Below, piece by piece: positions 1 through 64,000 of a stretch of 64,000 nucleotides of DNA; position 1 is the stretch's first letter; every line of letters begins with the position of its first letter. The notes under the pieces are model-generated. The model searched no databases and was not told the origin of the DNA. It saw only the letters and a program-made list of their open reading frames with translations. The position numbers and the translations under genes are program-made. The DNA is from Rhodococcus pyridinivorans (lineage in GTDB: Bacteria; Actinomycetota; Actinomycetes; Mycobacteriales; Mycobacteriaceae): positions 3,596,001 through 3,660,000 of the forward strand of contig NZ_FNRX01000002.1 in the NCBI RefSeq assembly GCF_900105195.1, written 5' to 3'.

Positions 1-603
1 CCGGACCACCTCGGCGGGATCGATACCCGTCGAGTCGACGCTGTCACGACCGGAACCCGGCACGAAGCCCATCGCACCGAGCGCGAACACCATGCGCATC
101 GGCACACCCACGGTCGTCCCGGCACCGCTCACCTCGAGAACCTCTTGGGCGAGCAACGACGCCGGCGGTCCCTGCGCGCCGTGCTCGCGGGTGAGCGCGA
201 CGCCGCGTTGCGCGAGTGCGACGAGGATCCGTGCCGGCACGTCGTCGACGTGGACGTAGCCGTCGTCGGGTGGAAGTGCGCCGCGCCAGGCGGAATCCAT
301 CCCCCAGCCCGGGTCGACCTCGGTGCGCGGTTCGGACCCGGCGAGAAGCGCGGCCCGCAGCGACTCGGCGGCCACGCAGGTGTCGGCCGGAGCCACGGTT
401 CCGCGGACGACGCGTCCGGCGAGCACCTCGAAACCGGTGCGTGTCCACACACCGAGCAATCCGTCGCCGCGGCGGCGCAACCGCACCACGGCAGCCTCGT
501 CGAGACGCGCGGCCCGGGCCAGGAATGCGGCGAGGTCGACGCTGTCGTCGGGGTCGGCGAGCGTCAGGAGGCGCTCTGCGCGTCGGATCCGGTCGTCGGT
601 CAC
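1..603 (-). CDS. Unrecognised protein, C-terminus cut by window edge
   Basis: An open minus-strand frame runs off the left edge of the window without a stop, so about 200 residues are visible. I do not recognise the family. The protein looks soluble and charged, with no signal peptide or membrane segment in the visible part. The start is ambiguous: a GTG at 603 has a purine-rich GACGAGG just upstream, and an in-frame GTG at 636 lies three bases after the stop of the preceding thioesterase gene. The very tight spacing suggests it is the last visible gene of a glutamate dehydrogenase-thioesterase transcription unit. No function is proposed. Confidence 0.6.
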   Translation of the reverse strand, partial: MTDDRIRRAERLLTLADPDDSVDLAAFLARAARLDEAAVVRLRRRGDGLLGVWTRTGFEVLAGRVVRGTVAPADTCVAAESLRAALLAGSEPRTEVDPGWGMDSAWRGALPPDDGYVHVDDVPARILVALAQRGVALTREHGAQGPPASLLAQEVLEVSGAGTTVGVPMRMVFALGAMGFVPGSGRDSVDSTGIDPAEVVR

Positions 604-638
604 GTCGGCCTCGTCCCTCGTCAATTGCGGTGCCACCG

Positions 639-1073
639 TCAGTTTCGTTGCCACTGACGCAGGAACTCGCGTTCGTCGTCGCTGAGCCGGCGCAGGCGCT
701 GGGTCTCGATGTCGAACGCCGCGATCTGGGTGGACGCGACCACCGCCGGCTCCGAGTCGACCGGGGCACCGCCCGGCCGCACCTCGTACCCGATCGTGAA
801 GTCGACCGCGCGTACCTTCTCGGTCCACATCAGCACGTCGAGCGGACCGTCGTCGTGGCGCAACTGCCCTCGGTAGCGGACGTGGAGATCGGCGATGACG
901 GCCCCCTCGCGCAGGTCCCGGGTGGGGCGACCGTCGGCGAACAACCACGGGATCCGCGCTTCTTCGAGGAGGGTGACCATCCGCGCGTGATTGATGTGCT
1001 GGAAGACGTCCATGTCGGACCACCGCACCATCACCTCGGTGTGGAAACCGAACTGTTCGCCCGCACCGCTCAC
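639..1073 (-). CDS. Hotdog-fold acyl-CoA thioesterase
   Basis: A 144-residue protein of the 4-hydroxybenzoyl-CoA thioesterase (4HBT/FcbC) type. The N-terminal stretch RWSDMDVFQHINHARM is the family signature, with the catalytic Asp in the D-x-D/H-x-N region, and the length fits a single hotdog domain. Family members hydrolyse acyl-CoA thioesters in the cytoplasm; the substrate cannot be read from sequence. Translation starts at a GTG three bases after the stop of the NAD-glutamate dehydrogenase gene, so the two are almost certainly co-transcribed. A second, different hotdog thioesterase lies beyond that gene at 6026-6448, so the large dehydrogenase is bracketed by two thioesterases on the same strand. 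Confidence 0.85.
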   Translation of the reverse strand: MSGAGEQFGFHTEVMVRWSDMDVFQHINHARMVTLLEEARIPWLFADGRPTRDLREGAVIADLHVRYRGQLRHDDGPLDVLMWTEKVRAVDFTIGYEVRPGGAPVDSEPAVVASTQIAAFDIETQRLRRLSDDEREFLRQWQRN

Positions 1074-1076
1074 TCG

Positions 1077-4000
1077 TTACCTCCGATCGGATGCGCGCGT
1101 GCGCACCATGCCCCTGATCTGTCGTGCCGCCACCGAGAGGGTGGCGAGGTCCAGACTTCCAGACGCGAATATCTCGTCGAGCGCCGCCCTCGCACGGACG
1201 AGTTTGGAGCCGTTGGACGACTCCCAGTCCTCGATCATCTCCTCGGTCGACTCCCCGGGTTCGGCGCCGGCGAGCACGTCGAGGACGAGCGACCGCAACG
1301 AGCCGTACAGGTCTTCGCGCAGCGCGAGGCGTGCCAGCGAATGCCAGCGGTCGCCCCGCTCCAGACCGGAGACCGCCGTGAGCAGGCGGTCGACGCCGAG
1401 ACGCGCGTCGAGGGCGTAGTAGAGATCGGCGACCTCCGCCTCGTCGCGCTGCTCTATGTCGGCGATGTCGATGACGTCGAGCAGCGGGAACTGGTCGAGG
1501 AGCCGGAAGACGACGCCCGTGAGCTCCTCCGGTGCTCCTCGTTCGAGGAGCGGGCGGGTACGACGAAGGAAGTCCTCGGCGTGGTGCCCGCGCATCCAGT
1601 CCGCGACCCGCGGTGCGAGACGCGCGAAGGCATCGCGGTAACGGCTGATCTCGGCACCGACCGCGAGGGGCTGCGGTCGCGTGGCGAGGAGCCGGCGCGA
1701 CGCCCGGTCGAGCACGCGGCGGGATTCGAGCAGCAGGTCGTCCTCGATGTCGACAGGCAGCCCGGCGGCCCGGATCTCGTCCCACAGGGCCGGTAGCCCG
1801 AAGATGGTGGTGACGGCGGTGTAGGCGCGGATGGCGTCGGTCGCCGTCGCCCCGGCCTCCTCGGCGAGCCGGTAGACGTAGGTGGGGCCGCCGTTGTCGA
1901 CCGTGGTGTTGGCCAGCATGGTCGCAACGATCTGCCGACGCAGCGGATGCGCCCGGATTCCGGCCCGGAACCGCTCGCGCAGAGCGGGCGGGAAGTAGGC
2001 GGGCAGGATCGACGCGAAGGTCTCGTTGTCGGGCAGGTCCGTGGCCAGCAGGTCGTCGACGAGGGCGAGCTTGACGTGGGCGAGGAGCTGCGCCAGCTCC
2101 GGCGACGTCAATCCCTCCCCCGCCGCTTCACGACGATCGAACTCGGCCTCGTCGGGCAGGGCCTCGAGGCCGCGGTCGAGTCCACGATCGAGTTCCAGGG
2201 CTGCGAGCATCCGACGGTGCACCCCCAGCAGGGACGGCGCGACGGCCCGCTCGAGTCCGAGCACGGCGTTCTGCGAGATGTTGTCGGCGAGAACGAGTTC
2301 GGCGACGTCGTCGGTCATCGACGCGAGCAGCGGATTGCGGTCCTCCGCCGCGAGTTCGCCGGCGGTCACCATAGCGTCGAGGAGAATCTTGATATTGACC
2401 TCGTGATCGGAGCTGTCGACGCCGGCCGAGTTGTCGATCGCGTCGGTGTTGATCTTTCCGCCGGCGCGCGCGAACTCGATGCGGCCGCGTTGCGTGACAC
2501 CGAGATTGCCGCCCTCGCCCACGACCCGGGCACGCAGTTCCTGCCCGTCGACGCGCACGCCGTCGTTGCTCTTGTCCCCCACGTCCGCATGGGTTTCCGT
2601 CGACGCCTTCACGTAGGTGCCGACACCGCCGTTCCACAACAGGTCGACGGGTGCGCGCAGGATCGCGCGGATCAGTTCGGGCGGTGGGAGTGCGGTGACG
2701 TCGTCGGGCAGGTCGAGCACCGCACGCACCTCGGGACCGACGGGCACCGACTTGGCCGTCCGGTCCCACACCCCGCCCCCGGCCGAGACGAGTTCGGTCG
2801 AGTAGTCCTTCCACGACGACCGCGGCAGTTCGAACAACCGGCGCCGCTCCTCGAACGACCGCTCCGGATCGGGATCGGGATCGAGGAAGATGTGCCGATG
2901 GTCGAAGGCCGCGACGAGCCGGATGTGCCGGCTGAGCAGCATGCCGTTGCCGAAGACGTCACCGCTCATGTCACCGATGCCGACGACGGTGAAATCGTCC
3001 GTCTGCGGGTCGGATCCGAGTTCGCGGAAGTGACGCCGGACGCTCTCCCATGCACCGCGCGCGGTGATGCCCATCTCCTTGTGGTCGTAACCGGCGGAGC
3101 CACCTGACGCGAACGCGTCGCCGAGCCAGTAGCCGTATTCCGCCGCAACGGAATTCGCGAGGTCGGAGAACGACGCGGTGCCCTTGTCCGCGGCCACCAC
3201 GAGATACGGGTCGTCGTTGTCGTGACGCACGACCCGCTGCGGCGGGACCGTGTCGTTGCGGGCGGCGTCGAGGTTGTCGGTGATGTCGAGCAGACCGGCG
3301 ATGAAGCACCGGTAGCACCGCTCGCCACGTTCGCGGACGGCGCGCCGGTCCGCCTCGGCGTCACCGGTCGGACGCGGGGCGTGCTTGACGACGAAGCCGC
3401 CCTTCGCACCCACGGGCACGATCACCGCGTTCTTCACGGCCTGCGCCTTGGCCAGGCCGAGCACCTCCGTGCGGAAGTCCTCCCGGCGGTCGGACCAGCG
3501 CAGACCACCGCGGGCGACGGGACCGAACCGCATGTGGACGCCCTCGACGCCCGGGGCGTAGACGAACACCTCGAAAGCCGGCCGCGGCTGGGGTAGTTCG
3601 GCGATCCGTCGCGGATCGAACTTGAGCGACAACGCCCGGCCGTCCGGGCGCTCGTGCCCGATACCGCCGGCCACGTAGAAGTTGGTGCGCAGGGTCGCAC
3701 GGATCAACGAGAACAGTCCCCGGAGGATGCGGTCGGTGGCCAGGGCGGTCACCTCTGCGATCGTCGTCGTGAGTTCCTCGGCGATCTGCTGTTCGCGTTC
3801 GGCGGAGGCGTTCTCCGGATCGAATCGGGACTCGAACAGCCCGACGAGCAGCGCCGCGGTGTGGGGGGCGCCGAGCAGCACACCTTCGATGTTGTACTGG
3901 CTGTACGGAAATTCGGTCTGGCGCAAGTACTTCGCGTAGGCGCGGAGAAGCACGACCTGCTTCCAGGTGAGCCCGGCGCGCAGCACGAGCTGGTTGAACC

Positions 4001-5885
4001 GGTCGGTCTCGACCGCCCCCCGCCAGGCCACGGTGAAGGTGTCGGTGAGACGATCCGCCAGGGTCGGATCGGCCTCCACGATGCCGTGCTCGATGTCCTC
4101 GGGCAGACAGAGTCCGAAATCGTATATCCCGCACTCGATTCCGTCCGATCGCGGCAGCCGGTAGGGCCGCTCGTCGACGACCTCGACGCCGAGGCTCTGC
4201 AACACCGGGAGGATCCGGCCGAGGGTGACCGCCTCGTCGGCGATGTACAGGGTGAAACGCAACGACAACGGATCGTCGGAACCCGGACGGTACAGGTGCG
4301 TGTCGAGATCGCCGGAGTCGAGCGCTTCCAGACGCCGCAGGTCGTCCAGGGCACGTTCGGAGCCGAAGTCCTCCTTGTACGCCTCGGGCACGACCTCGGC
4401 GTACCGCTGCACCAGCAACGGATCGAGATCGCCGGTCGCGGCCGCCGCCTCACCGAGCCGATCGGCCCAGTTGCGGGTCACTTCCGCGAGCATCGCCTGG
4501 ATCCGCAGGCGGTTCTCCTCGGAGGTGTCCACCTCGCGACGTGCGCGCCCGGAGAAACGGATCGTCACGTGCAGCAACGCGAGGTCACGTTCGGAGACCC
4601 GCGCGGTGTAGTCGAGTACGCCGCCACCGAACTCGCGCAACAGGATGTTCTGGATCGCCACGCGCACCTTCGTCGTGTAGCGGTCGCGCGGCAGGTAGAC
4701 GAGGCACGAGATGTACCGCCCGTAGGTGTCGACGCGGACGAACAACCGCACCTGCCTGCGGATGTCGACCACCGCCGTGACGGTCTCGTAGAGGGTGTCG
4801 GTGTCCATGGAGAACAGTTCCGCGCGGGGCACCGTCTGCATGATCTCGAGCATCGCCTGGCCGCTGTAGGACGACAGCTCGACCCGCGCCCGCGCGACGA
4901 CCTCCCGCACCCGGCGCGAGACCACGGGGATGTCGAGGATGTTCTCGTGCAGAGCGGTCACGGTGAGGACACCGAGGAAACGATCCTCCCCGACGAGCGC
5001 GCCGTCGGCGTCGAGCCGGGCGACGCCGACGAAGTACGGATAGACGGAACGGTGCACGGTGGCGGGAAGCGCGCCCTGAGTGAGCACGAGCAGCGGGCGG
5101 CGGCACGTGCCGACCTCACCGGGCAGGTCGAGCGGGTCCGCGACCGAGGCATCGGTGCGCAGCACTCCCCTGCCGCTGCCGGGCACGGGCGTCGCGCGCA
5201 CGTTGTCGTCGCCGCCGTCGGGAACAAAGTCGTAGCGCCGGTAGCCGAGGAGGGTGAAGTTCCCGCCGCTCAACCAGCGCAGCAGTTCGGCGGTCTCGGT
5301 GAGCTCGTCGGCCGTGTAGTGCGCCGGCGGATCGGCGGCCAGGCCGTCGAGCGCGTCCGCGAGGTCGCGCTGCAGGGCGTGCATCTTCCCGGAGTCCGAC
5401 GCCACCTGCCGCACATCGGACAGTACGCGCCGCAGGCCGTGATCGATCTCCTCGAGCGATTCGTCGTCGACGGGCCCGCGCAACTCGATGTGCATCCACG
5501 ATTCGGCGACTCCACCCGAGGCCCGTCCGCCTTCGTCGGCCAGGCGCTCGAGGTCGCCCTCGGCGGTGCGGCGCGCAGACAGGACGGGGTGGATGACCGT
5601 CGCCACCGAGACACCCAGCCGGGACAGCAGTGCCAGCACCGATTCGACGAGCAGCGGCATGTCGTCGGTGACGATCTGTACGGCGACACCCATGCCCTCG
5701 GTGCGGCGCACACCGACGACAGCGGTGCCCGGTGCGCGGCGACGACCGAGACGGACGTGCTCGAGCGCGGCCGCGCCGTGGTCCGTGGTGAACTCTCCGG
5801 AGCCCTGATAGATCCGCTCGAGGACCGCCTCGGGAGAGGCATCGCTGTCCGTTGCATTTGTCTGCACCACAGCCGGATCGGCCAT
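1077..5885 (-). CDS. gdh: NAD-specific glutamate dehydrogenase, large type
   Basis: A protein of about 1,602 residues, matching the large (roughly 180 kDa) NAD-dependent glutamate dehydrogenases of actinobacteria and proteobacteria. These oxidatively deaminate glutamate to 2-oxoglutarate and feed nitrogen and carbon catabolism. The N-terminal half carries the long regulatory extension of this class. The catalytic core contains PVGAKGGFVVK with the substrate-binding lysine, followed by GDMSGDVFGNG and GGVGTYVKAS around the nucleotide-binding part. I chose the ATG at 5885 because GGAAGGG lies six bases upstream; an in-frame start eleven codons earlier has no such site. The gene ends three bases before the thioesterase GTG start. 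The window also carries a separate short NADP-type enzyme at 19550, giving catabolic and assimilatory forms in one neighbourhood. Confidence 0.93.
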   Translation of the reverse strand: MADPAVVQTNATDSDASPEAVLERIYQGSGEFTTDHGAAALEHVRLGRRRAPGTAVVGVRRTEGMGVAVQIVTDDMPLLVESVLALLSRLGVSVATVIHPVLSARRTAEGDLERLADEGGRASGGVAESWMHIELRGPVDDESLEEIDHGLRRVLSDVRQVASDSGKMHALQRDLADALDGLAADPPAHYTADELTETAELLRWLSGGNFTLLGYRRYDFVPDGGDDNVRATPVPGSGRGVLRTDASVADPLDLPGEVGTCRRPLLVLTQGALPATVHRSVYPYFVGVARLDADGALVGEDRFLGVLTVTALHENILDIPVVSRRVREVVARARVELSSYSGQAMLEIMQTVPRAELFSMDTDTLYETVTAVVDIRRQVRLFVRVDTYGRYISCLVYLPRDRYTTKVRVAIQNILLREFGGGVLDYTARVSERDLALLHVTIRFSGRARREVDTSEENRLRIQAMLAEVTRNWADRLGEAAAATGDLDPLLVQRYAEVVPEAYKEDFGSERALDDLRRLEALDSGDLDTHLYRPGSDDPLSLRFTLYIADEAVTLGRILPVLQSLGVEVVDERPYRLPRSDGIECGIYDFGLCLPEDIEHGIVEADPTLADRLTDTFTVAWRGAVETDRFNQLVLRAGLTWKQVVLLRAYAKYLRQTEFPYSQYNIEGVLLGAPHTAALLVGLFESRFDPENASAEREQQIAEELTTTIAEVTALATDRILRGLFSLIRATLRTNFYVAGGIGHERPDGRALSLKFDPRRIAELPQPRPAFEVFVYAPGVEGVHMRFGPVARGGLRWSDRREDFRTEVLGLAKAQAVKNAVIVPVGAKGGFVVKHAPRPTGDAEADRRAVRERGERCYRCFIAGLLDITDNLDAARNDTVPPQRVVRHDNDDPYLVVAADKGTASFSDLANSVAAEYGYWLGDAFASGGSAGYDHKEMGITARGAWESVRRHFRELGSDPQTDDFTVVGIGDMSGDVFGNGMLLSRHIRLVAAFDHRHIFLDPDPDPERSFEERRRLFELPRSSWKDYSTELVSAGGGVWDRTAKSVPVGPEVRAVLDLPDDVTALPPPELIRAILRAPVDLLWNGGVGTYVKASTETHADVGDKSNDGVRVDGQELRARVVGEGGNLGVTQRGRIEFARAGGKINTDAIDNSAGVDSSDHEVNIKILLDAMVTAGELAAEDRNPLLASMTDDVAELVLADNISQNAVLGLERAVAPSLLGVHRRMLAALELDRGLDRGLEALPDEAEFDRREAAGEGLTSPELAQLLAHVKLALVDDLLATDLPDNETFASILPAYFPPALRERFRAGIRAHPLRRQIVATMLANTTVDNGGPTYVYRLAEEAGATATDAIRAYTAVTTIFGLPALWDEIRAAGLPVDIEDDLLLESRRVLDRASRRLLATRPQPLAVGAEISRYRDAFARLAPRVADWMRGHHAEDFLRRTRPLLERGAPEELTGVVFRLLDQFPLLDVIDIADIEQRDEAEVADLYYALDARLGVDRLLTAVSGLERGDRWHSLARLALREDLYGSLRSLVLDVLAGAEPGESTEEMIEDWESSNGSKLVRARAALDEIFASGSLDLATLSVAARQIRGMVRTRASDRR

Positions 5886-5919
5886 CGACACCCTTCCTGC
5901 TCTGTCGGGCGGATACACC

Positions 5920-5963
5920 GCGCGCCGCGGACGGACTCGTGATCGAGCCTATCCGCGGCGCGC
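5920..5963. repeat. 12-bp inverted repeat, possible terminator or attenuator
   Basis: Perfect inverted repeat GCGCGCCGCGGA / TCCGCGGCGCGC with a 20-base spacer, lying between the second thioesterase (ends 6026) and the NAD-glutamate dehydrogenase start at 5885, both on the minus strand. It could end the ettA-thioesterase transcript or act in the dehydrogenase leader. It lacks a clear T-run, so its role is uncertain. Confidence 0.45.
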
Positions 5964-6025
5964 AGTCGGGGGGTCGGAACCGGCGGGTCGGGTAACAGCC
6001 GGGCCGGTCGACAGGATGTACCCGC

Positions 6026-6440
6026 TCAGCCGGTGGGCGTGACGGCGCGGTGCCGGTCGAGCACCGCCCGTACCTCGTCTGTCAACGGCTGCGACGTGTC
6101 GGTCTCGGGATCGAAGCCGACGAGCACGGTGTCGGCGACCGCGCACACCACGCTGTCCCGGTCGAGGATCGTCTGACGCACCGTGAACGAGCTCGTGCCG
6201 AGACGCAGCACCGTCGTCTCGACCTCGATCGGCGCCGAGGAATCCTTGATCGGACGCAGGAACTCGACGTCCATCTTCCGGAGCACGACGGCATCGCGGG
6301 CCGGCAGCTCGCTCCGGAAGAACTTGATGCGCCCTTCCTGCAGGTATTCCACGACCTTGGCGTTGTTGACGTGCCCGAGCCGGTCGGAGTCGCCCCAGCG
6401 CACCTCGACCGGGCACCGGTAGGGCCGGTGGCCGTTGCGC

Positions 6441-6448
<8 letters not shown>
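6026..6448 (-). CDS. Hotdog-fold acyl-CoA thioesterase
   Basis: A 140-residue single-domain thioesterase with the 4HBT signature RWGDSDRLGHVNNAKVVEYL near the N-terminus, including the catalytic Asp and the HVNN turn. I place the start at the GTG at 6448, preceded by GGAAG, because it overlaps the ettA stop in the arrangement GTGACTGA, which implies translational coupling. An upstream in-frame ATG at 6490 would lie well inside ettA and is less likely. The substrate is unknown; the family hydrolyses short- to long-chain or aromatic acyl-CoAs. It shares the fold but not close sequence identity with the thioesterase at 639-1073. Confidence 0.85.
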
Positions 6449-8114
<1,666 letters not shown>

Positions 8115-8186
8115 GACCACCAGCGTATCGGTCGACGGTCGATAACCCACATCGTGCGACCACGGGATGCCCGGGCCGCGCCCGCG

Positions 8187-9317
8187 TCAGCGCCGCAGCA
8201 GCTCCGCGACGAAGCCTGTCGTGTCGGGCAGCGACGCGAACATCGTCTCCGAGTGCCCTGTCGGATACGTCCGGAACTGCGCGTTCGCGCCCCCGGCCCA
8301 CAGGTCCCCGATCAGTTCGAACGCGAGCGGCGCGGGCACCGTCGTATCGCGCAGACCCTGCGCGAGGAACAGTGGCCGGTCGTAACCACGGGTCGGCACC
8401 GCGACATAGTCGGTGAAGGCGGCGCGGAACCGGTCGTCGCTCAGCGGACGGGCAAGGACCTCGCCGATGCCGATCTCGCCGTAGCGGTCCATCAGCTCGT
8501 CGTAACAGAGTCGCTCGGCGGCGTCGACCACCTCGCGACCGAGGGGAGTGAGGTATCCGTCGACGTCCAGGGAAGGATCGGCGTCGCGCAGACCCGCGAA
8601 GATGTAGGCGGCGAACGCCGTGAGCCCGTCGAGACCGAGATCGGGGAAGCCCGGGAATCCGAGCGGGAACACGTACTCGAGGTTGGACGGCGCGCCCGTC
8701 GTGAGCGTCCCGCGGAAGTCCAGTTCGGGCGCGCGGGTGGTCGCCGCGTGCGCGGTGTGTAGACCGGTGTGCCCACCCTGCGACTGGCCGATCACGACCC
8801 AGAGGTCGGACAGCGACGGTTCGACAGCGCGTCCCGCCCGCACGATGTCGATGACGCTGTTCGCGGCGCTCTGCCCGTCCAGATAGCGGTGCAGCCCGCC
8901 CGACCCGAGGCCCGGATAGTCGGCTGCCACGACGGCATAGCCCTGCCCGAGCCAGTGGTCGAGATAGGCAGTGTCGCGCGGTGTGCGCGGCAACCGCGAG
9001 GGCGCGCACGAATCGTCGAGACCGACCGTGCCGTGGGCCCATGCGACGATGGGCCACCCGTCCTCGGGCGGCGTGCCGGGAGGGACGAACAGTGCCCCGG
9101 TCGCCGTGGTCGGGGCGCCGTCGCGCCACTGCGTGGTATAGGCGAGGACGCGAGCCGAGGACGCCCCGGGCAGGGACGATTCCGGGTCGAGCGGGGCGAC
9201 CTCGACAACCTTTCCCGGCGCCGGGTTCGCGCCCACCGCGGGAGGTGACACGACGGTCGTCAGCAGTGCCAGAGCACCGGCGAGCAGCAGGGCGGGGACG
9301 TGCGTGGTACGGGTCAC
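8187..9317 (-). CDS. Secreted lipase, LIP family alpha/beta hydrolase
   Basis: A protein of about 376 residues with an N-terminal signal peptide (basic residues, then a leucine/alanine-rich core ending near VGANPAP) and an alpha/beta-hydrolase domain of the secretory lipase (LIP) family. The nucleophile serine sits in GQSQGG; AWAHGT is the oxyanion-hole region, and a late GHS supplies a candidate catalytic His. Such proteins are exported triacylglycerol or ester hydrolases. The start is uncertain: the GTG at 9317 directly precedes the signal peptide but has no clear ribosome site, and other in-frame starts exist upstream to 9392. A close paralogue of the same architecture is encoded at 60265-61410. 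Confidence 0.85.
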   Translation of the reverse strand: MTRTTHVPALLLAGALALLTTVVSPPAVGANPAPGKVVEVAPLDPESSLPGASSARVLAYTTQWRDGAPTTATGALFVPPGTPPEDGWPIVAWAHGTVGLDDSCAPSRLPRTPRDTAYLDHWLGQGYAVVAADYPGLGSGGLHRYLDGQSAANSVIDIVRAGRAVEPSLSDLWVVIGQSQGGHTGLHTAHAATTRAPELDFRGTLTTGAPSNLEYVFPLGFPGFPDLGLDGLTAFAAYIFAGLRDADPSLDVDGYLTPLGREVVDAAERLCYDELMDRYGEIGIGEVLARPLSDDRFRAAFTDYVAVPTRGYDRPLFLAQGLRDTTVPAPLAFELIGDLWAGGANAQFRTYPTGHSETMFASLPDTTGFVAELLRR

Positions 9318-9407
9318 GCCGAGGACGATACGGACCGTCCGGCCGCGGCGTCCGTATTCGTCCGATTCGCCGCGGCGCGACAGGATGTGCACGTCGGATC
9401 GGCGCGG

Positions 9408-11441
9408 CTAGCGGCCTTCGCGGTCGCGGCGCGCCAGCTCGGCGAACATCGCGTTGTGTGCCGCGAGATCGGCGTCGTCGTCGCGTTCGGCGGCCCGGTC
9501 GACGCGTCGCGCCGTGCGCCGGTCGCTGCGCGACCACTGGACGAGCAGGGCGAGCATCACGAGCACGAGCGGGATCTCGCCGGCCGACCATGCGATGCTG
9601 CCGCCGACCTTCTGATCGGAGAACAGGTCGTAGTTCCACGGCAGGGCCAGGCCACGGTAGTAGCTCTCGGCCATCACCGTGCCCATGCTCATGAGGGTCA
9701 CGCCGAAGAAGGCGTGGAACGGGAGCGAGCCGAAGACCATCGCCAGCTTCGTCACGGGCTGCAGGTCGCGTGGCGACGGGTCGACGCCGATCACCACCCA
9801 GTAGAACAGGTAGCCGCTGAGCAGGAAGTGCAGGTTCATCAGGACGTGGGCGGTGTGACTGTCGATGAACGCGGTGAAGATCCCTCCGAGATACAACGCG
9901 TAGAAACCGCCGACGAACATCACCGATGCGACGATCGGATGCGTGAAGAAGCGCGACAGCGGGCTGTGCAGGAACTCGAGGATCCATTCGCGCGGGCCGG
10001 GAGGGGCGTTGCGTCCGGCCGGCTTGAACGCACGCAGGGCGAGGGTCATCGCCCCGCCGAGCGCCAGAAGTACGGGAGCGAGCATCGACAGGGCCATGTG
10101 CGCGCCCATGTGCACGCTGAACATCGCCGGCGAGTACATCCCGACGCCCGAACTGGTGGCGACGAACAGCACGAAGCAACCCGAGAACCAGGCGATCGAC
10201 CGGCCGACCGGCCACGAGTCGCCGCGCTTGCGCAGCGTCCACAGACCGATGGCGTAGGCGGCGGCGAACACGAGAGCAGCCGTGCCGAAGATCAGGTCGA
10301 AGCGCCACTGGCCGAAGAACAGGCTCACGAACGACGGCGGTACGTCGAGCTGGTAGCCGAGCTCGACCTCCTGGATCGTCGGTACCGAGGCCGGCGGCGG
10401 CGGGGGCGTGCGGCCGAGTCCCACGGCCAGGCCGATGGTCGCGGCGAGGACGAACGCCTCGGCGAGGGTGAACCGGACGAGAGCGGACCGGCTGGTGGGG
10501 TCGGCCTCGAGGGCCGGAAGCGCCCGGCGTCGCTGAGCCCAGCCGAAGATGCCGAGCAGGACCAGCGCGACGGTCTTCGCGAGCAGCAACCCGCCGTAGG
10601 TGGTGGTCGTCAGGTCGTCGAACGACATGCGGACCGCGGCGTTGATCACGCCGCTGACAGCCATCACGACGAACGCGAGTCCGGCGACGAAGGAGAACCG
10701 CCGGGCGGCGACATCGGTGTGCTCCCCTCCCCGCATCGAATGGGCGAGCAGCGCGAACAACCCGCCGGCCCAGACGGACGCCGCGCCGAGGTGCAGCACG
10801 AGGCTGTTGGTCGCCATATCGTGCGAACCACCCGACGAGGAGTGCCCGGTCAGGGCGATCGGCATGAGGGCGACGAACGACAGCAGCAACAGATACGGCG
10901 TCCACGACCAGCGCACTGCGAGTCGGGTCAGCAGCGCGGTGATCAGCGCGAGCACGGTCGTCCAGGCCCAGGCCAGCGCGACCTCCACCTGACCGAGCGC
11001 CGAGAACAGGTTCTCCGGACGGATGGCCTCACTCAGCGGACTGCCGGAAGTGTCGGACAAGGTCAGCGGCACCATCAGCGCCGCTGTCACGGCCCACACC
11101 GTCGCCGCGACGCCCGCCGTCCGCACGGCGCGATAACCGCCGACGTCGAGTACCCCGCTCCGCTGCGGGGGCACGAGGAAGGCGGCGAAGAACAGCGAGC
11201 CGATCGTGATGACCGTCGCGATCTCGGAGATCGCGCGGACCGCCGGGAGACCGTAGGTGGTGAGCGGACCGGGATCGGGGATGCCGAGCAACACCAGAGC
11301 CTGCGCAGCGGACAGTCCGACCGCGAACGCCGCGACGAGGGCGGCGAGGAGGCCGAAGAGAATCAGCAGTGCCGGCGGGTTTCCCCTCATGGGGGCGGGC
11401 GCCGGAGGCTGCGCGGGAGACGCGAGCTCGGATGTTGCCAT
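9408..11441 (-). CDS. CopD-CtaG fusion: copper import / cytochrome oxidase assembly protein
   Basis: A 677-residue polytopic membrane protein. The N-terminal half resembles the CopD copper-resistance domain (several hydrophobic helices including a H-x-G-A-A-S-V-W-A-G-G-L-F-type segment); the C-terminal half matches the CtaG/caa3-type cytochrome c oxidase assembly family, with histidine- and methionine-rich helices such as MGAHMALSMLAPVLLALGG. This fused arrangement is common in actinobacteria and is thought to deliver copper to membrane oxidases. The ATG at 11441 starts immediately before a short proline-rich cytoplasmic leader; the longer in-frame region upstream is low-quality arginine-rich sequence. 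The next gene upstream (VWA protein) ends only two bases before this start. Confidence 0.88.
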   Translation of the reverse strand: MATSELASPAQPPAPAPMRGNPPALLILFGLLAALVAAFAVGLSAAQALVLLGIPDPGPLTTYGLPAVRAISEIATVITIGSLFFAAFLVPPQRSGVLDVGGYRAVRTAGVAATVWAVTAALMVPLTLSDTSGSPLSEAIRPENLFSALGQVEVALAWAWTTVLALITALLTRLAVRWSWTPYLLLLSFVALMPIALTGHSSSGGSHDMATNSLVLHLGAASVWAGGLFALLAHSMRGGEHTDVAARRFSFVAGLAFVVMAVSGVINAAVRMSFDDLTTTTYGGLLLAKTVALVLLGIFGWAQRRRALPALEADPTSRSALVRFTLAEAFVLAATIGLAVGLGRTPPPPPASVPTIQEVELGYQLDVPPSFVSLFFGQWRFDLIFGTAALVFAAAYAIGLWTLRKRGDSWPVGRSIAWFSGCFVLFVATSSGVGMYSPAMFSVHMGAHMALSMLAPVLLALGGAMTLALRAFKPAGRNAPPGPREWILEFLHSPLSRFFTHPIVASVMFVGGFYALYLGGIFTAFIDSHTAHVLMNLHFLLSGYLFYWVVIGVDPSPRDLQPVTKLAMVFGSLPFHAFFGVTLMSMGTVMAESYYRGLALPWNYDLFSDQKVGGSIAWSAGEIPLVLVMLALLVQWSRSDRRTARRVDRAAERDDDADLAAHNAMFAELARRDREGR

Positions 11442-11443
11442 GC

Positions 11444-12694
11444 CTACCAGGGTAGGACGTTCACGCCATGACCTACGACACGCCGTCGGAGTCCCCCGTC
11501 CCCCGTATCCGTGGACGTAACAACGTCGACGGCGTGCTGCAGGGCCACGAGTGTGTCGGCCGCCACCATCGCGTCGCAGTGTGGAAGCGCGGCGGACATC
11601 GACCCGGTCGAGGGCGTGAAACCGGACTGCCCGGCCCGGGGGTTGAGCCACACCAGCCGGTGCGCGCGACGCCGGATCCTGGCCAGGACGTGGGCGAGTT
11701 CGGTGGGATCGTCGCTGTCCCAACCGTCGGACGCGACGACGACGATCGCTCCGCGCATCAGGTGTCCGTGATGGGAGGCGACCACCTCGGCGAGCGAACC
11801 GGCGATGCGGGTGCCTCCGAACCGCGTCCGTACCCGCTCGTTGGCGACGCCGATCGCCTGATCGACCGACCGGTGCCGGAGGACCGGCGTCAGACGCGCA
11901 GCTGTGGTGGAGAACACGAAGACCTCAGCCGTTCCGGTGTGGGCGAGCGCACGCACGAGATGCAGATACACCCCGATGTAGGGACGCATGGAACGGCTGA
12001 CATCGCAGAACACGACGACCTGCCGCCGGCGTCGACCCGGTCGCGTGCGGATCAGCCGGAGCGGCTCGAACCCCGTGCCGCGGGAGGCTGCGATGCTCGC
12101 GCGGATGTCGACGCGTCCGGTGTGGCGTTGCACCCGGCGGCGGGTGCGGCGGATCGCCCAGCGCGCTCCGGCCGCCTCGATCCATGTCTCGAGGAGTGCG
12201 AGTTGCGCCGGGTCGAGGTCGTCGAACCGCTGATCGGCGATCTCGACCAGTGCGCTCGCCACCTCGCGCCCCGGGCGGCCGGGTGCCCGCTCCCCCTCTG
12301 CGGATTCGACGATCGTCCTGGTGACCCATGGAACGTCGTGCCCGGAAGTGGGAACCCCGATGGGCCGGCTGGGTCCGTCCGGTGTCGACGCCCCCGGCGC
12401 GCCTTCGTCCTCGGGTCCCGTGCGACGGGCGTGCGGGTCGAGCGGAACTGGTGCCTCGCCGAACACCCGGTCGAAGACCGTATCGAAGGTGGACAGGCTC
12501 TCGTACCGGTCGACGAGGGTGAGCCGCGCGGTCCAGTACAACCGAGTCCGCGTGGTTGGCGGACACGCACGCAAGCCGCGCGTGAAGGTCGCCGCTCCGT
12601 CCGCCGGGACCACGATCCCGGCGGACCTGAGCCGGTCGACCAACGCGACTGTGAAGGCGGCGTGATCGACCCCGGGGAGCAGCCCGGCGCTCAT
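11444..12694 (-). CDS. VWA-domain protein of the CO dehydrogenase cluster (CoxE-like)
   Basis: A 416-residue protein whose C-terminal half is a von Willebrand factor A domain of the CoxE-like type. The metal-ion-dependent adhesion motif reads FCDVSRSM (D-x-S-x-S), followed by conserved GGTRI and ASDGWD segments. The N-terminal region is basic and lacks a signal peptide, so it acts in the cytoplasm. In CO dehydrogenase clusters a MoxR ATPase and a VWA protein of this kind assist assembly of the Mo-Cu active site. The ATG overlaps the stop codon of the upstream MoxR gene (TAATG), showing tight translational coupling. It may also serve another molybdenum hydroxylase; the link to CO dehydrogenase is from gene order. 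Confidence 0.85.
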   Translation of the reverse strand: MSAGLLPGVDHAAFTVALVDRLRSAGIVVPADGAATFTRGLRACPPTTRTRLYWTARLTLVDRYESLSTFDTVFDRVFGEAPVPLDPHARRTGPEDEGAPGASTPDGPSRPIGVPTSGHDVPWVTRTIVESAEGERAPGRPGREVASALVEIADQRFDDLDPAQLALLETWIEAAGARWAIRRTRRRVQRHTGRVDIRASIAASRGTGFEPLRLIRTRPGRRRRQVVVFCDVSRSMRPYIGVYLHLVRALAHTGTAEVFVFSTTAARLTPVLRHRSVDQAIGVANERVRTRFGGTRIAGSLAEVVASHHGHLMRGAIVVVASDGWDSDDPTELAHVLARIRRRAHRLVWLNPRAGQSGFTPSTGSMSAALPHCDAMVAADTLVALQHAVDVVTSTDTGDGGLRRRVVGHGVNVLPW

Positions 12695-13590
12695 TACACT
12701 TCGGTGGAGACGAAGCGGGTCAGCGCCTCCCCCAGCGCGTCGCCGTCGTCGGGAGTCTTCGCCAGTGCCGCGAGCGACATCGCCGCTTCGGGCCGGACGA
12801 GGTCGGTGACACCGAGCGCGGCGAGGGCCGATACCCAGTCGATGGTCTCCACGATTCCGGGTGCCTTGTCGAGATCGAGTCCGCGGGCCACCGCGACGAA
12901 ATCTGTGGCACGTTCGACGAGCGCGAGGTTCGCCGATGGCACCGTGCGACGCAGGATCGCCACCGCCCGGGCGCGGTCGGGGTAGTCGATCCAGTGGTAC
13001 AGGCAACGTCGCCGCAGTGCGTCGTGTAGGTCGCGGCTCCGATTCGAGGTCAGCACGACAACGGGCGGGCGGGTCGCGGTGAGGGTGCCGAGTTCGGGAA
13101 TGGTGACGGCGAACTCCCCCAGGAACTCGAGCAGCAACGCCTCGAATTCGTCGTCGGCACGGTCGATCTCGTCGACGAGCAGAACGGCGGGTGTGTCGCC
13201 GCGGTGGCGGACGCAGCGCAGGATGGGGCGTTCGAGGAGGTATTCCTCGGAGTACAGGTCGGCTTCGGCGGGAACGTCGCCGCGCGCCTCGGCGAGCCGG
13301 ATCGCGAGCAACTGGCGTTGGTAGTTCCAGTCGTAGAGGGCCTCGGCGACCGACAGTCCCTCGTAGCACTGCAACCGGATCAGCGGGCTGCCGAGAATCT
13401 GCGCGAGCACCTTGGCGGCAGTGGTCTTGCCGACCCCAGGTTCGCCCTCGAGCAACAGCGGTCGCCCCAATGCGACGGCGAGGTGGATCGCGGCGGCGGT
13501 GCCCTGATCGAGTAGGTGATCGTGGCTGTCGAATCTGGCCATCACGTCGTCGACGCCGGTGAAGATGCCCGGAGAGGACGGGTCGGTCAC
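12694..13590 (-). CDS. MoxR-family AAA+ ATPase (CoxD-like)
   Basis: A 298-residue AAA+ ATPase of the MoxR family. Walker A reads GEPGVGKTT, Walker B LLVDEIDRAD, and sensor-1 VVVLTSNRSRDL. MoxR proteins pair with VWA proteins to form chaperone complexes that mature metal enzymes; CoxD in Afipia carboxidovorans is needed for the bimetallic CO dehydrogenase cluster. The start is a GTG at 13590 overlapping the stop of the preceding XdhC-type gene (GTGA). The gene ends in a four-base overlap with the VWA gene, so the three accessory genes are translated in series. Confidence 0.88.
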   Translation of the reverse strand: MTDPSSPGIFTGVDDVMARFDSHDHLLDQGTAAAIHLAVALGRPLLLEGEPGVGKTTAAKVLAQILGSPLIRLQCYEGLSVAEALYDWNYQRQLLAIRLAEARGDVPAEADLYSEEYLLERPILRCVRHRGDTPAVLLVDEIDRADDEFEALLLEFLGEFAVTIPELGTLTATRPPVVVLTSNRSRDLHDALRRRCLYHWIDYPDRARAVAILRRTVPSANLALVERATDFVAVARGLDLDKAPGIVETIDWVSALAALGVTDLVRPEAAMSLAALAKTPDDGDALGEALTRFVSTEV

Positions 13591-14522
13591 GCGACGTCGT
13601 CCTTCTCGAAGCGGCTGCGGCAACCCGGGCAGCAGAACCACATCGTCCGGCCCGCAACGACGAGGTGCGGGGTGGACTCGGTGATCGTGACGGTCATCCC
13701 GCACACCGGGTCGACGGCCGTCTGCGGCTTCGACTCCGTCTCCCTCGGCACCTCGACGCGTCGACAACTCTCCTCGGAGGGGCGGATGAGGCTGCCGCTG
13801 CGCGCGACTCGCACGATGTCGGCCACGATCGACAGACCGATCTCCGCGGGGGTGCGGGCACCGATATCGAGCCCGACCGGGGTGTGCACGTGGGCACGCT
13901 CGTCGTCGGTCGGATCCACCTCGTCGAGCACCGCGGCGCCACGGGTGTGACTGGCGACCAGACCGATATAGCGGCTTCCGGCGTCGAGCGCCGCGCGGAT
14001 CACACTCCCCTCGTCGCCTCCGTGACTCGCGACGATCACCACCGACGCCTCGGCAGGCACTCGCGTCCCGCGAATCCGTTCCACCGAGTAGTCGACGCGC
14101 CGCGCGAAGTCGCTCACGGCGTCGGCCACGGGCGAGTCCCCGAAGACGGCCACCACGAGCGCAGGCATCCGCGGCTCGAGAAAGATCTCGGTGGCCCCAC
14201 CGGACATGCACGGGTTGACCGCGATCGTCGCCCCCGGGGTGTCGGGGAACTCGGCGGCTCCGGCCGGCAGCACCCGTAGGAGCATGCTCTCCCCTCGCTC
14301 GAGCACCGTGCGGGACATTTCGCGCACCGAGTTCTCGGTGCACTGTCCGCCGACGAACCCCTCGATCGTGCCGTCGGCGTGGACGAGCGCCCGGTCGCCC
14401 GAGTGCGCGGACGTCGGCGGCTGTGCCCGTACGACGGTCGCTTCCACGAACGGGCGGCGTTCGCTGCGCAACTGTGCTGCCCGCACCGCAAGGTCCATGT
14501 CCTCGTACTCCGCTCGTTCCAC
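13587..14522 (-). CDS. XdhC/CoxI-type molybdenum-cofactor maturation protein with C-terminal YHS domain
   Basis: A 311-residue protein. Residues 1 to about 240 match the XdhC/CoxI family: an N-terminal domain containing FVGGQCTENSV, then a Rossmann-type region with VVIVASHGGDE and a typical PVGLDIGARTPAEIGLSI segment. Family members bind molybdenum cofactor and help insert the sulfur- or copper-modified form into hydroxylases. The last 45 or so residues form a YHS-type metal-binding tail (DPVCGM then FCCPGC) that standard XdhC proteins lack. The GTG start at 14522 is preceded by AGAAGGA. It sits between coxL and the MoxR gene, so its client is most likely CO dehydrogenase. Confidence 0.85.
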   Translation of the reverse strand: MERAEYEDMDLAVRAAQLRSERRPFVEATVVRAQPPTSAHSGDRALVHADGTIEGFVGGQCTENSVREMSRTVLERGESMLLRVLPAGAAEFPDTPGATIAVNPCMSGGATEIFLEPRMPALVVAVFGDSPVADAVSDFARRVDYSVERIRGTRVPAEASVVIVASHGGDEGSVIRAALDAGSRYIGLVASHTRGAAVLDEVDPTDDERAHVHTPVGLDIGARTPAEIGLSIVADIVRVARSGSLIRPSEESCRRVEVPRETESKPQTAVDPVCGMTVTITESTPHLVVAGRTMWFCCPGCRSRFEKDDVA

Positions 14523-14544
14523 TCGAATCCTTCTGTCGCGTCGC

Positions 14545-16938
14545 TCAGATCGGCGGGGTCGCGCGACCCTGCATGGCTTCCCACACCCGCGACGGTGTCA
14601 ACGGCATGTCGGCGTGCCGGACGCCGAGGGGTTTCAACGCATCGACCACGGCGTTGACGATCGCGGGCGGGGAACCGACCGTGGCGGATTCGCCGATGCC
14701 CTTCGCGCCGATCGGGTGATGCGGTGACGGAGTGACGGTGAACGCCGTCTCGAGCGTGGGTACCTCGAGGGCGGTGGGGATCAGGTAGTCCATGAACGAC
14801 CCGCCCAGGCAGGTGCCGTTCTCGTCGAACGCGATCATCTCCATCAGGGCCATGCCGATCCCGTCGACGATGCCACCGTGCACCTGCCCTTCGATGATCA
14901 TCGGGTTGATGCGGGTGCCGCAGTCGTCCACGGCCAGGAACCGGCGGATCTTCACCTCCGCGGTGCCGGGATCGACGTCGACGACACAGAAGTAGGCGCC
15001 ATAGGGATAGGTGAGGTTCTCGGGGTTGTAGCAGATCTGCGCCTCGAGACCGCCTTCGAGACCTTCGGGCAGATCGCCGGCGCCGTGGGCCCGCATCGCG
15101 ATGTCCTGGATCGTGACCGCCGCCGACGGGTCGCCCTTGACTCGGAAGGTGCCCTTCTCCCATTCGAGATCGGCGACGGAGACCTCGAGCATGCCCGATG
15201 CGATTATCTTCGCCTTGTCGCGCACCTTGCGGGCTACCAGCGCGGCGGCCGCGCCGGACACCGGTGTCGAGCGGCTTCCGTAGGTGCCGAGCCCGAAGGG
15301 GGTGTTGTCGGTGTCTCCGTGGACGACGTCGATGTCGTCGGGCGGGATGCCGATCTCCTCCGCGACGATCTGCGCGAAAGTCGTCTCGTGTCCTTGCCCC
15401 TGGGACTGCACCGACAATCTCACCACGGCCTTGCCGGTGGGATGGACACGCAGTTCGCAGCCGTCGGCCATGCCGAGACCGAGGATGTCCATGTCCTTGC
15501 GCGGACCGGCGCCGACGGCCTCGGTGAAGAACGACATGCCGATACCCATCAGCTCACCCCGTGCGCGGCGTTCGGCCTGCTCGCGGCGCAGCTCGTCGTA
15601 GCCGACGATGTCCATGGCCTTGCGCATGGTGGTCTCGTAGTCGCCCGAGTCGTACTTCCAGCCGGTCTTGCTCGTGTAGGGGAACTGATCAGGGCGCAGG
15701 AGGTTTTTCAGGCGCAGTTCCGCAGGGTCCATGTCGAGGTCGTAGGCGAGGCAGTCGACGAGCCGTTCGACGAAGTACACGGCCTCGGTGATGCGGAACG
15801 AGCAGGCGTAGGCGACGCCGCCGGGTGCCTTGTTGGTGTAGACCGCGGTCATGTGGGAGTAGGCGGCCTCGATGTCGTAACTGCCGGTGAACACACCGAA
15901 GAAGCCGGCCGGATATTTCACCGGGGCCGCGGTGGCGTTGAAGGCGCCGTGGTCGGCGAGGACACGGGACCTGATCGCGAGGATGCGACCTTCCTTCGTC
16001 GCCGCGATCTCCCCGACCATGATGTAGTCGCGTGCGAAGCCGGTGCTCATGAGGTTCTCGCTGCGGTCCTCCATCCACTTCACCGGATGACCGGTGACCA
16101 GCGACGCGACGATCGCTCCGACGTAGCCGGGGTAGATGGGGACCTTATTGCCGAATCCCCCGCCGATGTCGGGTGAGATGACGCGGATCTTGTGCTCGGG
16201 CAGACCCGCCACCAGCGCGTACAGCGTGCGATGGGCGTGCGGGGCCTGTGTGGTGGACCAGAGCGTCAGCTTCCCGGAGATCCGGTCGTAATCGGCGACC
16301 GCACCGCAGGTCTCCATCGGCGCGGGATGCACGCGTGGATAGACGATCTCCTGCCGGGTGACGACGTCGGCCTTCGCGAAGACCGCGTCGGTGGCCGCGG
16401 CATCGCCGGTTTCCCAGTCGAAGCAGTGGTTGTCGGTCTTGCCGTCGAGATCGGTCCGGATCACCGGTGCCTCGGGCGACAGCGCCGTGCGCACGTCGAC
16501 GACCGGGTCGAGCATCTCGTAGTCGACGTCGATCAGTTCGAGGGCGTCGCGCGCCGAGTAGTGGTCGTCGGCGACGACGAAGGCGACCTCCTGACCGTGG
16601 AAGCGCACCTTGTCGGTGGCCAGCACGGCCTGTACGTCGTTCGACAGCGTCGGCATCCAGGCGAGTCCCTTCTCTGCCAGATCGGCGCCCGTGATCACCG
16701 CCCGCACCTTCGGGTGCGCGAGGGCGGCGGACGTATCGATGCCGTTGATGCGCGCATGCGCAACCGGCGATCGGAGCACCGCGAGATGCAGCATGCCGGG
16801 CAGCCGGACGTCGTCGACGTAGTTGCCGCGGCCCCGCACGAACCGCGGGTCCTCCTTGCGCAGCATCCGGCCGTGTCCGCACGGCTTGCCATCGTTGTCC
16901 TGTTCCTCCGGGCGTGTGTCCGGTTCGACCGCGGTCAT
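14545..16938 (-). CDS. coxL: Aerobic carbon monoxide dehydrogenase large subunit, form I
   Basis: A 797-residue molybdenum hydroxylase large subunit. Residues 376-382 read AYACSFR, the form I CoxL active-site loop (AYxCSFR) that distinguishes true CO dehydrogenases from form II (AYRGAGR) homologues; Cys379 would be the residue ligating copper in the Mo-S-Cu centre. GGGFGNK near residue 260 and the C-terminal GAKGIGES motif also fit. The enzyme oxidises CO to CO2 and passes electrons through CoxS and CoxM to the respiratory chain. The ATG overlaps the coxS stop (ATGA). This is a complete, uninterrupted gene in the canonical M-S-L order. Confidence 0.95.
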   Translation of the reverse strand: MTAVEPDTRPEEQDNDGKPCGHGRMLRKEDPRFVRGRGNYVDDVRLPGMLHLAVLRSPVAHARINGIDTSAALAHPKVRAVITGADLAEKGLAWMPTLSNDVQAVLATDKVRFHGQEVAFVVADDHYSARDALELIDVDYEMLDPVVDVRTALSPEAPVIRTDLDGKTDNHCFDWETGDAAATDAVFAKADVVTRQEIVYPRVHPAPMETCGAVADYDRISGKLTLWSTTQAPHAHRTLYALVAGLPEHKIRVISPDIGGGFGNKVPIYPGYVGAIVASLVTGHPVKWMEDRSENLMSTGFARDYIMVGEIAATKEGRILAIRSRVLADHGAFNATAAPVKYPAGFFGVFTGSYDIEAAYSHMTAVYTNKAPGGVAYACSFRITEAVYFVERLVDCLAYDLDMDPAELRLKNLLRPDQFPYTSKTGWKYDSGDYETTMRKAMDIVGYDELRREQAERRARGELMGIGMSFFTEAVGAGPRKDMDILGLGMADGCELRVHPTGKAVVRLSVQSQGQGHETTFAQIVAEEIGIPPDDIDVVHGDTDNTPFGLGTYGSRSTPVSGAAAALVARKVRDKAKIIASGMLEVSVADLEWEKGTFRVKGDPSAAVTIQDIAMRAHGAGDLPEGLEGGLEAQICYNPENLTYPYGAYFCVVDVDPGTAEVKIRRFLAVDDCGTRINPMIIEGQVHGGIVDGIGMALMEMIAFDENGTCLGGSFMDYLIPTALEVPTLETAFTVTPSPHHPIGAKGIGESATVGSPPAIVNAVVDALKPLGVRHADMPLTPSRVWEAMQGRATPPI

Positions 16939-17423
16939 CACGACACCTCCGTGGGTTGCGCCTTCGAGGAGTGTTCGGCGGCCCACCGGACCGACCGGAC
17001 GATGGTGGTGTAGCCGGTGCAGCGGCAGATCTGCCCGGAGATCGCCTCGCGGATCGTCGCCTCGTCGGGGTCGGGATCGCGGTCGAGCAGGGACCGCGCG
17101 GTGATCATCATTCCCGGGGTGCAGAAGCCGCACTGCAGTCCGTGGCAGCGCACGAAGCCTTCCTGCACGGGGTCGAGGACACCGTCGCGTTCGAGTCCCT
17201 CGACGGTGAGCACCTCGTGGCCGGCGGCCATGACCGCCAGCGTGGTGCACGACTTCACCGGCTCGCCGTCCACGGCGACGACACACGTACCGCAGTTGCT
17301 CGTGTCGCAACCCCAGTGGGTTCCGGTCAGACCGAGGTGGTCGCGCAGGAAGTGCACGAGCAGCGTCCGGGGTTCGACGTCGGCGGTGACACTCTCGCCG
17401 TTGACCGTCATCGAGATCTGCAT
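16938..17423 (-). CDS. coxS: Aerobic carbon monoxide dehydrogenase small [2Fe-2S] subunit
   Basis: A 161-residue electron-transfer subunit with two [2Fe-2S] clusters. The plant-type cluster uses Cys39, Cys44, Cys47 and Cys59 (CDTSNCGTC, then SC). The second uses Cys98, Cys101, Cys133 and Cys135 (CGFC and CRC). Length and spacing are standard for CoxS/XdhA-type small subunits. It starts five bases after the coxM stop and overlaps coxL at its end, so all three subunits are translationally linked. Confidence 0.95.
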
Positions 17424-17427
17424 CGGT

Positions 17428-18312
17428 TCACACCCTTTCGGTGACGCCGAGACGTTCGGCGGATTGGCGCAGGGCCCGCACCGTCAACTCCGATGCGAGG
17501 TGACGCTTGTAGGCGGCGGTGCCGCGCTGATCGGTCTCGGGATCGCATGCCGACGCGGCCGCCGCTCCCGCCTCGCGGAAGAGTTCCTCCGAGGCCGGCG
17601 AGCCGCGCAACAGCTCGGACACCCTCGACAGCGCCGCCTCGTCGGCGCGCACCGCCGTCAGCCCGACACGCGCGTCGGTGATGCGTCCGTCGTCCGACAT
17701 CCACAGCGCGGCGCCCGCGGCGGCCACCGCCCAGTCGCCGGTGCGACGCTCGACCTTCTCGTACGCACTGGCCCCGGTGCCCTTCCTCGGCAGCCGCACC
17801 TCGACGAGCAGTTCGTTCGGGGCGACCGCCGTCTCGTAGGGGCCGAGATGGAAGTCGTGGAAATCGAGCTCGCGCACCCCGCCCGGTCCGCGTACGACAC
17901 AGGTCGCGCCGAGCACTGCACACACGGTGGACAGATCCTCGGCAGGATCTGCCTGACACAACGACCCACCGAGCGTTCCACGATTGCGGACGACAGGATC
18001 GGCGATCACGCGCTCGGCATCGCGGAAGATCGGGAAGATCTCGGCGAGTTCGTCGGATTCGAGAAGCCGGCGGTGCCGGACCAGGGCACCGAGGCGCACG
18101 GACCCGGGTTCGAACACGATGTGATCGAGTTCGTCCGCGAGATCGTTGATGTCGATCAAGTACTCCGGATTCGCGAGCCGAAGTTTCATCATCGGCAGCA
18201 GACTGTGCCCGCCGGCGACGACCCGGGCCCCCTCTCCGTGCCGGTCGAGCAACTCGACGGCGTGATCCACTCCGGTGGCACGCTCGTACTCGAATGGGCC
18301 AGGAACCTGCAT
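17428..18312 (-). CDS. coxM: Aerobic carbon monoxide dehydrogenase medium FAD subunit
   Basis: A 294-residue FAD-binding subunit. The two FAD motifs are [11 protein letters not shown] near residue 34 and [11 protein letters not shown] near residue 113, the standard CoxM arrangement. A C-terminal CO-dehydrogenase flavoprotein domain follows. It transfers electrons from the iron-sulfur subunit towards quinone. This is the first gene of the cox cluster. The 249 bases between its start and the divergent DedA gene must hold both promoters; I see no recognisable operator there. Confidence 0.93.
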
Positions 18313-18561
18313 GAAGAACTCCCGCCATCAGGTGGCGCGGACCGGTTTCCCCCACCAGCCGCCCACGATTCCCCCTTGGTGCGCTCATAGTAGACCCGAC
18401 TCGAGATCGATGCGACGAAACGGGCGAATCGGAATCGAATCGTTCCCTTGCGGTCGACGGTGTGTGCCGTAACGCCGCCGTCGTCCGGAGTCCTCGGCGG
18501 TGCGAGCGGATAGCGTGGAAGGAGCCGACCGGCGGACCCGACGGGAGCACCACACAGATCC

Positions 18562-19218
18562 ATGGACGTGATCAACGAATTCATCATCGGCCAGGCCGCA
18601 GCCCTGTGGGTCTACCCGTTGCTCTTCGCCGTGTGCATCCTCGACGGCTTCTTCCCACCGGTGCCCAGCGAGACCGTCCTGGTGACCCTGTCGTCCCTCT
18701 CCGGCTCGACCGGGCGTCCTTACCTGTGGATCGTCATCGTGCTCGCGGCGCTCGGCGCGATCATCGGTGACAACATCGCGTACGCGATCGGACGGAAGGT
18801 CGGTACCGAACGGTTCCGGTGGATGCGCCGCCCGAGGGCACGAGCCGCTTTCGCGTGGGCGCGGCGCGGACTCGACAAGCGCGGCGCCGCAGTGATCCTC
18901 ACGGCGCGATACATCCCGATCGGCCGGATCGCTGTGAACATGACGGCCGGAGCGACCCGCTACCCGCGGCAGAAGTTCGTGCCGCTCACGATCCTCGGTG
19001 GCACGACCTGGGCGCTGTACTCGGCGTTCGTGGGGCGCCTCGTCGGCGGTTGGTTCGAATCGCAGCCGCTGTTCGGCGCCGCGGTCGCCATCTGCGTCGC
19101 GGTGGTCCTGGGTGTCGGAATCGACCATCTCATCCAACGGTTCAAGACCGGTCGAGTGGACGTTCCGCGGGGCGAATCGAGCCCCGACGACGAACGGGGC
19201 AGCACGCTCGAGCGCTGA
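18562..19218 (+). CDS. DedA-family membrane protein
   Basis: A 218-residue integral membrane protein of the DedA/SNARE-associated family. It has the FPPVPSETVL re-entrant motif near residue 31 and the GDNIAYAIGRKVG segment characteristic of the family, followed by ARYIPIGR and several hydrophobic helices. DedA proteins are linked to lipid-carrier and phospholipid translocation (for example undecaprenyl phosphate recycling) and membrane homeostasis. It is divergent from coxM and upstream of tRNA-Arg. A specific substrate cannot be assigned. Confidence 0.88.
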   Translation: MDVINEFIIGQAAALWVYPLLFAVCILDGFFPPVPSETVLVTLSSLSGSTGRPYLWIVIVLAALGAIIGDNIAYAIGRKVGTERFRWMRRPRARAAFAWARRGLDKRGAAVILTARYIPIGRIAVNMTAGATRYPRQKFVPLTILGGTTWALYSAFVGRLVGGWFESQPLFGAAVAICVAVVLGVGIDHLIQRFKTGRVDVPRGESSPDDERGSTLER

Positions 19219-19280
19219 CCCCGGCGGGTACGAGGGTGTGTGCGGCGACCTCGGGGAGCACCCGCTAAGATTCTGGCCGC

Positions 19281-19354
19281 GCCTCCGTAGCTCAGCTGGA
19301 TAGAGCAAGAGCCTTCTAATCTCTAGGTCGCAGGTTCGAGTCCTGCCGGGGGCA
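19281..19354 (+). tRNA. tRNA-Arg (anticodon TCT)
   Basis: A 74-nt cloverleaf: acceptor GCCTCCG pairs with CGGGGGC (one T-G pair), D arm with AGCTCAGCTGGATAGAGC, anticodon loop CTTCTAA giving TCT, and T arm with GGTTCGAGTCC. The discriminator base is A and CCA is not encoded. The 195 bases between this gene and gdhA hold no gene; they presumably carry the gdhA promoter. Confidence 0.95.
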
Positions 19355-19549
19355 CCTCGACCGCCGGCGGACCACCCGTCGCGGGGCCGCACATCATACC
19401 GGTGAACTGGGCATTTCGCCCGGCAGACAGGCCGTTCGGATCGTGTGTTTCTCATCCCACCTTGCCGCAGGGTTAACACATGCTAAGGGCCACGTCCTAT
19501 AGTTCTCGTCGTAAATCCCGTGTTACAGAATCCTCACAGAGTCAGGTAG

Positions 19550-20929
<1,380 letters not shown>

Positions 20930-20942
20930 ACTGATTCTTCAT

Positions 20943-20988
20943 GCGAAGTGCGGGTACCGACGAGTTCGGTACCCGCACTTCGCGTTTC
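20943..20988 (+). terminator. Intrinsic terminator after gdhA, possibly bidirectional
   Basis: A perfect 16-base stem (GCGAAGTGCGGGTACC with its complement) and a short loop, followed by GTTTCG on the plus strand. It separates gdhA from the convergent end of selB at 21031 and could stop both transcripts. Confidence 0.85.
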
Positions 20989-21030
20989 GGGTGAAGGGTC
21001 GTCCCGCCGGAGAGTGCGGGGACGGCGACT

Positions 21031-22773
21031 CTAGCGGACGATCTGGCGGCGGTCGTCAGGGAGCCGGCGTGTGCGACCCGCCTTGTCGAGCCGGTCGAGC
21101 AACGGCAGGACCACCCGCCGTGTCGTTCCCAGGCGTTCGCGCGCGGCACTGGTCGTGAAGGGCTGGTCCAATTCGCCCAGCAGCTCCACGGCCGTGTCGG
21201 CGGCGTCGGGGAGCAGGACGATGCCCGGGCCCGCCCGCCACAACCGTCCGCTGCGTTCGGCCGCGCCGAGGGCCCGGTCGTCGAGGCCGAGCTCGCGTAG
21301 GCGATCGGCGGTCGGGGCCGCGAACGGGGCGGCCGACAGGTCGCGGCGCACCTGCTCGACGGCTTTGCGGATCTTCGGCGGTAGACCGTCGGCGCCGGGA
21401 GCGATCACCCGCCCCCCGACCACTTCGAGCGGAGGTCGCACCAGCGCCCGGACGAGGTCCGGTGTGGGAAGACGCAGCTGCGACGCCAGCACCGTCAACG
21501 GCGCCGCCGGATCCAGTGGATGGGTGCGGGCATGGGCCTGCACGAGTGTGGGCAGCCGGTCGGCGACGGTCTTCGCGAGACCGGGTGCGACGAGCCACGG
21601 CCCGACCGTCAGGTGCTCTCCCCGTGCGAGTGGGATGCCCAACTGTCGCAACCGTTGCCGGTGCAGGAGTCCGCGGCGGGCGAGTTCGTCGGCCAGGTGC
21701 GGCGTCCCGTCGGCCCCTGCCAGTTGCAGCGCGCGGCGTGCCGCCGCGCCGCGACGCCGGAATCGGGGTGGATCGGGGTCGAGAACGTCGGCTCGCCAGA
21801 TCATCCGGCGGCCCGGGTCGCGCAGCAACGCGCGGTCGCCGATCCGCAGGGGCAGCGGGCGGTCGAGGGTGAGCCGGACGAGATCGTCTGCCAGCGGACG
21901 GCACCGGACACCGACGTCCGCGGCTCCGATGTGCAGCACCGGAGCGACGGGCGGCCGGTCGTCGCCGCTGATCCGAACGTCGACGACGGTGGTGTGGTGC
22001 CACGCGCCGGGCGTGACGAGCACACTGCCCCGTCCCAGATCGTCGACCCGGCCGGTGAGATTGAGGGCGACCCTGGCCACGCCGCTCACCGCGCTCCGGT
22101 CGCGACCGAGTGCCTGCACGCTGCGGACCCGCAGCGGCGTGTCCCCCAGCACGAGGGTGTCCCCCACGCGCACCGTGCCCGCGGGAAGGGTTCCGGTGAC
22201 GACGGTTCCGGATCCACGCACGGTGAACCGGCGGTCCACCCAGAGCCGGACGTCGGCCTGCGGATCGGGGTCCGGAAGCGACGCGACCATCGTCGTCAGT
22301 GCGCTCCGGAGGTCGTCGAGGCCCATCCCGGTGCGCCCGCTCACGGCGACGACGGGCGCCCCCGCCAGACTCGTGCGGGCGACCTCCGCCGCGGCCCGCG
22401 CGGCCGCGGGTCCCGGATCGGCGAGATCGGCCCGGGTAACGGCGACGACCGCGTGGCGCACGCGGAGCGCGTCGAGTGCTGCGAGGTGTTCGGCCGCCTG
22501 CGGCATCCACGGATCGTCGGCGGCCACCACGAACAGCGCGGCCGGGACCGATCCCACTCCGGCGAGCATCGTCGTCAGGAATCGCTCGTGCCCGGGGACG
22601 TCGACGAAGGCGACCTCCCCCACCTCTGGCCAGGACGTCCAGCAGTAGCCGAGCTCGATGGTCAGTCCTCGTCGCCGTTCCTCGGCGAGCCGATCCGGGT
22701 TCGCACCGGTGAGCGCCTCGACCAGCGTCGACTTGCCGTGATCGACGTGACCGGCGGTCGCGACGACCTGCAT
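21031..22773 (-). CDS. selB: Selenocysteine-specific elongation factor SelB
   Basis: A 580-residue translation GTPase that carries selenocysteinyl-tRNA to UGA codons marked by a SECIS hairpin. G1 is GHVDHGKST at residues 8-16 and G3 is DVPGHERF; G4 reads TRAD where TKAD is more usual. EF-Tu-like domains 2 and 3 follow, and the C-terminal third contains winged-helix repeats, the SECIS RNA-binding part that ordinary EF-Tu lacks. The ATG overlaps the selA stop (ATGA). Its client UGA is in the formate dehydrogenase gene at 25955, less than 4 kb away on the other strand. Confidence 0.95.
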   Translation of the reverse strand: MQVVATAGHVDHGKSTLVEALTGANPDRLAEERRRGLTIELGYCWTSWPEVGEVAFVDVPGHERFLTTMLAGVGSVPAALFVVAADDPWMPQAAEHLAALDALRVRHAVVAVTRADLADPGPAAARAAAEVARTSLAGAPVVAVSGRTGMGLDDLRSALTTMVASLPDPDPQADVRLWVDRRFTVRGSGTVVTGTLPAGTVRVGDTLVLGDTPLRVRSVQALGRDRSAVSGVARVALNLTGRVDDLGRGSVLVTPGAWHHTTVVDVRISGDDRPPVAPVLHIGAADVGVRCRPLADDLVRLTLDRPLPLRIGDRALLRDPGRRMIWRADVLDPDPPRFRRRGAAARRALQLAGADGTPHLADELARRGLLHRQRLRQLGIPLARGEHLTVGPWLVAPGLAKTVADRLPTLVQAHARTHPLDPAAPLTVLASQLRLPTPDLVRALVRPPLEVVGGRVIAPGADGLPPKIRKAVEQVRRDLSAAPFAAPTADRLRELGLDDRALGAAERSGRLWRAGPGIVLLPDAADTAVELLGELDQPFTTSAARERLGTTRRVVLPLLDRLDKAGRTRRLPDDRRQIVR

Positions 22774-24077
22774 CAGGATCCTTCGCGAGCGGCCACGCGC
22801 GTCACGGCGTCGATCAGCTCGCCGTCCTCGGCGGGGTCGACCGCGAGCAGGTCGAGCAGCAACCGGCCGCGTTCGACGCGGCCGACGACGGGGTGCTCAC
22901 CGAGCCGCAACGGAAGTGCGAGATGTTCGGGCAGGGCGATCGCGACGCTCGGCAGGACGACGTCCGGGGCGCCACCGCCCCCGACGACGCCGTCGGAGTC
23001 GACCACCTCGGGTTGGCACTCCGAGGGCAGCGCCACGCAGATCGCCTGTGCGCGGGCGCGGAGATCTTCCGGGCGGGAGGCCAGCGCCGACGCCACGGGT
23101 GGCATCGGTCCCGTCAGGGTCGCTTCGAGAGCGGCCAGGGTGAGCTTGTCGACGCGCAGCGCCCGCGCGAACGGGTCGCGCCGCAGGCGTTCCACGAGTT
23201 CGGCCCGTCCGAGCAGCAGGCCGGCCTGCGGACCGCCGAGGAGCTTGTCGCCCGAGGCGGTCACCAGGTCGGCGCCGGCACGCAGCGCGGTGGTGGCGTC
23301 GGGTTCGTTCGACAGCCGCGGATGCGGCGCGAGCAGACCCGATCCGATGTCGACCACGACGGGCGGTCCGAGTCCGGAGAGTTCCCGGACCGACACCGAC
23401 GACGTGAAGCCGCTGACGGTGAAGTTCGAGGGATGCACCTTGAGGACGAAGGCGGTGTCGTCGTCGACGGCCGCGGCGTAGTCGCTCAGGCGCACGCGGT
23501 TGGTGGTGCCGACCTCACGCAGCGTCGCGCCCACGGATTCCAGCAGTTCCGGGATCCGGAAGCCGTCACCGATCTCGACCAGCTCGCCCCGTGCGATCAC
23601 GATCGAGCGACCACCGCGTGTGAGCACCCGGGTGACCAGGGCGAGAGCTGCGGCACCGTTGTTGACGACGTGGATGCCGCCGGCGTCGGGTACCTGTTCG
23701 GCGAGTGCTTCGAGGGCGCCGCGTCCTCGCCGTCCGCGCCGACCGGTGGCCAGGTCGAGTTCGACGTCGGTGGCGCCCGCCGCGGTGGACACCGCCTCGA
23801 CCGCCGCTCGGGACAGCGGGGCGCGACCGAGATTGGTGTGCACCACCACGCCGGTCGCGTTGACGACGCGGCGCAGGGTGGTCGCCTGCTGCGGCAGCGA
23901 CGCGACCGCGACGTCGGCGACGGCATCGGGCCCGATCTCGCCGTCGCGGCACCGTTGCTGGGCCGCGACGACGGTCTGCTTGACCAGTCGGGCGCCGAGC
24001 CGGTCGACGGCCTCGCGCAGGCGCGGATCGGCCAGGACCTGGTCGGTGCGGGGAACGTCCCGCCTCGGATCCGGCAC
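22773..24077 (-). CDS. selA: L-seryl-tRNA(Sec) selenium transferase SelA
   Basis: A 434-residue pyridoxal-phosphate enzyme that converts seryl-tRNA(Sec) to selenocysteinyl-tRNA(Sec) using selenophosphate. The PLP lysine lies in SGDKLLGGPQAGLL, and VVHTNLGRAPLS is a conserved N-terminal block. I place the start at the GTG at 24077, preceded by GAGGAG four bases upstream. A longer in-frame ORF reaching 24161 would run through the selenocysteine tRNA and is rejected. The 5' end lies only 32 bases after the 3' end of tRNA-Sec, so selC, selA and selB probably share one transcript. Confidence 0.95.
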   Translation of the reverse strand: MPDPRRDVPRTDQVLADPRLREAVDRLGARLVKQTVVAAQQRCRDGEIGPDAVADVAVASLPQQATTLRRVVNATGVVVHTNLGRAPLSRAAVEAVSTAAGATDVELDLATGRRGRRGRGALEALAEQVPDAGGIHVVNNGAAALALVTRVLTRGGRSIVIARGELVEIGDGFRIPELLESVGATLREVGTTNRVRLSDYAAAVDDDTAFVLKVHPSNFTVSGFTSSVSVRELSGLGPPVVVDIGSGLLAPHPRLSNEPDATTALRAGADLVTASGDKLLGGPQAGLLLGRAELVERLRRDPFARALRVDKLTLAALEATLTGPMPPVASALASRPEDLRARAQAICVALPSECQPEVVDSDGVVGGGGAPDVVLPSVAIALPEHLALPLRLGEHPVVGRVERGRLLLDLLAVDPAEDGELIDAVTRVAAREGS

Positions 24078-24109
24078 GCGCTCCTCATCCCACGGTCGGC
24101 GAAAACTTT

Positions 24110-24204
24110 TGGCGGAGGCGGACGGGAATCGAACCCGCCCAGCCCAGATACTGGGCCACAACGGTTTTGAAGACCGCGACCGTCACCAGACGAGAACCAC
24201 CTCC
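24110..24204 (-). tRNA. selC: Selenocysteine tRNA (anticodon TCA)
   Basis: A 95-nt minus-strand tRNA with the oversized features of tRNA-Sec: an eight-pair acceptor stem (GGAGGTGG with CCGCCTCC), the anticodon TCA in loop CTTCAAA, and a long variable arm GGCCCAGTATCTGGGC. The T arm has GGTTCGATTCCC, the discriminator base is G, and the CCA end is encoded at 24110-24112. It reads the UGA codon at 25955 with SelB. It lies directly upstream of selA. Confidence 0.96.
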
Positions 24205-24214
24205 GCGCTCACCC

Positions 24215-24238
24215 TAACCGAAGTCGGGCCCTCGGTTA
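24215..24238. promoter_or_regulatory. Inverted repeat in the selC/selD divergent promoter region
   Basis: TAACCGA and TCGGTTA form a perfect 7-base inverted repeat with a 10-base spacer in the short gap between tRNA-Sec and selD. Both transcripts must start in or near this gap, so it could bind a regulator of both. No specific protein can be named. Confidence 0.35.
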
Positions 24239-24262
24239 CGACTCGCCCGTATGTTTGGGTTC

Positions 24263-25285
24263 ATGACCGCACACGTCGACTTTCCCGAGGGCGCCATCCG
24301 ACTCACCCAGTACGCCGCCGGCGGCGGGTGCGCATGCAAGGTTCCGCCGGGTGAACTCGAGCGGGTGCTCGGCGGTCTGCAGGGTGGACGGGCCTCCGGC
24401 GAACTGTTGGTGGGTGTGGAGAACGGCGACGACGGAGCCGCGGTCCGGATCGATCCGGCGCCCGACGGGAGCGGCCGGGCCGTCATCGTGACGGCCGACT
24501 TCTTCACCCCGGTCGTCGACGACGCCTACGACTGGGGACGGATCGCCGCCACCAACGCCATGTCCGACGTCTACGCGATGGGTGGCACGCCGATCATCGC
24601 GGTCAACCTCCTGGGCTGGCCGCGCGAGCTCATCCCGTTCGAACTCGCCGCCGAAGTCATGCGCGGCGGCGCCGACGCGTGCGCCGAGGCGGGTGCCCAT
24701 CTCGCCGGCGGGCACAGCATCGACGACCGGGAGCCGAAGTACGGACTGGCGGTCACCGGTCTGGGCGATCCGGATCGCCTGCTGCGCAACGACGCTGCCA
24801 CGCCCGGCCTGCCGCTGACTCTCACCAAGCCGCTCGGTCTCGGCATCCTGAACAACCGCCACAAGGCCACCGGCGAGCGTTTCGAGGAAGCGGTCGCGGT
24901 GATGACGACACTCAACCGCGAGGCGGCACAACTTGCGCACGAGGCCGGTGTCCGCGCCGCCACCGACGTCACCGGTTTCGGTCTGCTCGGCCATCTGATG
25001 AAGATGATGCGGGCCAGCGGCACGACCGCCGTGATCGACTCCGCGGCCGTGCCGTACGTCGCGGGAGCGCGCGAGTCGCTCGCGGAGGGATTCGTGCCCG
25101 GCGGGAGCCGTCGCAATCTCGATTGGGTCCGCGAGCAGGTCGACTCCGAGGTGGACGACGACGAACTACTCCTGCTCGCCGACGCTCAGACGTCCGGCGG
25201 TCTCCTGGTCGTCGGGGAGCTCCCCGGCCATCCGGTCATCGGGGAGGTGGTCCCCGCGGGCGAACACGCGATCCGGGTGCGCTGA
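24263..25285 (+). CDS. selD: Selenophosphate synthetase SelD
   Basis: A 340-residue ATP-dependent enzyme making selenophosphate from selenide, the selenium donor for SelA. The N-terminal active-site loop reads GGGCACK: the catalytic position is a cysteine rather than selenocysteine, with the essential lysine three residues later. VTADFFTPVVDD and GGHSIDDREPKYGLAVTG are conserved SelD blocks. Another in-frame ATG lies at 24251; neither has a strong ribosome site, and I prefer 24263. It stands 102 bases upstream of the formate dehydrogenase gene on the same strand, making selD part of the enzyme's operon. Confidence 0.95.
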   Translation: MTAHVDFPEGAIRLTQYAAGGGCACKVPPGELERVLGGLQGGRASGELLVGVENGDDGAAVRIDPAPDGSGRAVIVTADFFTPVVDDAYDWGRIAATNAMSDVYAMGGTPIIAVNLLGWPRELIPFELAAEVMRGGADACAEAGAHLAGGHSIDDREPKYGLAVTGLGDPDRLLRNDAATPGLPLTLTKPLGLGILNNRHKATGERFEEAVAVMTTLNREAAQLAHEAGVRAATDVTGFGLLGHLMKMMRASGTTAVIDSAAVPYVAGARESLAEGFVPGGSRRNLDWVREQVDSEVDDDELLLLADAQTSGGLLVVGELPGHPVIGEVVPAGEHAIRVR

Positions 25286-25387
25286 CCCCGACGGACATGC
25301 CGACACACCTGCACGGGATCCGGATTAACCGGCACGAAGCGCGGGTAGACGGTAACTTCGGAACGAGAGCGCAGGAAAGGAGCACCG

Positions 25388-28300
25388 ATGGCGGAGAAAG
25401 ACACGTCCCTCCCCTGGCCCGTCCTGCGCCAGTTCCTCGGTAAGGACCTGCTCGGACGCGGCAAGGCCGCACGGTCCCGTCGTACCGAGGAGATCGAACC
25501 GCGCACCTCCACCGCCGATCGTGTCGCCCGCAGCGTGTGCCCCTACTGCGCTGTCGGATGCGGACAGAAGATCTTCGTCAAGGACGAAAAGGTCGTCCAG
25601 ATCGAAGGCGATTCCGACAGCCCCGTGAACCGCGGGCGCCTGTGCCCCAAGGGCTCGGCGAGCAAGAACCTCGTCACCAGCGAGCTGCGAGAGACCCGGG
25701 TCCGCTACCGCCGGCCCTACGGCACCGAATGGGAAGACCTCGATCTCGACACGGCCATGGAGATGGTCGTCGACCGCGTGCTGAAGACCCGCCGCGAGAC
25801 CTGGCAGGAATTCGACGACAAGGGCCACCGTGTCCGGCGCACGATGGGCATCGCCAGCCTCGGCGGTGCCACGCTGGACAACGAGGAGAACTACCTCATC
25901 AAGAAGCTGTTCACAGCGATGGGGGCGGTCCAGATCGAGAACCAGGCCCGCATATGACACTCCGCCACCGTCCCCGGTCTGGGGACCAGCTTCGGGCGCG
26001 GCGGCGCCACCGGCTACACAGCCGACCTGGCCAACGCTGACTGCATCATCATCCAGGGTTCCAACATGGCCGAAGCCCACCCGGTGGGCTTCCAGTGGGT
26101 CGTGGAGGCCCAGAAACGCGGTGCCCGCGTCATCCACATCGACCCGCGCTTCACCCGTACCAGCGCGGTGGCGGACAAGCACGTCCCGATCCGGGTCGGC
26201 AGCGACATCGCCTTCCTCGGCGGCATCGTCAACTACATCCTGAGCAACGAGCTGGACTTCCGCGAGTACGTCGTCAACTACACGAACGCCGCGGTGCTCG
26301 TCAGCGACAAGTTCGAGGACACCGACGATCTCGACGGGCTCTTCTCGGGCTTCGACCCCGAGAAGCGGACCTACGATCCGACGAGCTGGCAGTACGACGT
26401 GGAGGACGAATCCGGCGACCTGCACAAGTCGCAGGCCAACGGCTCCGACGAGCACGCCGGGCATCGGGACACGGCCGCGGGCCTGCAGAACGAGTCGCAC
26501 GGCATGCAGACGGCGAGCCACCCGAGGCGCGACGAGACCCTACAGCACCCGCGGTGCGTCTACCAGGTGCTCAAGCGGCACTTCGCCCGCTACACCCCCG
26601 AGGTGGTCGAGCAGGTGTGCGGCGTCTCGCAGGAGGACTTCCTCGACGTCTGCCGCGCGTGGACCGAGAACTCCGGTCGGGAGCGGACGACGGCGCTCGT
26701 CTACAGCGTGGGCTGGACCCAGCACAGTGTCGGTGTGCAGTACATCCGCACCGGCGCGATCCTGCAGCTGCTGCTCGGCAACATGGGCCGCCCCGGCGGA
26801 GGCATCATGGCGCTGCGCGGTCATGCCAGCATCCAGGGCTCGACCGACATCCCGACGTTGTTCAACCTGTTGCCCGGCTACCTGCCGATGCCCGACGCGA
26901 ACAAGCACCACTCGTTCACGGACTGGGTCGACAGCGTGCGCAACCCGGGCAGCAAGGGTTTCTGGTCGAAGGCCGACGCCTACGCGGTGAACCTGCTCAA
27001 GGCATACTGGGGCGACGCGGCGACCGCCGACAACGACTACTGCTTCGACTACATGCCGAAGATCACCGGCGACCACGGCACCTACCGTTCGGTGCTCGAC
27101 ATGATCGATGGAAAGGTCAAGGGCTACTTCCTCCTCGGGCAGAACCCGGCCGTCGGCTCCGCCCACGGGCGCGCGCAGAGGCTCGGGATGGCGAACCTCG
27201 ACTGGCTCGTGGTGCGCGACCTGTTCGAGATCGAGAGCGCCAACTTCTGGAAGGACTCCCCGGAGATCGAGACCGGTGAGATCGTGACCGAGGAGTGCGC
27301 CACCGAGGTGTTCCTCTTCCCGGCGGCCTCCTACGCCGAGAAGGAAGGCACCTTCACGCAGACCCAGCGGATGCTGCAGTGGCGGGAGAAGGCCGTCGAG
27401 CCGCCCGAGGACTGCCGCTCGGAACTGTGGTTCTTCTACCACCTCGGCCGCATGATGCGGGAGCGTCTGGCCGAGTCGACCGACGAGCGCGACCGTCCGC
27501 TGCTCGACCTGGCATGGGACTACCCCGTGCACGGCGAGTACGACGAGCCGAGTGCCGACGCAGTGCTCATGGAGATCAACGGCTACGACGTCGCGACCCG
27601 TCGGCCACTGTCGTCGTTCACCGAGATGAAGAACGACGGCTCCACCCTCGGTGGCTGCTGGATCTACACCGGGGTCTACGCCGACGGCGTCAACCAGGCC
27701 AACCGGCGTAAGTCCCGGCACGAGCAGTCGTTCGTGGCTCCCGAGTGGGGCTGGGCGTGGCCGATGAACCGCCGCATCCTGTACAACCGGGCATCCGCCG
27801 ACCCCGAGGGCAGGCCGTGGAGCGAACGCAAGGCCTACGTGTGGTGGGACGAGGACGCACAGCAGTGGACAGGTGCGGACGTGCCGGACTTCGAGAAGAC
27901 GAAGCCGCCGAGCTACCGCTCCCCCGACGGCGCCGACGGTGTCGAGGCGCTCGAAGGGATCGATCCGTTCATCATGCAGGGCGACGGCAAGGGTGCCCTC
28001 TACGCCCCCCAGGGGCTCGTCGACGGTCCGATGCCGACGCACTACGAACCGGTGGAGTCGCCGTTCCGCAATCCGCTCTACGCGCAGCAGGCCAACCCGA
28101 CGCGCATGGAGTACCGGCGTGACGACAATCCGATGAACCCCTCACCGCCGGAAGAACACAGCGACGTGTTCCCCTTCGTGTTCACGACGAGTCGTCTCAC
28201 CGAGCACCACACCGCCGGCGGCATGAGCCGCTATCTCGAACATCTCGCCGAACTGCAACCGGAGATGTTCGTGGAGGTCTCCCCCGCCCTGGCGGCCGAA

Positions 28301-28786
28301 CGCGGACTCGAGCACATGGGCTGGTGCCACGTCGTCACCGCCCGCTCTGCGATCGAGGGCCGGGTCCTGGTGACCGAGCGGTTGCGTCCGCTGAAGGTGG
28401 AGGGACGGACCGTCCACCAGGTGTGGATGCCCTATCACTGGGGCAGCGGCGGCATGGTGACCGGCGACTCGACCAACGATCTGTTCGGAATCACGTTGGA
28501 CCCCAACGTGCTCATCCAGGAGACCAAGGTCGGTACGTGCGACGTCCGGGCAGGACGCCGACCGTCCGGAGCGGCACTGCGAGAGTACGTCGAGGGATAT
28601 GCGCGGCGGGCCGGGGTAACCGATCACGTGTACCCACCCATCGTGACGGTCCCGGACGGCGATACAGCCTCGGACGACCCACGTGCCCCGGAGGCCTCGG
28701 ACGACCCACGTGCCCCGGAGGCCTCGGACGACCCACGTGCCCCGGAGGCCTCGGACGACCCACGTGCCCTGGAGGAGGACGAGTGA
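25388..28786 (+). CDS. fdhA: Selenocysteine-containing formate dehydrogenase, molybdopterin subunit
   Basis: A 1,132-residue selenoprotein. Translation starts at ATG 25388 behind AGGAAAGGAG. The in-frame TGA at 25955-25957 (codon 190) is read as selenocysteine: context NQARI-Sec-H, then TVPGLGTSFGRG, aligns with the Sec site of the E. coli FdnG type (NQARV-Sec-H), and the frame continues without a break to 28786. Cys51, Cys54, Cys58 and Cys86 bind a [4Fe-4S] cluster (CPYCAVGC, LCPKG). The subunit oxidises formate to CO2 at a Mo or W bis-pterin centre. No Tat twin-arginine signal is present, so it probably faces the cytoplasm. The acidic C-terminal tail is made of four copies of a nine-residue repeat. 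Gene callers treating TGA as stop would split it at 25957 and 26066. Confidence 0.96.
25955..25986 (+). promoter_or_regulatory. Bacterial SECIS element with Sec codon UGA
   Basis: The UGA (25955-25957) is followed after 12 bases by a perfect six-pair stem GTCCCC / GGGGAC (25970-25975 and 25981-25986) closed by loop GGTCT. In the E. coli fdhF SECIS the spacing is 11 bases and the loop contains the same GGUCU with the guanine and uracil contacted by SelB. The hairpin lies inside the coding sequence, as usual in bacteria. Confidence 0.93.
28667..28774 (+). repeat. 27-bp direct repeat, four copies, in the fdhA C-terminus
   Basis: Four consecutive 27-base units beginning GCCTCGGACGACCCACG, identical except for one late substitution in the last copy. 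They encode a nine-residue acidic repeat (ASDDPRAPE) forming the C-terminal tail of the formate dehydrogenase large subunit, just before the overlap with the next gene. Copy number is likely to vary between strains. Confidence 0.97.
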
Positions 28787-29694
28787 CGGGTCCCAACAGC
28801 TTCTTCGGACCGATCGACCCGGCACCCGATGCCGGGTACGAGGATCCGCCGGCTCGCAAGGGCTTCTTCACCGACACCAGTGTGTGCATCGGGTGCAAGG
28901 CCTGCGAGGTGGCCTGCAAGGAGTGGAACGACGTCCCCGAGAACGCCTTCGCGATGCTCGGCACCTCGTACGACAACAGTCATTCGCTCAACGCCAATCA
29001 GTGGCGGCACGTCGCCTTCATCGAGCGCCCTGCGGAGTCGAAACCGCCGGTCTCGCTGGGGATGCCGACCGTCGGCGCGACCCCGACGGAGCTTCCGGAG
29101 GAGGAGAAGCCGGACTTCCGCTGGTTGATGTCCTCGGACGTGTGCAAGCACTGCACCCACGCGGCGTGCCTCGACGTGTGCCCGACCGGGTCGCTGTTCC
29201 GCAGCGAGTTCGGCACGGTGGTCGTGCAGGACGACATCTGCAACGGCTGCGGATACTGCGTCGCTGCGTGCCCGTACGGCGTCATCGACCGTCGCAAGGG
29301 TCCAGAGGGCGACCCGAAGGTCGGTATCGCCCAGAAGTGCACGCTCTGTTACGACCGGCTCACCGACGGCCAGACCCCGTCCTGCGCGCAGGCGTGCCCC
29401 ACGGAGTCGATCCAGTACGGCGACGTCGAGGAACTGCGCGCTCGCGCCGAGGAACGACTGGCCGCCCTGCACGAGCGCGGCGTGAGCGAGGCACGACTCT
29501 ACGGCAACGATCCCGAGGACGGGGTCGGCGGGACCGGCGCCTTCTTCCTGCTCCTCGACGAACCGGAGGTCTACGGCCTGCCGCCGGATCCGGTGGTGAC
29601 GACCAAGGATCTGCCGGAGATGTGGACCCGCGCCGCAGTGGCAGCGGTCGCGATGCTGGCGGGCGCCGCCGCGTCGTTCCTGAGGAGGCGCTGA
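28783..29694 (+). CDS. fdhB: Formate dehydrogenase iron-sulfur subunit
   Basis: A 303-residue ferredoxin-type subunit. Four cysteine groups for [4Fe-4S] clusters are visible: CIGCKACEVAC, CKHCTHAACLDVC, CNGCGYCVAAC and CTLCYD with a later CAQAC. A hydrophobic C-terminal segment (VAAVAMLAGAAASFL) could anchor it in the membrane. It relays electrons from the selenocysteine subunit to the NrfD-type partner. It starts at a GTG overlapping the fdhA stop (GTGA) and overlaps the next gene by one base. Length and cluster pattern match the FdnH/FdoH type. Confidence 0.94.
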   Translation: MTGPNSFFGPIDPAPDAGYEDPPARKGFFTDTSVCIGCKACEVACKEWNDVPENAFAMLGTSYDNSHSLNANQWRHVAFIERPAESKPPVSLGMPTVGATPTELPEEEKPDFRWLMSSDVCKHCTHAACLDVCPTGSLFRSEFGTVVVQDDICNGCGYCVAACPYGVIDRRKGPEGDPKVGIAQKCTLCYDRLTDGQTPSCAQACPTESIQYGDVEELRARAEERLAALHERGVSEARLYGNDPEDGVGGTGAFFLLLDEPEVYGLPPDPVVTTKDLPEMWTRAAVAAVAMLAGAAASFLRRR

Positions 29695-30713
29695 TGACCC
29701 AGGTGCAGCACGGCGGCAGCCCGGGCAACCCCCGCCGGTCCGGAGGTGGTCGCGGCGGCGACCGGGTGATGGTGCCGGAGGCCGACTTCGAGTCCTATTA
29801 CGGACGCCAGATCGTGAAGCCGGCCCCGTGGGAACACGACATCGCGATCTATCTGTTCACCGGCGGCGTGGCCGCGGGCAGCTCGCTGCTCGCCGCGGGT
29901 GCCGATCTCACGGGGCGGCCCGCCCTGCGTCGCGTCGCCCGATTCGGTTCGCTCACATCGCTGCTCGTCAGTGTCGGTGCGCTGGTTCACGATCTCGGCA
30001 AACCGAGCCGCTTCCTCAACATGCTGCGAGTCGCCAAACCGACCTCCCCGATGTCGGTCGGTACGTGGATCCTGTCGCTGCACGGTCCGTTCGCGGGCGT
30101 CGCGGCGGCCGCGGAGATCGCCGCGATGCTCCCCGCTCGGTGGAAGCGCGGGCCGGTGCGCCTGCTGCTCGCCCTGGGCCGGCCCGCCGGGATCGTGGGT
30201 GCACTGACGGCACCGCCGGTCGCCGCCTATACCGGAGTCCTGTTGTCCGACACCGCAACCCCAGCCTGGCACTCCGCCTTCAAGGAAATCCCCTTCGTGT
30301 TCTGTGGGTCGGCAGCGGCCGCATCGGGTGGTCTCGGACTGCTGGGTGCGCCGGTCGCCGAGGCCGGGCCGGCACGCGCCTTCGCCGTCGGCGGTGCGCT
30401 CGTCGAACTCGCGACCGAGCAGCAGATGGAGAAGTCGATGGGCCTTTCGGCCGAGACGCTCCACCAGGGCCGCCCCGGGCGACTGATGAGGGCCAGCAAG
30501 GCATTGACGGTGGCCGGCGCGCTCGGCGCACTCGCCGGCCGCCGCAATCGCGTGGTATCGGCAGTGTCCGGTGCCGCTCTCATGGCCGGTTCGCTGTGCA
30601 CGCGACTCGGCGTCTACGAGGCCGGCATCGCGTCGGCGAAGGATCCCAAGTACACCGTCGTTCCCCAGCGTGAACGAGTCGATCGCGGGGAACCCGTTCG
30701 TTACCGCAGCTGA
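29694..30713 (+). CDS. NrfD/PsrC-type membrane subunit of formate dehydrogenase
   Basis: A 339-residue polytopic membrane protein of the NrfD (polysulfide reductase membrane subunit) family. A hydrophilic N-terminus including FESYYGRQIVKPAPWEHDI is followed by about eight hydrophobic segments, with HDLGKPSRFLNMLR being a family hallmark. NrfD-type subunits exchange electrons with quinone and carry no haem, unlike the FdnI cytochrome b subunit of enterobacterial enzymes. It overlaps fdhB by one base (TGATG). It completes a three-subunit quinone-linked formate dehydrogenase. Confidence 0.9.
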   Translation: MTQVQHGGSPGNPRRSGGGRGGDRVMVPEADFESYYGRQIVKPAPWEHDIAIYLFTGGVAAGSSLLAAGADLTGRPALRRVARFGSLTSLLVSVGALVHDLGKPSRFLNMLRVAKPTSPMSVGTWILSLHGPFAGVAAAAEIAAMLPARWKRGPVRLLLALGRPAGIVGALTAPPVAAYTGVLLSDTATPAWHSAFKEIPFVFCGSAAAASGGLGLLGAPVAEAGPARAFAVGGALVELATEQQMEKSMGLSAETLHQGRPGRLMRASKALTVAGALGALAGRRNRVVSAVSGAALMAGSLCTRLGVYEAGIASAKDPKYTVVPQRERVDRGEPVRYRS

Positions 30714-30746
30714 GATCCGGCTCGCGGGCAGGACGAAGGAGAACGC

Positions 30747-32051
30747 ATGGACTCCGGCAAGCCTACGCGCGAACCACACGGCGACGCCGCGACGGCTCAG
30801 CCTCCGGGCAGCTTCCGCTGGCTCCTCGTGGCCGGGGGTCTGTTGCTGCAGTTCTCGATCGGCGCGGTCTACGCGTGGTCGGTCTTCGGCGGAGCCCTCG
30901 AGAGCGCCGACTCCTGGCAACTGAGCACGGTCCGGGCCTCACTGCCGTTCACCGTGACCATCGGCATGATCTTCATCGGCACCTATCTCGGTGGCCGACT
31001 GCAGGATCTGAAAGGTCCCCGAGTCGTCGCGTTGATCGGCGGCATCATCTATGCGCTCGGCATCCTCCTCGCCTCCTTCACCGACGGAGCCGAGGACTAC
31101 TGGCTGCTCATCCTCGGGTACGGCATCATCAGCGGTTTCGGGCTGGGCTTCGCGTACATCGTCCCGATCGCCATGCTGCAGAAGTGGTTCCCCGACAAGA
31201 CCGGTCTCATCACCGGACTCGCTGTGGGCGGTTTCGGGTTCGGCGCCGTGCTCACCTCGCCGGTCGCGCAGTGGCTCATCGACCGGAATCCGGACGACCC
31301 CACGAGCGCCTTCCTGCCTTTGGGTATCGCCTACCTCGTGATGTCGCTGGCCGGTGCGGCACTCTTCCGCAACCCGCCCGAGGGGTACACCGTGCCGGGC
31401 TTCGACCCCGTCGGCCGCGACGGCAGCGGAGCGGACCGCGGCAAGGAGTACACCCAGAACGAGGCCCTCCGCACGCCCCAGTGGTACCTCCTGACCGCCA
31501 TCCTCACCCTGTGCGTGACCGCCGGCATCTCCCTGATCTCGCAGGCGAAGCCGAGTGCGTCCGACATCGCCGGTTTCAGCACCTCCGGCGCGGCGGCACT
31601 CGTGGGCGTGCTCGCGATCTTCAACGGCGCCGGCCGGATCGTGTGGGCGGCGATCTCCGACCATATCGGCCGGATGAAGACCTTCACCGCACTGCTCGTG
31701 CTGCAGGGCGTGTGCCTGATCGTGCTGCCGCATGCCACCGGCGTGGTGCTGTTCTCGGTCCTGGCCGCGATCATCTATCTCTGCTACGGCGGCGCATTCG
31801 GCACCATGCCCGCCACCGCCGGCGACTTCTTCGGGGTCCGCAACGCCGGCGCCATCTACGGCCTGATGCTCATCGGGTGGAGCATCGGCGGCATCATCGG
31901 CCCGATCATCGCGTCTACGCTCCTCGGCGACGACAAGGCCTATACCCTCGCCTACACCACCATCGGCATCATCGCGCTCGTATCGGTCGTGCTCACGATG
32001 ATCACGAAGGTACCCGCGGCACGCCGGGAGTCGGCCTCGGCCCGGTCCTGA
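30747..32051 (+). CDS. OFA-family MFS transporter (oxalate/formate antiporter type)
   Basis: A 434-residue major facilitator protein with twelve predicted membrane helices. The first helix block GAVYAWSVFGGAL and the loop GTYLGGRLQDLKGPR are typical of the oxalate:formate antiporter (OFA) family; the second half repeats the MFS pattern (WAAISDHIGRMKTF). It begins 33 bases after the NrfD gene on the same strand, with GACGAAGGAG upstream of the ATG, so it is probably part of the formate operon and may import formate or exchange it. The actual substrate cannot be read from sequence. Confidence 0.85.
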   Translation: MDSGKPTREPHGDAATAQPPGSFRWLLVAGGLLLQFSIGAVYAWSVFGGALESADSWQLSTVRASLPFTVTIGMIFIGTYLGGRLQDLKGPRVVALIGGIIYALGILLASFTDGAEDYWLLILGYGIISGFGLGFAYIVPIAMLQKWFPDKTGLITGLAVGGFGFGAVLTSPVAQWLIDRNPDDPTSAFLPLGIAYLVMSLAGAALFRNPPEGYTVPGFDPVGRDGSGADRGKEYTQNEALRTPQWYLLTAILTLCVTAGISLISQAKPSASDIAGFSTSGAAALVGVLAIFNGAGRIVWAAISDHIGRMKTFTALLVLQGVCLIVLPHATGVVLFSVLAAIIYLCYGGAFGTMPATAGDFFGVRNAGAIYGLMLIGWSIGGIIGPIIASTLLGDDKAYTLAYTTIGIIALVSVVLTMITKVPAARRESASARS

Positions 32052-32073
32052 TCCGGAGCGCCGCCCTGCTCGC

Positions 32074-32505
32074 TCACACTCGGGGCGCTTCGTGGGTGTG
32101 CAACCACGAGACGACCTGCGTGCGGGAGTGCACGCCGAGTGTGTCGAGGATCCGTTCCAGGGCACCGTTCGCCGCGTCGACTGCAGAGCCGAGGCGCCCG
32201 AGATGGAAATGGGCGAGCCCCGAGAGCCACAGCGCAGAGGCCTTGTTCCACCGCTCGCCGTGCTGGCCCGCCATCTCGACGACACGAGCACACGCCTTCA
32301 GGGCGTCGTCGCGTCGTCCGTCGTAGGTCTGCGCCATCGCCAGCTGGAACAGCCAGGTCAGCTGGGCGGCGTGGTGGCCGTGCGCACGATGCACCCGGGC
32401 CGCACGGAGGTAGAGGCCGATCGCCTCGGCCGTCGCCCCGCAGAACAGTGCGTGCAGAGCGCTCCAGTGCGCGACGAGGTGGCCGGGTCCGTCACCCCGC
32501 ACCAC
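32074..32505 (-). pseudogene. Remnant of a LuxR-family ATPase regulator (LAL type)
   Basis: The 143-residue frame begins inside a TPR-like helical region (AHWSALHALF, LFQLAMAQTYDGRRDDALKAC, ASALWLSGLAHFHLGR) and then passes abruptly to DTLGVHSRTQVVSWLH, which is the very end of a LuxR-type helix-turn-helix domain. Full-length relatives have hundreds of residues of ATPase and TPR sequence plus a complete HTH. Here the front is missing, the reading frame merging into the 3' end of the neighbouring small gene, and the middle of the HTH is deleted. It is best read as a decayed regulator. What it once controlled is unknown. Confidence 0.7.
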
Positions 32506-32552
32506 CTCGAGCGTCCCCGCGCGGTAGGAACTCGATCCGCCCTTCCGATCCG

Positions 32553-32795
32553 CTACTCCGCGGGAGGGGCCGAGCGACGATCCGACGTCGCCGGCCCTTC
32601 TCCGCGTTCCTCGTCGTCGCGCGCCGCGCGGGCGGCCTCGCGCATCTCGATCGCGTCGGTGATCAACTCACCGATCTCGCGGGTGACGTCGCGGACTGCT
32701 CCGGTGATGATCCCCGCGATCGCGCCGACGTGGGTGGCCGCCGACTCGGTGACCTCCTGGATCGTGTCCTTGTTACGCTCGAATCTTCCCACCAT
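32553..32795 (-). CDS. Small hypothetical protein downstream of the desaturase
   Basis: An 80-residue protein with one mildly hydrophobic central segment (ATHVGAIAGIITGAV) and a charged, acidic C-terminus. I do not recognise a named family. The start is the ATG at 32795, within the last 23 bases of the desaturase gene, so the two are translationally coupled and probably serve the same membrane process. A longer in-frame start at 32837 is less likely because it deepens the overlap. Confidence 0.6.
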   Translation of the reverse strand: MVGRFERNKDTIQEVTESAATHVGAIAGIITGAVRDVTREIGELITDAIEMREAARAARDDEERGEGPATSDRRSAPPAE

Positions 32796-34029
32796 GTTCG
32801 ACCCCCTCGATCGTGTCGTCCGCGAGGGTACCCGCATCGTCGAGCGGGCGATCGGTGGAGCGGTGACGTTCGATGATCACCCGCGACTCGGGTTCGGGCG
32901 CGAACCAGCCGGGAGGGAGAGCAAGCGTGAAGATCTTCTTCCACACCGACGTCACCTGGGCGGTGAAGCCACCGGTGTTGTACGGAAGTCCGTGCTTCTC
33001 GCACAGTTCCCTGACCTTCGGCGCGAGCTCCGGATAGCGGTGCGCCGGCAGGTCGGGGAACAGGTGGTGCTCGATCTGGTGCGACAGGTTGCCCGACATG
33101 ATGTGGAACAACGGCGACCCGGTGATGTTCGCGCTGCCCAGCATCTGCCGGACGTACCACTCACCACGGGTCTCCTCGGCGGTCTCCTCCTCCGTGAAGG
33201 ACTGCACGCCGGACGGGAAGTGGCCGCAGAAGATGATCGAGTACGCCCACACGTTGCGCACCAGATTGGCGGTCGCGTTGCCGAGCAGCGTCGGGAAGAA
33301 CATCGGTCCGCTCAGCAGCGGGAAGGCGATGTAGTCCTTGATCACCTGACGGCGCGCCTTGCGCCACCAGCCTTTCGCGATCGGGATCACGTCGCGCCAC
33401 GAGCGTTTCCCGGCGACGATCCGGTCGACCTCCGCGTCGTGCATCATCACGCCCCACTCGAACAGCAGCATGAGGGCGGTCGCGTAGACCGGGTTGCCGA
33501 GATAGTAGGGATGCCACTTCTGGGCCGGGTCCATGCGCAGGATCCCGTATCCTATGTCGCGGTCCTGACCGAGGATGTTGGTGTAGGTGTGGTGCACGTA
33601 GTTGTGCGAGTGCCGCCACTGGTCCGACGGGCACACCGTGTCCCATTCGAAGACACGGGAATTCAGCGACGGCTCGCGCATCCAGTCGTATTGACCGTGC
33701 ATGACGTTGTGCCCGATCTCCATGTTGTCGAGGATCTTCGACACGCTCAGCGCCGCGACACCGGCGACCCATGCGGGCGGGAGGAATCCGACGAAGAGCA
33801 GACCGCGACCGGCGATCTCGAATCCGCGCTGCGCCCTGATGATCCGGTAGAGATACTCACGGTCCTCGTCACCGAGGGATGCGAGCGTCTGCTCCCGCAG
33901 TGCGTCGAGTTCGCGGCCGATCTCCTCGACACTGTCGTGGTCGAGGACGAGCGGTTCGTTCCCGACCGAAGAGCTGCGGCCGGACAGGAAGGGCAGGAAG
34001 GGAACGGTGGGTAGGGACAATCCGAACAT
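32773..34029 (-). CDS. Membrane fatty-acyl-CoA desaturase, DesA3-like
   Basis: A 418-residue di-iron membrane desaturase. Three histidine boxes are visible: HNVMHG, HSHNYVHH and QIEHH(LFP), the fatty acid desaturase type 1 pattern, with hydrophobic segments between them. In mycobacteria the homologous DesA3 makes oleoyl-CoA from stearoyl-CoA with electrons from the adjacent reductase (the Rv3229c-Rv3230c pair). Here the reductase is the next gene upstream, 42 bases away on the same strand. ATG 34029 is chosen; an alternative lies four codons upstream. Expression probably answers to the FabR/DesT-like protein encoded divergently at 35345. Confidence 0.92.
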   Translation of the reverse strand: MFGLSLPTVPFLPFLSGRSSSVGNEPLVLDHDSVEEIGRELDALREQTLASLGDEDREYLYRIIRAQRGFEIAGRGLLFVGFLPPAWVAGVAALSVSKILDNMEIGHNVMHGQYDWMREPSLNSRVFEWDTVCPSDQWRHSHNYVHHTYTNILGQDRDIGYGILRMDPAQKWHPYYLGNPVYATALMLLFEWGVMMHDAEVDRIVAGKRSWRDVIPIAKGWWRKARRQVIKDYIAFPLLSGPMFFPTLLGNATANLVRNVWAYSIIFCGHFPSGVQSFTEEETAEETRGEWYVRQMLGSANITGSPLFHIMSGNLSHQIEHHLFPDLPAHRYPELAPKVRELCEKHGLPYNTGGFTAQVTSVWKKIFTLALPPGWFAPEPESRVIIERHRSTDRPLDDAGTLADDTIEGVEHGGKIRA

Positions 34030-34071
34030 GATGTCCTCCAATGATTTCGGTGGTGTCGCCGGACGGCCGGT

Positions 34072-35190
34072 TCAGAGTTCGACGGCGACGTCGCCGACCG
34101 GGGCGTTGACACAGATCTGGATGCGGCGGCCCGGTTCCGAATCGACGTCGCCGGTACGCACGTCGCGCGTGCACCCCGACAGCCGGACGGCGGTGCAGCT
34201 GTGGCAGATGCCCATGCGGCATCCGTGTTCGGGCGTGAGACCGGCCGCTTCGGCCTGTTCGAGCAGCGTCGACCCCGTGTTCTGGGCAACCACGCCGGAT
34301 TCGGCGAAGGAGATCTCGCCGCCGGCATCGTCCGTCGACACGACCGGTGGCGCGAGGACGAATTCCTCGGTGTTCACCATGGTCTCGGCGCCCCGCTCGG
34401 CGTAGACCTCGCGGATCCTCGCGACCATCTCCGCCGGACCGCACACGAAGGTGGGCGTGTCGGCGTACCAGGGTGCGACGGCCGCGAGGTGGCTGCGGTC
34501 GAACCGACCCTGCAGCAGCCCGTCGTCGGAGCGGGTGTGCGCGTGGACGATCTCGATGTTGGGTCGGTCGGCAAGAGCGTCGAGTTCGGCGCGGCGCGGA
34601 ACATGCCCGGGGGTGCGGGTGTAGTAGAGCAGCACCGCGCACCCGTCGTACCCCTCGGCGACGAGACCGGACAGCATCGACAGCACGGGAGTCAGCCCGG
34701 AGCCCGCGGCGACGAACAGCAGACGTCGGGGGCGTGGGCTCGGCAGCACGAACTCGCCTGCGGGAGAACCGAGTTCGATGACGTCTCCGACCTGCGCTCG
34801 GTCGTGGAGGTGGCGTGAGACGGTACCCTCGGGATGCCTGCCGATGGTGAACCGCAGGTCGGGCCGGCGCTTCGACTCCGCTTCGACGAGCGTCGGCGAG
34901 TAGCAGCGCGTATGCCGCACACCGTCGACACGCACCGACACGGTCACGTACTGCCCGGGTAGGGGTCGGCACGGCTGCGCGGGGCGCACCGTGATCGTGA
35001 GCGAGTCGGTGGCGCTTCGGTCCACATCTGTAATCCGGGCATAGTTCGCCGACGTGACGAGAAGCGGGTCGGCGAGTTCCAGGTAGCGGTCCGGGTGATG
35101 CGGGTAGGACAGCACTCCGAGTGCCTCTACCAGCAATTTTCGCAACGAACCCGAGCGCCGGACGGGCGTCGGACGGGCGCGCACGATCAT
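34072..35190 (-). CDS. Ferredoxin-type oxidoreductase, electron donor to the desaturase
   Basis: A 372-residue flavoprotein reductase with a C-terminal [2Fe-2S] domain, resembling Rv3230c. The FAD-binding region contains RCYSPT (R-x-Y-S type), the NAD(P)-binding region AAGSGLTPVLSML, and the C-terminus a plant-type ferredoxin cluster CRMGICHSC with a later CV. It transfers electrons from NADPH to the desaturase downstream. The ATG at 35190 has AAAGGCGG upstream; an in-frame start 26 codons earlier would run over the candidate operator and is not favoured. Confidence 0.9.
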   Translation of the reverse strand: MIVRARPTPVRRSGSLRKLLVEALGVLSYPHHPDRYLELADPLLVTSANYARITDVDRSATDSLTITVRPAQPCRPLPGQYVTVSVRVDGVRHTRCYSPTLVEAESKRRPDLRFTIGRHPEGTVSRHLHDRAQVGDVIELGSPAGEFVLPSPRPRRLLFVAAGSGLTPVLSMLSGLVAEGYDGCAVLLYYTRTPGHVPRRAELDALADRPNIEIVHAHTRSDDGLLQGRFDRSHLAAVAPWYADTPTFVCGPAEMVARIREVYAERGAETMVNTEEFVLAPPVVSTDDAGGEISFAESGVVAQNTGSTLLEQAEAAGLTPEHGCRMGICHSCTAVRLSGCTRDVRTGDVDSEPGRRIQICVNAPVGDVAVEL

Positions 35191-35223
35191 GTCTGTCCGC
35201 CTTTCGGTAGACCTCTGCGTGCT

Positions 35224-35243
35224 CAGTGAACGAATGTGCACTG
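35224..35243. promoter_or_regulatory. Candidate FabR/DesT-type operator
   Basis: The palindrome CAGTGAAC-GAAT-GTGCACTG lies between the divergent reductase and TetR starts. The arms match except at one position on each side (CAGTGnAC / GTnCACTG), a form like the AGTGAAC-type boxes reported for FabR and DesT regulators. Its place suggests control of the desaturase operon and of the regulator itself. Confidence 0.6.
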
Positions 35244-35344
35244 AAATCAGTGTGACAGCCGGACACACCCGCCTGTCAACCCCGATGTGACTGCTGACAC
35301 AGATGTACGGACACCGCTGGGAACGTCATGCCTAGACTCAGGGG

Positions 35345-35998
35345 GTGTCCACCGCTTCCGCACCTCCGCCGACCACACGCGCCGAACGCAAGGAACGCAC
35401 ACGTCAGGCGCTGCTCGACGCCGCCCTCGACCTGTCCGCCGACCGGGGACTCGGCGGGCTGAGTCTGAGGGAGGTGGCCCGTCACGCGGGCATCGTGCCC
35501 ACCGCGTTCTACCGGCACTTCTCGTCCATGGACGAGCTCGGCGTCACCCTTGCGGCGGACACGATGCGGGTACTTCGGCGCCTGCTGCGCGACGCGCGTC
35601 GCACGCCCGGTCCGGCAGGTGCGCGGCAATCGCTCGACGTGCTGGTCCAACAGGTACGGGCACACAAGGCGGCTTTCCGGTTCCTGGCACGCGAACGCCA
35701 CGGCGGCGTTCCCGAGGTCGCCGCCGCGATCTCCGTCGAACTGCGCCTGCTGACCAGCGAGCTCGCCGCCGACCTGGGCCGCTCCCCGGGCCTCGAGGAC
35801 TGGGAGTTCGACGATCTCGAGATGGCCGCCGATCTGCTGGTCACCGCGATGCTCGATTTCGTCCTCGACCTGCTCGCCGTCGAACGTCCCGGCAGTGCGC
35901 AGGAATCGGAGGTGGTCACGCGCGCGGAGAAACAGATGCGTCTGATCCTGCTGGGCGCGGCGGCGTGGCGGCCGCGACAGACGTCGAACGACCGGTGA
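35345..35998 (+). CDS. TetR regulator, FabR/DesT-like
   Basis: A 217-residue TetR-family repressor. The DNA-binding domain (residues about 14-65) includes SLREVARHAGIVPTAFYRHF and SMDELGVTL, which closely resemble E. coli FabR and Pseudomonas DesT; those proteins sense the ratio of saturated to unsaturated acyl-CoA and adjust desaturation. The middle region FRFLARERHGG also follows FabR. It is divergent from the reductase-desaturase operon with a palindrome between them. The GTG start follows AGGGGG closely. The effector assignment is inferred from homology and context, not seen directly. Confidence 0.8.
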   Translation: MSTASAPPPTTRAERKERTRQALLDAALDLSADRGLGGLSLREVARHAGIVPTAFYRHFSSMDELGVTLAADTMRVLRRLLRDARRTPGPAGARQSLDVLVQQVRAHKAAFRFLARERHGGVPEVAAAISVELRLLTSELAADLGRSPGLEDWEFDDLEMAADLLVTAMLDFVLDLLAVERPGSAQESEVVTRAEKQMRLILLGAAAWRPRQTSNDR

Positions 35999-36076
35999 CG
36001 GGTCGGCTCGACGCCGGTTCGTCGCGGTGGCCAGGAAATCCTGTCGCAGACACTCCTCTTCCGTAACGTGGTTCCC

Positions 36077-36910
36077 ATGGCATCGACCGAACCCGCCACC
36101 TACGACGACCTGACCTTCGACGTGCGCGTGGCGGGTCCGAGGGACGGCCCACCCGTCGTGCTCCTGCACGGCTTCCCCGAGACATCACGCAGCTGGACGC
36201 CGGTGGCGCGCCTGCTCGTCGAGCGCGGTTTCCGCGTGATCGCCCCCGACCAGCGCGGGTACTCCCCCGGTGCCCGGCCGAACGGCGTCGAGCACTACGC
36301 GGTGCCGGCGCTCGCCGGTGATGTCCTCGGCCTGCTCGACGAGTTCGGGCTCGATCGCGTCCACCTCGTCGGACACGACTGGGGCGCCGCTGTGGCGTGG
36401 TACTTCGCCGCCCACAATCCCGATCGCGTCTCGGCGTTGACCGCGGTCTCGGTCCCCCACCTCGCCGCCTACGGCTGGGCGTTGCGGGAGGACGCCGACC
36501 AGCGCGAACGCTCCTCCTACATCGGTCTCTTCCGCGAGGAAGGCAAGGCGGAGACCCTGCTCCTCGCCGATGACGCGCGGCGCCTGCGGGCGATGTTCAC
36601 CTCCGCAGTCGACCACGACTCGGTCGACCACTACGTCTCCGCCCTGTCCGCGCCGGGCGCTCTCACCGCCGCCCTGAACTGGTATCGCGCCATGACGCGG
36701 GATCTCGATTCGACTCCCCCGGTCCGCGTCCCGACGACCTACATCTGGAGCACCGCCGACATCGCGATCGGCCGCGCCGGCGCCGAACGCTGCGGCGAAT
36801 TCGTCGACGCCGAGTACGACTTCGTGGTCCTGCCCGACGTCTCGCACTGGATTCCGGAGGAAGCGCCGGCCGAGATCGCGAACGCAATCTCGCGGCGACG
36901 GAACGGCTGA
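36077..36910 (+). CDS. Alpha/beta hydrolase, epoxide-hydrolase-like
   Basis: A 277-residue hydrolase. HGFPETSRSW is the oxyanion-hole segment and GHDWGAA presents an aspartate nucleophile (Asp101), as in epoxide hydrolases and haloalkane dehalogenases rather than serine esterases. The catalytic His is probably in DVSHWIPEE near the C-terminus. No signal peptide is seen. It is 78 bases downstream of the TetR gene on the same strand and may be read from its transcript, but a link to lipid metabolism is only suggested by position. ATG 36077 is preferred over a GTG three codons upstream. Confidence 0.82.
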   Translation: MASTEPATYDDLTFDVRVAGPRDGPPVVLLHGFPETSRSWTPVARLLVERGFRVIAPDQRGYSPGARPNGVEHYAVPALAGDVLGLLDEFGLDRVHLVGHDWGAAVAWYFAAHNPDRVSALTAVSVPHLAAYGWALREDADQRERSSYIGLFREEGKAETLLLADDARRLRAMFTSAVDHDSVDHYVSALSAPGALTAALNWYRAMTRDLDSTPPVRVPTTYIWSTADIAIGRAGAERCGEFVDAEYDFVVLPDVSHWIPEEAPAEIANAISRRRNG

Positions 36911-36949
36911 GAGTCCACCGACCGTGGCTTCCGGCCGCTGCAGCTTCGG

Positions 36950-37329
36950 TCAGCCCACCACCGGGGCGAGCAGCACCTCGAGTTCGGCGACGACCGCATC
37001 GAGCGGAGCCGGACTGCGTTGCGCCGGGGCCGCGACCAGCGCGCCCTCCAGGGCGGCGATGACCAGGCTCGCCAACGACCGGCACGCTCTGCACCGACGC
37101 CGGCGGCCGTCAGCGACCGCTCGATCCGGGTGGTTGCCCGGTCCGTCGTCTCTTCGACGAGTTGCGCCTTACCGCCGGGAAAGTGGTGGTAGATCGAGCC
37201 GCGCGGCGCCCCGCTGTTCTCGAGCACGTCCCGGAACGACGTGGCCGCGACACTTCGTTCGCTCATCAGCGCGATCGCGCCGGCGATCATCGCCGCGCGC
37301 GGTCCGTCCCGCCGTTCTGCAGCGATCAC
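36950..37329 (-). pseudogene. Broken TetR-family regulator gene
   Basis: From a GTG at 37329 behind GGAGGAACG, the frame encodes a normal TetR DNA-binding domain (FRDVLENSGAPRGSIYHHFPGGKAQLV). It then jumps to a C-terminal segment that continues only in another frame (SLASLVIAALEGAL ... stop at 36950). About 60 residues expected in the middle are missing and there is a frame change near 37080. The combination of deletion and frameshift makes a functional repressor unlikely. It is divergent from the thioesterase at 37426, which it probably once controlled. Confidence 0.8.
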
Positions 37330-37358
37330 CCGTTCCTCCGGCAGTGGTGGTGGTCCCC

Positions 37359-37373
37359 CATACTCTGTGTATG
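37359..37373. promoter_or_regulatory. Inverted repeat between the TetR pseudogene and thioesterase
   Basis: CATAC-TCTGT-GTATG is a perfect five-base inverted repeat midway between the divergent starts at 37329 and 37426, where a TetR operator is expected. With the repressor gene broken, the site may now be unoccupied. Confidence 0.5.
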
Positions 37374-37425
37374 TTGTCGTACGGATCCGATCCTGCGCGA
37401 CACCATCTTCCGAGGAGACCCTGCC

Positions 37426-38247
37426 ATGACCGACGTCTCGGTGACCACTCACGTCTTCGACGCTGCCGTCGACCTGTTCGAGGTCCGGGACGATCGCACC
37501 GAAGGGCACACGCACCCCGCCTACGCGAACATGGTCGGCCCGTTCGGCGGTATCACGGCCGCGACTCTCCTCCGCGCGGTCGAACGACACCCGGACGTCC
37601 TCGGCATGCCGCTGTCCCTGACGATCAACTACGCCGGCCCCATCGCCGACGGACCGTTCGACATCGCGGTGCGCCCGGTGCGCACGAACCGGACCACCCA
37701 GCACTGGTCGATCGAACTGTCGCAGGGCGGCGAGGTCGCCACCACCGCAACGGCCGTCTTCGGTCTCCGTCGCCCCACCTGGTCGTCGACCGAACTGCAG
37801 GCGCCGGCCGCCCCGGCACCCGACTCGCTCGAGCCGACACCGCTGCCCGACTTCATCGCGTGGGCACGCAACTACGAGATGCGGTACATCGCAGGAGTCG
37901 TTCCCGAGGAGGGCAGCGCGGAGGTCGCCGACTCCACGTCGACGCTGTGGGTCCGCGACGTCCCGTCGCGCCCGCTCGACTTCGCCTCGCTCACCGCGAT
38001 GTGCGACATCTTCTACCCCCGGGCATTCCTGCGTCTGGGTCGGGTGCTGCCGGCCGGCACGGTCTCGATGACCGTCTACTTCCACGCGGACCCGGAGACC
38101 GTTGCCGCGCAATCCGACAGCCCCGTGCTCGCGACCGCACGTGCGAATCGGTTCGAACAGGGCTTCTTCGACCAGAGCGCACAACTGTGGGGTCGCGACG
38201 GCGTTCTGCTCGCGACCTCGCACCAGATCGTCTACTTCAAGGCATGA
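37426..38247 (+). CDS. TesB-like acyl-CoA thioesterase
   Basis: A 273-residue protein with two hotdog repeats, as in acyl-CoA thioesterase II/TesB-like families. The N-terminal copy contains HPAYANMVGPFGGITAATLLRA and the C-terminal copy MCDIFYPRAFLRLG with a following MTVYFHAD. GAGGAG lies upstream of the ATG. The substrate is unknown; relatives act on medium- to long-chain acyl-CoA. The broken TetR gene opposite suggests it may now be expressed without its former repressor. Confidence 0.82.
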   Translation: MTDVSVTTHVFDAAVDLFEVRDDRTEGHTHPAYANMVGPFGGITAATLLRAVERHPDVLGMPLSLTINYAGPIADGPFDIAVRPVRTNRTTQHWSIELSQGGEVATTATAVFGLRRPTWSSTELQAPAAPAPDSLEPTPLPDFIAWARNYEMRYIAGVVPEEGSAEVADSTSTLWVRDVPSRPLDFASLTAMCDIFYPRAFLRLGRVLPAGTVSMTVYFHADPETVAAQSDSPVLATARANRFEQGFFDQSAQLWGRDGVLLATSHQIVYFKA

Positions 38248-38359
38248 GCGGGACGGTCGGTATTCGATCGACCCGACCGGTCGGCATTCGGCGCCCGTTC
38301 CGGTCACCGGCACACCTGTAGCCTCGGAAACATCCACCCACCGGATTGCGAGGTCCACT

Positions 38360-39250
38360 GTGACGATGCCGAGACTTCTCCGACGGTCGGGGGTCATCGC
38401 CTGCGCCGCAATCGCGTTCACGACCGTGGGCACGGTCGCCTGCGCCGACACGCAGGACATGCCCCCGGCCGCGGACTACGCGTCGTACGTCGCCCTGGGA
38501 GACTCGTTCACCTCCGGGCCCGGCATCCCGCCGCAGACCGACGGCGATCCGTGCGGGCGGTCGGCGAGCAACTACCCCACCCTCGTCGCGACCGATCTCG
38601 GTATCGAGGACTTCGTCGACGCGTCGTGCGGCGCCGCCACCTCACTCGACTTCGCGATGCCGCAGACCACCTTCCGCGGCGCGACGGTGCCACCGCAGTA
38701 CGACGCGCTGCGCCCCGACACCGAACTCGTCACTGTGGGTATCGGCGGCAACGACATCGGTCTCGTCCAGCTGGCGCTGGGATGCGTCAATCTCTCGGCG
38801 CCACCCGATGGCGCGTCGTGCGCGATCACGAACACCCCGGACGGCACCGACCGTGTCGACGCCGCCATCGACGCCTTCGCGCCCGTCTACACCACGGTGA
38901 TCGACGAGATCCGCCGGCGTTCCCCGGAGGCACGCATCGTGCTCGTCGGCTATCCCACCGGAATCCGCGACGGCGGGTGCTTCCCCGAGCAGCGGATCTG
39001 GCCCGACGACGCGACCTACCTGCAGGAGAAGATCGACCGGTTGAACACCGTCATGCGCGAGCAGGCCGAGGCCGCGGACGTGGACTACGTCGATCTGCGC
39101 GATTCGAGCCGCGACCACGACGTGTGCGCCGATCCGGAGACCCGGTGGATGGCCGGCCTGCAGCCGGCCGCCGGATCGATCCCGCTGCATCCGAACGCGG
39201 CCGGGCACCGCAACGCCGCCGACCAGGTGCTCGCCACGATCACCGACTGA
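38360..39250 (+). CDS. Secreted SGNH/GDSL hydrolase
   Basis: A 296-residue exported esterase. The N-terminus has a basic start and hydrophobic core ending at TVGTVACADT, a signal peptide with a possible but imperfect lipobox cysteine. SGNH block I is GDSFTSG (catalytic Ser), block III GGNDIG, and block V HPNAAGH with the catalytic His; several cysteines suggest disulfides. Family members hydrolyse lipids or other esters outside the cell. Start GTG 38360; an ATG two codons on is possible. It ends six bases from the convergent MFS gene, with no terminator visible between them. Confidence 0.88.
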   Translation: MTMPRLLRRSGVIACAAIAFTTVGTVACADTQDMPPAADYASYVALGDSFTSGPGIPPQTDGDPCGRSASNYPTLVATDLGIEDFVDASCGAATSLDFAMPQTTFRGATVPPQYDALRPDTELVTVGIGGNDIGLVQLALGCVNLSAPPDGASCAITNTPDGTDRVDAAIDAFAPVYTTVIDEIRRRSPEARIVLVGYPTGIRDGGCFPEQRIWPDDATYLQEKIDRLNTVMREQAEAADVDYVDLRDSSRDHDVCADPETRWMAGLQPAAGSIPLHPNAAGHRNAADQVLATITD

Positions 39251-39256
39251 GCCGGT

Positions 39257-40588
39257 TCACGCCTGCTCCGGCGTCTCGGGAGCCCGCACGGCGAGCAACG
39301 ACACCAGGCCCGCGCCGAGCACGATCAGCAACCCCACGATCCCCGCTCGGTCGGTGCCGAACCACCACACGAAGAACCCGAACAGCGTCGGTGCCAGAAA
39401 CGACACCGCACGTCCCGTCGTCGCGTAGAGACCGAACATCTGCCCCTCCCGTCCCGGCGGCGTCAGGCGCGCCAGGAAGGTCCGCGCCGACGACTGGGCC
39501 GGACCGACGAACAGACACAGCACCAGACCGAAGATCCAGAACATCGTCGGACCCGACACCACGAGCAGGACGATGCTGGTCGCGATCATCGCGACCAGCG
39601 AGCCCACGATGACCGCCTTGGGCCCGACCCGGTCGTCGACGCGTCCGGCCACCAGTGCGCCCACCGCGGAGACGACGTTCGCGGCGACACCGAAGATCAG
39701 CACGTCGCCCGCTCCGATCCCGTAGACCGTGACGGCGAGGACCGCCCCGAAGGTGAAGACGCCGGCGAGACCGTCCCGGAACAACGCCGACGCCCCGAGG
39801 TACCAGATGGTGCGACGATCCGCCCGCCACAACTCCGTCAGGTCGCGCCACAGCACGCGGTAGGACTCGACGAAACCGGCGCGGCGGGCGACGTCGCCAC
39901 GCGCGACCGGCTTCTCCGGGACGGCGAGCAGCACGGGCACAGCGAACACCGCGAACCACACGGCCGCGAACAGCGCGACGAGCCGGATGTTGGTGCCGCC
40001 CTCGGTGGGCACACCGAGGAAACCGCGGGTGTCGCCGTCGCCGGCGATGAACCCGGTGTAGCACAACAGCAGGAGCACGATGCCACCGAAATAGCCCATC
40101 GCCCAACCGAAGCCCGACACCCGTCCGATGTCGTCCGGCGTCGACACCTGGCGCAGCATCGAGTTGTACGGGACCTGCGCGAGCTCGGCCATCACGGATG
40201 CCACGCCGAGCAGGACCAGCCCGAGCCACAGATAGTGGTAGTCGTCGCGCACGAAGTACATCGCCGCCATCGCCGCGACGGTGACCCCGGTGAGGATGCC
40301 CAGCGACCATTTCCGTCGCCCGACTGCGTCGTACCGCTGGCCCGACACCGGCGCGGTCACGGCGATGACGAACCCGGCGATGCCGAGCGACCATCCGAGC
40401 CAGGTGCTCGCCGAGATCCCACCCGGCAGGTCGTCGCCGACCGCGTCGGTGAGATAGACGGAGAATACGAACGTCAGGATCACGGCGTTGAACGCCGCGG
40501 AACCCCAGTCCCACAGACCCCACGAGACGACCTGACGACGTGTCGTGGCCTCCCCGGCCCCGCTCGCCGTGTCCGTGAACGCATTCAT
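39257..40588 (-). CDS. MFS transporter, Atg22/UMF1-like
   Basis: A 443-residue polytopic protein. The N-terminus VVSWGLWDWGSAAFNAVILTFVFSVYLTD is the hallmark of the Atg22-like branch of the major facilitator superfamily, in which the first helix carries the W-D-W-G-(S/N)-(S/A)-(A/P)-(Y/F) motif. About twelve hydrophobic segments follow. Fungal Atg22 exports amino acids from the vacuole; bacterial substrates are not established. The ATG at 40588 is chosen because sequence upstream is low-quality in this frame. Confidence 0.85.
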   Translation of the reverse strand: MNAFTDTASGAGEATTRRQVVSWGLWDWGSAAFNAVILTFVFSVYLTDAVGDDLPGGISASTWLGWSLGIAGFVIAVTAPVSGQRYDAVGRRKWSLGILTGVTVAAMAAMYFVRDDYHYLWLGLVLLGVASVMAELAQVPYNSMLRQVSTPDDIGRVSGFGWAMGYFGGIVLLLLCYTGFIAGDGDTRGFLGVPTEGGTNIRLVALFAAVWFAVFAVPVLLAVPEKPVARGDVARRAGFVESYRVLWRDLTELWRADRRTIWYLGASALFRDGLAGVFTFGAVLAVTVYGIGAGDVLIFGVAANVVSAVGALVAGRVDDRVGPKAVIVGSLVAMIATSIVLLVVSGPTMFWIFGLVLCLFVGPAQSSARTFLARLTPPGREGQMFGLYATTGRAVSFLAPTLFGFFVWWFGTDRAGIVGLLIVLGAGLVSLLAVRAPETPEQA

Positions 40589-40718
40589 GCCCCGGAGCCT
40601 AGGCTTCCGGAGCTGCGGTGGCATGGAACGACTCCGTCGCGCGGCACCGAACGACTCGGCCCCATGGCCGGGGCGGGCCCGGTCGCCGCTCCCGAGCCTG
40701 CCGCTACGCTGACCCACT

Positions 40719-41525
40719 GTGACTCTGCCGAATCCCCATCCCGATGCCCGTGCCGTCGTCACCGGAGCGTCCTCCGGCATCGGCGAGGCCCTCGCAACCG
40801 AACTCGCCACCCGCGGCCATTCGCTGATCCTGGTCGCCCGTCGCGGAGAGGTGATGGAGGTCCTCGCCGAGACCCTGCGCGCGAAGCACGGCGTGACCGT
40901 CGAGGTGCGCGCCTGCGATCTGTCGGACCGCGACGCACGGACACCACTCGCCGACGAACTCGGACGTAGGCGCATCAGCATCCTGTGCAACAACGCCGGT
41001 ATCGCCACCTTCGGCGCGGTCGCCGAGCTCGACGCGGCCTACGAGCGGGCACAGGTCGAGCTCAACGCCGTCGCCGTCCACGACCTCACCCTCGCGGTGC
41101 TGCCGCAGATGGTCGAGCGGAACTCCGGCGCGATCCTCATGGTGGGTTCGGCCGCAGGCAACATGCCGATCCCGAACAACGCCACCTACGCCGCGACGAA
41201 GGCGTTCGTCAACACCTTCTCCGAGTCCCTGCGCGGTGAGCTCAAGGGCACCGGCGTGCATGTCACGCTGCTCGCCCCCGGCCCGGTGCGCACCGAGGAA
41301 CCCGACCCGGCCGAGGCGTCGATCGTCGACAAGCTGGTCCCGGACTTCCTGTGGATCTCGAGCGAACACACCGCGAAGGTGTCGCTCGACGCGCTCGCCG
41401 CGAACCGGATGCGCATCGTGCCCGGTGTGATCAGCAAGGCCATGTCGGCTGCCGGTCAGTTCTCGCCGCGGTCCATCTCGGCCCCGATCGCCGGCGCGTT
41501 CTACAAGAAGCTCGGCGGCAGCTGA
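40719..41525 (+). CDS. Short-chain dehydrogenase/reductase
   Basis: A 268-residue classical SDR. The nucleotide-binding motif TGASSGIG is at residues 15-22, NNAG at the expected spacing, the catalytic Ser in GSAAGNM, and Tyr157-x-x-x-Lys161 (YAATK). The C-terminal region (MRIVPGVISKAMS) resembles mycobacterial SDRs of lipid or ketone metabolism. The start is a GTG at 40719. It is convergent with the HerA-like gene. No specific substrate is assigned. Confidence 0.88.
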   Translation: MTLPNPHPDARAVVTGASSGIGEALATELATRGHSLILVARRGEVMEVLAETLRAKHGVTVEVRACDLSDRDARTPLADELGRRRISILCNNAGIATFGAVAELDAAYERAQVELNAVAVHDLTLAVLPQMVERNSGAILMVGSAAGNMPIPNNATYAATKAFVNTFSESLRGELKGTGVHVTLLAPGPVRTEEPDPAEASIVDKLVPDFLWISSEHTAKVSLDALAANRMRIVPGVISKAMSAAGQFSPRSISAPIAGAFYKKLGGS

Positions 41526-41552
41526 CGGGCCACCGCCCAACGAATCGTTCCT

Positions 41553-43094
41553 TCACCGCCTTCGGCGGCGTCCTGTGCCGAATAGGCTCCGGCCGATCTC
41601 CCGGCCGGCTGCGGACGCCGCCGAGCGGATGAAGCTGCGCACGGCTGCGCTGCCGAGCACCTGCTCCACGACCGACGCCCCGGCATCGTCCGGCGCCTGC
41701 GACCGCATGTCCGGGATCGGTTCGATGTCGGTGGCCCCGACCACCGATGCGGTGAGCTTCTCGTAGGCCGATTCCCGGTCGATGGTGCGGCCGTACTTCC
41801 CGTAGAGCGGGTTCGCTTGCGCCGACGCACGCATCGCGCTCTCCCCCACTGTGCCCATCAGCGAGCGCGGCGGTCGCAGACGCGTCCAGGCGACGGGCGT
41901 GGGCGTGCCCAGTTCGGACAGGACCGTCACGATCGCCTCCCCGGTCGCCAGACCGGTCAGAGCGTCGGCGAGATCGTAGGCGTCGGTCTTCGGGAAGGTA
42001 CGCACCACCTTCGCGAGCGCGGCCTCGTCCTCGGGGGTGAAGGCGCGCAACGCGTGCTGGATCCGCGCTCCCAGTTGTGAGAGCACGCTCCGGGAGATAT
42101 CGGTGGGCGACTGCGTACAGAAGACCACACCGACGCCCTTGGACCGGATGAGCTTCACGGTCTGTTCGATCTGCTGCAGGAACGCCTTCGACGCATCGGT
42201 GAAGAGCAGATGCGCCTCGTCGAAGAAGAACACGAGCCGCGGTGTGTCGACGTCGCCGACCTCCGGTAGCGACTGGAACAGGTCGGCGAGCAACCACATC
42301 AGGAATGTCGAGAACAGCGCGGGTCGAGTGGTCTCGTCGCCGAACTCGAACAGGTTGATCGTGCCCTGACCGTCGATCACCCGCAGCAGGTCCTCGACCT
42401 CCAGTTCGGGTTCGCCGAAGAATCCGTCCCCACCCGCGTTCTCGAGGTTGACGACCGCGCGGAGGATGACGCCGGCGGTCGCGGGCGACACGGCACCGAG
42501 ATCGTCGAGTGCACCGCGCCCTTCGTCGCTCGTCAGGTGGCGGATCACCTGCCGCAGGTCGGCGAGATCGAGCAGCGGCAGGCCGTTGCGGTCGGCCCAG
42601 TGGAAGATCAACCCGAGAGTGGACTCCTGAATGGCGTTGAGCCCCAGCACCTTCGAGAGCAGGATCGGCCCGAACGAGGTGACGGTGACGCGGACGGGGA
42701 TACCGACCCCGTCGGTACCGAGCGAGTAGAAGGCCACAGGGTGCCCCGTGGGCGTCCAGTCCTCGTCGCCGGTGTCGCCCGCGCGGTTGAGCACCGCATC
42801 GTCGGGCTCGCCGGCGGCCGACAGGCCCGACAGATCGGACTTCACGTCGGCCATCACCACCGGCACGCCCGCCGCCGACAGTTGTTCGGCCATGACCTGC
42901 AGCGTCTTGGTCTTGCCCGTGCCGGTCGCACCGGCGACCAGCGCGTGACGATTCAGAGTGGCGAGCGGGATGCGCACCGGCGCGTCGGGATCGGCGACGC
43001 CGTCGAGCACGACGGTGCCCAGTTCCAGCGCCTCGCCGATCACCTCGTACCCGGCCGCGATGGTCGCGGCGGTGATCTCCGGCTTGTCGGTCAT
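41553..43094 (-). CDS. HerA-like ATPase (DUF853)
   Basis: A 513-residue P-loop ATPase of the bacterial HerA-like/DUF853 family. Walker A is VAGATGTGKTKTL near residue 50 and Walker B is LVFFFDEAHLLF; CTQSPTDIS follows as a sensor-like segment. The family is related to archaeal HerA and FtsK-type translocases, and its cellular role in actinobacteria is not established. It starts at ATG 43094, divergent from the trimethylamine monooxygenase gene across 273 bases that hold no other gene. There is no adjacent NurA or Sir2 gene, so it does not look like a defence HerA. Confidence 0.85.
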   Translation of the reverse strand: MTDKPEITAATIAAGYEVIGEALELGTVVLDGVADPDAPVRIPLATLNRHALVAGATGTGKTKTLQVMAEQLSAAGVPVVMADVKSDLSGLSAAGEPDDAVLNRAGDTGDEDWTPTGHPVAFYSLGTDGVGIPVRVTVTSFGPILLSKVLGLNAIQESTLGLIFHWADRNGLPLLDLADLRQVIRHLTSDEGRGALDDLGAVSPATAGVILRAVVNLENAGGDGFFGEPELEVEDLLRVIDGQGTINLFEFGDETTRPALFSTFLMWLLADLFQSLPEVGDVDTPRLVFFFDEAHLLFTDASKAFLQQIEQTVKLIRSKGVGVVFCTQSPTDISRSVLSQLGARIQHALRAFTPEDEAALAKVVRTFPKTDAYDLADALTGLATGEAIVTVLSELGTPTPVAWTRLRPPRSLMGTVGESAMRASAQANPLYGKYGRTIDRESAYEKLTASVVGATDIEPIPDMRSQAPDDAGASVVEQVLGSAAVRSFIRSAASAAGREIGRSLFGTGRRRRR

Positions 43095-43367
43095 GCTCGC
43101 CCCCTCCGGCCTCGACCTCGCCCACTGCGACGGTACCGGGCCGTCGAACCCACGGAAGAACCATTCTTATCGGATGCCGGAATTGTCGCATTACAGTGAT
43201 TCCGATCACAACCGCAGCGGCACGGTTTCCCAGTTAGTACACCGCGTTGACCTGCACTTTCTCTACGAGAATCCGTTCCGTCGACGACGTGAGGATCGTT
43301 CGCAAAAACAACGACGTGTGCTAGCAACGAACTACGCGACATATTCCACGAACACAGGAGAAACACA

Positions 43368-44825
43368 TTGACGCCCAAGATCGCCATTCTCGGAGCAGGT
43401 CCCAGTGGACTCGCACAGCTGCGCGCTTTCGAAGCAGCCCGAAAGGCCGGTCTGGAGCAGATCCCCGACATCGTCTGCTACGAGAAGCAGCCCGACTGGG
43501 GAGGAATGTGGAACTACACCTGGCGCACGGGACTCGACGAGCACGGTGAGCCCGTCCACGGGAGCATGTACCGCTACCTGTGGTCCAACGGCCCGAAGGA
43601 ATGCCTCGAGTTCGCCGACTACTCCTTCGAGGAGCACTTCGGACGCCCCATCCCGTCGTACCCGCCGCGCGCCGTCCTGCTCGACTACATCATGGGTCGC
43701 GTCGAGAAGAGCGACGTGCGCAAGTACATCCGGTTCAACACTGCGGTGCGGTGGGTCGAGTGGTCCGACGAGACGCAGAAATTCACCGTGACGGTGATGA
43801 ACCACGACCGGGGCGCGCTGGAGTCCGACGAGTTCGACCACGTCGTCGTCGCCACCGGACACTTCTCCACCCCGCAGGTCCCCCACTTCGACGGTCTCGA
43901 CCGGTTCCCGGGACGTGTGCTGCACGCCCACGACTTCCGCGACGCCCGCGAGTTCACCGGCAAGCGACTGCTGCTCGTCGGCAGCAGCTACTCGGCCGAG
44001 GACATCGGAACGCAATGCATCAAGTACGGCGCCGAACAGGTCACCTTCAGCTACCGCAGCGCACCGATGGGTCACCACTGGCCCGAGCAGTTCTCCGAGG
44101 TGCCGTTGCTCACCCATGTCGACGGCAAGGTCGCCCACTTCCGTGACGGCAGCACCCGCGTGGTCGACGCCATCGTGCTGTGCACGGGGTACAAACACCA
44201 CTACCCGTTCCTGCCCGACGAACTCGCACTGCGCACCGACAACCGGCTCTACCCGCGCGACATCTACAAGGGCATCTTCTTCCAGCGCAACCCGAAGCTG
44301 ATGTACCTCGGCGCACAGGACCAGTACTTCACGTTCAACATGTTCGACGCCCAAGCCTGGTACGCACGCGACTTCATGCTCGGCCGCGTCGACCTGCCCG
44401 ACTTCGACACCCGCGAGCAGGACATCGACCACTGGCGGGCACGCGAGGAGAAGCTGTCGTCGCCGGTGGAGGAAATCGACTTCCAGGCCGCGTACATCCG
44501 CGATCTCGTCGACCGCACCGACTACCCCGAGTTCCACGTCGAACGCCAGGGGGAGGTGTTCAAGCAGTGGAAACAGGACAAGAAGCGCGACATCATGGGC
44601 TACCGCAACAACAGCTACCCCTCGACGCTCACCGGCACCGTCGCTCCGCCGCTGCCGGCACCGTGGATGGAGATCCTCGACGACTCCCCCGAGTCCTTCC
44701 TTCGGCACGACTTCACCGCCCCGGAAGTGAGCACAGTGGGCCGGACCCTCGACCGGCAGTACACCCCGGCGGCACGTCGTTCCACCCGTCCGGCGGCGCC
44801 GCGCACGGCCTCCGTGAAGGCGTGA
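43368..44825 (+). CDS. tmm: Flavin monooxygenase, probable trimethylamine monooxygenase
   Basis: A 485-residue class B flavin monooxygenase. FAD motif GAGPSG at residues 9-14; the FMO fingerprint [11 protein letters not shown] at 170-180; NADPH motif GSSYSAED from residue 195. Stretches such as [40 protein letters not shown] and [15 protein letters not shown] closely follow bacterial Tmm, which oxidises trimethylamine to trimethylamine N-oxide. The start is a TTG at 43368 with CAGGAG seven bases upstream. No demethylase or TMAO-lyase gene lies nearby, so whether it serves carbon, nitrogen or osmolyte metabolism is open. Other methylated or organosulfur substrates are possible. Confidence 0.85.
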
Positions 44826-44897
44826 GGGTGCCCGTTTCCTACCGGACCGTCGACGCCGCGCCTCATGGGTGCGGCGTCGGTGGATAGTCTGTCTGTC

Positions 44898-45497
44898 GTG
44901 CAGGACAAACTGGTATGGATCGACTGTGAGATGACGGGGCTGCGTCTCGGCAGCGACAAACTGATCGAGATCGCGGCTCTGGTCACCGACAGTGATCTCA
45001 ACGTGCTCGGCGAGGGCGTGGACATCGTGATCCACGCCGATGACGACGCCCTCGCCGACATGCCGGAAGTCGTGCAGCAGATGCACGAGCGGTCCGGCCT
45101 CACCGAAGAGGTGCGCCGCTCGACGGTCAGCCTCGCCGAAGCGGAGAAGCAGGTCCTCGCGTACATCCGGGAGCACGTTACCGAGGCGGGCACGGCGCCG
45201 CTGGCCGGCAACTCCATCGCGACCGACCGCGCGTTCATCACCCGCGACATGCCCGAGCTCGACAACTACCTGCACTACCGCATGGTGGACGTCAGCTCGA
45301 TCAAGGAGCTGTGCCGGCGCTGGTATCCGCGCATCTACTTCGGTCAGCCGGAGAAGGGCCTGTCGCACCGGGCACTAGCGGACATCAAGGAGTCGATCCG
45401 CGAACTGCGCTACTACCGGCGCACGGCCTTCGTGGCGCCTCCCGGCCCCACTCCGGCCGATCTTGCAGCCGTCGTGAAGGACCTGGGACCGGCCTGA
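44898..45497 (+). CDS. orn: Oligoribonuclease
   Basis: A 199-residue DEDDh 3'-5' exoribonuclease that degrades short RNA oligomers, including pGp[10 protein letters not shown] supplies the first D and E, and [11 protein letters not shown] near the C-terminus the catalytic His and final Asp. Length is standard. The GTG at 44898 begins the conserved N-terminus. tRNA-His follows 85 bases downstream, a pairing common in actinobacteria, and marks the left chromosomal side of the integrated element. Confidence 0.95.
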
Positions 45498-45529
45498 CCA
45501 GCCGATTCGTCTTTTTCGTCTTCGTCAGG

Positions 45530-47269
45530 CTAGTATCTGTACCGCAGGCGCAAGCCACCGAAAGGTTGCCGGCGAATGCAATGGTGAGTGTAGTTCAGTT
45601 GGTAGAGCACCAGGTTGTGATCCTGGCTGTCGCGGGTTCGAGTCCCGTCACTCACCCCAAACGGGTCAGGTGTGAACTTGCGACCAAGGGTCCGCCCTTG
45701 GTCGCAAGTTCGCCCCTGGCCCATCTTCTTTGCCTCGGCGGCCCAGCTCAGGGCGTCGGCATGGAGGCCGGACAGGCTCAGCCCGTCATACGGGTTGCGG
45801 TAGCCGACGCGCACGTCGTTGTCCTCGTCGATGTAGATCGCCTTGAACAGCCCTTGGTTGCACAGGCGGCGGTTCGGGTCGTCGGCGTGCTCGTAGAGGT
45901 CCGCGGCGTTGGACAGCAGCTTCAGCGAGTCATCGAGGTTCGCCCGCGCATCAGCGTAGTGGCCGTGGTGCGCGGTGATCCGGTGCTCGATGGTCTCCAG
46001 CGACGCGGTGATCCGGTCCTGCTCGCCTTCGAGCTGGGTTCTCCGGGACGCTAGGTCGGCGAGCTCGGCGGCTCCTTCCGCCATCATCTCGTCGAACCGG
46101 GCATGAATCATCGCCGAGATCGCCTCGATCGTTTCCGGGTCGATCTGCACCTTGGCGTAGAAGCGCTCGATGAGCCGTTCGACCTGCTCGATCAGCATCG
46201 CTTGCCGGGTGCAGTCGCCTCGTGCTGCATGCCGGCTCGCGCACACGAAGTACGGGTAGATCGTGCCCTGACTGCTCTTGGAGTTGCACACCAGTAGCCG
46301 CGAGCCGCACTGCCCACAGAACACCGTCCCTTTCAGGTAGCGCTCGTGCACTTGGGTGGCATCGGCTGCCGAGCGGTGCGTGCCGAGCACGGTCTGCACC
46401 TGATCCCACACCTCGTTGGGGACGATCGCTTCATGCGCTCCCGCGTACGTCACTCCCTGGTAGCGGACGCTGCCCTTGTAGTACGGGTTCGTCAGCATCC
46501 GATGCACCGACGACTTCCCGATGGGCCGAGAAGGCCGCCGCGGCGACGCTGCCGTCGTGAGCTCGCGCGCCACCAGCTCATGGTGGAGCTGGCTGGTCGT
46601 CCAGCCACCGGATGCGAACACCTGGAACGCCCACCGGACCAGTCGGGCTCGTTCCTCGTCGATCTCGACGGTGCGTACCTCCCGCCCGAAGTCGTCGCGC
46701 ACGCCGACGTTGCGGTAGCCGATCGCCGCCTTCGTCACTGTGCCGCCCTGCGCGGCCTTCTGCGACAAGCCTTTGACGACCTCAGTGGCGAGGTTGCGGG
46801 AGTAGAACTCGGCAATCGAGGACATGATGCCGTGCAGCAGCATCCCCGATGGAGTCTCGTCGATGTTCTCCGTCGCAGACACGAGCGTGACGCCGGCGTC
46901 CTTGAGTGCGAGGTGGATGGTCACGTCGTCGGCGCGATTGCGGGCGAGCCGGTCGACCTTGTGGACGATGCAGTAGTTCGTCTTGTGCTTCGCGACGTAC
47001 TGAATCATCCGCATCAGTTCGGGCCGGTCGGCCTTCCGCGCGGACTCGCCAGCGTCGACGAACTCCTCGATGATCGTTGCGCCGAGCTGGTCGGCCTTGC
47101 GCTGGTTCGCCTCGCGCTGCGCCGGGATCGAGAAGCCCTCCGCCTGGCCACCCTTCTCCGCCTGCTCCTTCGTGGAGACCCGCAGGTACGAGACGGCGAA
47201 CGATCCGGGGAACGGGGTTGGCGCTACGAGGCTGTCTATCGCGGTGCGGTCCGCGTCGATGATCGTCAT
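45530..47269 (-). CDS. Large serine recombinase (element integrase)
   Basis: A 579-codon frame encoding a large serine recombinase. The N-terminal resolvase domain has YLRVSTKEQ with catalytic Ser32 and the DRLARN segment; a recombinase domain follows, then a zinc-ribbon (CGQCGSRL ... C) and a coiled-coil (ASRRTQLEGEQDRITASLETIEHR). The last 40 or so codons are not integrase sequence: they are the antisense of tRNA-His plus flanking DNA. The frame therefore crosses the proposed left junction at about 45655, and the true C-terminus in the excised form would differ. It is the last gene of the element's left arm. Confidence 0.9.
   Translation of the reverse strand: MTIIDADRTAIDSLVAPTPFPGSFAVSYLRVSTKEQAEKGGQAEGFSIPAQREANQRKADQLGATIIEEFVDAGESARKADRPELMRMIQYVAKHKTNYCIVHKVDRLARNRADDVTIHLALKDAGVTLVSATENIDETPSGMLLHGIMSSIAEFYSRNLATEVVKGLSQKAAQGGTVTKAAIGYRNVGVRDDFGREVRTVEIDEERARLVRWAFQVFASGGWTTSQLHHELVARELTTAASPRRPSRPIGKSSVHRMLTNPYYKGSVRYQGVTYAGAHEAIVPNEVWDQVQTVLGTHRSAADATQVHERYLKGTVFCGQCGSRLLVCNSKSSQGTIYPYFVCASRHAARGDCTRQAMLIEQVERLIERFYAKVQIDPETIEAISAMIHARFDEMMAEGAAELADLASRRTQLEGEQDRITASLETIEHRITAHHGHYADARANLDDSLKLLSNAADLYEHADDPNRRLCNQGLFKAIYIDEDNDVRVGYRNPYDGLSLSGLHADALSWAAEAKKMGQGRTCDQGRTLGRKFTPDPFGVSDGTRTRDSQDHNLVLYQLNYTHHCIRRQPFGGLRLRYRY
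45583..45659 (+). tRNA. tRNA-His (anticodon GTG), likely integration target
   Basis: Acceptor GTGAGTG pairs with CACTCAC, preceded by the extra 5' G (G-1) specific to tRNA-His. The anticodon loop TTGTGAT gives GTG, the T arm has GGTTCGAGTCC, the discriminator base is C, and CCA is encoded at 45657-45659. No terminator follows it directly; instead a serine recombinase gene reads into it from the other strand. The 3' end supplies the proposed left attachment core. Confidence 0.95.
45674..45711. repeat. 17-bp perfect inverted repeat beside the tRNA-His junction
   Basis: GAACTTGCGACCAAGGG and its exact complement are separated by four bases (TCCG), fifteen bases beyond the encoded CCA of tRNA-His. 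There is no T-run on either strand, so a normal intrinsic terminator is unlikely. It lies within the integrase frame near the proposed attachment site and may be an arm site or processing hairpin. Confidence 0.7.
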
Positions 47270-47442
47270 GGCTCTTCTCCACAGTCACTGGTCCTGCCGA
47301 CGCGGACTTGTGAGAGCGGATGTTGATCGTGAGAAGAGCCCGAAGGCTGTAGGACTAGGCCGAATCGGCCACGTTTACTTTGCCCCGCCGAGGTGAAGCG
47401 CTAGGACCACAACATCCGCCATCCGCGACGGATGCCTACATT

Positions 47443-47649
47443 CTACGACGACGCGCTCGTCGCGGCACGAGGGCGCTTCGGTCGCGTCGCATCTCCCGAG
47501 CGGCACGAGCCCGATTGCTGGAGTGCCAGGCGGATCAGCAGCTCGCAGAGCTTGTCCAGGTCGGGCGGTTCGTGGAACTCGGCGCGGATTGTCAGCTCGC
47601 GCTCGCTCTGCTGACGCTGCCCGGTCTTCCGTTCATAGCGGCGCGCCAC
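47443..47649 (-). CDS. Small basic element protein
   Basis: A 68-residue, arginine-rich protein with the segment FHEPPDLDKLCELLIRLAL. Similar small ORFs often accompany serine recombinases in actinobacterial integrative elements, but I cannot name a family or function. It starts three bases before the DUF4913 stop and points the same way as the recombinase. The 170 bases between it and the recombinase start hold no gene that I can see. Confidence 0.5.
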   Translation of the reverse strand: MARRYERKTGQRQQSERELTIRAEFHEPPDLDKLCELLIRLALQQSGSCRSGDATRPKRPRAATSASS

Positions 47650-47652
47650 GAC

Positions 47653-48231
47653 TCACACCTCGCCGGTCTCCGGGTCGACGCCCGCGAAGAAGGCATCCTC
47701 TGCCTCCTGGCGCGCGTCCACCATGTCGATCACGAACCGAACGAAGTCCTCATCGCGATCCGTGATCGGCGAGTCCTCGATGGGTTGCGCGGGGTCTTCA
47801 CCGGGCCAGCTCGTCTGGCGAGTCGGGCGGTCCCTTTCGAGCCGAGTGCCGCACGCCGCCACCCAGTCGCGAAGGCGGGCGCGGCTATCGGCGAAGTCGC
47901 GGTGCCAGCCGAGCGGTGCGGACCCGTTCTGCTCCGGGTCGTACGCGCACAGCCAGTGCAGGTGTAGCGCCGACAGCTCCCAGAGGAGTTCGGGGTGGCG
48001 GTGCCCGTACGGCGGTACGACGCTTGCGGGAAGTCCGTAGGTGTGGCGGAGCCAGTCCACCCAGCGGTTCAGTTCGAGCAACTCGGCTTCGAGATCGTTG
48101 GCGGTCAGCAGGTTCCAGTTGACCGGGTGCGGCGGCTCGGGCACGTCGAATCGAGGTGATGCCGGGCCTGCCTCGGGCGGCGTGTCGTCGTGCTCTGGGA
48201 AGAACTGATCGGTCATGGCGAAGTCGCTCAC
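47653..48231 (-). CDS. DUF4913 protein of the conjugative element
   Basis: A 192-residue acidic protein. The block LNRWVDWLRHTYGLPASVVP followed by RHPELLWELSALHLHW matches DUF4913, a family found almost only in actinobacterial conjugative elements next to TraG and SSB genes. Its role is unknown. The GTG start overlaps the ssb stop (GTGA); an ATG five codons later is an alternative. The link to DNA transfer rests on gene order. Confidence 0.75.
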   Translation of the reverse strand: MSDFAMTDQFFPEHDDTPPEAGPASPRFDVPEPPHPVNWNLLTANDLEAELLELNRWVDWLRHTYGLPASVVPPYGHRHPELLWELSALHLHWLCAYDPEQNGSAPLGWHRDFADSRARLRDWVAACGTRLERDRPTRQTSWPGEDPAQPIEDSPITDRDEDFVRFVIDMVDARQEAEDAFFAGVDPETGEV

Positions 48232-48665
48232 ATTCCGATGGCGGTCGCGTTGGACGGCGCAGCCTGCTGCGGAGCGGCGAAAGCCGTTGCGTCCCGGCCG
48301 GAAGTGCGTTCGCTGCGGTCCACCTCGTAGCGGGTTCGGGCCAGGTCGTGACCGATGCGCGTTGCGATGAACTCCTCGCCTTCGTACCGCTGGCCGCCTC
48401 GCTCGTAGGAGTAGTCGCGCACCCGTCCGTCGGCGATGATGTTGTCGCCCTTGGCGAGCCGCTCGGCTCCCTGCTCAGCAGCACCGCGATACGCGATGAG
48501 ATCGTGGAAGGTCGTCTCGAACTGCGTGAAGGTGTTATCGGGCTCCTTGCGGTAGTGCTCGATCCCGACCTTCATGTACAGACGCGCGTCACCGCGCTCG
48601 GTGTAACTGAGCTGCGGGTCCGAGGCGACGAAACCGGAAATGGACTGGTGGGTGCGAATGGCCAT
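48228..48665 (-). CDS. Single-stranded DNA-binding protein of the element
   Basis: A 145-residue OB-fold protein (MAIRTHQSISGFVASDPQLSY, then FETTFHDLIAYR and GRVRDYSYERGGQRYE) typical of element-encoded SSB rather than the chromosomal SSB, whose acidic C-terminal tip (DDDIPF) is absent. It probably protects single-stranded DNA during transfer. It lies between the TraG remnant and DUF4913, all on the minus strand, and is intact. Confidence 0.82.
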   Translation of the reverse strand: MAIRTHQSISGFVASDPQLSYTERGDARLYMKVGIEHYRKEPDNTFTQFETTFHDLIAYRGAAEQGAERLAKGDNIIADGRVRDYSYERGGQRYEGEEFIATRIGHDLARTRYEVDRSERTSGRDATAFAAPQQAAPSNATAIGM

Positions 48666-48747
48666 GATGGCGTCCTCCTGGACTCGGGCGACCAGTCGTG
48701 CGTGGCCGCTGTGTCAGGCAGGTGCGCTTCCGCGCCCAGGTCCGCGC

Positions 48748-50484
48748 TCAGGAGGCGGGACGGCGACGCAGCAGTGCTTCGAGTTCGTCGCGGTCCCTGC
48801 CGAGTTGCGCGGCATCGGCCCGGGTCGGCCAGGCGCGCAGATCGGTGACGATGGGCGGCGCGGAGCGCAGCATCGTGATACCGGTGCCGAATGGCAGGGT
48901 GCGGATGCGGTCTGGAGGCAGGATCGGGACGCGGCGGATCGAGCGTTGGTTCGAGCGGGTGCCGTGGTCGCCGAGGGTCACGCTGTCGGTGTACTCGTCT
49001 CGCTCGCCGATGAGGGTGGAGAGGTCTTGGAGGTCGCGGCTGTTCGATGCGCCGCCAAGGATGATCTTAACAATGCTGGCGTCCCAGATCGCGCCGGCCT
49101 GATGCTCACTCCACCGGTCACGAGCCTGTGCGAGGGACTGCAAGACCGGCATCGTCGTGATCCCAGTGCCGCCACCTTCGGCCATGAGTGTCGGCAGGGA
49201 CGGTAGCGGTGCGAGGTTACCGATCTCGTCGAGCGCGAGAAGCAGCGGCGGGTCGAGCCGGGCTCCGGGTGAGCGTGCGGCGAGTCGGCGGGCGGTTTCG
49301 ATGAGGTCTTCGACGAACGCCACGACCAGAGATGCGGAGGCTCCTGTTCCGGCTCCGGTGGCGAGCAGGTAGAGGGTGCCTTGTTCGGTGAGGAAGGTCT
49401 CGGGGTCGAAGTGCTCGTGCGGGCCTGGTGTGACGGCATCGAGCACGCAGGGGTCGGCGAGTGCGGCGAGTGCGAGGGAGACGCCTTGCCAGATGCTGTC
49501 GCGGGTCTTGGGGGTCGGCGTCGATCATCGCGCCAAGGGAGTCGGCCCAGCCCATTGCGGCGTCCGGGTGGGAGTTGAGGATGGCGACGGCCTCGGACGC
49601 GGCGCTGGGGTCGAGTGTCCATCTGAACAGCTCTGCCGGCGGGCGGGCGTCGAGCGCGGCAGCGTGCAGCAGACTCTGGAGTGCAGTGCGGGTCTTGCCC
49701 TCCCAGAACCCGCCGGATTCAACGCCTCCGGCGGACAGTCCGGTGGCGGCGGCGAGGCCGTTGGCGCGGATCATCGCGGTCAGCGGATCGTCGCAGCCGC
49801 GAATGGGTGACCAGCGCAGCCCTGCGGGGATGCCCTCGGCGAGGTGCTGCGGGTCGAATACCGCGACCGGTCCGCCCTTGCGGCGTCGGGCGCGAAGGGT
49901 CGCGGTGAGGTTGTCGGGCCTCGTGCTGGTCGTGACGACCGCGCCGGGTGCGTCGAGGATCGCGTTGATGACGACGTGCAGGCCCTTGCCTGAGCGGGGT
50001 GGGCCGATCAGCAGGATCGAGTCTTCGACCGATGCCCAGACCTTCGTGCTACGGCTGGCACCCAGGAGGTACCCGACATCCTGCGGGGCTGGTGACTCCA
50101 CGGAGGGTCGCAGGGTGGCCGCGCGGTTAAGCAGTGCCTTCGCGGATGCTGCGGCCTTTGGCCTCGTGGCTGGTCGCGATCCCCGCGAGTCGGCGCGGGT
50201 CGGTCTCTGTCTTCCGCGTGTACCGACGCAGAACGATCCACACCCAGACGATCCCTGCGGCGAGCCCACCCAGAAGCGCCGCGCTGACAAGCCAGTAAAC
50301 GACCGGGTTGAGCCCGTCGGCACCGAGCGCGGTCGCCGGCTTCGGGCTGCGGTGTGCCGGTGAGGAACGCGGCGACGCTACCGGCGGCGCGGAGAACAAG
50401 AGCGATCCCGAACATGCCGATCAAGCCAATGAGGGCGGCGTTGGTGAGTTCGTCGCCCATGCCACTGGCTTGCCGCTGGTTCAT
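48748..50484 (-). pseudogene. TraG/VirD4-type coupling protein, three frameshifts
   Basis: Reading three frames in succession gives a complete coupling protein of about 577 residues: N-terminal membrane helices (NAALIGLIGMFGIALVLRAAG, then VVYWLVSAALLGGLAAGIVW), Walker A LIGPPRSGKG and Walker B LLALDEIGNL. The frame breaks at short homopolymers: GGG at 50344-50346, TTT at 50157-50159 and GGGGG at 49510-49514 (plus strand). At each, removal of one base restores the family sequence. It is either a decaying gene or carries sequencing errors. It starts four bases inside the preceding gene. Confidence 0.8.
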
Positions 50485-51032
50485 GGCAGCCGCCGCACCG
50501 CGCGCGTGCCCGAGATACGCCCCAGCAGGATCACCTCGTGTGTGCTTGCGTCGGACAGGACGTCGAGGTCGATGATTGCGCGGGCTTCGCCGGTTCCGGT
50601 GGCGTCGGTGTGGGAGACGATCGCCGCGACGGCGACATCCTCTCCGGGCACGAACCCATCGGCGGTGACCTCAGCCAAGCGCGGCACCCGTCGAGCGTGG
50701 CGACTCCGACGAGTCTCCGGCACAGGGGTCTCGGACGAGGCCACTGCCCGTCGTGGCTTCCGGGTGCGGAGGATGTCGGTGAAGACGCTGCCGTCGCTCT
50801 CGCGCACCTCGACCCGAGCCGCGATCGTGCGGTCCTGGGTGATGGCATCCATGAGCGACCCGAACGTCGCCCGCGTCCACGCGCTCACGTCCGGTGACGG
50901 GAACGGTGTTCCATCGACCGTCGCGGTGAGCGTGCCGTCTTCGGCGACGGTGACGAGGACGTGCGGCAGCTCGACGGGAGCCGTGGCATCTTCGTCGGTT
51001 GGGGTGGATCGGCGTGGGCTGGTGAGGTTCAT
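50481..51032 (-). CDS. Conjugative-element hypothetical protein
   Basis: A 183-residue soluble protein, rich in beta-strand-like segments (VLVTVAEDGTLTATVDG, then ARAIIDLDVLS). It has no motif that I recognise. It overlaps the TraG start (ATGA) at its 3' end, and the tail of the VirB4-type gene overlaps its own start in the same way. These couplings place it in the transfer operon. ATG 51032 is preferred over longer in-frame starts. Confidence 0.6.
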   Translation of the reverse strand: MNLTSPRRSTPTDEDATAPVELPHVLVTVAEDGTLTATVDGTPFPSPDVSAWTRATFGSLMDAITQDRTIAARVEVRESDGSVFTDILRTRKPRRAVASSETPVPETRRSRHARRVPRLAEVTADGFVPGEDVAVAAIVSHTDATGTGEARAIIDLDVLSDASTHEVILLGRISGTRAVRRLP

Positions 51033-51262
51033 CGGTGGCCTCCTGCTGCGCGGCTGCTGGTGTCGAACAGGGCGAGCTCCGCCGGGTGGAGTTGGTGCTG
51101 GCAGACGAAGCTCCTGGCCTTGATCCGCCACAGGCCTTGGCCGACGCCGAGGTTCGGCAAGAGTTGCTGCTCAGTACCGGTTAGGCCGAGCGCGGTCGCG
51201 GTCGGCCCGAGCTGGTCGGACTCCTGCCGGTACACGATCCGGGTCTCGGCATTCGCAAGCAG
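51029..51262 (-). pseudogene. C-terminal tail of a VirB4/TraC-type conjugation ATPase
   Basis: Only the last ~77 residues remain (LANSLLANAETRIVYRQESD ... LTGTEQQLLPNLGVGQGLWR). They match the end of the VirB4-like ATPases that precede TraG in actinobacterial elements. The frame stops abruptly at about 51262 against a transposase fragment on the opposite strand. The ATPase core with its Walker motifs is gone, so the element cannot assemble a transfer channel from this copy. Confidence 0.75.
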
Positions 51263-51269
51263 CGAGTTG

Positions 51270-51504
51270 GCTAGCGCTCAAGGAGATCGACAAACTCGGG
51301 CGGACACTGAAACGACGAGCCACCGACGTGCTCGCCTACTTCGACCGGCCCGGCACTTCGAACAGCCCGACCGAGGCGATCAACGGCCGCCTCGAGCACC
51401 TCCGCGGCTCCGCCCTCGGCTTCCGCAACCTCACCAACTACATCGCCCGATCGCTCCTCGAAACCGGAGGATTCAGACCACTGCTACACCCTCAAATGCG
51501 ATGA
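51270..51504 (+). pseudogene. ISL3-family transposase, C-terminal fragment
   Basis: About 77 residues from LALKEIDKLGRTLKRR through RPGTSNSPTEAINGRLEHLR to a stop at 51502. This is the C-terminal part of an ISL3-type DDE transposase, including the terminal E-bearing helix (TEAINGRLEHLR). The catalytic aspartates are missing. The deletion that removed the front of this gene also removed the front of the VirB4 gene, since both are cut at the same point. Confidence 0.82.
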
Positions 51505-51602
51505 GCCCCATAACCCGCTTCGTCTCCATTCCGCCTTGCGCGCTGCACGGTCGACAAGTCTCGCCGCCGGGCGCTGCCCTTGGGTCCCGATATACTTCCC
51601 GC

Positions 51603-53447
51603 ATGACGAGTGGGCAGATGGAACGGCACACTAGTTGGCGAACGATTCGCACGGAGTCGGGTTCGGCTGTGCTCTTGGTCGTCGTCGCAGCGGTCGCCTT
51701 GCTCTGGGCGAACTCGCCACTCTCCGAGGCCTATTTCGGGCTGTGGGATGTCGAGATCGGGTTCGATGTCGGCGGGTTCGGACTGCACATGAACCTGCAC
51801 CACTGGATCAACGACGGCCTCATGGTGGTCTTCTTCTTCGTCGTTGGCCTCGAGGTGCGACAGGAATTCGCGCATGGGTCGCTCCGAGACGCCAGCCGCG
51901 CGCGTCTCGCGTTGATCGCTGGCGTCGCTGGCGTTGCACTGCCCGCAGTTTTCTACATCCTGATCGTGGCCGCCGCGGGCGGCGACGGGCTCGGTGGATG
52001 GGGCGCGGTGGTCGGTACCGACACCGCGTTCCTGTTGGGTGCCCTCGCGCTCGTCGGCCCGAAACTCTCCGGCCAGTTGCGGGTGTTCCTACTCACCCTC
52101 ACCGTCGTCGATGACTTCCTCGCCGTCTCCATCATCGGCATTTTCTACAGCGACGAGATCCGGCTCGTTCCGCTGCTGATCGCAGTTGCCTGCCTCGCCG
52201 GGTTGTGGCTTCTGGGTCGTTCGCGGCAATGGAGCGCCACACCGTACGTGCTGATTGTCATTGTGCTCTGGTTCGCGACCGTTGATTCCGGAGTCCACGC
52301 CTCCCTCGCGGGCATGGTCGCAGGACTCCTTATCCCCGCCTACCCGACGCGTCGGCACAAGGTGGTCGCGGCTCGTCAGCTGTTCCGCGACTTCTGGCAG
52401 TCGCCGAGCGCGGCATCGGCCCGCGCAGTCGATCGAGGCTTGGCGCGAGGTATCTCGGTAAATGAACGCATGCACGAGGTCTTGCGCATGCCGACCGCGC
52501 TCGTCATCGTCCCGATCTTCGCGCTCGCGAACGCTGGCGTCGACCTGCGCGGCGGCGTGCTCGTCGATTCCTTCCAGTCCTCCGTGACGTGGGGAGTCAT
52601 CGTGGGTCTCGTGCTCGGCAAACTTCTCGGCATCGGTCTCGCCACCTTCGTCGCTGTGAAGCTTGGAGCCGGTCGGCTACCCGAGGGTGTCGGGATGGGC
52701 AGCGTGTTTGGCGGCGCGGCGCTTTCGGGGATCGGGTTCACCGTGTCGCTCCTGGTGATCGGCCTCGCGTTCGGCTCGACGCCCGACCTGGGTCGGCAAG
52801 CGACCGTCGGCGTGTTGGTCGCGATGATGCTCGCTACCGCGCTTGGTTGGCTGATTTTCCGGATTGCTGCGAAACGCTGGGGAGAGGAGACGGCAGATCT
52901 GCCGATGGTGCTCACACCACCCGTTGATCCTGAAGTCGACCACATCCGCGGACCAGAGGACGCCCAGCTCACGCTCGTCGAGTACATCGACTTCGAATGC
53001 CCCTATTGCGCGCACGCAACGGGTTCCTGGGAGGACCTTCGCAGCCGGTTCGGGGACGATCTCCGGTATGTCGTTCGCCATCTGCCACATCACCCTCACG
53101 GCCCCATAGCCGCACGAGCGTCGGAGGCGGCATCGAATCAGGGGATGTTCTGGCCGTGGCTGGACTTCGTCTTCACGCGGCAAGATGCGCTCGAGCGCGA
53201 AGATCTGATCCGCTACGCCGAAGAGCTGGGCCTGGATGTCGCCCAGTTCACGGCTGACCTCGATAGTGCCGCCGTACGTGCCCGTGTGGAGCGGGATCTC
53301 GAAAGCGCCGATGCAAGCGGGGCGCACGCCACCCCGACGTTCTTCGTAGACGGCCGACGGTTGCTGGGTAGCTACGACGCTCGAACGCTCACCTCAGCCC
53401 TCGAAGCCAGCCGCCGAGGCACACGAACCCAGGAAGTGCGCTCCTGA
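51603..53447 (+). CDS. nhaA: NhaA-type Na+/H+ antiporter fused to a DsbA-like thioredoxin domain
   Basis: A 614-residue fusion. Residues 1 to about 430 are NhaA, with the paired aspartates Asp170-Asp171 in TVVDD and Asp140 in GTDTAF, and some eleven membrane helices. Residues ~445-610 form a DsbA/thioredoxin-like domain with FECPYC (Cys466, Cys469) and a cis-proline segment HATPTFFVDG. NhaA exchanges sodium for protons; the oxidoreductase domain suggests redox coupling or maturation, which is untested. It heads the cargo on the plus strand, 98 bases past the transposase fragment. The MFS remnant begins within its stop codon. Confidence 0.9.
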   Translation: MTSGQMERHTSWRTIRTESGSAVLLVVVAAVALLWANSPLSEAYFGLWDVEIGFDVGGFGLHMNLHHWINDGLMVVFFFVVGLEVRQEFAHGSLRDASRARLALIAGVAGVALPAVFYILIVAAAGGDGLGGWGAVVGTDTAFLLGALALVGPKLSGQLRVFLLTLTVVDDFLAVSIIGIFYSDEIRLVPLLIAVACLAGLWLLGRSRQWSATPYVLIVIVLWFATVDSGVHASLAGMVAGLLIPAYPTRRHKVVAARQLFRDFWQSPSAASARAVDRGLARGISVNERMHEVLRMPTALVIVPIFALANAGVDLRGGVLVDSFQSSVTWGVIVGLVLGKLLGIGLATFVAVKLGAGRLPEGVGMGSVFGGAALSGIGFTVSLLVIGLAFGSTPDLGRQATVGVLVAMMLATALGWLIFRIAAKRWGEETADLPMVLTPPVDPEVDHIRGPEDAQLTLVEYIDFECPYCAHATGSWEDLRSRFGDDLRYVVRHLPHHPHGPIAARASEAASNQGMFWPWLDFVFTRQDALEREDLIRYAEELGLDVAQFTADLDSAAVRARVERDLESADASGAHATPTFFVDGRRLLGSYDARTLTSALEASRRGTRTQEVRS

Positions 53448-54114
53448 GTCGTCAGGCGTCGCGGGGCGCGTCGGTACGCCTGCCCGAGCGAACAAGAACA
53501 CCCGATGGCAGGGCGCTCGTCGCCCTCGACAGCGCTGGCGCGGGAATGTACCTCCCCGTTGCGGCACTCTTCCTCATCCAAGTTCGCGGATTCTCGGTTG
53601 CGGACGCGGGCCTCGCATTGGGCATCGGGGCAGGCGTCGGACTGCTGTTCCCCGTGCTCGCCGGGACGCTGGTCGACCGAGTTGGCCCTCGCAGGGTGAT
53701 CGGCACCGGACAGTTGCTCCGAGCCATCGCGATGCTCGTCTACCTACTCGTACCCGGTTGGCCCGGGGCGATTGCCGGGAGCGCGATCTGCGCCGCCGGG
53801 ATGCAGCTGCACTACGGATCGCTATACGCCTTCCTGACAGCATTGCGTCCCAGCGACGGGTCTCACGATGCGCAGTTCGCTCGCGTTGAGATGGTGCGTT
53901 CGGCTGGCTAGGTGCTGGCGCGCTCCTCGGTGCCGTGCTGCTGGCCTGGGACCCCGCCATGTTGCCTTGGCTGCTGGCGGTCAAACTCGTCACGTCGACG
54001 ATGGCAGCCATACTTGTGTTCACGATGCGGATGCCGCCGCACACGCCATCTCGCTCGGTGAAGGCTACGTCCGCCGCACCAGGAGTGCTACGGAACCCCT
54101 GCGTGTCAGGGTGA
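53444..54114 (+). pseudogene. MFS transporter, N-terminal half with frameshift
   Basis: The frame encodes about five to six transporter helices (MYLPVAALFLIQV, LALGIGAGVGLLFPVLAGTLVDRVG with the MFS loop motif). It meets a TAG at 53909 and continues only in another frame (GAGALLGAVLLAWDPAML) to a stop at 54112, two bases before the IS3 inverted repeat. The C-terminal six helices are absent. It follows NhaA without a gap and was probably co-transcribed with it before it decayed. Confidence 0.78.
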
Positions 54115-54216
54115 GTTGAGTCCAGCGCTTCACAGCAACCCCGCCTGCAGGGCGAGATACGGATCAACTCCTCGATGACGATTTCCAGCCTGGCCGTGGC
54201 CGGGGACAATGCCCGC

Positions 54217-54570
54217 ATGGACTCTTCGCATCCCCGATCGGATGGCCCGCGCCGACGCCGCGCTTTTTCACCGGCGGACAAGCTCGCGTATCTGGCCGCG
54301 TACGAGCAGGCCTGCGAGCGAAGCGAGGGCGGCGCCTACTTGCGCCGGGAGGGTTTGTACTCGTCCCTGATCAGTGAGTGGCGCAAGCAACGCGACGCCG
54401 GTGTCCTCGACGACAAGCCGGCCGACGCGAAGGTCGGGAAGCTGACCGCCGAGCAGGCCGAGATCGCCCGCCTGCGGCGTGAACTCGACCGCACCAACAA
54501 GCGTCTCGCGACGACCGAGGTGGCCCTCGAGATCATGGGAAAAGCGCACGCGCTCTTGGAACAGATCTGA
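54217..54570 (+). CDS. IS3-family transposase OrfA
   Basis: A 117-residue helix-turn-helix protein. The stretch FSPADKLAYLAAYEQACERSEGGAYLRREGLYSSLISEWRKQ, here cited by its span at residues about 16-57, is the DNA-binding HTH; a leucine-rich coiled coil (EIARLRRELDRTNKRLATTE) follows, typical of OrfA. ATG 54217 is chosen over 54175 because the HTH region begins just after it. The frame is intact. Confidence 0.85.
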   Translation: MDSSHPRSDGPRRRRAFSPADKLAYLAAYEQACERSEGGAYLRREGLYSSLISEWRKQRDAGVLDDKPADAKVGKLTAEQAEIARLRRELDRTNKRLATTEVALEIMGKAHALLEQI

Positions 54571-54606
54571 AGAGAGCGCGGACACCGACGAGCCGCGCAA
54601 GAAGCG

Positions 54607-55664
54607 TTGATGGCCGCCCACCACACTCTCACCGCAGCCGGTGTCAGCACCAGGGCCGCAACAACATTGACGTCGGTTGTGCGGTCGACGGCCGCCCGTG
54701 ACAAGACCCGGGCCGCGGCCCGGCGCGGGATACGGCGCCCCCGCGGCGGGTGCCGGCGAACAAGCTCACCACCGAAGAACGCGCCGCTGTGCTCAGCACG
54801 CTCGACTGCGACCGGTTCGTCGACCAGGCCCCGCTCGAGGTCTACGCGCAACTCTTCGACGAGGGCACCTACCTGTGTTCGGTGTCGACGATGTACCGGG
54901 TCCTGCGGGAGAACACGCAGGTCAGCGACCGCCGGCGGCAGGCCCGGCATCCCGCCAAGGCGTGTCCGGAGTTGGTGGCCGACGCGCCGCGGCAGGTCTA
55001 CACCTGGGACATCACCAAGTTGCCCGGCCCGACCAAGGGCGTCTACTTCGACGCCTACGCGATGGTCGACATCTACTCCCGCTACATCGTCGGAGTACAC
55101 GTCCAGACCCGCGAATCCGGTTTGCTCGCGGTGGAATTCATGACCGAAATCTTTGCCGTGCACGGTATCCCGAACGTCGTGCATGCGGACCGGGGGACGT
55201 CGATGACCAGCAAACCCGTCGCTGCCCTGCTCGCCGATCTCGAGGTGACCCGCTCACACTCGCGCCCGAAGGTCTCCAACGACAACCCGTACTCCGAATC
55301 GCTGTTCAAGACCCTCGAGTACGGGCCGGCGTTCCCGGAACGCTTCGGGTCGATCCACCACGCCCGACAGTTCATGGAAACGTTCGTCACCTGTGGGGGC
55401 ACCTCCCGCTTGCGGGGGAACAACCACGATCACCGGCACAGCGGAATCGGTCTGCACACCCCCGCAGACGTTCACTTCGGGCTCGCTGCCCAGAAGGCCG
55501 CGGAGCGCTCCATCGTCCTCGCTGAGGCTCGTCGCGCCCATCCCGAACGATTCGGAGCCACGGACCGAGGGCCGAAGATCCTGGACCTGCCCACCGAGGC
55601 GTGGATCAACCAGCCCGCCGTCATCGACGGCACCGAACCTGCGGCAGATCAGGCGGCCGCGTAA
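54607..55664 (+). pseudogene. IS3-family transposase OrfB, frameshifted
   Basis: The integrase-core part is clear: TWDITK (first D), VVHADRGTSM (second D), SNDNPYSESLFKTLEY (E), and a terminal HRHSGIGLHTP. The N-terminal part (AHHTLTAAGVSTRAATTL) lies in another frame; a missing C in the run at 54738-54742 separates the two. In addition a 27-base in-frame insertion at 55392-55418 interrupts the conserved segment before HRHSGIG. The transposase is therefore probably inactive. Confidence 0.78.
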
Positions 55665-56026
55665 CACCCGTTGGACTCAATCACCTTGACAAGTTCCGCG
55701 TTGAAGTCAGCAGGACTGAGCACCGCTTCGACCTGGCGACCTTCCAAGAGGCGCACGTACTCAGCGGCGTATCGCTCCCACGACACAGCCCCGTGCTGGT
55801 AGTCACGTAGCGCTTGCTCTGTCGGGGTGAGGAGCAACTCCTGCCGATAATGCATGTCGCAAATCTCACTGAGGAAGAACTCGAGGTCGTCTCGCTTCGC
55901 GAATCCTGCGAGCTGCGAACGGTTCCGGAGCCGTATGTCAACAAGAGCCGTCGCGCCGCTGTCGGAGAGCAGACCGAAGAACTCGCGCGCCTTCTTCTTC
56001 GTGAACCCGATGGTAAACAGCCGCAT
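55649..56026 (-). pseudogene. DUF488-family gene truncated by the IS3 element
   Basis: The N-terminal ~115 residues match DUF488 (MRLFTIGFTKKKAREFF, LVDIRLRNRSQLAGF, then a long middle helix region). At 55680 the frame enters the IS inverted repeat and stops after NGCYAAA. The C-terminal motif usual for the family (a Cys-Ser/C-H-R signature) is lost. The family's function is not established. It was probably paired with the divergent UvrA-like gene 62 bases away. Confidence 0.78.
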
Positions 56027-56088
56027 CGTCTTGCCTCCCACGGTCGATGAACCTGCTTACCACGAGACCCGCTTGGTACAGTTCCGAA

Positions 56089-58755
56089 ATGGATCACCTT
56101 TCCTCAGTGTCCACCCACGTCCAGCCCGATGTCCGGGTGCGTGGTGCCCGCGAACACAACCTCAAGGACGTCGATCTCACGGTTCCGCGTGACGCGATGG
56201 TTGTGTTCACGGGCGTGTCCGGATCCGGGAAGTCCTCCTTGGCTTTCGGCACGTTGTACGCGGAGTCGCAGCGGCGCTACTTGGAGTCAGTTGCCCCGTA
56301 CGCGCGGCGACTGATCGACCAGGCGGGTGTCCCCGACGTCGACTCCATCACCGGGATGCCGCCCGCAGTCGCCTTGCAGCAGCAGCGCGGAGGGCGCAGC
56401 GCGCGCTCCTCTGTAGGCAGCATCACCACGCTGTCGAGTGTGGTTCGGATGCTCTATTCGCGAGCCGGTGAATACCCAGACGGTCAGCCGATGCTCTACG
56501 CCGAGGACTTCTCCGCGAACACCGTGCAGGGCGCGTGCCCCGAGTGCCACGGCATCGGCAGAGTGTACGCGGTGACCGAGGAGCGGATGGTGCCCGATCC
56601 CTCACTCACCATCCGGGAGCACGCCATCGCATCGTGGCCGACCGCCTGGCACGGCCACCAGTTGCGGGACGTGCTCGTCGCGCTCGGCTACGACGTCGAC
56701 GTACCGTGGAAGGATCTGCCGAAGAAGGATCGGGACTGGATCCTCTATACCGACGAGACCCCCTTCGTTCCCGTCCACTCTCGACTCACACTCGCCGAGG
56801 CGCGCCGGGCAATCCGAGCAGGAATCGAACCGAGCTACTCGGGCACCTTCGTCGGCGCGCGGCGGTACGTGCTCGACACTTTCGCGAACACGAAGAGCGC
56901 GTCGATGAAGCGCCGCGTAGCCCAGTTCATGAGCGCGGCGGTCTGCCCGGTGTGCCATGGGAAGCGGCTCAAACCCGAAGCACTGACGGTGACGTTCGAA
57001 GGACTCGATATCGCGGACTTCTCAGCCTTGCCACTGCGTGAATTGGCTGAGCTCCTCGAGTCCGTCGTCGCCGAGTCTGACCGCGAGGGCGAGACCTCCG
57101 GCGCCGTGGTCGACGTCGCGACTAGACGTGAAGCCGTCGAGCAGCGCGTTGCTGCTGGCGGCTCCGCGCACTCCGCTGCGCCGGATGTCCGTCGCACACC
57201 GAATCAGTCTGTCGAGAAGCGCGCCGCGGCAGCCCGCCTGGGCGCAGAATTGCTGGACCGCCTGCGCCCCATCATCGATCTCGGACTCGGTTACCTCTCG
57301 CTAGGTCGCACTACGCCGACACTGTCCGGAGGGGAGCTACAACGACTTCGACTCGCCACGCAGCTCACGTCGGAACTGTTCGGTGTTGTCTACGTCCTCG
57401 ACGAACCGTCAGCCGGTCTCCATCCGCACGACGTCACCGCGCTGCTGGGTATCCTCGACGGGCTGAAGCAGCGCGGCAACAGCCTCTTCGTCGTGGAGCA
57501 TTCCGTCGACGTCATGCGGCACGCGGACTGGCTGGTCGACATCGGCCCCGGAGCCGGGGAACACGGCGGGCGCGTGATCTACAGCGGACCCACGGACGGG
57601 CTCGCGGAGGTCGACGAGTCGGTGACGCGCGGATACATCTTCGGGGGCAGCGGCCTTCCACCGCACCAGCCCCGTGCCGCCCACGACTGGTTGCAGCTGG
57701 AGCACGTCACCCGCAACAACCTGCGGGACGTATCCGTGGCGCTACCGCTCGGAACGCTCACGGCTGTCACTGGCGTGTCAGGGTCGGGGAAGTCCAGCCT
57801 TGTCAGTCAAGTCCTGCCTGCCCTCATCGGCGCCAGGCAAGGAGACGCCCCTCGCGTCGAGGAGGAAAGCGCTGAGGCCGACGCCCTGCTCCTCACTGAC
57901 GAGTCCGATGAACTCGGAGGGTCGGTCGAGGGCGATCTCACGACCGTCCGGCGTGTGGTGAGCATCGACCAGAAACCCATCGGCCGCACGCCCCGCTCCA
58001 ACGTCGCGACCTACACAGGACTCTTCGATCATGTGCGGCGCCGGTTCGCCGCGACGCTGGAAGCTCGGACACGCGGATACAAGCCCGGTCGGTTCTCCTT
58101 CAATGTCGCAGGCGGCCGTTGCCCGACCTGTGAGGGTGAAGGCTCCGTGATGGTCGAGCTGCTCTTCCTGCCCTCGGTCTACACCGTGTGTCCCGACTGC
58201 CATGGCACCCGCTATCAATCGAGCACCCTGGAGATCACCTGGCGAGGGCGCAACATCGCGGAAATCCTCGCGATGAGCGTCGAAGAGGCTCACGAGTTCT
58301 TCGCCGGCGAGTACGACGTGATGCGCTCCCTCACCTCGCTGGTCGATGTCGGGCTCGGTTATCTGCGCTTGGGACAGCCGGCCACAGAGCTCTCCGGTGG
58401 GGAGGCGCAGCGTGTGAAGCTGGCCACCGAACTGCAACGAGCGCAGCGCGGCGACACTCTGTACGTGCTCGATGAGCCGACCTCCGGATTGCACTGTGCC
58501 GACGCAGACCGTCTAGTTACCCACCTTCAGACTCTCGTCGATGCGGGCAACACGGTCGTGATGGTGGAACTCGACATGCGAGTGGTCGGCGCAGCCGACT
58601 ACGTCATCGATCTCGGGCCGGGAGCCGGTGACAACGGCGGCACAGTGGTCGCGTCCGGAACGCCAGCAGAGGTCGCCGCGTCGAGAAACAGCGCTTCAGC
58701 ACCGTATCTCGCCGCCGCCCTCGCCGAGGCCGCGACGCTGACGTCAGGGGCATAA
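56089..58755 (+). CDS. UvrA2-type excinuclease ATPase
   Basis: An 888-residue protein with two UvrA-type ABC modules. First Walker A GVSGSGKSS near residue 43, signature LSGGELQRLRLA and DEPSAGLHP; second Walker A GVSGSGKSS, signature LSGGEAQRVKLA and DEPTSGLH. Two zinc modules are visible as CPECHG...CPVCHG and CPTCEGEG...CPDCHGTR. It is shorter than UvrA1 and lacks parts of the UvrB-binding region, as in UvrA2/DrrC-like proteins tied to DNA damage or drug tolerance. The ATG at 56089 fits the conserved start better than 56047. It is the largest intact cargo gene of the element. Confidence 0.88.
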   Translation: MDHLSSVSTHVQPDVRVRGAREHNLKDVDLTVPRDAMVVFTGVSGSGKSSLAFGTLYAESQRRYLESVAPYARRLIDQAGVPDVDSITGMPPAVALQQQRGGRSARSSVGSITTLSSVVRMLYSRAGEYPDGQPMLYAEDFSANTVQGACPECHGIGRVYAVTEERMVPDPSLTIREHAIASWPTAWHGHQLRDVLVALGYDVDVPWKDLPKKDRDWILYTDETPFVPVHSRLTLAEARRAIRAGIEPSYSGTFVGARRYVLDTFANTKSASMKRRVAQFMSAAVCPVCHGKRLKPEALTVTFEGLDIADFSALPLRELAELLESVVAESDREGETSGAVVDVATRREAVEQRVAAGGSAHSAAPDVRRTPNQSVEKRAAAARLGAELLDRLRPIIDLGLGYLSLGRTTPTLSGGELQRLRLATQLTSELFGVVYVLDEPSAGLHPHDVTALLGILDGLKQRGNSLFVVEHSVDVMRHADWLVDIGPGAGEHGGRVIYSGPTDGLAEVDESVTRGYIFGGSGLPPHQPRAAHDWLQLEHVTRNNLRDVSVALPLGTLTAVTGVSGSGKSSLVSQVLPALIGARQGDAPRVEEESAEADALLLTDESDELGGSVEGDLTTVRRVVSIDQKPIGRTPRSNVATYTGLFDHVRRRFAATLEARTRGYKPGRFSFNVAGGRCPTCEGEGSVMVELLFLPSVYTVCPDCHGTRYQSSTLEITWRGRNIAEILAMSVEEAHEFFAGEYDVMRSLTSLVDVGLGYLRLGQPATELSGGEAQRVKLATELQRAQRGDTLYVLDEPTSGLHCADADRLVTHLQTLVDAGNTVVMVELDMRVVGAADYVIDLGPGAGDNGGTVVASGTPAEVAASRNSASAPYLAAALAEAATLTSGA

Positions 58756-59322
58756 CCTTCTCCCTCGAGCATGATGCTCAGCAGGCGCAAGCTGTCGACG
58801 AACTCCCGAGGCGCCTCGACGGTGGGGACATGCGCGGCAGATGGCGCGACGACGACTTCGGTGCCGAGCCGACTGGCCATCTCTACCTGCACGTCGAACG
58901 GCCACGCTTAGTCGTCGGCAGCGCGCCCAACCCAGAAGGGCACTCCGATCGACGCCACCTCGCCGACCCGGTCGGGGGCCTATCGTCCCGCACCGCGTCC
59001 GTTGAGTTCGGACAGCTGCATCGGCAGACGGGCCATAATCGCTATCGCCTGGGATCAGTGCTCGAACCCCCGATTGCTGCACCTGGTCGATACGTGCGGC
59101 GAGCTCCTTCGCGTCTGGCACGCTGAGGTGGTCGCGCCAGACCTGCGCGTCCACGGGGCTCAGCCCCACCACCGCCCCGTCACGCTCAGCGAGCCAAAGC
59201 GTCTCGACTGCTCCCAGCCTGGACAGGATGCGACCTGTCACCGGGTCATTGGGCTCGACCAGCATGGACAGCACCATCCTCGCGGTGCGCTCGTCGCTCG
59301 CGACATCACTCAAGCTGGCCAT
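58756..59322 (-). pseudogene. Chimeric remnant: DprA N-terminus joined to an alpha/beta-hydrolase fragment
   Basis: From ATG 59322 the frame reads like the N-terminal part of DprA (RMVLSMLVEPNDPVTGRILS, then LIPGDSDY), the DNA-processing protein. After about 59045 that similarity ends. A different frame then shows the C-terminal part of an alpha/beta hydrolase (VGEVASIGVPFWVGRAADD, HVPTVEAPREFVDSLR) with at least two in-frame stops. Neither fragment can be functional. This 570-base stretch marks a rearranged zone near the right arm. Confidence 0.65.
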
Positions 59323-59386
59323 CGTTGGTTCCTCTCGGCGTTTCACTTACCGACGAGGTACACGGTCGGCCCCGGTTGGGCCGCAG

Positions 59387-59791
59387 CTAGGAGAGGACTG
59401 CGCGGATAAAGATGCCAACTCCCATCAGCAAGAGCGCGCCGTAGAAGGGCAGAATCGACCACGAAGACCAAACGCTCCAGGTCGGTACCCATCGGCCAAC
59501 AACAGTGTTGACTCGCTCACGCCATCCGGCCGACGCCGGTATCGGATCGTCAGCTTCGGATGGGTCGAGTGAGAACTGCGGGACGGCCCGCGTGCCCCGT
59601 GCAACTGTGTCGTACAGGCGCCGATAGGCGCGTTCTTGTCGCAAGTAGTTGGCGTCGAGGAACATGAAGAGCACGACCGCGGCGAGTCCGAGCAGAGCTA
59701 CCGCCCGGGAGTGCTGGATCAGCGCGAACCCATAGGTGGCCGTCGCAACTGGCAGCAGCCACCCCTTCGCGCTTGATGACGCAGCGGACAT
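59387..59791 (-). CDS. Small membrane protein, unnamed family
   Basis: A 134-residue protein with two adjacent hydrophobic segments near the N-terminus (LLPVATATYGFALIQ and ALLGLAAVVLFMFLDA), then the motif YLRQERAYRRLYD and a third hydrophobic segment at the C-terminus (ILPFYGALLLMGVGIF). The frame extends upstream without a start codon into DRRKHLDFIQAVVTRM, which looks like the true family N-terminus, so the gene may be 5'-truncated or start abnormally. I recall the family only as uncharacterised. It overlaps the HIT frame. Confidence 0.5.
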   Translation of the reverse strand: MSAASSSAKGWLLPVATATYGFALIQHSRAVALLGLAAVVLFMFLDANYLRQERAYRRLYDTVARGTRAVPQFSLDPSEADDPIPASAGWRERVNTVVGRWVPTWSVWSSWSILPFYGALLLMGVGIFIRAVLS

Positions 59792-60171
59792 GCGAGTGAC
59801 GACTGCCTGGATGAAGTCGAGGTGCTTCCGCCGATCTTCTTCAGAGGGTGCGCTCGACGTGCTCTACTGTTGCTCGCCTTCCGACACTCGACTCTCAGCG
59901 CTTCCCACGCGTCGTCCTTCTCCTTCTCGCTGTAGTTGCTTTCGGGCGGCCAGATGTGTCCGATGGGGTCGCCTTCCCAGCGAGGCACAAGATAAATGTG
60001 CAGGTGGAAGACGGTCTGGCTCGCCGCACTGCCGTTGGACTGGATGACATTGAGCCCGTCCGGATTGACTGCACGTTTGACCGCTGCGGCGAGCCGGGTT
60101 GTTGCGTCAGCGAGCTGTTCCGCAGTGCTTCGGTCAAGCGTCCAGATGTCGGGAACGTGGATGCGAGGCAC
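59719..60171 (-). pseudogene. HIT-domain gene lacking its N-terminus
   Basis: The frame starts in the middle of a HIT domain: VPRIHVPDI is normally residues 40-50, and FHLHIYLVPRW carries the H-x-H-x-H nucleotide-binding motif (variant HLHIYLV). About 40 N-terminal residues, including the usual zinc-binding CxxC, are missing because the frame meets the proposed right element boundary at 60171. The C-terminal 60 codons overlap another gene and look non-coding, suggesting a frameshift as well. Confidence 0.65.
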
Positions 60172-60180
60172 CCCGAAGAG

Positions 60181-60215
60181 AACCCCCGATCGGATTTCCG
60201 ATCGGGGGTTTTCTC
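60181..60215 (+). terminator. Strong intrinsic terminator, probably once behind tRNA-His
   Basis: A perfect 13-pair stem AACCCCCGATCGG / CCGATCGGGGGTT with loop ATTT and a following TTCTCGTT tract on the plus strand. No plus-strand gene now ends just before it within the element. It begins seven bases after the proposed right core CACCCC, where it would terminate tRNA-His in the uninserted chromosome. Confidence 0.85.
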
Positions 60216-60264
60216 GTTCCCGGAAGAATCCTCACGCACAGCGGTTCCTCACGCGCAGGCCGGT

Positions 60265-61410
60265 CTATTCGAACGAGCGCGTCACGAAGGCGTCGACGTC
60301 GGCCCGGGAGCGCTCCACCGTCGTGTAGTGCCCGGCCATATAGACGCGGTAGTCGACGTCCGCCCCTGCGACCTTCATATCGGCGGCGAGCGCCGCGGAC
60401 AGCGGCAACGGGACCATCACGTCGTGGATGCCGTGCGCGAGGAAGACCGGCCGGTCGTAGCCGTCCACCGGGGCGGCGAGATAATCGGCCAGCAGCGACG
60501 GCATCGGACCCTCGGCCAGCGGGCGCGCGAGCAGATCCCCGACCGGGATGTCGCGCACCGACTCCTCGAGATCGTCGTAGCAGAGCTCTTCGGCGCGATC
60601 GACGACCTCATGGCCGATCGGGGTCAGGTAGCCCTCGACGTCGGCCTCGGGGTAGGCGTCGCGCAGCCCAGCGAAGATGTACCCGCTGAAGCTGACGAGG
60701 CCCCACAGTCCAGGATCGGGGAAGCCCGGGACGCCGATCGTGAAGGCCCGTTCGAGGTTCGCCGGAGCACCCGTCGCGACCGTTCCGCGGAAGTCGAGTT
60801 CGGGAGCGCGGGAGGTCGCGATCGCAGCGGTGTGCAGCGCCGCGTGTCCTCCCTGCGACTGCCCCATCACGATCCAGCGCTCCGACAGCGGCGCCCCACC
60901 GTCGCGGGCGGCCCGGACGATGTCGACGATGCTGTTCGCGGCGCTGGGGCCGTCGAGATAACGGTGGAGACCCTCGGAGCCCAGACCCGGGAAGTCGGCC
61001 GAGACGACCGCGTACCCGGAATCGAGCCAGTGCTGCAGATAGGTCCGCTCGAGATCGGAACGCGGCGTGCGGGTCGTGAGCGCGCAGTCGTCGCCCACAC
61101 CGGTCGTGCCGTGTGCCCACGCGATGACGGGCCAGCCACCCTCGGGGGCATCCCCCCCGGGCAGGAACAACGCGCCCGTGGCGACGGTCGGCTCCCCCGA
61201 CCGCCACTCGGTGGCGTACTCGAGCTTGATGGCCGTCGCGGCACCGGGCACCGACAGTTCGTCGGGCAGCGGCAGCTGCGAGACCACCGAACCCGGTGCC
61301 GGAGCGGACGACGACGCGACCGGCGAGGCCGCCGCCCCTGCCGGTGACAGCGCCGCGAGCAGCACGGCACCGCAGAAGGCAGCGCTCCACCATCTCCCCC
61401 GAACGGCCAT
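60265..61410 (-). CDS. Secreted lipase, LIP family alpha/beta hydrolase
   Basis: A 381-residue exported hydrolase with the same architecture as the protein at 8187-9317: a signal peptide (AFCGAVLLAALSPAGAAA), AWAHGTTG, the nucleophile motif GQSQGG, and a late AGHY with a candidate catalytic His. Blocks such as GLHRYLDG and APELDFRGT are shared almost word for word with the first lipase, so they are paralogues. The ATG at 61410 is preceded by AAGGGGGA. It lies 17 bases downstream of the L,D-transpeptidase gene on the same strand. Confidence 0.87.
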   Translation of the reverse strand: MAVRGRWWSAAFCGAVLLAALSPAGAAASPVASSSAPAPGSVVSQLPLPDELSVPGAATAIKLEYATEWRSGEPTVATGALFLPGGDAPEGGWPVIAWAHGTTGVGDDCALTTRTPRSDLERTYLQHWLDSGYAVVSADFPGLGSEGLHRYLDGPSAANSIVDIVRAARDGGAPLSERWIVMGQSQGGHAALHTAAIATSRAPELDFRGTVATGAPANLERAFTIGVPGFPDPGLWGLVSFSGYIFAGLRDAYPEADVEGYLTPIGHEVVDRAEELCYDDLEESVRDIPVGDLLARPLAEGPMPSLLADYLAAPVDGYDRPVFLAHGIHDVMVPLPLSAALAADMKVAGADVDYRVYMAGHYTTVERSRADVDAFVTRSFE

Positions 61411-61427
61411 CGATCCCCCTTCACCCG

Positions 61428-62648
61428 TCACGCCGCAGCGTTGCCGGCTTTCCATGTCGACCACGGGATGTTCCAGTCACCGAGTCCGTCCGTTCCGGGG
61501 AGAGTGCCGCCCACGGTGTTGCGGACCACGACGATGTCGCCGCGCTTGGTGTTGTCGAAGATCCACTTGGCGTTGGCGGGGCTGAGGTTCAGGCAGCCGT
61601 GACTGACGTTGCGCACACCCTGGTCGCCGAGCGACCACGGGGCGGAGTGGAAGAAGATGCCGCTGTAGGACATCCGCGTCGCCCACTCGACCGGCGTGCG
61701 GTAACCCTGCGCCGAGTCGGAGGGGACGCCGTAGGTGGACGAGTCCATGATCATGGACTCGAACCGGTCGCCGATGATGTAGACGCCGTTGGGCGTGGGC
61801 GTGGAGTCCTTGCCGAAGGAGGTCGGCATCGCGATGACGTCGACGCCGTTGCGCGTGACAGTGACCTGCTTGGTCGCGTCGTCCGCCGTGATGACCACCG
61901 CATCGCCGATGGTGAAGGACGAGTGGACGTCGGACTGACCGAAGAGGCCGTCGCCGAGATCCTTGCCGTAGACGTTCACATCTACGGTGATGGCGGTGCC
62001 GGGCACCCAGTAGTTCTCCGGCCGCCACCGCACCTCGCGGTTGTTGACCCAGTAGAAGGCGCCCTCGACGGGCGGGTTCGTGGTGACGGTGATGGCCGCC
62101 TCGGCCGCGAGCCGATCCGGGATGTTCTCGTCGAACTGCACGGCGATCGGCTGGCCGATACCCACGATCGAACCCTCACCGGGCAACACGTAGGGCTGGG
62201 TGAGATTGGCCGGCGACGAAGTGGTGAAGGCCGCCGTCGACGTGGTCGCGCCGCCGAGTCCGTACGCGACGGCCTCGAGCGTGTAGGAGCGGTTGTAGCC
62301 GAGCGGTGCGGTGTTCACCCAGGTGAGTCCGTCGTCGGCGAGTTCGCCCTGCACCGGCTCCCCTGCAGGGTTGAGCAGGGTCACCGAGTCGAGCTTGCCG
62401 TTGACCACCGAGACCGTCACCGGGTCGATCGGCGAGAAGCCGACCGATCCGTCGGCGACACTCGACGACACCGTCGGCTTGATCAGCGCCGCCACGGGAT
62501 TGGAATCGATGGGCACTTCTTCGGCGCCCGTTCCCGAACCGCCGGCACATCCCGTGACGAACGCAACAACGCCGACGACGACCACTCCGAGGATTCCCCG
62601 TACCCGACGACCCCGGGGGTTCCCCGCACTCGACTCCGTCACTTCCAT
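61428..62648 (-). CDS. L,D-transpeptidase lipoprotein with Ig-like domains
   Basis: A 406-residue cell-wall enzyme. The N-terminus has a signal peptide with a lipobox VTGC, indicating lipid anchoring. Two Ig-like domains precede the YkuD catalytic domain, which contains SHGCLNLSPANA with the nucleophilic cysteine and NTKRGDIVVV. It forms 3-3 (L,D) peptidoglycan crosslinks, as LdtB/LdtMt2-type enzymes do in mycobacteria and relatives. Start ATG 62648 is chosen; an upstream start at 62675 is possible. The 257 bases to tRNA-Lys hold its promoter and no other gene. Confidence 0.92.
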   Translation of the reverse strand: MEVTESSAGNPRGRRVRGILGVVVVGVVAFVTGCAGGSGTGAEEVPIDSNPVAALIKPTVSSSVADGSVGFSPIDPVTVSVVNGKLDSVTLLNPAGEPVQGELADDGLTWVNTAPLGYNRSYTLEAVAYGLGGATTSTAAFTTSSPANLTQPYVLPGEGSIVGIGQPIAVQFDENIPDRLAAEAAITVTTNPPVEGAFYWVNNREVRWRPENYWVPGTAITVDVNVYGKDLGDGLFGQSDVHSSFTIGDAVVITADDATKQVTVTRNGVDVIAMPTSFGKDSTPTPNGVYIIGDRFESMIMDSSTYGVPSDSAQGYRTPVEWATRMSYSGIFFHSAPWSLGDQGVRNVSHGCLNLSPANAKWIFDNTKRGDIVVVRNTVGGTLPGTDGLGDWNIPWSTWKAGNAAA

Positions 62649-62905
62649 ACTCCGATCCCGCCTCCCCCAAGGCACCGAAAACGCACGTCACAACACCGAA
62701 CACGATGATGCCAGCTTCTCTTGCGGCCGACCCGACGCGACTCCCCCGTACGTCGGTAACGTTCGAATGACAATCGCTCCGACCGTCCGATCCGTTACTT
62801 CCACAACCTTACAGAAACATTCTGACCAGCCGATTTGGCGCGTCGCGCGACGGTGTGTAATGTTCTTCTCGTTGCTGGGACGGCATCCCGGGAATACATC
62901 GTCAA

Positions 62906-62978
<73 letters not shown>

Positions 62979-62983
62979 CAACA

Positions 62984-63018
62984 CGAAGGCCGGACACCCA
63001 GTGTCCGGCCTTCGTTCT
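62984..63018 (+). terminator. Terminator of tRNA-Lys copy 1
   Basis: Stem CGAAGGCCGGACAC with its complement around loop CCA, then TTCT. It begins five bases after the tRNA. Confidence 0.85.
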
Positions 63019-63073
63019 GGCGGTGACACCGTCCTCCGCGTCGCCCGGCGACGACCGGGAGACACATCGCCAC

Positions 63074-63146
<73 letters not shown>

Positions 63147-63151
63147 CAACA

Positions 63152-63191
63152 CGAAGGCCGGACACCGGAAACGGTGTCCGGCCTTCGTCGT
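63152..63191 (+). terminator. Terminator of tRNA-Lys copy 2
   Basis: Stem CGAAGGCCGGACACCG with its complement, loop GAAA, then TCGTTCG. Slightly longer stem than the first copy. Confidence 0.85.
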
Positions 63192-63215
63192 TCGCGGCGG
63201 TTCGGCCCCGGAACG

Positions 63216-63250
63216 AGGAACACCCACGCCGGGTCGGCGTGGGTGTTCCT
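63216..63250 (-). terminator. Terminator of the DUF3618 gene
   Basis: A perfect 15-pair stem AGGAACACCCACGCC with its complement and a five-base loop, placed 16 bases after the minus-strand stop at 63266 and followed on that strand by CGTTCC. Confidence 0.75.
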
Positions 63251-63265
63251 GTGTGCAGCCGGGGA

Positions 63266-63490
63266 TCAGCGCAGGATTCTGCGCAGTACCAGCAATCCGA
63301 CGACCGTGCCGGCCGCGATCGCCGCGTACTTCTTCACCTGCGGCTGGTTCACCTTCGCGAGGATGGTCTGCTTCGTGCTTGCCACCAGATTCTTCGGGTT
63401 GGCGCGGACGCTCAGTTCGTCGAGTGTGCTCGCGAGCTGATTGCGGGCCTTCTCGATCTCCCGCTCGATGTCCTCGGTGTCCCTAGCCAC
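63266..63490 (-). CDS. DUF3618 membrane protein
   Basis: A 74-residue protein with an N-terminal helix DTEDIEREIEKARNQLASTLDEL, typical of DUF3618, and a C-terminal hydrophobic segment (YAAIAAGTVVGLLVL) that would anchor it. The GTG start at 63490 is preceded by GGAGG. The in-frame ATG at 63559 adds unrelated residues and is rejected. The family is common in actinobacteria and unassigned in function. It is divergent from the Bcp gene. Confidence 0.82.
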   Translation of the reverse strand: MARDTEDIEREIEKARNQLASTLDELSVRANPKNLVASTKQTILAKVNQPQVKKYAAIAAGTVVGLLVLRRILR

Positions 63491-63579
63491 GTGTCCTCCA
63501 GAAGGTCGCTGCAGTGTGCTGCGACCACGGTAATGGACGCGCGCCGGGAATGGCTGCACGGTCCACTACTGTCGCCTCC

Positions 63580-64000
63580 ATGACCGAGAACAGCAGACTC
63601 GCCCCCGGTGATCCCGCACCCGATTTCACCCTTCCCGATGCCGACGGCAACGAGGTGTCGCTGTCGGATTATCGCGGACGCAAGGTCATCGTGTACTTCT
63701 ACCCCGCCGCGAGCACCCCGGGATGCACGAAGCAGGCGTGCGACTTCCGCGACAGTCTCGCCGAGCTGAACGAGGCGGGCCTCGAGGTGATCGGCATCTC
63801 GCCCGACAAGCCTGCCAAGCTCGCGAAGTTCCGCGACGCCGAACAGCTGACCTTCCCGCTGCTGTCGGATCCCGAGAAGATCACCCTCCAGGCATGGGGT
63901 GCCTTCGGCGAGAAGAAGATGTACGGCAAGACCGTCACCGGCGTCATCCGCTCGACCTTCCTCGTCGACGAGGACGGGAAGATCGAGGTCGCGCAGTACA
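63580..64000 (+). CDS. bcp: Bcp-type thioredoxin-dependent peroxiredoxin, 3' end outside window
   Basis: The first 140 residues of a peroxiredoxin of the AhpC-TSA/Bcp branch. DPAPDFTLPDADG opens the fold, and STPGCTKQACDFRD carries the peroxidatic Cys49 and resolving Cys54. It reduces hydrogen and organic peroxides using thioredoxin. The frame runs off the right edge, with perhaps 15-20 residues missing. The gene has ATG 63580 but no strong upstream purine run. Confidence 0.93.
   Translation, partial: MTENSRLAPGDPAPDFTLPDADGNEVSLSDYRGRKVIVYFYPAASTPGCTKQACDFRDSLAELNEAGLEVIGISPDKPAKLAKFRDAEQLTFPLLSDPEKITLQAWGAFGEKKMYGKTVTGVIRSTFLVDEDGKIEVAQY

Follow-up and report, generated by a model that had tools for sequence, protein, structure and literature searches.

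A selenocysteine-formate dehydrogenase block in Rhodococcus pyridinivorans and its probable horizontal transfer from the Nocardioides lineage

Gene content and the selenocysteine codon

The window analysed here, a stretch of 64,000 nucleotides of R. pyridinivorans DNA, carries a block of about 11 kb (21031–32051) in which selB, selA and tRNA-Sec are divergent from selD, a UGA-containing fdhA, fdhB, nrfD and a gene for an MFS transporter. The block and its two borders comprise the following features.

19550–20899, plus strand: left border, NADP-glutamate dehydrogenase, a conserved host gene (NF006929, 772 bits)
21031–22773, minus strand: selB, selenocysteine-specific elongation factor, 580 residues (TIGR00475, 264 bits, cut-off 242; PF09107 SelB winged helix)
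22773–24077, minus strand: selA, L-seryl-tRNA(Sec) selenium transferase (TIGR00474, 405 bits, cut-off 268)
24110–24204, minus strand: tRNA-Sec (selC), anticodon UCA (ARAGORN; Rfam RF01852)
24251–25285, plus strand: selD, selenophosphate synthetase, Cys form (GGGCACK) (TIGR00476, 384 bits, cut-off 125)
25388–28786, plus strand: fdhA, formate dehydrogenase catalytic subunit with Sec codon (NF041513)
25955–25957, plus strand: UGA selenocysteine codon, fdhA residue 190, in frame, with a stop at the same place in relatives
25970–25986, plus strand: bacterial SECIS hairpin GUCCCC-GGUCU-GGGGAC, 12 nt after the UGA (pair covariation)
28783–29694, plus strand: fdhB, 4Fe-4S electron transfer subunit (Fer4 domains; TIGR01582, FDH-beta, 179 bits, under its cut-off of 335)
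29694–30713, plus strand: nrfD-type membrane subunit, quinone side (PF03916, 72 bits, cut-off 26)
30747–32051, plus strand: MFS monocarboxylate transporter of the wider OFA/SfMCT kind (NF049980)
32773–34041, minus strand: right border, fatty-acid desaturase-like gene, named from weak similarity only

The profile and tRNA matches confirm the parts named in the original prediction, namely selA, selB, tRNA-Sec, selD, a formate dehydrogenase (FDH), its Fe-S subunit and NrfD, and the Sec-decoding set of SelA, SelB, SelD and tRNA-Sec is complete. The Rfam match to tRNA-Sec spans 24114–24204 (74.6 bits, E 1.8e-13). For selA, whose codons were inspected at both ends, a GTG start is proposed, and the gene shares 1 nt with selB; the GTG start proposed for fdhB gives a 4-nt overlap with the fdhA stop. 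FdhA scores 1959.8 bits against the curated cut-off of 1400 of NF041513 (actinobacterial formate dehydrogenase), and the solved structures related to it include FDHs named as selenocysteine-containing, for example 6sdr, 8cm4 and 9qm0. The catalytic, Fe-S and membrane subunits lie in one predicted operon with overlapping starts and stops, as in membrane formate:quinone oxidoreductases. A promoter scan covering the sigma-70 type only gave no match. The description of the module as self-contained was too strong: all three of the genome's FdhD genes are located beyond the window, and the block itself includes no gene for molybdopterin synthesis.

The motif ENQARI-U-HSATVPGLGTSFG surrounds the UGA codon, after which a further 942 codons are free of stops. 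All 81 loci compared have a stop codon at the Sec position (75 UGA, 6 UAG and no Cys codon), these being the best 80 of 208 loci encoding FDH relatives together with the gene itself; since the stop falls at exactly the same place in every locus, the UGA is not a chance occurrence. ARAGORN found no tRNA-Sec in the stretches examined at the six UAG loci. All six SECIS pairs can form in each of the 54 distinct sequences compared, with covariation at some of the pairs, and this pair count was matched by none of 2000 column shuffles. Folding energy by itself does not pick out the hairpin (z 0.28 over 46 nt; another fold wins over 56 nt). With an in-frame UGA and a SECIS element just downstream, fdhA is, on sequence grounds, a selenoprotein gene. 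That the UGA is instead an ordinary stop and fdhA a broken relic can practically be dismissed given the shared stop with both halves conserved, the covarying hairpin pairs and the intact Sec machinery adjoining fdhA.

In the proposed pathway, SelD would make the selenophosphate that SelA uses to turn Ser-tRNA(Sec) into Sec-tRNA(Sec); SelB would then bind the SECIS hairpin just past fdhA codon 190 so that Sec is inserted at the UGA. FdhA, the putative catalytic subunit of a formate dehydrogenase anchored in the membrane, would hold the molybdenum cofactor and Sec, FdhB would relay electrons, and NrfD would hand them to the quinone pool, the direction of flow being the presumed one. The enzyme probably faces the cytoplasm, as judged by eye from the lack of a twin-arginine signal, and probably serves to remove formate and feed electrons to respiration. 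The neighbouring transporter, whose gene comes after nrfD at 8 of 10 Nocardioides-group loci, had been labelled an OFA transporter, a name that calls for correction: the L-lactate MFS transporter model NF049980 scores 422 bits (cut-off 320), while the oxalate/formate antiporter model TIGR04259 (148 against 335 bits) and the broader oxalate/formate model TIGR00890 (228 against 375 bits) both fall below their cut-offs. The L-lactate model thus fits better than the formate ones, the substrate itself being putative.

Distribution, phylogeny and origin of the block

SelA exceeds its cut-off in 108 of 401 genomes of the family and in 9 of 18 of the genus, in line with the patchiness that had been expected of Sec-decoding genes. 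SelA and FDH show the same presence or absence in all 18 genus genomes (nine with both, nine with neither, one of the latter, G009, being only 75% complete). On the host tree four presence/absence changes are needed, three of them forced by its well-supported branches. The comparison of synteny suggested by the original prediction showed that the module occupies three chromosomal sites (sites 1 to 3) within Rhodococcus, and the site seen in the window is empty in 10 of the 18 genomes. A close copy of the left-border glutamate dehydrogenase gene is found in 18 of 18 (split into two pieces in G009), and it is adjoined by the right-border desaturase-like gene in genomes where the site is empty. 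The ratio of module to host divergence, for which the host yardstick is five genes beside one site, is 0.38–0.50 in 17 cross-site pairs against 0.52–0.91 in 11 same-site pairs.

Protein identities were compared as ranges between the window proteins and those of Nocardioides (n = 10) or mycobacteria (n = 18–20). The values for Nocardioides and mycobacteria, respectively, are 62–79% and 47–54% for selB, 72–81% and 64–68% for selA, 76–88% and 67–72% for selD, 78–84% and 66–70% for fdhA, 72–86% and 60–68% for fdhB, and 68–80% and 55–59% for nrfD, so that every part of the module that mycobacteria also possess is more similar to its Nocardioides version. RpoB displays the opposite pattern, with 73% identity to five Nocardioides and 89–90% to three mycobacteria. 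Six quick single-gene trees all recover one Rhodococcus clade (support 96–100) and one clade of Rhodococcus plus Nocardioides; the transporter tree includes only six site-1 Rhodococcus rows, and fdhA enters through the concatenation. The concatenated tree places nine Rhodococcus modules in one clade (100/100) nested inside Nocardioides, and the AU test against a Nocardioides-only clade gave p 4e-17. The Nocardioides rows are paraphyletic around the single Rhodococcus clade; within the joint clade, two rows from Nocardioidaceae fall outside a group formed by the remaining seventeen. Concordant gene trees in conflict with the host marker RpoB identify the module, as far as sequences can tell, as horizontally transferred.

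The best explanation of these observations, and a highly probable one, is a Sec-FDH cassette that passed horizontally from the Nocardioides lineage to Rhodococcus and then spread within the genus. The block with its transporter would have entered most likely once and then moved between Rhodococcus lineages to reach at least three sites. The three unrelated insertion sites might instead reflect separate imports from Nocardioides-like donors, and the copies at sites 2 and 3 have no transporter within the stretch examined; separate entry is nevertheless the unlikelier course, as the Rhodococcus modules form one clade with full support in the concatenation and high support in the quick trees. Less plausible still is the reverse course, with Rhodococcus as donor to several Nocardioides, or acquisition by both from a third lineage outside the sample: the sampling, with ten Nocardioides-group loci and a scan confined to the best 80 of 208, leaves some room for it, but the paraphyly of Nocardioides around one Rhodococcus clade and the outside position of the two Nocardioidaceae rows speak against it. 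Ancient vertical descent within Actinobacteria, with numerous losses and no transfer, is very improbable; Sec-FDH genes are indeed common across the phylum (FDH relatives are encoded at 208 loci) and the module tracks its host within one site, yet the Rhodococcus modules are nested, with full support, among those of Nocardioides in spite of the much closer RpoB of mycobacteria, and three different sites are used in one genus.

Vehicle of transfer and comparison with known systems

The transfer from Nocardioides and later spread agree with the earlier suggestion that the whole module can move as one unit, which is upheld by the nested gene trees, the RpoB discordance, the three sites, the empty site and complete modules borne on plasmids. 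The last occur on two actinobacterial plasmids, pYA7-1a (Arthrobacter, NZ_CP110115.1) and Tsukamurella NZ_LR134459.1, which like the Rhodococcus block carry fdhABC, selD, tRNA-Sec, selA and selB together; one is typed as conjugative and has an adjoining Tn3 transposase, and the other is typed as non-mobilizable. In contrast to the Rhodococcus block, these modules have another gene order, an FdhA only 62–63% identical and no transporter annotated beside nrfD, and thus show that such blocks ride on plasmids but do not point to the vehicle in this case. The vehicle was probably a conjugative plasmid, or several, followed by recombination.

The block was also considered as a self-mobile element, a reading rejected on the grounds that the module's own genes include no recombinase and that its ends showed no convincing terminal repeat. 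A search of six genomes for exact matches of at least 10 nt, confined to 300 bp at each end, gave no clear terminal repeat: three genomes have one 10-nt direct repeat, one of them with an 11-nt inverted match in addition, and the other three have nothing. The repeat families listed (20 of at least 60) appear chance-like for GC-rich coding DNA, with the exception of 27-nt repeats at the fdhA end, and include no end copy of tRNA-Arg (19281–19356), a candidate attachment site, near the right border. Composition is not foreign, with an ordinary GC content (69.6 against 67.5%).

The Rhodococcus block is an instance of a kind of event already known (Zhang et al. 2006; Peng et al. 2016), seen unusually clearly here. 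In Zhang et al. (2006, PMC1794560), selA-selB-selC-fdhA clusters are described as transferred in Pseudomonadales and Alpha- and Betaproteobacteria, and transfer of the Sec trait is argued to need clustered selABC with a co-transferred selenoprotein gene, mostly fdhA. The present block resembles those clusters in that the Sec genes adjoin fdhA and differs in belonging to another phylum, in adding selD and the transporter, and in having its sites resolved within one genus. As the donor lineage can be seen together with the empty site, the occupied ones and counterparts on plasmids, the rule of clustered selABC plus client becomes testable on a single 11-kb block. Peng et al. (2016, PMC5029168) reported Sec-trait transfers between actinobacterial suborders; in most of the donors and recipients, selD lay near fdhA, their sole selenoprotein gene. 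Both the inter-suborder transfer and the proximity of selD to fdhA are shared with the present case, while the actinobacterial pairs given there are Microlunatus or Nakamurella to Arthrobacter, the main text being without Rhodococcus and Nocardioides.

Similarly, the FDH1 cluster of Actinomycetospora chiangmaiensis (PMC7176365) combines a membrane-type Sec-FDH with selA and selB, and that organism accumulated formate without selenite and almost none with it. It differs in having three Sec-FDHs and a selD tabulated without a cluster, and the available sections of the article carry no mobility claim. In Corynebacterium aurimucosum (PMC2830990), selABD and selC are likewise clustered with a UGA-containing FDH, but a Cys-type FDH is also reported there. 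Acquisition of such a block, selD and transporter included, could equip aerobic actinobacteria for selenium-dependent formate oxidation in a single step.

The sole-client question and a second selD

The proposal that this enzyme may be the sole reason why the cell keeps the Sec trait stands in part. The matching occurrence of FDH and SelA across the genus favours it, and no second SelA over the cut-off was found in the genome; against it, the search for further sel genes yielded a second selD, which goes halfway to the finding that, by the original prediction, would refute the idea. A genome-wide SECIS search with an FDH-trained model (R1) returned fdhA at E 1e-10 and the next hit at 0.15, and none of five weak hits has a UGA with a GGUCU-like loop under the filter applied. 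This negative carries little weight because R1 failed its control, giving coding-strand matches at 0 of 15 selD loci with TGA at the Sec site (chosen from 30 because their row listed TGA).

The second selD (SelD2; 371 bits, cut-off 125) lies on the same contig, about 2.7 Mb away, in a plasmid-type operon unrelated to the block that encodes TetR, an acyl-CoA dehydrogenase, SelD2, a cytidylyltransferase/NMNAT-like protein and a phosphoglycerate-mutase/PhpG-like protein. Since no selA, selB or tRNA-Sec was seen in this operon, selenophosphate, or an analogue, probably serves a further purpose in the cell, and the presence of selD need not signify the Sec trait in these genomes. One tentative and rather doubtful reading holds that there are two separate selenophosphate economies, both mobile: the Sec-FDH cassette and a SelD2 operon that would make an undescribed selenium metabolite, through nucleotidyl activation of selenophosphate and its transfer to a small carbon acid. 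This chemistry is proposed by analogy alone, with the PhpF and PhpG reactions as its model. Assignment of SelD2 to SelD_rel_HyperS (NF038049) was rejected, as the protein matches full SelD and NF038049 is absent from its matches; the same model reaches at best 126 of the 250 bits required on six Halobaculum proteins. Haloarchaeal plasmids also carry the other three enzyme genes of the operon as a recurring group, next to a diverged SelD-like protein.

Organization of the module and predicted function

The window (contig C2, 3596001–3660000, in a Rhodococcus genome of 5.26 Mb and three contigs) carries all the parts initially listed for the module, namely selA, selB, tRNA-Sec, selD, a UGA-containing fdhA and the Fe-S and NrfD subunits:

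21031–32051: tRNA-Sec, selA and selB on the minus strand; selD, fdhA, fdhB, nrfD and an MFS transporter gene on the plus strand

The two gene groups diverge from a 46-bp gap. In profile searches selA, selB, selD and an actinobacterial formate dehydrogenase (FDH) score over the cut-offs of curated models, and domain matches identify the other two FDH subunits, fdhB and nrfD. The closest named FdhA relative is that of R. gordoniae (96%; genome scan, best 80 of 208 relatives). By coordinates, overlaps of 1 nt (selB/selA), 4 nt (fdhA/fdhB) and 1 nt (fdhB/nrfD) are consistent with coupled translation, the GTG starts of selA and fdhB being proposals of this analysis. Four near-perfect 27-nt tandem repeats (28667–28774) at the fdhA end, immediately ahead of the overlapping fdhB start, encode an ASDDPRAPE repeat at the FdhA C-terminus, with the last copy slightly altered. 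The minus-strand genes at 13587–18312, located upstream of the FDH block by a few kb, were assigned by eye from translations to the large, FAD and 2Fe-2S subunits of a CO/xanthine dehydrogenase-type molybdenum hydroxylase and to an XdhC-like gene; two tRNA-Lys(CTT) genes with the same Rfam scores lie 168 bp apart, start to start, at 62906–63147.

SelD, SelA, tRNA-Sec and SelB have established family roles in Sec delivery and would here supply Sec to the FdhA active site; the solved FdhA relatives include FDHs named selenocysteine-containing. FdhB displays several 4Fe-4S domains and, as judged by eye, a hydrophobic segment at its C-terminus, and NrfD belongs by domain match to a membrane-protein family, features from which the predicted enzyme should be a membrane-bound formate:quinone oxidoreductase. 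The lack of a visible twin-arginine signal at the FdhA N-terminus suggests that the active site is cytoplasmic. This FDH class requires FdhD, for which the genome holds three genes, all outside the window. The cited portion of a study on Actinomycetospora describes formate accumulating without selenite and almost none with it; a comparable cluster is reported there, as one among three Sec-FDHs (PMC7176365).

The transporter, originally termed OFA, falls under the cut-off for both oxalate/formate models and fits best the L-lactate MFS transporter model (422 bits against a cut-off of 320); formate transport by this protein is thus only possible. The gene follows nrfD in 8/10 Nocardioides-group loci; overall, 11 of the best 80 FDH loci (of 208) have it.

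Distribution, origin and mobility of the module

Sec-decoding genes are patchy, as anticipated: 108 of the 401 genomes in an evenly drawn family sample have a SelA over the cut-off, as do 9/18 genus genomes, the same nine that encode a close FDH (E below 1e-100 plus in-frame TGA). All four Sec genes lie within the fetched stretch for 45 of the 80 best FDH relatives (of 208), and for 31 of the 53 loci with nearly full flanks. Those 45 loci display eight gene orders, that of the window occurring in nine with the transporter and four without. Thus, Sec/FDH clustering is common in actinobacteria and gene order is fluid. In Mycobacterium helveticum (locus L075) the selB match falls into two separated pieces (residues 1–284 and 425–579), a split that most of the loci listed around it do not show.

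The six module proteins for which mycobacteria have a counterpart are all nearer to Nocardioides than to mycobacteria (fdhA, 78–84% against 66–70% identity; selB, 62–79% against 47–54%), and the transporter has no counterpart in the mycobacterial stretches compared. In contrast, RpoB shows the opposite trend, with 73% for five Nocardioides and 89–90% for three mycobacteria. Quick trees of selA, selB, selD, fdhB, nrfD and the transporter (the last with only 16 rows) all recover one Rhodococcus clade and one joint Rhodococcus–Nocardioides clade, the latter with support of 77–100, lowest for nrfD; Nocardioides alone forms a clade in none of the six. In the concatenated tree (33 rows; LG+G4, no mixture; four flagged long branches, all outgroup rows) the nine Rhodococcus modules group at 100/100 nested inside Nocardioides, and the AU test rejects a clade of Nocardioides alone (p 4e-17).

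Within the genus, the site between the glutamate dehydrogenase and desaturase-like genes is occupied in 6/18 genomes and empty in 10; in G007 it is filled by about 5.6 kb of different DNA, and the G006 contig stops too early to be scored. In G015 the block accounts exactly for the separation of its two flanking host genes, the leftover gaps totalling 340 bp against 310–385 bp in five empty-site genomes. A second site with common flanks harbours the module in G004 and G014 and a third in G011, the transporter being absent from the fetched stretch in all three. On a host tree built from five flanking genes, four presence/absence changes are required, three of them forced by well-supported branches, and module/host divergence ratios are 0.38–0.50 for 17 cross-site pairs against 0.52–0.91 for 11 same-site pairs (G003 omitted because its host data are partial). 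The changes on the host tree and the lower cross-site ratios are consistent with a single entry and later spread within the genus. A short TPR-containing open frame (32074–32505, minus strand) lies between the module and the desaturase-like gene; related frames are found at this position in G003, G005, G008, G013 and the module-less G007, and it appears to be a remnant at a variable position.

A search of the plasmid collection gives FdhA matches at E below 1e-50 in 148 records. Three of these reach at least 60% identity, one being an 11.8-Mb record. The two examined, Arthrobacter pYA7-1a (typed conjugative) and a Tsukamurella plasmid (typed non-mobilizable), each carry fdhABC, selD, tRNA-Sec, selA and selB together, and in pYA7-1a a Tn3 transposase immediately adjoins selB. 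No plasmid record covers at least 80% of the window's block at the DNA level, the best reaching 27%. The proposal that the module moves as one unit is upheld by trees nested in Nocardioides against the RpoB trend, three sites in the genus and complete modules on plasmids, and a real, horizontally moving Sec-FDH cassette is well supported. The cited sections of Zhang et al. 2006 (PMC1794560) and Peng et al. 2016 (PMC5029168) already describe such Sec-trait transfers, so that this cassette is a further case of a known kind of event, for which the evidence on donor lineage and insertion sites is here unusually complete.

Selenocysteine codon, SECIS and client proteins

A single in-frame UGA is predicted to be read through in fdhA, at codon 190 within the motif ENQARI-U-HSATVPGLGTSFG. 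Across 81 loci (own fdhA and 80 relatives retained of 208 confirmed) this position is always a stop, UGA in 75 and UAG in six, and never Cys. The UAG-type loci (L085, L087, L088, L092, L093 and L098) belong to four Blastococcus, one Modestobacter and one Frankiales bin (RYN_115); for the family of the first two, Geodermatophilaceae, UAG-Sec is already known from the cited part of an earlier report (PMC5330540).

A hairpin with a GGUCU loop begins twelve nt 3' of the fdhA UGA. Six of its pairs form in 54/54 distinct sequences, one of them appearing as U-A, C-G, U-G, G-U or G-C and another as C-G, with G-C in a single case, and the seventh, outer pair forms in just 35/54. Over the seven pairs 359/378 cells are paired, a value reached by none of 2000 column shuffles and compared with 123–250 when partners are slid; folding energy alone does not single out this hairpin. 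The loop presumably resembles that of the E. coli fdhF SECIS.

That this FDH is the sole Sec client, as also suggested, is not established. The genome holds no second SelA over the cut-off, and none of the five other molybdopterin oxidoreductase genes has an internal stop. The SECIS model matches only fdhA strongly, but it misses all 15 control selD genes that bear TGA at the Sec site, so further selenoproteins are possible. Against a sole client, a second selD exists.

A second selD operon

The second selD is the more novel lead. Its operon possibly encodes an undescribed selenium or sulfur pathway:

G000:C2:913712–914785 (own genome), operon L176:6837–11706 (fetched locus), minus strand: second selD, full-length, outside the window

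SelD2 scores 371 bits (cut-off 125) and is 47% identical to the module SelD. Its operon partners are TetR, acyl-CoA dehydrogenase, cytidylyltransferase/NMNAT-like and phosphoglycerate-mutase/PhpG-like genes, and a nitrilase-like gene adjoins; the neighbours named for orphan SelD in the cited part of Peng et al. (PMC5029168) are others. At E below 1e-90 the gene occurs in 2/401 family genomes (G000 and G008), and five Rhodococcus plasmids, of which two were examined, carry a selD 94–99% identical to it; the G008 operon has the same coordinates as in the R. rhodochrous plasmid record NZ_CP027558.1. In a phylum sample of 396 genomes, the closest SelD from other actinobacteria shows 55% identity.

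In 6/6 plasmids of the haloarchaeon Halobaculum examined, acyl-CoA dehydrogenase (41% identity in the one compared), mutase-like and cytidylyltransferase genes lie beside a diverged SelD-like protein, which matches the NCBI SelD-related 'HyperS' model below cut-off (best 126 bits against 250) and SelD faintly; comparing the two alignments with hhalign yields a probability of 43%. Against this link, relatives of the cytidylyltransferase encoded by a Halorussus plasmid and by R. opacus pKNR are annotated without these neighbours. Cytidylyltransferase and mutase-like genes occur in none of the 29 fetched flanks of more distant actinobacterial SelD loci, of which L206 alone holds an acyl-CoA dehydrogenase piece, with 30% identity.
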